This document shows positions 1 to 19,292 of a stretch of 19,292 nt of DNA, piece after piece (positions within the stretch are counted from its first letter, which is position 1; the number at the start of each line of letters is the position of its first letter). The notes below the pieces were generated by a model, which saw only the letters and a program-made list of their open reading frames with translations, searched no databases and was not told where the DNA came from. The translations under genes and the position numbers were made by a program. The DNA lies in contig NZ_JAIWON010000011.1 of assembly GCF_020216885.1 (NCBI RefSeq), positions 1-19,292 of the forward strand, written 5' to 3'. The DNA is from Zymomonas sp. (GTDB lineage: Bacteria; Pseudomonadota; Alphaproteobacteria; Sphingomonadales; Sphingomonadaceae).

Positions 1-965
1 CAAAGCCTCGGTATAAAGCCGCGCTTTTCCTGCGGTCGCCGCAACGGTGGGATACCCACTGCCATTGTCGCCACCGGACATCACCGAATTGGCACCGCCT
101 TCGCCACGATGGGCATTACTGCGCAGCCATGCCAAAGCCCCTGCGGTTTCCCGCGCGACAACCGCCCCATCTCCGGGGATAGCTGCGAAATTACCAGTAA
201 AACGCGCTTCAATATCGCGTTTCAATTCCTGACCGGCACGCGCCAACTGATAGGCATGTTCGTCCCCACGTCCGGCATTATGCACTGCCCGATCAGTCGT
301 CGATGTCCCGACAACTTTGGTCATGATCTGGGTATAATTGCCAACCCGAACCGTAGGTTGACGGCTTTCATTGGCAAGATCAGCGCCTTCGACCTGCTTA
401 TTTTGGGCATTTGCACTGGCCAGATTGTCAGTCTGCCATTCAGTATAGGTATTTTTGGCTGTCGTTTGACCGATAGCCGTTACAAAAGGTGTTTCCAGAT
501 TGTTACCGCAAAGGCTCTTTATCCCTTGCTTCCTTACATTCCTGCAAGGCTCAGACTATATCATCGCTTTCGCGGACGGCACTCGTGTCAGCATTACTGC
601 CATAGACAAAAAACTGACTGAATCTTTACCCCGAAATTTCCGGCATTTTCAGTAAAAATGAAAAGAATCATACCCGCTTCTTTTTCGAAAATAACGGCAT
701 CAGTTTTATCGTTTTTTTGTCGATAGGCTCGGCTGTTAGTCGTTACACCTTCAAGAGATTTTCATCTCAAGCTTGGCTCGGGATTATCCTCGTCTATTAC
801 GGTCGGACGTTCCCCGAATTCACCGCCTTTTCATTTAATGCAGTTTTAAAAACTACATTAACGGACCAAGACTCCAGTCGGGCTGATATTATAAATAATA
901 TCGGAAAGATCTTCACGAATACCGACACGCGAATAGGTTTGGACGGTATTAGAGGCAACAGACAT
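1..965 (-). CDS. Major capsid protein (SU10-type), two exons, 3' end outside window
   Basis: Shell-forming subunit of the phage head. The gene reads as exon 1 at 965-876 (30 codons) and exon 2 at 495-1 (165 codons, open to the window edge), joined across a 380-base group I intron. Exon 1 begins MSVASNTVQTYSRVGIRED and ends in YNISPT; exon 2 begins ETPFVTAIGQTTAKNTY and continues through NYTQIMTKVVGTSTTDRAV and AYQLARAGQELKRDIEA. This N-terminal pattern (REDLSD, YNISPT-ETPF, EWQTD, VGNYTQI, ELKRD) is what I recognise from SU10-like capsid proteins. Start ATG at 965 follows AAGGA about 10 bases upstream. It lies 26 bases after the scaffold-like gene, the usual portal-scaffold-capsid order. Unspliced, translation adds only GVLVR and stops at 860-858. 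The family assignment is from memory of motifs and is fairly sure; the C-terminal half is not visible. Confidence 0.85.
496..875 (-). ncRNA. Group I self-splicing intron inside the capsid gene, no endonuclease ORF
   Basis: The 380-base intron lies between capsid codons 30 (ACT) and 31 (GAA). The 5' exon ends in U and the intron ends in G, as group I splicing requires. Minus-strand core: P-like element AATTCGGGGAAC (820-809) and Q-like AATCCCGAGCCAAG (785-772) pair as P4 (817-813 with 782-778). P5 is CGTC/GACG (809-806, 794-791). P6 is GCC/GGT with a GAAA-capped P6a (768-755). P7 is GACTA (741-737) with TAGTC (558-554), the latter inside GATATAGTC. P3 is GGCGGT (827-822) with ACAGCC (736-731), one mismatch. 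P9 is CCTTGC/GCAAGG (549-544, 529-524). P1 pairs exon GACT with guide GGTC, giving a U-G pair at the splice site. P2 is a long hairpin at 835-861. About 150 bases between the P8 candidate (707-725) and the P7 3' strand are a peripheral extension. No homing-endonuclease motif is seen. Confidence 0.9.
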
Positions 966-990
966 AATTCAAAATTCCTTGAAAAGTAGA

Positions 991-1845
991 TTATTTAAAA
1001 AGGGCGTTCATTGCCGCCGCGGCTGACCGGACATCACCGCTTTTGCGAAGCTGCCCCAATGATTCATTCAATTTCCGGCTTTTGGCTGCACCATAAGGCT
1101 GGGATGTTCCCGGAACCGCGGTTTTTCTCGATATTTTGGCCGATTTGATAGCCGCCGTCTTACCCTGTTGTAGGGCATCCCATTTTTCGGATTTTCTTCG
1201 CCATTCATGGGCTTTTTTCAAAGCCATAATGTCGTTGGAATCAGCCGCGGCTAGAACATGATCGGGATAACCAAGATGGCGACCCGTCTCTTCAAAAGCT
1301 GCTAAAATAGCCGGTCTCTGATTGTCATCCGCCCATTCGGGGAAGATTGACATTAAACGCTGATGTTCCCCCTGCGCCCAAGCCTGTCTGGCAGCCAATT
1401 CAGCCATTTCATTCTGGCGAGAAATCTGGATAACTTCCTGAACAATTTGGTCACGCTTGGCTGTTAAGTCTTCATAACTTGCCAATTGTGCGGCATAGCT
1501 TGCCGGATCACTGACCAATAATTGCGGATCGGGTTTTTTGGGTGTGATCGCTTCGGCATATTTAGCAAGCTGGTCAGCATAATGGTAATGCAAGGCTCGA
1601 CAATGTTCTTGCCAAGCCGCGCTCATATCCCGATGACCCTGATTATTTTGACCAGTGTCACCCGCCATAGCCGCCGCCCCCATATTTTCCTGATCATCGG
1701 ATGCCTGATCGGATGGCGGCATATCCGCATTATTTCCAGCCATCGGATCATCTTGATCCGGCGCAAGATTAGCTTGCAATGCCTCGGCAGCATCCTGAAT
1801 AGACCGACGGGGTCGCTTCAAGACGGCACCTTTTATATTTGTCAT
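991..1845 (-). CDS. Putative phage scaffolding protein
   Basis: A 284-residue protein between the portal-side genes and the capsid gene, the normal place for a head scaffolding protein, which guides capsid assembly and is then removed. The N-terminal third (about 30-75) is acidic and low in complexity, rich in D, N, Q and A. The rest is mostly predicted helix with many A, Q, E and K residues. The basic C-terminus, rich in K, R and S and ending AAAMNALFK, would suit capsid binding. I see no catalytic motif. I chose ATG at 1845 because AGGA lies 9 bases upstream; a TTG two codons earlier would sit too close to that site. Function is inferred from position and composition only. Confidence 0.6.
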   Translation of the reverse strand: MTNIKGAVLKRPRRSIQDAAEALQANLAPDQDDPMAGNNADMPPSDQASDDQENMGAAAMAGDTGQNNQGHRDMSAAWQEHCRALHYHYADQLAKYAEAITPKKPDPQLLVSDPASYAAQLASYEDLTAKRDQIVQEVIQISRQNEMAELAARQAWAQGEHQRLMSIFPEWADDNQRPAILAAFEETGRHLGYPDHVLAAADSNDIMALKKAHEWRRKSEKWDALQQGKTAAIKSAKISRKTAVPGTSQPYGAAKSRKLNESLGQLRKSGDVRSAAAAMNALFK

Positions 1846-1967
1846 TATCAATATTCCTGAATTACCAACCGGTAAAATGGGCGCAGAAAATCACTCCGGT
1901 GACTTCATTTCCCGCCACCCAGCCGGTTTTATTTCAATAAATAGAATGGAGACCTTGATTGATTGGC

Positions 1968-2267
1968 CTACAGCCAGCGACGTTTTCGATCGGGTAAAGT
2001 CTCTATTTTTCGGGCATGTTCTCTGGCCTGATCGGCCAATTGCCCATCAGCAATAATTACTTGAATCACGTTATCAATTTGCCCCACAATTCGATTAGCC
2101 ATCGCCAAACGTAACAATTTTCGGTCAGCTTCGGCTTCCCATGGGGCAATCTCGGACATACGCTGGATATAACGGGTACCGATTTCTTGCAAAATAGCTT
2201 TCAACCCGCCCTTTTCTTCATAAAAGGCTTTCCAACGCCTTGCCCGCAAAATAGGATCTTGCTCCAT
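1968..2267 (-). CDS. Small phage protein of unknown function
   Basis: A 99-residue, charged, probably all-helical protein that I do not recognise. Its start overlaps the portal stop codon by one base (TAATG), with GGA six bases before the ATG, so it is probably translationally coupled to the portal. It contains two W residues near the N-terminus (RRWKAFYEEKGG) and ends in a basic KIETLPDRKRRWL. The place between portal and scaffold suggests a minor head or DNA-packaging accessory protein, but no motif supports a specific role. A gap of about 120 bases (1846-1967) separates it from the scaffold-like gene. Confidence 0.6.
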   Translation of the reverse strand: MEQDPILRARRWKAFYEEKGGLKAILQEIGTRYIQRMSEIAPWEAEADRKLLRLAMANRIVGQIDNVIQVIIADGQLADQAREHARKIETLPDRKRRWL

Positions 2268-4456
2268 TATTTATCCAATGCGCCCCCTGCTTTATTTTGT
2301 GGCACCCTATCCCCTCTTTTATCCGCTGGAATATTTTTTCCGGCTTCTGCCAATTTTAAAGCGATCTGGTAATTACGATCAGCCGTTTCCTTGGCAAGCG
2401 AGGCTTCAAAATCGGAACGTTGTCTTGCCAGAATAGCATCTTCTTCGGCTTTTTCGCGTATCAAAGCCAAACGCTGTTTATGCTCTTGCTGTTGCATCTC
2501 CAGCTTGGCTTCGGCTTCCTGCTTTTTTAAAGCAAATTCAGCCCTATTCCGTTCCTGATCGGCAGCCATTTTCTGCCCTTGAAGATTGATCTCCTGTCGG
2601 GCTTTCAACTCTGTATAATCGGGATTATTTCCTACACTACCAGCAGAATTTTGCGGAATAGACGAATTATTATTCACAGGATTTTCTGCCGGATTGCCCG
2701 ACAAATCGGCAGCGGGATCAATCAGATAATCCGTCGGATTGCCCAAACCACAATCACGGATCATCGCAGCAATATTGTTATAAATCTGCTTGGTACCACT
2801 TAAACCAACGGTCAAAGCCTGCTGCTGAATAGATAACAACTGCTGACGATAGGCCAAACGCTGATCTTTCCGGCCTGATCCCAATCCGACCGTGACACGC
2901 ACGCGCATATCTGGCGGCCACAAGGCCGGATCGACTGTTTTATAAAGCCCTTCCACTTTGATAGCCATCGGATCACCCGATGCAATCATCAGCCATAATT
3001 TTTTCTGGAATAATCGCCCCAGACTTTGCGCAAAATTGCGGGCAACATATTCTTCCATTTGCTGCCCTTGCGCTTGAAGCAAAGCCTGACCAGTGGCTGT
3101 CTTATTCAGGCTATCTGCATCCAAACCTTGATTAAGACGCGTAATGCCCGTTCGGCTTTCCTGCGCTGCCTGCATATATTCGATCATACCCAAAGATTTT
3201 TGGATATCGAAACCGGCATTTAACGGCGTTGGCGGAATACCACCCCGATAACGGACAATCGCCCCAGGCCTGATGGTCAATAAATCGTCAAAAGTATCTT
3301 CGGTTAAACCATCGACATTCACGGCCATGCGTGGCGCGTTGGTCTGGTAAACCCCATCCAATGCCTGACGCATCAAAACAGATTTAACCCTTTGGATATC
3401 CATCACCTTTTCGGCCAAAGAATTACCAATCATCCGATGGGCGCGTGGGAAAGGTGTCCAGACAACAAAGGGGGCTTCATCGACTTCTTCAATCGAAAGT
3501 AAAACGTCTTTTACCCGAAAAATCTGCAACAATTCGGCAATGCCATCGCCATCACGATCTATGCGGACATATTCTTCATATAAAAGAACCTCGCGGTTGG
3601 CCTGATCGCTACTGCCTGACAGAAAGGACTCATCCCTCCATCTAGCATTTGAACGGCCGTCACCATTTGAAAAGCTATTATCGGTGGGTAAGCCCTCGAC
3701 AATATCGCGATCAAATCCCATTGAAATAAGGTCAGACAGGGTCTTGTAACTGACATGCGCCTGATAATCGGCCTCATCTTCATGGCGCGTTCTGGCTGAA
3801 ACGCGATATTCTTCCGACGGAATTGGCATATCAATATAGCGTTTTTGCTGCTGATAACGGGTAACTGTTACTTCATACTGATGGCTACCATTGTCACCAT
3901 TCAAGGTAATCTGAATATCGGGATTATCCTCGGCCTCCATCAACAAAGCCGCCAAAGCATTATCATCCAACGTAATATGACGGATCGTGGCACGTCTTTC
4001 CGATAAGACCGCCGTTTTGATAATGCCTATTTTTTCAATCAATCCCGACTGGATCCAGTCATGCAGGATTTTATACCCGTCCTGCCCATGCATAAAAGCA
4101 TAGCTGACGGCTTCGGTCGCATCATCGGCATCCTGTGCCTGATCGGCAGCTACTGGCTCGAATTCAATCACCCGATCACCAGATACAATTGTCCGCAACA
4201 GGCTGATCGTCATATAATCGACAACCTCGGCTACATCGGGACTAACAACCTGACTCCGACCGTCTTCTTCATCCCCAAAGGGACGCGCTTCATAAAAGTC
4301 GATCGCATTTGCCTGATCTTCGGCCAGCAAACTATTATGCCAGCTTTCGGCTTGATCGGCTTTTTCTCGCAAAATCGCTAATAATTCACGATGAGGCAAC
4401 AAGGATGCCACCTGTTTTTCTTTTAAATTTATATTGCCATCAATATCCAAAGACAT
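2267..4456 (-). CDS. Phage portal protein (P22-like size)
   Basis: Forms the dodecameric ring at one capsid vertex through which DNA is packaged and to which the tail attaches. At 729 residues it is close to the P22 portal (725). The N-terminal region has the portal-like run RSQVVSPDVAEVVDYM (about 67-82). The middle contains LAEKVMDIQRVKSVLMRQ and a YMQAAQESRTGITRLNQG segment, recalling portal stem and crown regions. From about residue 615 to 705 is a long Q-, E-, K- and A-rich stretch that looks like continuous helix, reminiscent of the P22 portal barrel. Start ATG at 4456 follows a strong AGGGGG site 6 bases upstream and is 42 bases from the large terminase stop. Order and size make the call fairly secure; the exact subfamily is not certain. 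Confidence 0.85.
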   Translation of the reverse strand: MSLDIDGNINLKEKQVASLLPHRELLAILREKADQAESWHNSLLAEDQANAIDFYEARPFGDEEDGRSQVVSPDVAEVVDYMTISLLRTIVSGDRVIEFEPVAADQAQDADDATEAVSYAFMHGQDGYKILHDWIQSGLIEKIGIIKTAVLSERRATIRHITLDDNALAALLMEAEDNPDIQITLNGDNGSHQYEVTVTRYQQQKRYIDMPIPSEEYRVSARTRHEDEADYQAHVSYKTLSDLISMGFDRDIVEGLPTDNSFSNGDGRSNARWRDESFLSGSSDQANREVLLYEEYVRIDRDGDGIAELLQIFRVKDVLLSIEEVDEAPFVVWTPFPRAHRMIGNSLAEKVMDIQRVKSVLMRQALDGVYQTNAPRMAVNVDGLTEDTFDDLLTIRPGAIVRYRGGIPPTPLNAGFDIQKSLGMIEYMQAAQESRTGITRLNQGLDADSLNKTATGQALLQAQGQQMEEYVARNFAQSLGRLFQKKLWLMIASGDPMAIKVEGLYKTVDPALWPPDMRVRVTVGLGSGRKDQRLAYRQQLLSIQQQALTVGLSGTKQIYNNIAAMIRDCGLGNPTDYLIDPAADLSGNPAENPVNNNSSIPQNSAGSVGNNPDYTELKARQEINLQGQKMAADQERNRAEFALKKQEAEAKLEMQQQEHKQRLALIREKAEEDAILARQRSDFEASLAKETADRNYQIALKLAEAGKNIPADKRGDRVPQNKAGGALDK

Positions 4457-4498
4457 ACCACCCCCTTCGGGGCAGAAAGCTATTTCCAGCCCGTTTCA

Positions 4499-5785
4499 TT
4501 AAAATATTCCTTTATTGCTATAGGTGATTTTTCGGCTGGTAACCGGAGGTTCCCAAGCGATTGCAGCTAAACCGAAAGCATCAGCAGAATGACTCGACCA
4601 GTCATGGTCAGGCCCTAACCCTATCCCGCGTATTTCATCCCGTTTTTCATGATACCAGCCAAGGGCTTCCAAACCGCCATGGCAGTGATTTTCATCAAAC
4701 CACATCTGGGGAAATAACCGGCGAGCCGCTTCAATCCGCTGCATGGCAGCGCCAGCCCCTTGATTAGGGATAACCCGCACCGGAAATCCGGCTTCACGTA
4801 ATGCGCCTTCATAGGTTGTCGAGACAATTTTATCATGCTGTGCGCCATCATGCGGCAGGATGCACAAAGCCCCGCCATAATCATGCGAGCGCAACCAATG
4901 AAGATGGGCAGATAAGGGCTGCCCTTGCGCTTCATAATGATCGAGGAAACGGATTTCCCGCCCGACATATTGGACAATCCATATCGCGGTAGCATCAGCC
5001 TTAGCACCCGTGCCGCCGATATCCCAAACTGCCCGCAAGGTCATCAATGGGTCAGCGGCTACCATACCTATACGCTTTTCAGATCGGGCTTTGGCCAAGG
5101 CTTGGGCATAATAAGCCCCCTCGGTTATCTCGGCATACCCCCCTTCCCATATATGGCGGTATTTATCAGGGTCATTCGTCAGACAATCCCGTCTTTCCTG
5201 ATCCAACGGCGAAGGAAACCACGGGTTATTTTCCCAATTAGCCTGAACCACAACAGCACCAGTCGGTGGTGTTTCGCCGCGCAACATCCGGTCAACCGGA
5301 TCAGTTTTGAAACGCGGATTCCACGAAAACCATAATTCAGAATCAATTGTCCTGATCGTTGGCCTTAAAAGCTCTAAAGATCGTTGGGACAGCGTTTGTG
5401 CTTCCTCGACCCATGCCCGTGAAAAGCCCTCCAAAGACTTGATGCTTTCGGCGGTATGGTCTTGCATCCCTTGAAAGATGATAACCCCATCTCCGGGCGT
5501 TCTAATATGGTCACGAAAGACACGGAAACCGACATTGCTTCCTAAATTATAGGCCGATAATTTCGCTTCGATCAGCCTTTTAGCTGAATCTTTCAGAGAT
5601 TTTTGTACTTCGCGAATACAGACAGCTCGCAATCCCGGAAGGCGAAGACAATCTTCAACCAACATTTCCGCGAAAAAATGGGATTTACCTGAACCTCTTC
5701 CACCATAAGCCCCTTTATAGCGTGCCGGTTTTAATAAAGGTCTAAAGACTTTGGCTGTCGGAATTCTCAAAGCCGGAAAAGACAT
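4499..5785 (-). CDS. terL: Phage terminase large subunit
   Basis: ATP-driven DNA-packaging motor and nuclease that cuts concatemeric phage DNA and pumps it through the portal. Walker A is GGRGSGKS at about residues 28-35. Walker B with catalytic glutamate is AWVEEAQ at about 124-130. The C-terminal RNase H-like nuclease half shows WDIGGTGAKADATAIW, then LPHDGAQHD, and near the end DHDWSSHSADAF, consistent with acidic metal-binding positions. The 428-residue length fits the PBSX-like large terminase group. The ATG at 5785 overlaps the small-subunit stop by one base (TGATG); a GTG one codon upstream is also possible. GGAA lies about 8 bases before. Tight coupling to the small subunit is typical. 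Confidence 0.93.
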   Translation of the reverse strand: MSFPALRIPTAKVFRPLLKPARYKGAYGGRGSGKSHFFAEMLVEDCLRLPGLRAVCIREVQKSLKDSAKRLIEAKLSAYNLGSNVGFRVFRDHIRTPGDGVIIFQGMQDHTAESIKSLEGFSRAWVEEAQTLSQRSLELLRPTIRTIDSELWFSWNPRFKTDPVDRMLRGETPPTGAVVVQANWENNPWFPSPLDQERRDCLTNDPDKYRHIWEGGYAEITEGAYYAQALAKARSEKRIGMVAADPLMTLRAVWDIGGTGAKADATAIWIVQYVGREIRFLDHYEAQGQPLSAHLHWLRSHDYGGALCILPHDGAQHDKIVSTTYEGALREAGFPVRVIPNQGAGAAMQRIEAARRLFPQMWFDENHCHGGLEALGWYHEKRDEIRGIGLGPDHDWSSHSADAFGLAAIAWEPPVTSRKITYSNKGIF

Positions 5786-6291
5786 CACATCTTTTCCATA
5801 TCAACAGGATCGTTATCCCATTCCGAAGAGAGTATAGGCCTATCAGAGGCGTTATGCTCCTCACCCACAATGACGCGTTCTATACGCGCCAAAATAGGCG
5901 CACCATTTTGGCCGGTAATTTCTGCGGTTTGTTTGTCTCGCCATTGTTTGGGGCGGCGATTCCGTAACCAGAAACTACAGGCCGAAATATCGGGCGGAAG
6001 ATGCTCAACAAATTCCACGACTTCAGGCTTACCTGAAACCATCACCACTTTTTGGCAATCATAACTATAACCCACAGCTCTTTGATAGAGCGAAGCCTCA
6101 ACCCGATTATCGGCCGCCGCTTTCCCAATTCTGACCGCATTGGCAAAATCAGGATACTTCAAAACCCAACGATTGATCGTGCGTTCGCTTACACCAAAAA
6201 AATCGGCAATATCGCGATTGGTTGCCCCTAACTTGGCAAGGTTGCGCGCCTGTATAATATATTCAATTTTAAAAGTAGAAGAAGCCGTCAT
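5785..6291 (-). CDS. terS: Phage terminase small subunit
   Basis: DNA-recognition partner of the packaging motor. The 168-residue protein has an N-terminal helix-turn-helix (TNRDIADFFGVSERTINRW, about 24-42), followed by YPDFANAVRIGKAAADNRVEASLYQRAVG, a pattern I associate with small terminases, then a short PKQWRDKQTAE segment. It overlaps the large subunit start by one base. I chose the ATG at 6291; an in-frame TTG at 6336 would add a cysteine-rich leader that looks non-coding. No convincing Shine-Dalgarno site precedes the ATG. Instead a perfect 9-base inverted repeat abuts it, which is unusual. It is the first gene of the visible head block, and 84 bases separate it from the glycosylase gene. 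Confidence 0.85.
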   Translation of the reverse strand: MTASSTFKIEYIIQARNLAKLGATNRDIADFFGVSERTINRWVLKYPDFANAVRIGKAAADNRVEASLYQRAVGYSYDCQKVVMVSGKPEVVEFVEHLPPDISACSFWLRNRRPKQWRDKQTAEITGQNGAPILARIERVIVGEEHNASDRPILSSEWDNDPVDMEKM

Positions 6292-6317
6292 GTAAATTCT
6301 ATTAAAACAGAATTTAC
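6292..6317. repeat. Perfect inverted repeat directly before the terS start codon
   Basis: Arms GTAAATTCT and AGAATTTAC (9 bases each, 8-base spacer) match perfectly and end one base before the terS ATG. On DNA it could be an operator for a phage regulator; in mRNA it would form a hairpin occupying the usual ribosome-binding position. No recognised binding-site consensus. Confidence 0.6.
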
Positions 6318-6375
6318 AACAACAAGGAGTAGGCAAAAATAAAATGATTAGAAAAAATTGAGCATTAGAATAAAA

Positions 6376-6996
6376 TCAGCAGAAATTTTTATTTCGATAT
6401 TGATGCCATAAAAACAAAGCCATTATACTTCTATAAGGACGGAATATATCCCCAAGACCACGGGTTTCTTTCATATCAGGCCTATGGGATAGTTGATAAA
6501 GATATCCGGTGGCAATTCTTATGCCTAAATCAGCCGCAGGCCAAATATCCAACCGCCCTTCGGCAAAAATAAGGTAATTTTCAGCCGTCCAACGACCAAT
6601 CCCATACACAGACATCAAAAGATCGACTGCCTCATCATCGTCTTCGGGCAAAGCGAGCAAATCAAGCCCCAAGACAGAGCGCCTCGCCAAATCTTTTAAA
6701 TAGGAAATCTTGGACGGCGACAATCCACATTGCCGCAAAATTGACCCGTCAACAGACAAAAGCCGATCAGCCGTAATTTCCCCGATAGAATTGATAAGTT
6801 TTTGCCATATGCCATCCGCAACTTTGGTATGAAGCTGTTGCCCGACAATCACCCGAGCCAGACTAGAAACACCTCTTTCGACGGCTTGATAAAATGGATA
6901 ACCAAATTGGTGCAGCCCTTGTTGTATCAAGTGATTTTCGGCAGCCCATTGATCCAGATTTTGTTCAATATTCTGTTGGCACAAAGATTGTTTCAT
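6376..6996 (-). CDS. alkA: DNA-3-methyladenine glycosylase, HhH-GPD family (AlkA-type)
   Basis: Base-excision repair enzyme that removes alkylated purines from DNA. The 206-residue protein has the helix-hairpin-helix LLMSVYGIGRWTAENYL at about 127-142, which binds the DNA backbone, followed by WPAADLGI. D156 there is the expected catalytic aspartate (equivalent to D238 of E. coli AlkA). VIVGQQLHTKVADGIWQKL at 49-67 matches the family's helix near the N-terminus (usually IxxQQxS). There is no C-terminal Fe-S cysteine cluster, which argues against MutY or Nth. It is shorter than E. coli AlkA because the N-terminal TBP-like domain is absent, common in bacterial homologues. ATG at 6996 follows GGA by 4 bases. 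It is a host gene at the border of the phage block. Confidence 0.85.
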   Translation of the reverse strand: MKQSLCQQNIEQNLDQWAAENHLIQQGLHQFGYPFYQAVERGVSSLARVIVGQQLHTKVADGIWQKLINSIGEITADRLLSVDGSILRQCGLSPSKISYLKDLARRSVLGLDLLALPEDDDEAVDLLMSVYGIGRWTAENYLIFAEGRLDIWPAADLGIRIATGYLYQLSHRPDMKETRGLGDIFRPYRSIMALFLWHQYRNKNFC

Positions 6997-7121
6997 CTTA
7001 TCCAGTCACTATCTTTCTATCGTCAGTAAAATTTTTTATTGTTACTCATGCACAAAGTTTTATTCTATGTTATTTTAAATTCTTTTCCCAAATAAGTTAT
7101 TTTCCTGATAGACCCCCGTGA

Positions 7122-7148
7122 TTGAACCTAGAAAGATCGACACCATAT
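7122..7148 (+). promoter_or_regulatory. Putative heat-shock (sigma-32) promoter of lon
   Basis: TTGAAC at 7122-7127 and CCATAT at 7143-7148 with a 15-base spacer resemble the RpoH pattern (CTTGAA ... CCCATnT), 43 bases before the lon ATG. lon is a classical heat-shock gene, so the site makes sense, but it is called by eye. Confidence 0.5.
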
Positions 7149-7191
7149 CTATGAAAAGGTGTGAGCATTTTGCCGCCCCAGTGGAGTTGTG

Positions 7192-9618
7192 ATGAAAGAA
7201 ACCCTTCCCGTTTTACCGCTGCGCGACATCGTCGTATTCCCTCATATGATCGCGCCGCTTTTTGTCGGTCGTGAAAAATCGGTAGCAGCGCTTGAAAGCG
7301 TGATGGCAGCAGAGAAGACTATTTTTCTCGTTTCCCAACGCGACCCAGCTGAAGAAGACCCTAATCGTGAAGCGCTTTATGACGTTGGCGTGGTCGCGAA
7401 TGTGTTACAACTTCTTAAATTACCCGACGGCACCGTGCGGGTGTTGGTAGAAGGCCGGAAACGCGCAAAAATAAGCGACATGGATGATTCCAGTGGCCAT
7501 CTAATCGCCGAAGTAGAACCCCTTGAGAATACCTCCGTCGAAAATGACGAGGTCGAGGCTCTGATGCGCTCAGTCAAGGATCAGTTCGAACATTACGCTA
7601 AACTCAATCGCAAATTACCGGGCGATATTGCCCATGAAATCAAAGAGATTGATGCCCCGTCTCGACTGGCTGACGCGATCGCGGTTAATTTGGCTGTCAA
7701 AGTGGCCGACAAACAGCCGCTTCTTGAAGAGTTGAATCCCTTTAAAAGACTGGAAATGACGTTTGGCCTGATGGAAGGCGAGCTTGGCGTTTTACAGGTT
7801 GAACGCAAGATCAGAAGCCGCGTCAAACGCCAGATGGAAAAGAACCAGCGGGAATATTACCTCAATGAACAGCTCAAAGCTATTCAGAGAGAACTTTCCA
7901 CAGGTGAAAGCAGCGGGAATGGTGAAGAAGAAGAGGACGGCGACGAGCTCTCTGAATTCACGCAAAAGCTGAATAACCCGAAACTGCCGAAAGAGGTGAA
8001 GGCCAAGGCCACTTCCGAATTAAAAAAATTGCGGACGATGGGCGCTATGTCTGCCGAAGCAACGGTGGTGCGTTCTTATCTTGAAACCTTGTTAAATATG
8101 CCATGGGGCAAGAAAACACGGGTTAAAAAGGATATCATCGCGGCTGAAAAAATTCTTGGCGAAGAACATTTCGGCCTTGATAAGGTTAAAGAACGAATTG
8201 TCGAATATATCGCGGTTCAGGCTCGCACGAACAAGTTGAAAGGACCCATCCTTTGCCTTGTCGGGCCTCCGGGTGTGGGTAAAACCTCCTTAGCACGCTC
8301 TATTGCCAAGGCCACGGGTCGTAACTTTGTCAGACAGTCGCTCGGCGGCGTTCGTGATGAAGCTGAAATACGCGGCCATCGTCGGACTTATATTGGCTCG
8401 CTTCCCGGTAAAATCGTCACCAATATCAAAAAAGCAGAAAGCTTTAATCCGCTTTTTCTGCTTGATGAAATTGACAAATTGGGACAGGATTCCCGTGGTG
8501 ATCCGGCTTCAGCCTTGCTTGAGGTTTTAGACCCCGAACAGAACAATAAATTTCAGGATCATTATCTTGAAACCGATATTGATCTTTCGGATGTCATGTT
8601 TGTGGCAACGGCCAATTCTTTGAATTTGCCAGCTCCTCTAATCGACCGCATGGAAATCATCCGCCTCGAAGGTTATACCGAAGACGAAAAAATCGAGATC
8701 GCGACCAGCCATCTTTTACCGCGTCAAATCAAATCCCATGGTTTGAAAAAAGGCGAATTTACGGTTGAAACAGGCGCTATCCGTGATCTTATCCGCTATT
8801 ATACTCGTGAATCGGGTGTTCGTGCGCTGGAACGTGAATTAGCTAAAATCGCCCGTAAAGCCTTGCGGCGTATTCTTGAAAAGAAAGCTAAAACGATCAC
8901 GGTCACGGCTAAAAATCTGAGCGATTTTTCGGGTGTCCGGCGGTATAAATTTGGTATTTCTGAAAAAGAAGATCAGGTCGGTGTCGTCACGGGTCTGGCA
9001 TGGACAGAAGTCGGCGGCGAATTGCTGACGATCGAAAGTGTCACTGTTCCGGGTAGAGGCAATATCCGCACGACAGGTAAACTTGGCGATGTGATGAAGG
9101 AGTCCATTCAAGCGGCGTTGTCCTTCGTCAAATCACGCGCCCCCTTCTATGGCATTAAACCCAGCATCTTTACTCGGAAAGATGTCCATATCCATTTGCC
9201 GGAAGGTGCCGTTCCAAAAGATGGACCTTCAGCAGGTATCGGTATTGTGACAGCGATTACCTCGGTTTTGACAGGCGTTCCAGTGCGCCGCGATGTCGCG
9301 ATGACCGGCGAAGTCACCCTAAGAGGTCGCGTCCTGCCGATCGGTGGATTGAAAGAGAAACTTCTTGCTGCCCTAAGAGGCGGGATCAAAACGGTGTTAA
9401 TTCCGGAAGAAAATCAGAAAGACCTGATTGAATTACCAGAAAACATTAAAAAGGGTCTGAAGATTATTCCGGTATCGCATGTTGATGAGGTTCTGGCACT
9501 CGCTTTGACTGAAAAGCTTGATCCTATCGACTGGAGCGAAGCGGATGATCTGGCGGCTTTCCCGCCGACAGCTTTGAACCATCATGCGTCAGATGCTGTC
9601 AGCCCTGTGCATCACTGA
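7192..9618 (+). CDS. lon: ATP-dependent protease Lon
   Basis: Cytoplasmic AAA+ serine protease that degrades misfolded and regulatory proteins; forms hexamers. At 808 residues it is full length. The N-terminal substrate-binding domain starts LPVLPLRDIVVFPHMIAPL. A coiled segment near 200-225 ends in EKNQREYYLNEQLKAIQREL. The ATPase has Walker A GPPGVGKT at 358-365 and Walker B FLLDEIDK. The protease domain shows KDGPSAG with catalytic S680 and GGLKEK with catalytic K723, one residue off the E. coli numbering (S679, K722). ATG at 7192 has GGAG 5 bases upstream; the preceding GTG is too close to that site. It appears monocistronic, with its own promoter-like site and a strong terminator. The C-terminal tail (ADDLAAFPPTALNHHASDAV) extends beyond the conserved domain. 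Confidence 0.98.
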   Translation: MKETLPVLPLRDIVVFPHMIAPLFVGREKSVAALESVMAAEKTIFLVSQRDPAEEDPNREALYDVGVVANVLQLLKLPDGTVRVLVEGRKRAKISDMDDSSGHLIAEVEPLENTSVENDEVEALMRSVKDQFEHYAKLNRKLPGDIAHEIKEIDAPSRLADAIAVNLAVKVADKQPLLEELNPFKRLEMTFGLMEGELGVLQVERKIRSRVKRQMEKNQREYYLNEQLKAIQRELSTGESSGNGEEEEDGDELSEFTQKLNNPKLPKEVKAKATSELKKLRTMGAMSAEATVVRSYLETLLNMPWGKKTRVKKDIIAAEKILGEEHFGLDKVKERIVEYIAVQARTNKLKGPILCLVGPPGVGKTSLARSIAKATGRNFVRQSLGGVRDEAEIRGHRRTYIGSLPGKIVTNIKKAESFNPLFLLDEIDKLGQDSRGDPASALLEVLDPEQNNKFQDHYLETDIDLSDVMFVATANSLNLPAPLIDRMEIIRLEGYTEDEKIEIATSHLLPRQIKSHGLKKGEFTVETGAIRDLIRYYTRESGVRALERELAKIARKALRRILEKKAKTITVTAKNLSDFSGVRRYKFGISEKEDQVGVVTGLAWTEVGGELLTIESVTVPGRGNIRTTGKLGDVMKESIQAALSFVKSRAPFYGIKPSIFTRKDVHIHLPEGAVPKDGPSAGIGIVTAITSVLTGVPVRRDVAMTGEVTLRGRVLPIGGLKEKLLAALRGGIKTVLIPEENQKDLIELPENIKKGLKIIPVSHVDEVLALALTEKLDPIDWSEADDLAAFPPTALNHHASDAVSPVHH

Positions 9619-9636
9619 TAAAAAACACTTACCCCG

Positions 9637-9674
9637 TATCCCTGCTAGTCAAACCGGCTGGCAGGGATATTTTT
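9637..9674 (+). terminator. Rho-independent terminator of lon
   Basis: A 12-base-pair stem (TATCCCTGCTAG with CTGGCAGGGATA, one G-T wobble), a 9-base loop and a run of five T begin 18 bases after the lon stop codon. Confidence 0.92.
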
Positions 9675-9745
9675 ATAATTTATTCTGCTATTTGAAAAAA
9701 CTCTGGACAAAGCTTCGGGTTTTCCTTACTGCTTCGCAGCATAAA

Positions 9746-9820
9746 GGGCGCGTAGCTCAGTGGTAGAGCACTGTGTTCACATCGCAGTGGCCGCTGGTTC
9801 AATCCCAGCCGCGCCCACCA
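9746..9820 (+). tRNA. tRNA-Val (anticodon CAC)
   Basis: Cloverleaf read by hand: acceptor GGGCGCG with CGCGCCC (7 pairs), D-stem GCTC/GAGC, anticodon stem CTGTG/CGCAG (one G-T pair) with loop TTCACAT giving anticodon CAC at 34-36, T-stem GCTGG/CCAGC with loop TTCAATC, discriminator A and encoded CCA. It decodes GUG. It lies 127 bases downstream of lon on the same strand, past the terminator, so it needs its own promoter. Confidence 0.96.
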
Positions 9821-9908
9821 TCTCCCACTTCATCTGAAAATGGATAACCGGTTTTATATCTTCCGGTATGATTAGCGTTATTTCAGCGCCATTTTTTGTC
9901 GTCAAAAA

Positions 9909-11150
9909 TTATTTGCGACGATCAGGGAACGGCCATACAGGCCAAGCATAGGATGCAGGAATATATCCATAATCAAAGACTTCGGTCGCGAAAGTCTCAT
10001 GTCCCTGTAATTCAACGCGAACAGTCGGTGCCAAGCTCCCGCCAGCAATGACTTTGCCGCTTTTTGGATCAATGATTTCATTGATAAAAGATTCAACCAA
10101 GCCATTGTTCATAATATAATGAGCATAGGCCTCGGTCGGCTGTGAGGCAGGACCACCGAGAACAAGGCCGGAACCATTCAGTGGCTCATAGGGGCCAAAA
10201 ATACCATTTTCGGAAACAAAGCCATAAAGACCATCGGAACCGGTCAAACCATCGGCATAAGTCGAATCATGACTGATCGTAAAGAGATAGGTCAAACCAT
10301 TTTGGAAAATGACATGAGGCCGTTCCATCTGGTCATTGACACCAAAAGCTGTCAGCAAAGGCGGTAACAGTTCCCATTCGGTGCGATCCGGCGATAAACA
10401 ACGCGCGATACCAATAGAAGCCGAACATAAATTGGCATCTTTTGGAACTACCGTATTAGCCGGAACAGGACCAATTTCATCCTCGCCTATATCGTCTTCT
10501 CCACGGACAGTGGCAACATTGGCCTCGAACAAAGCATAGGTCTCACCATCCTCAGGATTGATGAAAACATGAGGATCACGGAAATTCCAGAGATTATTTT
10601 CTGCATAATTTTGATAAAACAGACCATCTGCCTGAAACAAATCCGTTGACTGGTCAAAACCCTTGAACCAGACACCTTCACTATCCGCATAAATGCGGCC
10701 TTTCGTGACAGAAGCGACGGCTTCACGGACACCATTCTTGTCGAATAAAGTCGAAGTAAAGAAGGTTTCAACCTGATTGCGAGAACCTGGTGCCATAATC
10801 GTGCCGCCTGACCATTCTGCCGTGCGGGTATTGGCTGATTCTTGCAAAAGATGGCCACCATAAATCCAGCTCTTACCGTCTTTGGAATAGAAATAGCCGA
10901 TACGGGCATGAGAATGACGGTCATTCCACGGAATATTGCGGTCAGCGACCAAAGAGAAGATAACATTCCAGCCTTTAAAACTGACAGGATTGCCATTGAT
11001 ATCCCGTAGCGGCCAAGTGTCCCACAGCCATAAGTCATCACGCATAATCGGAAAATCAGTACCAATTTCTGGCATAGAGGTCGTCAAATCAAATTTATTC
11101 ACTTTCATCGCTTGGGCTCGCGTCCAGCGACTGGCATTAAAATTAAACAT
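9909..11150 (-). CDS. invB: Extracellular sucrase / beta-fructofuranosidase, GH68
   Basis: Hydrolyses sucrose to glucose and fructose outside the cell (also called sacC). The 413-residue protein is a GH68 five-bladed propeller enzyme. Its catalytic nucleophile is D44 in LWLWDTWPLRD, the transition-state stabiliser D192 in NFRDPHVF, and the acid/base E276 in NDQMERPHV. It is a close paralogue of LevU next door. At the site where LevU has SHHS (H296, H297) this protein has SHDS (H294, D295), which might contribute to hydrolysis being favoured over polymer formation; that is inference. There is no N-terminal signal peptide, and known Z. mobilis enzymes of this pair are exported without one. The ATG at 11150 lacks a clear Shine-Dalgarno site. 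A strong hairpin precedes it in the gap from levU. Confidence 0.93.
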   Translation of the reverse strand: MFNFNASRWTRAQAMKVNKFDLTTSMPEIGTDFPIMRDDLWLWDTWPLRDINGNPVSFKGWNVIFSLVADRNIPWNDRHSHARIGYFYSKDGKSWIYGGHLLQESANTRTAEWSGGTIMAPGSRNQVETFFTSTLFDKNGVREAVASVTKGRIYADSEGVWFKGFDQSTDLFQADGLFYQNYAENNLWNFRDPHVFINPEDGETYALFEANVATVRGEDDIGEDEIGPVPANTVVPKDANLCSASIGIARCLSPDRTEWELLPPLLTAFGVNDQMERPHVIFQNGLTYLFTISHDSTYADGLTGSDGLYGFVSENGIFGPYEPLNGSGLVLGGPASQPTEAYAHYIMNNGLVESFINEIIDPKSGKVIAGGSLAPTVRVELQGHETFATEVFDYGYIPASYAWPVWPFPDRRK

Positions 11151-11194
11151 TTAAAGTAATATACACTTTCTTAAAATTATTATTAGGAATAGGA

Positions 11195-11230
11195 AGGGTG
11201 TCATCAGGGCAAGAATGCCCTGATGACCCT
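11195..11230. promoter_or_regulatory. Strong hairpin between levU and invB
   Basis: Eleven perfect pairs (TCATCAGGGCA with TGCCCTGATGA, 4-base loop), continued by four AGGG/CCCT pairs after a two-base bulge. In the levU-invB mRNA it lies 76 bases after the levU stop and 44 before invB. No U-run follows in the direction of transcription, so it is more likely an RNA-processing or stability element, or a weak attenuator, than a full terminator. Confidence 0.7.
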
Positions 11231-11306
11231 TAAGTTGAAATAAACTCAAAAGATGATAACGCTTTATTCAAGCATAATCAGAAACGTCATTTACAATGAA
11301 TAAATC

Positions 11307-12578
11307 TTATTTATTCAATAAAGACAGGGTTGCCGCAGAATTAGAAGATTCATCTTCTGCCAACCACTCGATCTGTGGCGGAATATAGCCATAACCCTTC
11401 ACTTCGGTGACGAAGCTGCGATGGCCAACTAACTCCAACTTGATGGTCGGTGCCAAGGTGCCACCATAACGATAGACATTCGGGTCAGAACTCGGAATGG
11501 TATCAATAAAGGAGGTCACCAGCCCATTCGTCATCACATAATGGGAATAAGCCTGATAAGGCTGTGAAGATGGGTTACCCAGCACCAAACCGGAAGCATT
11601 CAGCGGTTCATAAGGGCCAAAAATGCCGTTTTCAGAAACAAAGCCATAAACCCCATCAGGACCCGACAAACCATCGGCATAAGTCGAATGATGACTGATC
11701 GTGAAGAGATAGGTCAAACCATTCTGGAATACGACATGAGGCCGCTCCGTTTGGTCATTGACACCGAAGGCCGTTACCAAAGGTGGTAACAATTTCCATT
11801 CGGTACGGGCTTCATTGGTGGCCTGTGCAATACCAATGGCAGCAGCACAATAGCGAGCGCCATCAGGCGTTTCGGTTTTCGGTGGAACAGGGCCAATTTC
11901 CTCTTCGCCAACGGCGACCGTGCCGCGCTGCATGGCAACATTACCTTCAAACAAGGCATATGTTTTGCCATCTTCTGGGTTAATGAAGACATGCGGATCG
12001 CGGAAATCCCAGAAATTATTTTCTGCATAATCAGCATAATAAAGGCCATCTGCCTGAAACAGATCGGTTACTTTATCAAAACCGTCAAACCATACCGATT
12101 TATCATCAGCATAGATGTAGCCCTTGCACTGGGCAGGAACGGATTCTGACGGCGTTTCATTGACAGACGTAAAGAATACTTCGACAGAATTGGCCGTACC
12201 CGGTGCCATAATCGTGCAACCAGACCATTCCCAAGAACGCGGATTGGCGCCATCTTTCAGAAGATGACCACCAAAAATCCAGTTGCTTCCACCACGTGAA
12301 AAGAAATAACCAATTCTGGCACCATCATTGCGATTATGCCAACCATATTTCGTGCGATCAGCGACCAGAGCAAAGATCACCGACCAACCTTGGAAGCTGA
12401 CAACCTGACCGTTAATATCGCGTAAGGGCCAAGTGTCCCAAACCCAATATTTATCGGTCATGACAGGAAAGTCATAATCAATGGTAGGCATAGTCGCCGT
12501 GGGATCATCGGTATGCACTTTCATAGCATCCGCACGAGTCCACAAGCTCGGCTCTGCAATGCCTGCTTTATTCAACAT
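11307..12578 (-). CDS. levU: Levansucrase, GH68
   Basis: Secreted enzyme (also called sacB) that transfers fructose from sucrose to make levan and also hydrolyses sucrose. The 423-residue protein carries the nucleophile D48 in WVWDTWPLRD, stabiliser D194 in DFRDPHVF, acid/base E278 in NDQTERPHV and H296 in FTISHHSTY. W47, D194, E278 and H296 are positions known to matter in the Z. mobilis enzyme, and the numbering coincides exactly when the start is the ATG at 12578, which has AGGA 8 bases upstream. A longer frame reaching 12686 is rejected for that reason. There is no cleavable signal peptide, in line with the known signal-independent export. It is the upstream gene of the levU-invB pair (156 bases apart), likely co-transcribed. 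Confidence 0.97.
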   Translation of the reverse strand: MLNKAGIAEPSLWTRADAMKVHTDDPTATMPTIDYDFPVMTDKYWVWDTWPLRDINGQVVSFQGWSVIFALVADRTKYGWHNRNDGARIGYFFSRGGSNWIFGGHLLKDGANPRSWEWSGCTIMAPGTANSVEVFFTSVNETPSESVPAQCKGYIYADDKSVWFDGFDKVTDLFQADGLYYADYAENNFWDFRDPHVFINPEDGKTYALFEGNVAMQRGTVAVGEEEIGPVPPKTETPDGARYCAAAIGIAQATNEARTEWKLLPPLVTAFGVNDQTERPHVVFQNGLTYLFTISHHSTYADGLSGPDGVYGFVSENGIFGPYEPLNASGLVLGNPSSQPYQAYSHYVMTNGLVTSFIDTIPSSDPNVYRYGGTLAPTIKLELVGHRSFVTEVKGYGYIPPQIEWLAEDESSNSAATLSLLNK

Positions 12579-13055
12579 AAGAACTATCCTAATAAATGAT
12601 GAAATAAAGCCGAAAAAAGAGTAATTCTTGTTCTCGACTTTCAAAAAGGCAGAAATATTGAAATAGGCTGCCTTTTCGAAAGACACGCTTTAACGTCTCA
12701 AGCGAAGTATTATTTTTTTGGAAGACTTTACTTAAAGTTAAACTTATATTTTAAAATAAATTGAATATTTATATCAAAAACATAAAGCTATGTCTGATTT
12801 ATAAATGTTGAATTGTATCAATATGCCTCATTTTATGAGAAAAGAGACTAAAATTCTAAAAATAAATCTTTTGCACTCATATAAGTCTCCAATTTTATAA
12901 AATTTTTAAATAAAAATAGTATAAATCTTAATAAATATTATTTCACAACAAGTAAAAATGTTTATTAAAAAATATTTTTTTGTAAAATCATTTAACTTGA
13001 TAAATCATTGTATATTTTTTAATTTACAACATAAAAATAGATTTTTTATTTTTCT
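12579..13055. other. AT-rich region upstream of levU, no gene seen
   Basis: Leader and promoter region of levU followed by a very AT-rich stretch (about 12700-13055) with many A and T runs. Frames here are short and show no protein-like character. A small CGCTT/AAGCG hairpin lies near 12690. I could not settle on a -35/-10 pair for levU. Confidence 0.5.
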
Positions 13056-13274
13056 CTATTTTTTTAAAAATTTTGCCCGAGCTGGCTGCAAAATACCCAT
13101 TTTTTCAAAGGTTATTAGAAATCGTCTTGCCGTGGGTCTATCAAAGATATGACAGTCACGCGCTAATTTTTCTAAAGAAACAGGGCCATATTGTCTCCAA
13201 TATTCCAGAATTTCTTTACGGCGTTTTGTTAGCTGTCCACTTGGCCTTCCCAAGTGTTTTGAGTGATAGTTCAT
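13056..13274 (-). CDS. Small putative winged-helix DNA-binding protein
   Basis: A 72-residue basic protein. After an N-terminal GRPSGQLTKRR it reads as a short winged helix: EILEYWRQYGPVSLEKLA, then a probable recognition helix around RPTARRFLITFEKMGIL, and a lysine-rich end (ARAKFLKK). The pattern suggests DNA binding, but I do not recognise the family. The ATG at 13274 has only a weak AAGAA upstream. It is divergent from another small HTH gene 149 bases away, in an AT-rich stretch that contrasts with the flanking metabolic genes, so recent acquisition is plausible. The third base composition is still that of a coding frame, not random AT-rich DNA. Confidence 0.6.
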   Translation of the reverse strand: MNYHSKHLGRPSGQLTKRRKEILEYWRQYGPVSLEKLARDCHIFDRPTARRFLITFEKMGILQPARAKFLKK

Positions 13275-13400
13275 AATATATTTCTTGTTATCTATCCAAT
13301 AGCCTTAATATTCTGGATATTATTACAACAAGACAATATCATTTTTATAAAATTTAACATTTTGTTTATATACTAATTTATATAAAGATTACCTTCAGCC

Positions 13401-13424
13401 TCACTTATTACTGAGATAAGGTGA
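13401..13424 (+). promoter_or_regulatory. Hairpin covering the start of the small HTH gene
   Basis: TCACTTAT (13401-13408) pairs with ATAAGGTGA (13416-13424) with one bulged G. The right arm contains the AAGG part of the ribosome-binding region and ends at the first base of the ATG, so folding would hide the start site. Confidence 0.4.
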
Positions 13425-13729
13425 TGAGACAAAAAGAGATTATTGCCAAATGGCTTTACAGCATCCGAGACAAAATGGATGTAAGCTGGGCAGAATTAGC
13501 ACGTAGAGCTAATATAAAGGCCGCAACAACGCTTTCACGCGCCGTCGATATGAATCATCATTCGGTGATGTCTGTCAAAAATCTTGAAGCTATAGCGCAA
13601 GCCGCGGGTATGCCTTCTATTCTTGATTTCTTACTATACCAAAGCCAAAAATACCAAATTTCAGAAAATAAGATAGATCAAATTATCGCTTTTTTACAAG
13701 AAATCGATATAGGTAAAAAAAAAATTTAG
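13424..13729 (+). CDS. Small helix-turn-helix protein
   Basis: A 101-residue protein with an N-terminal HTH-like unit (VSWAELARRANIKAATTLSRAV, about 19-40) and a following helix pair (NLEAIAQAAGMPSILDFLLYQ) typical of small Cro/CI-type (XRE-like) regulators. The C-terminus is charged and helical, ending in GKKKI. I chose the ATG at 13424 over a GTG one codon earlier because the GAG and AAGG motifs lie just upstream. It faces the Lrp-type gene across a 45-base convergent gap and is divergent from the 72-residue protein. The target is unknown. A phage-type or toxin-antitoxin repressor is possible, but no partner gene is visible. Confidence 0.65.
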   Translation: MRQKEIIAKWLYSIRDKMDVSWAELARRANIKAATTLSRAVDMNHHSVMSVKNLEAIAQAAGMPSILDFLLYQSQKYQISENKIDQIIAFLQEIDIGKKKI

Positions 13730-13774
13730 CCAAGATGACGAATTATTTAATAAGATTTTAGAAAAAAATTCTTT

Positions 13775-14236
13775 TTAAATATAGTTTGTCGGCAAAGCAG
13801 GTGATATTTTTACCGTCTCCATAGAAATATAGGCAGACATATCATAGAAGGCGACATTTTTTAGTATCTGTTTATAAATAACATCATAATATTCGACATT
13901 CGGCAAAGCTAATTTTAAAATATAATCAAAATTTCCAGTGAGCCTATGGACTTCGACAATTTCAGGGATAGCACTCACGGCTGCATGAAATTGATCAAGA
14001 TAATTTCCCGTGTGCAATCCCGTTTTAACAAGAAGGAAAATAGTTGTCGGAAGGTTGATCTTCTTCCTATCCAAAAGAGCAATGGTACCTTTTATATAAC
14101 CTTCCTCACGCAATCGCGCGACACGACGAGAGCAAGCCGAAACAGAAAGAGCAACCCGTTCTGCAATCTCGGCCAATGGCATTTCTGCGTTAGCTTGTAA
14201 TAAAGATAATATATGCCGGTCTCGGTAGTCGATCAT
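13775..14236 (-). CDS. Lrp/AsnC-family transcriptional regulator
   Basis: A 153-residue amino-acid-responsive DNA-binding protein. The N-terminal winged HTH is [19 protein letters not shown] followed by [28 protein letters not shown] (about 20-47), a close match to Lrp. The C-terminal RAM-type effector and oligomerisation domain shows the [13 protein letters not shown] strand-helix pattern. I start at the ATG at 14236 because family members usually begin M-x-x-x-D-R-x-IL; a GTG at 14251 is an alternative with a weak AGAAG upstream. It is divergent from a racemase-family gene, and Lrp-type regulators often control the divergent neighbour, here an amino-acid enzyme, and themselves. Confidence 0.9.
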
Positions 14237-14275
14237 CGAGAAATAATACACCGGCTCTTCTATAAGAACAATATT

Positions 14276-14315
14276 TTTGCATTTATTTTTAATAATAAGA
14301 AAATAATTTGCATTT
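14276..14315. promoter_or_regulatory. Candidate operator: direct repeat TTTGCATTT, 31 bases apart
   Basis: Two identical copies (14276-14284 and 14307-14315) in the space between the Lrp-type regulator and the racemase gene, about three helical turns apart, so they lie on the same face of DNA. Lrp-family octamers bind such phased, AT-rich sites. The assignment is inferred. Confidence 0.35.
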
Positions 14316-14407
14316 TTACTCTTAAATTCCTCAAAAAAAGCGCGTTTTTTTTACAAAAGGCATGGCATTCTTATGGCTATTAACAATCAGTTTCGTGAGA
14401 TTGGCAT

Positions 14408-15097
14408 ATGAAAAAAATCGGCCTTATTGGCGGTATGAGTTGGGAATCCACGGTCACTTATTACCAGATTATCAATGAAGCTATCCGTGATGCACGCGGT
14501 GGATTAGTCTCAGCAGATCTGCTTATGCATTCCTTGAACTTTGCAGAGGTTGTTGCGCTTCAAAAGGCTGACCGCTGGGATGATGCTGCCAAGCTTCTCG
14601 GTGCTGCTGGGGCAGGCTTAGCAAAGGCTGGAGCTGACTGTGTCCTCATTTGCACCAACACGATGCATCTCGTCGCTGATGCAGTAGCTGAAATATCAGC
14701 TGTCCCTCTCATCAATATTGTTGATGAGACAGCTAAAGCCTTAAAGAAAGATGGTCGCAAACGCCCTCTCCTCTTGGCAACGCGCTATACGATGGAACAT
14801 GGCTTCTATACTGACCGCATGAAAAATCAGGGTCTTGATGTGATTACACCAGAAGACAAAGATAGAGGCTTTGTCCATGATGTGATTTTTGACGAGCTAT
14901 GTCAGGGTGAAGTCAAAGAGTCATCACGGCAAGGTTATCTTAAAATAATTGAGAAAGCCCGCGCAAAAGGTGTTGATTCCGTAATACTCGGATGTACTGA
15001 AATCCCTCTGCTTATCAAGCAGGATATGCTTGATTTGCCTTGCTATGACTCCACACAAATTCATGCAGAAGCCGCTGTAAAATTCGCGCTGGCGTAA
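14408..15097 (+). CDS. Aspartate/glutamate racemase family protein
   Basis: Cofactor-independent amino-acid racemase fold. The 229-residue protein begins KKIGLIGGMSWESTVTYY, the classic N-terminus of the aspartate racemase group. The two catalytic cysteines are C82 in CTNTMH and C196 in LGCTEIPLL, so the active site looks intact. The ATG at 14408 has GAG 8 bases upstream. Substrate is probably aspartate, although many members with this start are broad-specificity (E. coli YgeA-like) racemases. It is divergent from an Lrp/AsnC regulator, consistent with control by an amino acid. Two hairpins follow the stop codon. Confidence 0.88.
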   Translation: MKKIGLIGGMSWESTVTYYQIINEAIRDARGGLVSADLLMHSLNFAEVVALQKADRWDDAAKLLGAAGAGLAKAGADCVLICTNTMHLVADAVAEISAVPLINIVDETAKALKKDGRKRPLLLATRYTMEHGFYTDRMKNQGLDVITPEDKDRGFVHDVIFDELCQGEVKESSRQGYLKIIEKARAKGVDSVILGCTEIPLLIKQDMLDLPCYDSTQIHAEAAVKFALA

Positions 15098-15524
15098 GTT
15101 GTCTTGAGCACGGTGCTCTTCTTGGAAGATTAGAAGAGTATACAAGATAATCTAATGTAGAGTAGCTATCCCCGATCGAAATTCTACAATTTCGGTCGGG
15201 TGGTCGTTTATACGATATGCGGTATATATTTATTCGATTGCAACAGCGGATGGCTCTTTTTAATATTCATTAATTCCGAAGATAAACCTAGATAGAATCA
15301 AATCAATAATACTAAATATTACCCCATACTTCTATATAAATACCTAAATATCACATCGATTTTATTAAAAAATTGTCATAATAAAAATATTTAAAACACA
15401 GAATAGCAGATAAAATTATAAAATAGTATTTTTAAGTAAATAATAATAGAAAAATATATCAAAAAAATAATAATAACATTGTTCTTACTTAAGATTTTTT
15501 CTTCTTCATTTTTTACTAAAAAAT
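15098..15524. other. Non-coding gap after the racemase gene
   Basis: No convincing gene. It begins with a short GAGCAC/GTGCTC hairpin (15106-15118) right after the stop codon, then the longer hairpin listed separately. From about 15240 onward it is very AT-rich with stop codons in all frames. Confidence 0.6.
15171..15200 (+). terminator. Stem-loop downstream of the racemase gene
   Basis: CCCGATCGAAAT pairs with ATTTCGGTCGGG (12 pairs, one wobble; 6-base loop). A T-run is missing, so it may be a weak terminator, or protect the racemase mRNA end. Confidence 0.45.
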
Positions 15525-15564
15525 ATAAAAAAGGCTACCTCCCGATTTTTTCGGAAGGCAGCCT
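15525..15564 (-). terminator. Terminator of the glk-edd-zwf operon
   Basis: On the minus strand AGGCTGCCTTCCGA pairs with TCGGGAGGTAGCCT (two mismatches, A-rich loop) and is followed by TTTTT, 31 bases past the glk stop codon. Confidence 0.88.
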
Positions 15565-15594
15565 CTTAAATTCAGTTCATAATATTAAAAAATA

Positions 15595-16569
15595 TTATTC
15601 AACTTCAGAATATTTGTTGGCATAGGCCGCTGCTGCACCCAACAGTCCAGGCTGCGGATAAGTAATCAACTTAACCGGAATCTTGGACATGACGCGTTCA
15701 AAGCGTCCCTTTGAGACAAAGCGCTGACGGAAGCCAGATTCTGGCAGATGCGAGGCGATACGGAGACCAACACCACCACCAATAACAACACTGGTTGCAC
15801 CCTGTGCCAAAGCAAGGTCACCAGCAATAGCGCCAAGGCTCAAGCAGAAGCGATCCAAAGCGGCTTCGGCAAGGTTGTCTTTGCCTTCCAGAGCCATCTG
15901 CCATAATTTAATGTCATCCAGCAAGCTGAACGGAACGCCTTCAATGGCAGCCAGTGCTTCGTAGATATTACCAAGACCTGGGCCAGAAATAATGCGTTCG
16001 ATAGAAACGCGACGGAAGCGTTCGCGCAACCGCGCCAGAATTTTGTCTTCAAGTCTATCAAGCGGAGCAAAGTCGATATGACCGCCTTCAGTTTCAATGA
16101 CGAAATAACGGCCTTCGGTCCGCAACAGATGGGCAACACCCAAGCCCGTTCCTGGACCAAGAATGGTGATAACACCATCGCTAGGAAGCGCTTCATCAGG
16201 ACCACAAATATGATCCAGATAAGAAGAATCCATATGCGCAACCGCGTGGGCAACCGCACCGAAGTCATTGATTAGAACATGTGTATCGATATCCAGCTTT
16301 TCATTTAGAGTAGCTGGTCTTAATACCCAAGGGTTATTGGTAAGTTTTAAAACTTCACCATGAACGGGGCCAGCCCATGCAATAGCTGCGGCACGTGGCA
16401 AAGGACGACCCAGTTTTTCACCGAAACGTTCCCAAGCTAACTGCAAGCTAGCATGTTCCGCCGTTTTAAAAGTCGTTTCTTCTCCTAGAGAAAGAACCCG
16501 ACCATTGCTTACTTCCGCAATAGAGAAACGCGCATGCGTTCCACCGATGTCAATCGCAACAATTTCCAT
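15595..16569 (-). CDS. glk: Glucokinase
   Basis: Phosphorylates glucose with ATP to glucose-6-phosphate, the entry step to the Entner-Doudoroff pathway; cytoplasmic. The 324-residue protein belongs to the Glk family. It has the phosphate-binding loop IVAIDIGGTHARFSIAE at 3-19, catalytic D102 in LINDFGAVAH, a glycine-rich ILGPGTGLGVAHL near 136-148, EGGHIDF at 161-167, SGPGLGNIYEAL and VVIGGGVGLRIASHL. There is no CXCGXXGC zinc motif, which rules out ROK-type kinases. The ATG at 16569 has AAAGGA 7-8 bases upstream. It is the last gene of the operon, 134 bases after edd, in a gap filled with hairpins. Confidence 0.97.
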   Translation of the reverse strand: MEIVAIDIGGTHARFSIAEVSNGRVLSLGEETTFKTAEHASLQLAWERFGEKLGRPLPRAAAIAWAGPVHGEVLKLTNNPWVLRPATLNEKLDIDTHVLINDFGAVAHAVAHMDSSYLDHICGPDEALPSDGVITILGPGTGLGVAHLLRTEGRYFVIETEGGHIDFAPLDRLEDKILARLRERFRRVSIERIISGPGLGNIYEALAAIEGVPFSLLDDIKLWQMALEGKDNLAEAALDRFCLSLGAIAGDLALAQGATSVVIGGGVGLRIASHLPESGFRQRFVSKGRFERVMSKIPVKLITYPQPGLLGAAAAYANKYSEVE

Positions 16570-16585
16570 GAATAATTCCTTTCTA

Positions 16586-16626
16586 AAATCAGAAGGCTAC
16601 CTAAAGGGTAAAAGCAAATCTGATTT
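16586..16626. repeat. Inverted repeat in the glk leader
   Basis: AAATCAGA and TCTGATTT (8-base perfect arms, 25 bases apart) lie between the 30-base palindrome and glk; in mRNA they could form a second hairpin upstream of the ribosome-binding site. Confidence 0.4.
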
Positions 16627-16629
16627 CAG

Positions 16630-16659
16630 TTCTGGTATAGGGATATCCCTATACCAGAA
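16630..16659. promoter_or_regulatory. Perfect 30-base palindrome between edd and glk
   Basis: The half TTCTGGTATAGGGAT is followed by its exact complement with no spacer. In RNA it gives a stem of about 13 pairs with a 4-base loop, 45 bases beyond the edd stop. No U-run follows on the minus strand, so it fits an RNA-processing or 3'-end-protecting element better than a terminator. The transcript of this operon is known to be processed. Confidence 0.75.
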
Positions 16660-16703
16660 AATGAGATTACAAAGTCCAAGTCTACAATTTTTCGCTGGAA
16701 AAA

Positions 16704-18527
16704 TTAGATACCGGCACCTGCATATATTGCGACTGCACCGTCTTCAGCTTTAGCAGCATTCTGACGGAAGATATCAAACAATTCGCGTCCAGTTCCCGGA
16801 CGGAAAGCTGGTTTTTCAGCCTGCGGACGAGCATTCCACTCATCAGCTGGAACCAAAGCTTCAAGTTTGCCTTCTTCAACCGAGATACGAACGATATCGC
16901 CATCACGTAATTTACCGATGGCACCACCGCCAAGAGCTTCTGGGCTGACATGCAAAGCAACTGGTACTTTACCGGTAGCACCAGACATACGACCATCGGT
17001 TACCAAAGCAACTTTGTAGCCATTATCCTGCAGAACACCCAAAGCTGGGGTCAGTTTATGCAATTCAGGCATACCGTTTGCGCGCGGGCCTTGGAAGCGA
17101 ACAACGACGATGACGTCTTTATTCAATTCGCCAGCCTTGAAGGCTTTCTGAACATCGTCTTGGTCAGAGAATACGCGAACCGGTGCTTCGATAGTCCAGA
17201 ATTTAGGATCAACAGCACTGGCCTTGTACATTGCACGACCAAGGTTACCTTCCAAGAGACGCAGACCGCCATCTTTTGCGAAAGGATTAGAAACCGGACG
17301 CAGAATGGTGTCATCACCAGGTTCGCCGGCTGGCTTCCAGACCAACTCGCCAGCATCATTTAATGCCGGAGCCTTGGCGTATTCTTCGATACCGCCCTTG
17401 GCAATCGTCGTAACGTCACGGTTCAACAGATTAGCAGAAAGCAATTCTTTGATGACATAAGCCATGCCGCCTGCATTCTGGAATTCATTGATGTCGCGCG
17501 GACCATTCGGGTAAATACGAGCAATCAACGGAACAACTTCAGAAAGATCATGGAAGTCATTCCAGTTAACGATAACGCCAGCAGCGCGAGCAATAGCCGG
17601 AATATGCATGGTATGGTTGGTGGAACCACCGGTTGCCAACAGACCAACGATAGCATTGACGATTGATTTTTCGTCAATAATCTTACCAAGCGGACGATAA
17701 TCATCGCCCTTCCAACCCAATTCAGCAACGCGATGCACCGCAGCGCGGGTCAGAGCCTGACGGAGCGGCGTACCCGGGGTAACAAATGCCGAACCTGGCA
17801 TATGAAGACCAAGGACTTCCATAACCATCTGGTTGGTGTTTGCCGTACCATAGAAGGTGCAGGTACCTTCAGCATGGTAGCAAGCCGCTTCCATATCCAG
17901 AAGTTCTTTCTGGCCGATTTTACCCTGAGCATAGAGCTGACGGATACGGATTTTTTCTTTGTTCGGGATACCGGTCGTCATCGGGCCTGATGGGACCAGA
18001 ATGGTCGGCAGGTGACCGAAGCGCAGAGCGCCCATCAACAGACCAGGGACAATCTTGTCACAGATACCGAGAAGGGCAGCCCCTTCAAACATACCATGGG
18101 ACAAAGAAACGCTGGTAGCCAAAGCGATGACATCGCGGCTAAACAGAGATTCTTCCATGCCGGGCTGACCTTGGGTCACACCATCGCACATAGCAGGCAC
18201 GCCACCGGCGACCTGAACCGTTGCACCAACTTCGCGAGCAAATACTTTCATCTGCTCTGGATAGCGATAATACGGTTCGTGAGCCGACAACATATCGTTG
18301 TAGGAAGTCACAACACCGATATTCATGCGGTTGAAGTCGCGCAAAGCTGGCTTGTCACCATTCATAGCCGCAAAGCCATGAGCAAGGTTACTGCAGGACA
18401 GGTTTGGACGGTCTACGCCTTTTTCCCGCTCATACTGGATCAAATCCAGATAAGCCTTACGGGTTTCCCGCGAGCGTTCAATAACGCGCGCGGTAACCTT
18501 TTCTACCGTTGAATGCAGATCAGTCAT
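16704..18527 (-). CDS. edd: 6-phosphogluconate dehydratase
   Basis: Converts 6-phosphogluconate to 2-keto-3-deoxy-6-phosphogluconate, the signature step of the Entner-Doudoroff pathway. The 607-residue protein is full length for the IlvD/Edd family. The conserved motifs are [18 protein letters not shown] (C114), [10 protein letters not shown] (C156) and [14 protein letters not shown] (C223), which together supply the Fe-S cluster ligands, then [19 protein letters not shown] and, near the C-terminus, [24 protein letters not shown]. The ATG at 18527 overlaps the zwf stop by 8 bases, with GGAG 9 bases before it, indicating translational coupling. It sits between zwf and glk in the operon. Confidence 0.98.
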
Positions 18528-19292
18528 ACCAAGTTACTCCATCACGTTCGGCCAGAGCTATAGCAGTTGAAGGCCCCCATGTACCAGAGACATAGGTTTT
18601 TGGCTTCATACTGTTGGCTTTCCAGCCTTCACGAATTCCGTCAATCCAAACCCACTGCGCCTCAACTTCGTCACGACGCACAAATAAAGTAGCATCGCCT
18701 TCGATAAGATCAAGCATCAGGCGTTCATAAGCGATACGACGCTTACGGTCTTTAAACACATCCGTAAGGGAAAGATCCAGCCAAACTTCGCGCATATGCG
18801 CACCGTTACGATCAAGACCCGGTTCTTTCACCATCATGGAAATCTGGATGGTTTCATCAGGCTGCAAGACAATACGCAGCTTGTTCGGCTGCAAGATACC
18901 GCCTGAAGAAGAGAAAATCGAATGCGGAACAGGCTTAAACTGAACCACGATTTCAGAACGACGTGCAGGTAAACGCTTACCAGTGCGGATATAGAACGGA
19001 ACACCCTGCCAACGCCAGTTATCAACATGCGCTTTGATAGCAACGAAGGTTTCGGTATCGGAAGGCTGACCCAGTTCTTCGATGTAACCAGCAACTTCTT
19101 TACCACCAGAAACACCAGCACCATATTGGCCGGTAACGGTATGAGTAAAGACGGTGTCGTTATTGATCGGACGCAGAGCGCGGAAAACTTTTACCTTTTC
19201 GTCACGAACAGCGTTGGCTTCCATATGAGCTGGCGGTTCCATTGCGACCAATGCAACCAACTGAAGGATATGGCTTTGAACCATATCACGCA
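18520..19292 (-). CDS. zwf: Glucose-6-phosphate 1-dehydrogenase, N-terminal part outside window
   Basis: Oxidises glucose-6-phosphate to 6-phosphogluconolactone with NAD(P). About 257 C-terminal residues are visible; the frame stays open through the right edge as [20 protein letters not shown], a conserved internal stretch, so the ATG at 19284 is not the true start. Other family motifs are [36 protein letters not shown] and [30 protein letters not shown]. The nucleotide-binding N-terminus and catalytic histidine lie outside. Its stop codon lies inside the edd start. In Z. mobilis the transporter gene glf is expected next upstream, but is not visible here. Confidence 0.97.

Follow-up and report, generated by a model that had tools for sequence, protein, structure and literature searches.

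A predicted group I intron without a recognized protein gene in the SU10-type major capsid gene of a phage-derived cluster of Zymomonas

The split capsid gene and the phage-derived cluster

The window, meaning the whole stretch of 19,292 nucleotides of Zymomonas sp. DNA that was analyzed (contig NZ_JAIWON010000011.1), carries part of a phage-derived gene cluster on its minus strand, in which a major capsid gene is interrupted by 380 nt (875-496) after codon 30. Four Zymomonas genomes, G000 to G003, were compared, G000 being that of the window. The window begins inside the capsid gene, and capsid residues 196-325 lie on contig C164 (L027 10000-9611); position 1 of the window and L027 10000 abut inside capsid exon 2 at residues 195/196, such that the assembly also breaks the gene. 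The features of the locus are as follows.

1..495, minus strand: major capsid gene exon 2, first 165 codons (PF17236 SU10_MCP, E 1.8e-41; phrog_1328, E 1.4e-44)
496..875, minus strand: putative group I intron, 380 nt (RF00028, 50.9 bits, E 1.6e-10 over 532-864; in all four Zymomonas genomes)
876..965, minus strand: major capsid gene exon 1, 30 codons, MSVASNTVQTYSRVGIREDLSDIIYNISPT (tblastn break exactly at residue 30/31)
991..1851, minus strand: head scaffolding protein (phrog_3927, E 1.7e-15)
1968..2267, minus strand: small protein of 99 aa within the cluster, no family match
2267..4456, minus strand: SU10-type portal protein (PF23899, E 1.2e-173)
4499..5788, minus strand: terminase large subunit (PF04466, E 1.4e-28)
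5785..6336, minus strand: terminase small subunit, at the edge of the phage-derived cluster (phrog_309, E 9.1e-45)

Exon 1 runs from 965 to 876 and ends in ...YNISPT, and exon 2 resumes at 495 with ETPFVTAIG; the insertion site is the strongly conserved N-terminal motif ISPT|ETPF of the SU10-type major capsid protein. A preliminary description of this DNA had placed an intron at 496..875 and had named ETPF as the residues expected next after ISPT; the coordinates and the resumption of the capsid are both borne out, and the same split is found in all four Zymomonas genomes. The capsid frame had also been given as 35 codons long, of which the position of the stop holds, but the length is made up of 30 exon codons and five intronic ones. 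The profile search of the joined protein that was proposed as a check agrees with the junction: a capsid profile built from five capsids, two of them the joined Zymomonas ones, aligns with 9ny2 (chain A, E 2.2e-71) over residues 1-323, through the junction.

The cluster spans approximately 16.4 kb in G001 (L024 2265-18699), 16.4 kb in G002 and 16.7 kb in G003; its window part is 1-6336 on the minus strand. In G001 the small terminase stands at one end and a tail protein of 868 residues at the other, and the cluster contains the small and large terminases, the SU10 portal, the scaffold, the capsid, an SU10 adaptor, structural proteins, a tail fiber with an S74 chaperone domain, and the tail protein. 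A defence-protein scan of three cluster proteins without a family gave no match. The same host flanks occur in G001, G002 and G003, and on one side, within the window, in G000; on the right side of G000 contig C164 ends inside the tail gene. The left host neighbors are presumably edd, glk, sucrase genes and lon, and those on the right are taken to be rrmJ, ppx and clpB; by Pfam, an HhH-GPD gene stands on the left flank and a GGDEF-EAL gene on the right. In the G003 stretch no counterpart was found of two host genes located between glk and the sucrases; we take them to encode a racemase and a regulator of the Lrp type.

Where dN/dS is computable the cluster genes give values of 0.00-0.16 (4 of 48 comparisons are saturated, and many dS values are above 1); the capsid is the most conserved cluster gene by protein identity among the genes compared, and the one internal stop among the cluster genes falls in a 142-residue protein of G003. 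Synonymous divergence between G000 and G002 is 0.33-0.53 for four cluster genes (window 991-6336), compared to 0.13-0.17 for lon, glk and edd and 0.11-0.27 for all eight host genes (window 6376-18527); the cluster values are approximately 2-4 times those of lon, glk and edd, which may reflect recombination rather than strictly vertical descent, or possibly weaker codon bias.

The region had been described as a prophage; a phage-derived gene cluster is indeed present, but its standing as a prophage is doubtful: as far as the searches reach it is structural-only, it has the same host neighbors in the genomes compared, and purifying selection acts on it. The G001 ORFs of at least 90 aa between the host flanks, several without a family, include no recognized integrase, replication or lysis gene, a search of L024 900-19001 gave no direct repeat of 18 bp or longer, and no tRNA gene was found in L024-L026; the G001 search therefore returned none of the hallmarks of an active prophage (integrase, replication and lysis genes, attachment repeats). 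The simplest reading of the sequences is that the cluster would be an immobilized phage relic kept by selection, and it is possibly domesticated. Alternatively, the cluster may be part of an ordinary, active prophage with its other genes elsewhere, a reading that would fit structural genes intact except for the single stop in G003, and the existence of related phages of 41-42 kb: in two such records, in which ten chosen ORFs were searched, an integrase and an HNH endonuclease are each present, one record also having an endolysin and the other replication and annealing proteins. This is considered unlikely, though it keeps an appreciable share of the probability, given the lack of such integrase, replication and lysis genes among the G001 ORFs, the lack of a repeat in L024, and the same host flanks around clusters of 16.4 and 16.7 kb in G002 and G003. 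The cluster is a candidate for a domesticated or gene-transfer-agent-like particle.

Fold and subgroup of the intron

The elements assigned to the intron are listed below in the order in which they would be transcribed; the assignments are drawn from the Rfam alignment and from the layout common to the four Zymomonas introns, except where other evidence is named.

864..867, minus strand: guide sequence GGUC (P1 3' strand), pairing with exon GACU 879-876 with a U-G at the splice site; invariant in all four
858..860, minus strand: UAA stop, in frame with exon 1 and following five intronic codons; in all four Zymomonas introns
835..861, minus strand: P2 hairpin, loop length varies
821..827, minus strand: P3 5' strand GGCGGUG (conserved-pair layout, fold)
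778..817, minus strand: P4 (817-812/783-778) and P5 (808-805/789-786) (Rfam alignment; P4 only at probability 0.11-0.20 in a simple fold)
747..777, minus strand: P6 (777-775/749-747) and P6a (768-755) (Rfam alignment; one P6a pair changed on both sides)
737..741, minus strand: P7 5' strand GACUA, R element (Rfam alignment and four-intron layout)
582..736, minus strand: P7.1/P7.2-type domain, 155 nt (11 base pairs changed on both sides among four sequences)
575..581, minus strand: P3 3' strand UGCCGUC (pair probabilities and enforced-fold energies, all four)
565..574, minus strand: P8, CGC-GAAA-GCG (four-intron layout)
554..558, minus strand: P7 3' strand UAGUC, S element (Rfam alignment and four-intron layout)
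508..549, minus strand: P9 (549-532) and P9.1 (529-508) (four-intron layout, pair-change analysis)

In the covariance search with the Rfam group I model, the window intron stands only 0.9 bits above the RF00028 gathering cut-off of 50 bits; the corresponding introns of the other three genomes reach 52.2, 50.1 and 45.1 bits, and the lowest value, that of the G002 copy, is under the cut-off. The match, together with the lack of any ATG ORF of more than 25 aa wholly inside the window intron, agrees with the earlier reading and supports identification of the 380-nt insertion as a putative ORF-less group I intron in an SU10-type major capsid gene. In an alignment of the four Zymomonas introns every listed pair from P1 to P9.1 is present in all four, and the P3-P8 and P4-P6 domains with the P7 pseudoknot stand in the correct order. 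The splice-site features described beforehand are likewise in place: the last base of the 5' exon is U (876), the last base of the intron is G (496), and the guide GGUC (867-864) provides the U-G pair in P1, with the U-G and the final G found in all four introns. P10 looks weak by eye, and the low probability of P4 in the simple thermodynamic fold, which cannot model the P7 pseudoknot, counts against the layout.

The structure including the P7.1/P7.2 domain comprises 106 pairs, with 99.3% of cells paired in the four-row alignment. Double-sided changes occur in 12 pairs, whereas shuffling gives 5.0 on average and none of 500 shuffles reaches 12; 'further pair types' amount to 26 versus 24.7 in shuffles, which is not above expectation (175/500). 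Eleven of the 12 double-sided changes are within the P7.1/P7.2 domain, the fold of which was computed on the same four-row alignment, and one is in P6a. P1, P4, P5, P6, P7, P8 and P9 show no variation among the four sequences; covariation is therefore silent on most core pairs, and it is the Rfam match and sequence conservation that support the core.

Extra helices P7.1/P7.2 between the P7 5' and P3 3' strands are the hallmark of subgroup IA. The P3 5' strand pairs with 581-575 over seven positions, six of which have a probability of 0.72-1.00 in all four introns; at the seventh, a G-C pair has 0.91-0.95 and a G-U pair 0.06-0.08. A P3 3' strand at 581-575 places P3 beside P8, with a short joining segment before the P7 3' strand, as in the Rfam consensus. 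Because the 155-nt P7.1/P7.2-type domain then lies between the P7 5' strand and this better-supported P3 3' strand, the modeled fold favors subgroup IA, with an IA-like layout. The preliminary description had argued against IA on the grounds that the P7 5' and P3 3' strands adjoin and leave no room for P7.1/P7.2; that argument is not supported, as the domain of the modeled fold occupies 582-736. No coordinates had been given for the adjoining strand, which is taken here as 736-731. A non-IA group I intron with P3 3' at that site would draw on five of its pairs that also stand in all four sequences, but it is improbable: one of its six positions is a mismatch, its pair probability is 0.00 in all four, folds in which it is enforced are 3.2-9.7 kcal/mol worse, and it leaves approximately 40 nt from the large stem to the P7 3' strand in place of the short joining segment of the Rfam consensus. 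Of the pairings P3 to P7 and P9 that were described in order, the order and the pairs are thus upheld in all four introns, and the adjacency of the P3 3' and P7 5' strands is not.

Conservation in Zymomonas, the uninterrupted gene and mobility

The capsid introns of G000 to G003 are 380, 412, 377 and 433 nt long; all four lie at residue 30/31, preceded by ISPT and followed by ETPF, and all start with GGA and end with CUG. In Zymomonas mobilis AN0101 (L112) the capsid gene and intron are letter-for-letter identical to those of G001. When the joined capsid was compared by tblastn to 178 loci, which overlap and are not counts of independent genomes, a match was found in 150; 136 of these give one alignment through the junction, and the remaining 14 are Zymomonas loci, 12 broken exactly between residues 30 and 31 and two being a contig piece without the N-terminus. 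The viral loci are the best 80 of 582 confirmed matches, and one of the two scan patterns spans the junction; a split capsid gene elsewhere could therefore be missed. Capsid profile searches covered 59 relatives and 396 genomes of the order. Outside Zymomonas, the capsids above the cut-off (4 matches in 3 genomes of the first set; 3 genomes of the second, one of them in both) begin between profile positions 2 and 11. The Zymomonas matches begin at 25, and G000 has a second piece, beginning at 168, on its other contig; among the 396, one more genome has a weak match under the cut-off. In G417, a 41-kb phage record, DIIYNISPTETPFVTAIG is encoded unbroken, as it is in some other loci.

Among the four genomes the core segment from the P2 3' strand to the P7 5' strand is 91-96% identical, and that from the P3 3' strand to the last G is 95-99% identical, compared to 50-75% at third positions in the 165 codons next to the intron and 57-92% in the P7.1/P7.2 domain; a core more conserved than third positions is the pattern expected of a working ribozyme. 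For G001 against G000, G002 and G003, dN/dS is 0.00, 0.00 and 0.07 in capsid exon 1 and 0.02, 0.01 and 0.03 in exon 2 (G000 over 165 codons), and neither exon has a stop in the stretches compared. It is on these figures that a decaying capsid gene, in which the intron would no longer splice, appears quite improbable; such decay would agree with a cluster in which no gene for independent phage life was found, but not with core segments so much more alike than third positions, nor with a capsid dN/dS of 0.00-0.07 and uninterrupted exons.

A second alternative without splicing is that each half is translated as its own polypeptide and the two then assemble, a case that the CB7 paper (PMC7344957) cites for NrdA of phage Aeh1. 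The conservation of a ribozyme core would not be needed for this, and exon 1 alone is 30 residues. Furthermore, no start codon (ATG, GTG or TTG) occurs in the frame of exon 2 from its last intronic stop to the exon itself; mechanical ORF calls begin in the window at an ATG at 324 (residue 88), and in G001 at a GTG that gives a fragment of 247 aa. Separate polypeptides are consequently considered very unlikely, and the calls agree with the earlier expectation that a plain ORF caller would miss the capsid N-terminus. Lastly, inteins also sit in conserved protein motifs, as this insertion does; however, an intein or translated insertion domain can practically be dismissed, as every frame of the four insertions has five or more stops (8 to 10 in each minus-strand frame of the 380-nt intron) and none of the four lengths is a multiple of three.

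The putative group I intron shows no recognized means of its own mobility. The longest ATG ORF wholly inside it is 25, 79, 39 and 30 aa in G000 to G003, and no homing endonuclease gene was found inside any of the four introns; the 79-aa (antisense) and 46-aa ORFs of the G001 intron have no PHROGs or Pfam family match, nor do the plus-strand window ORFs that reach into the intron from outside (109-621, 717-989). Within its own genome no second copy of the capsid intron was found beyond itself. Short parts of the intron align with 124 phage records at E values of no more than 1; the 20 phage matches listed cover 13-31% of the intron with best E values of 1e-7 to 0.4, and two of them overlie features annotated as intron-encoded HNH endonucleases. 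A plasmid search gave one record with 9% covered, and no relative covering more than 80% of the intron is present among the phage matches listed or in the plasmid match; the 2.3-kb region matches one phage record over 3% and no plasmid. Among 49 records or genomes of related phages and hosts, a Sphingomonas MAG alone gave a group I match; it scores 44.5 bits, under the cut-off, and does not lie in tRNA-Leu by a simple pattern. HNH endonuclease genes stand outside a recognized intron in two relatives of the cluster (L310 7787-8362, plus strand, and L312 14342-14872, minus strand); they might supply mobility in trans to introns of this kind.

Each of the four Zymomonas genomes has two group I matches, one in the capsid gene and one elsewhere. 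The second group I intron of the genome lies at L004 459-650 (plus strand; RF00028, 54.5 bits); this second intron has tRNA-Leu flanks in all four genomes by pattern search, and ARAGORN reported no tRNA on nine loci with group I matches. Other genomes contain six more group I matches (L008-L012 and L188), 161-213 nt long, of which five score under the cut-off.

Proposed working and relation to known systems

Taken together, the capsid gene very probably contains an IA-like intron without a recognized protein gene, whose splicing we infer and which, given the same host neighbors and purifying selection, has most likely been inherited with an immobilized, probably host-maintained phage relic. 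By analogy to group I chemistry, ribosomes would translate exon 1 and stop at the UAA five codons into the intron, which would keep them out of the catalytic core; the core would fold, guanosine would attack after U876, and the freed exon 1 would attack after G496. Once joined, the exons would encode a 325-residue capsid protein, a length taken from G001. An unspliced transcript could yield no more than a peptide of 35 residues or a fragment begun at an internal start, and the intron may therefore control virion formation, as was proposed beforehand. A broader hypothesis, speculative and rather doubtful at present, is that Zymomonas has a genus-wide domesticated SU10-type particle, gene-transfer-agent-like or killing, whose capsid would be gated by a vertically inherited, endonuclease-free ribozyme that lost its mobility and was kept as a post-transcriptional switch.

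Retention of an intron in the most conserved gene of the cluster sets a selfish leftover against an element kept for regulation, a question that can be tested in a harmless, tractable bacterium. A plain ORF call truncates the capsid and so conceals, in a bacterium used industrially for ethanol, what seems to be a conserved particle of phage origin. Searches of the Zymomonas literature found nothing on topic for a group I intron (2003-2026) or a gene transfer agent (2008-2026), and nothing on topic among the matches listed for Zymomonas mobilis prophages (2017-2026).

The capsid itself is closest in kind to SU10-type phage heads, of which 9ny2 and 7z45 are solved capsids; the capsid profile, which aligns with 9ny2 across the junction, also matches 7z45 (E 1.8e-53). 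The difference is that in Zymomonas the gene is split and the cluster holds structural genes only. Gene transfer agents are structural phage genes kept in the chromosome under selection, without integrase or replication genes; the conserved, syntenic, structural-only cluster resembles them in its gene content and in being kept under selection. The tRNA-Leu intron of the same genome likewise belongs to RF00028, but it lies in a tRNA gene and its model matches are 192-199 nt, therefore by size too short for a 155-nt P7.1/P7.2 domain. The T4 td, nrdB and nrdD introns, those of Twort and similar phage introns have the IA layout; compared by layout, they share the P7.1/P7.2-type domain and sit in other genes. 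Introns of this set are named in PMC3706429 and among the references of PMC7344957.

Other phages also carry introns in capsid genes. According to PMC3706429, the capsid intron of mycobacteriophage LittleE is 819 bp with an HNH endonuclease and occurs in one of six Cluster J phages, its splicing was shown by RT-PCR and protein sequencing, and its authors consider it most likely group I; a capsid-gene intron of lactococcal phage Tuc2009 is also mentioned there. LittleE and Zymomonas share insertion in the major capsid gene, a U at the exon end and a G at the intron end; however, the Zymomonas intron is 377-433 nt, has no recognized protein gene, interrupts an SU10-type capsid, and is present in four of four genomes at a chromosomal locus. 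Group I introns within major capsid genes are likewise described for Delta and Zeta crAss-like phages in PMC7886860; those are metagenome-assembled phage genomes, and the introns were found through endonuclease-type protein domains. Group I introns in capsid genes are thus already in print for LittleE and crAss-like phages; as far as the literature search shows, what is new is the host, the SU10-type capsid, and retention in four of four genomes without a recognized endonuclease, at a syntenic, structural-only locus.
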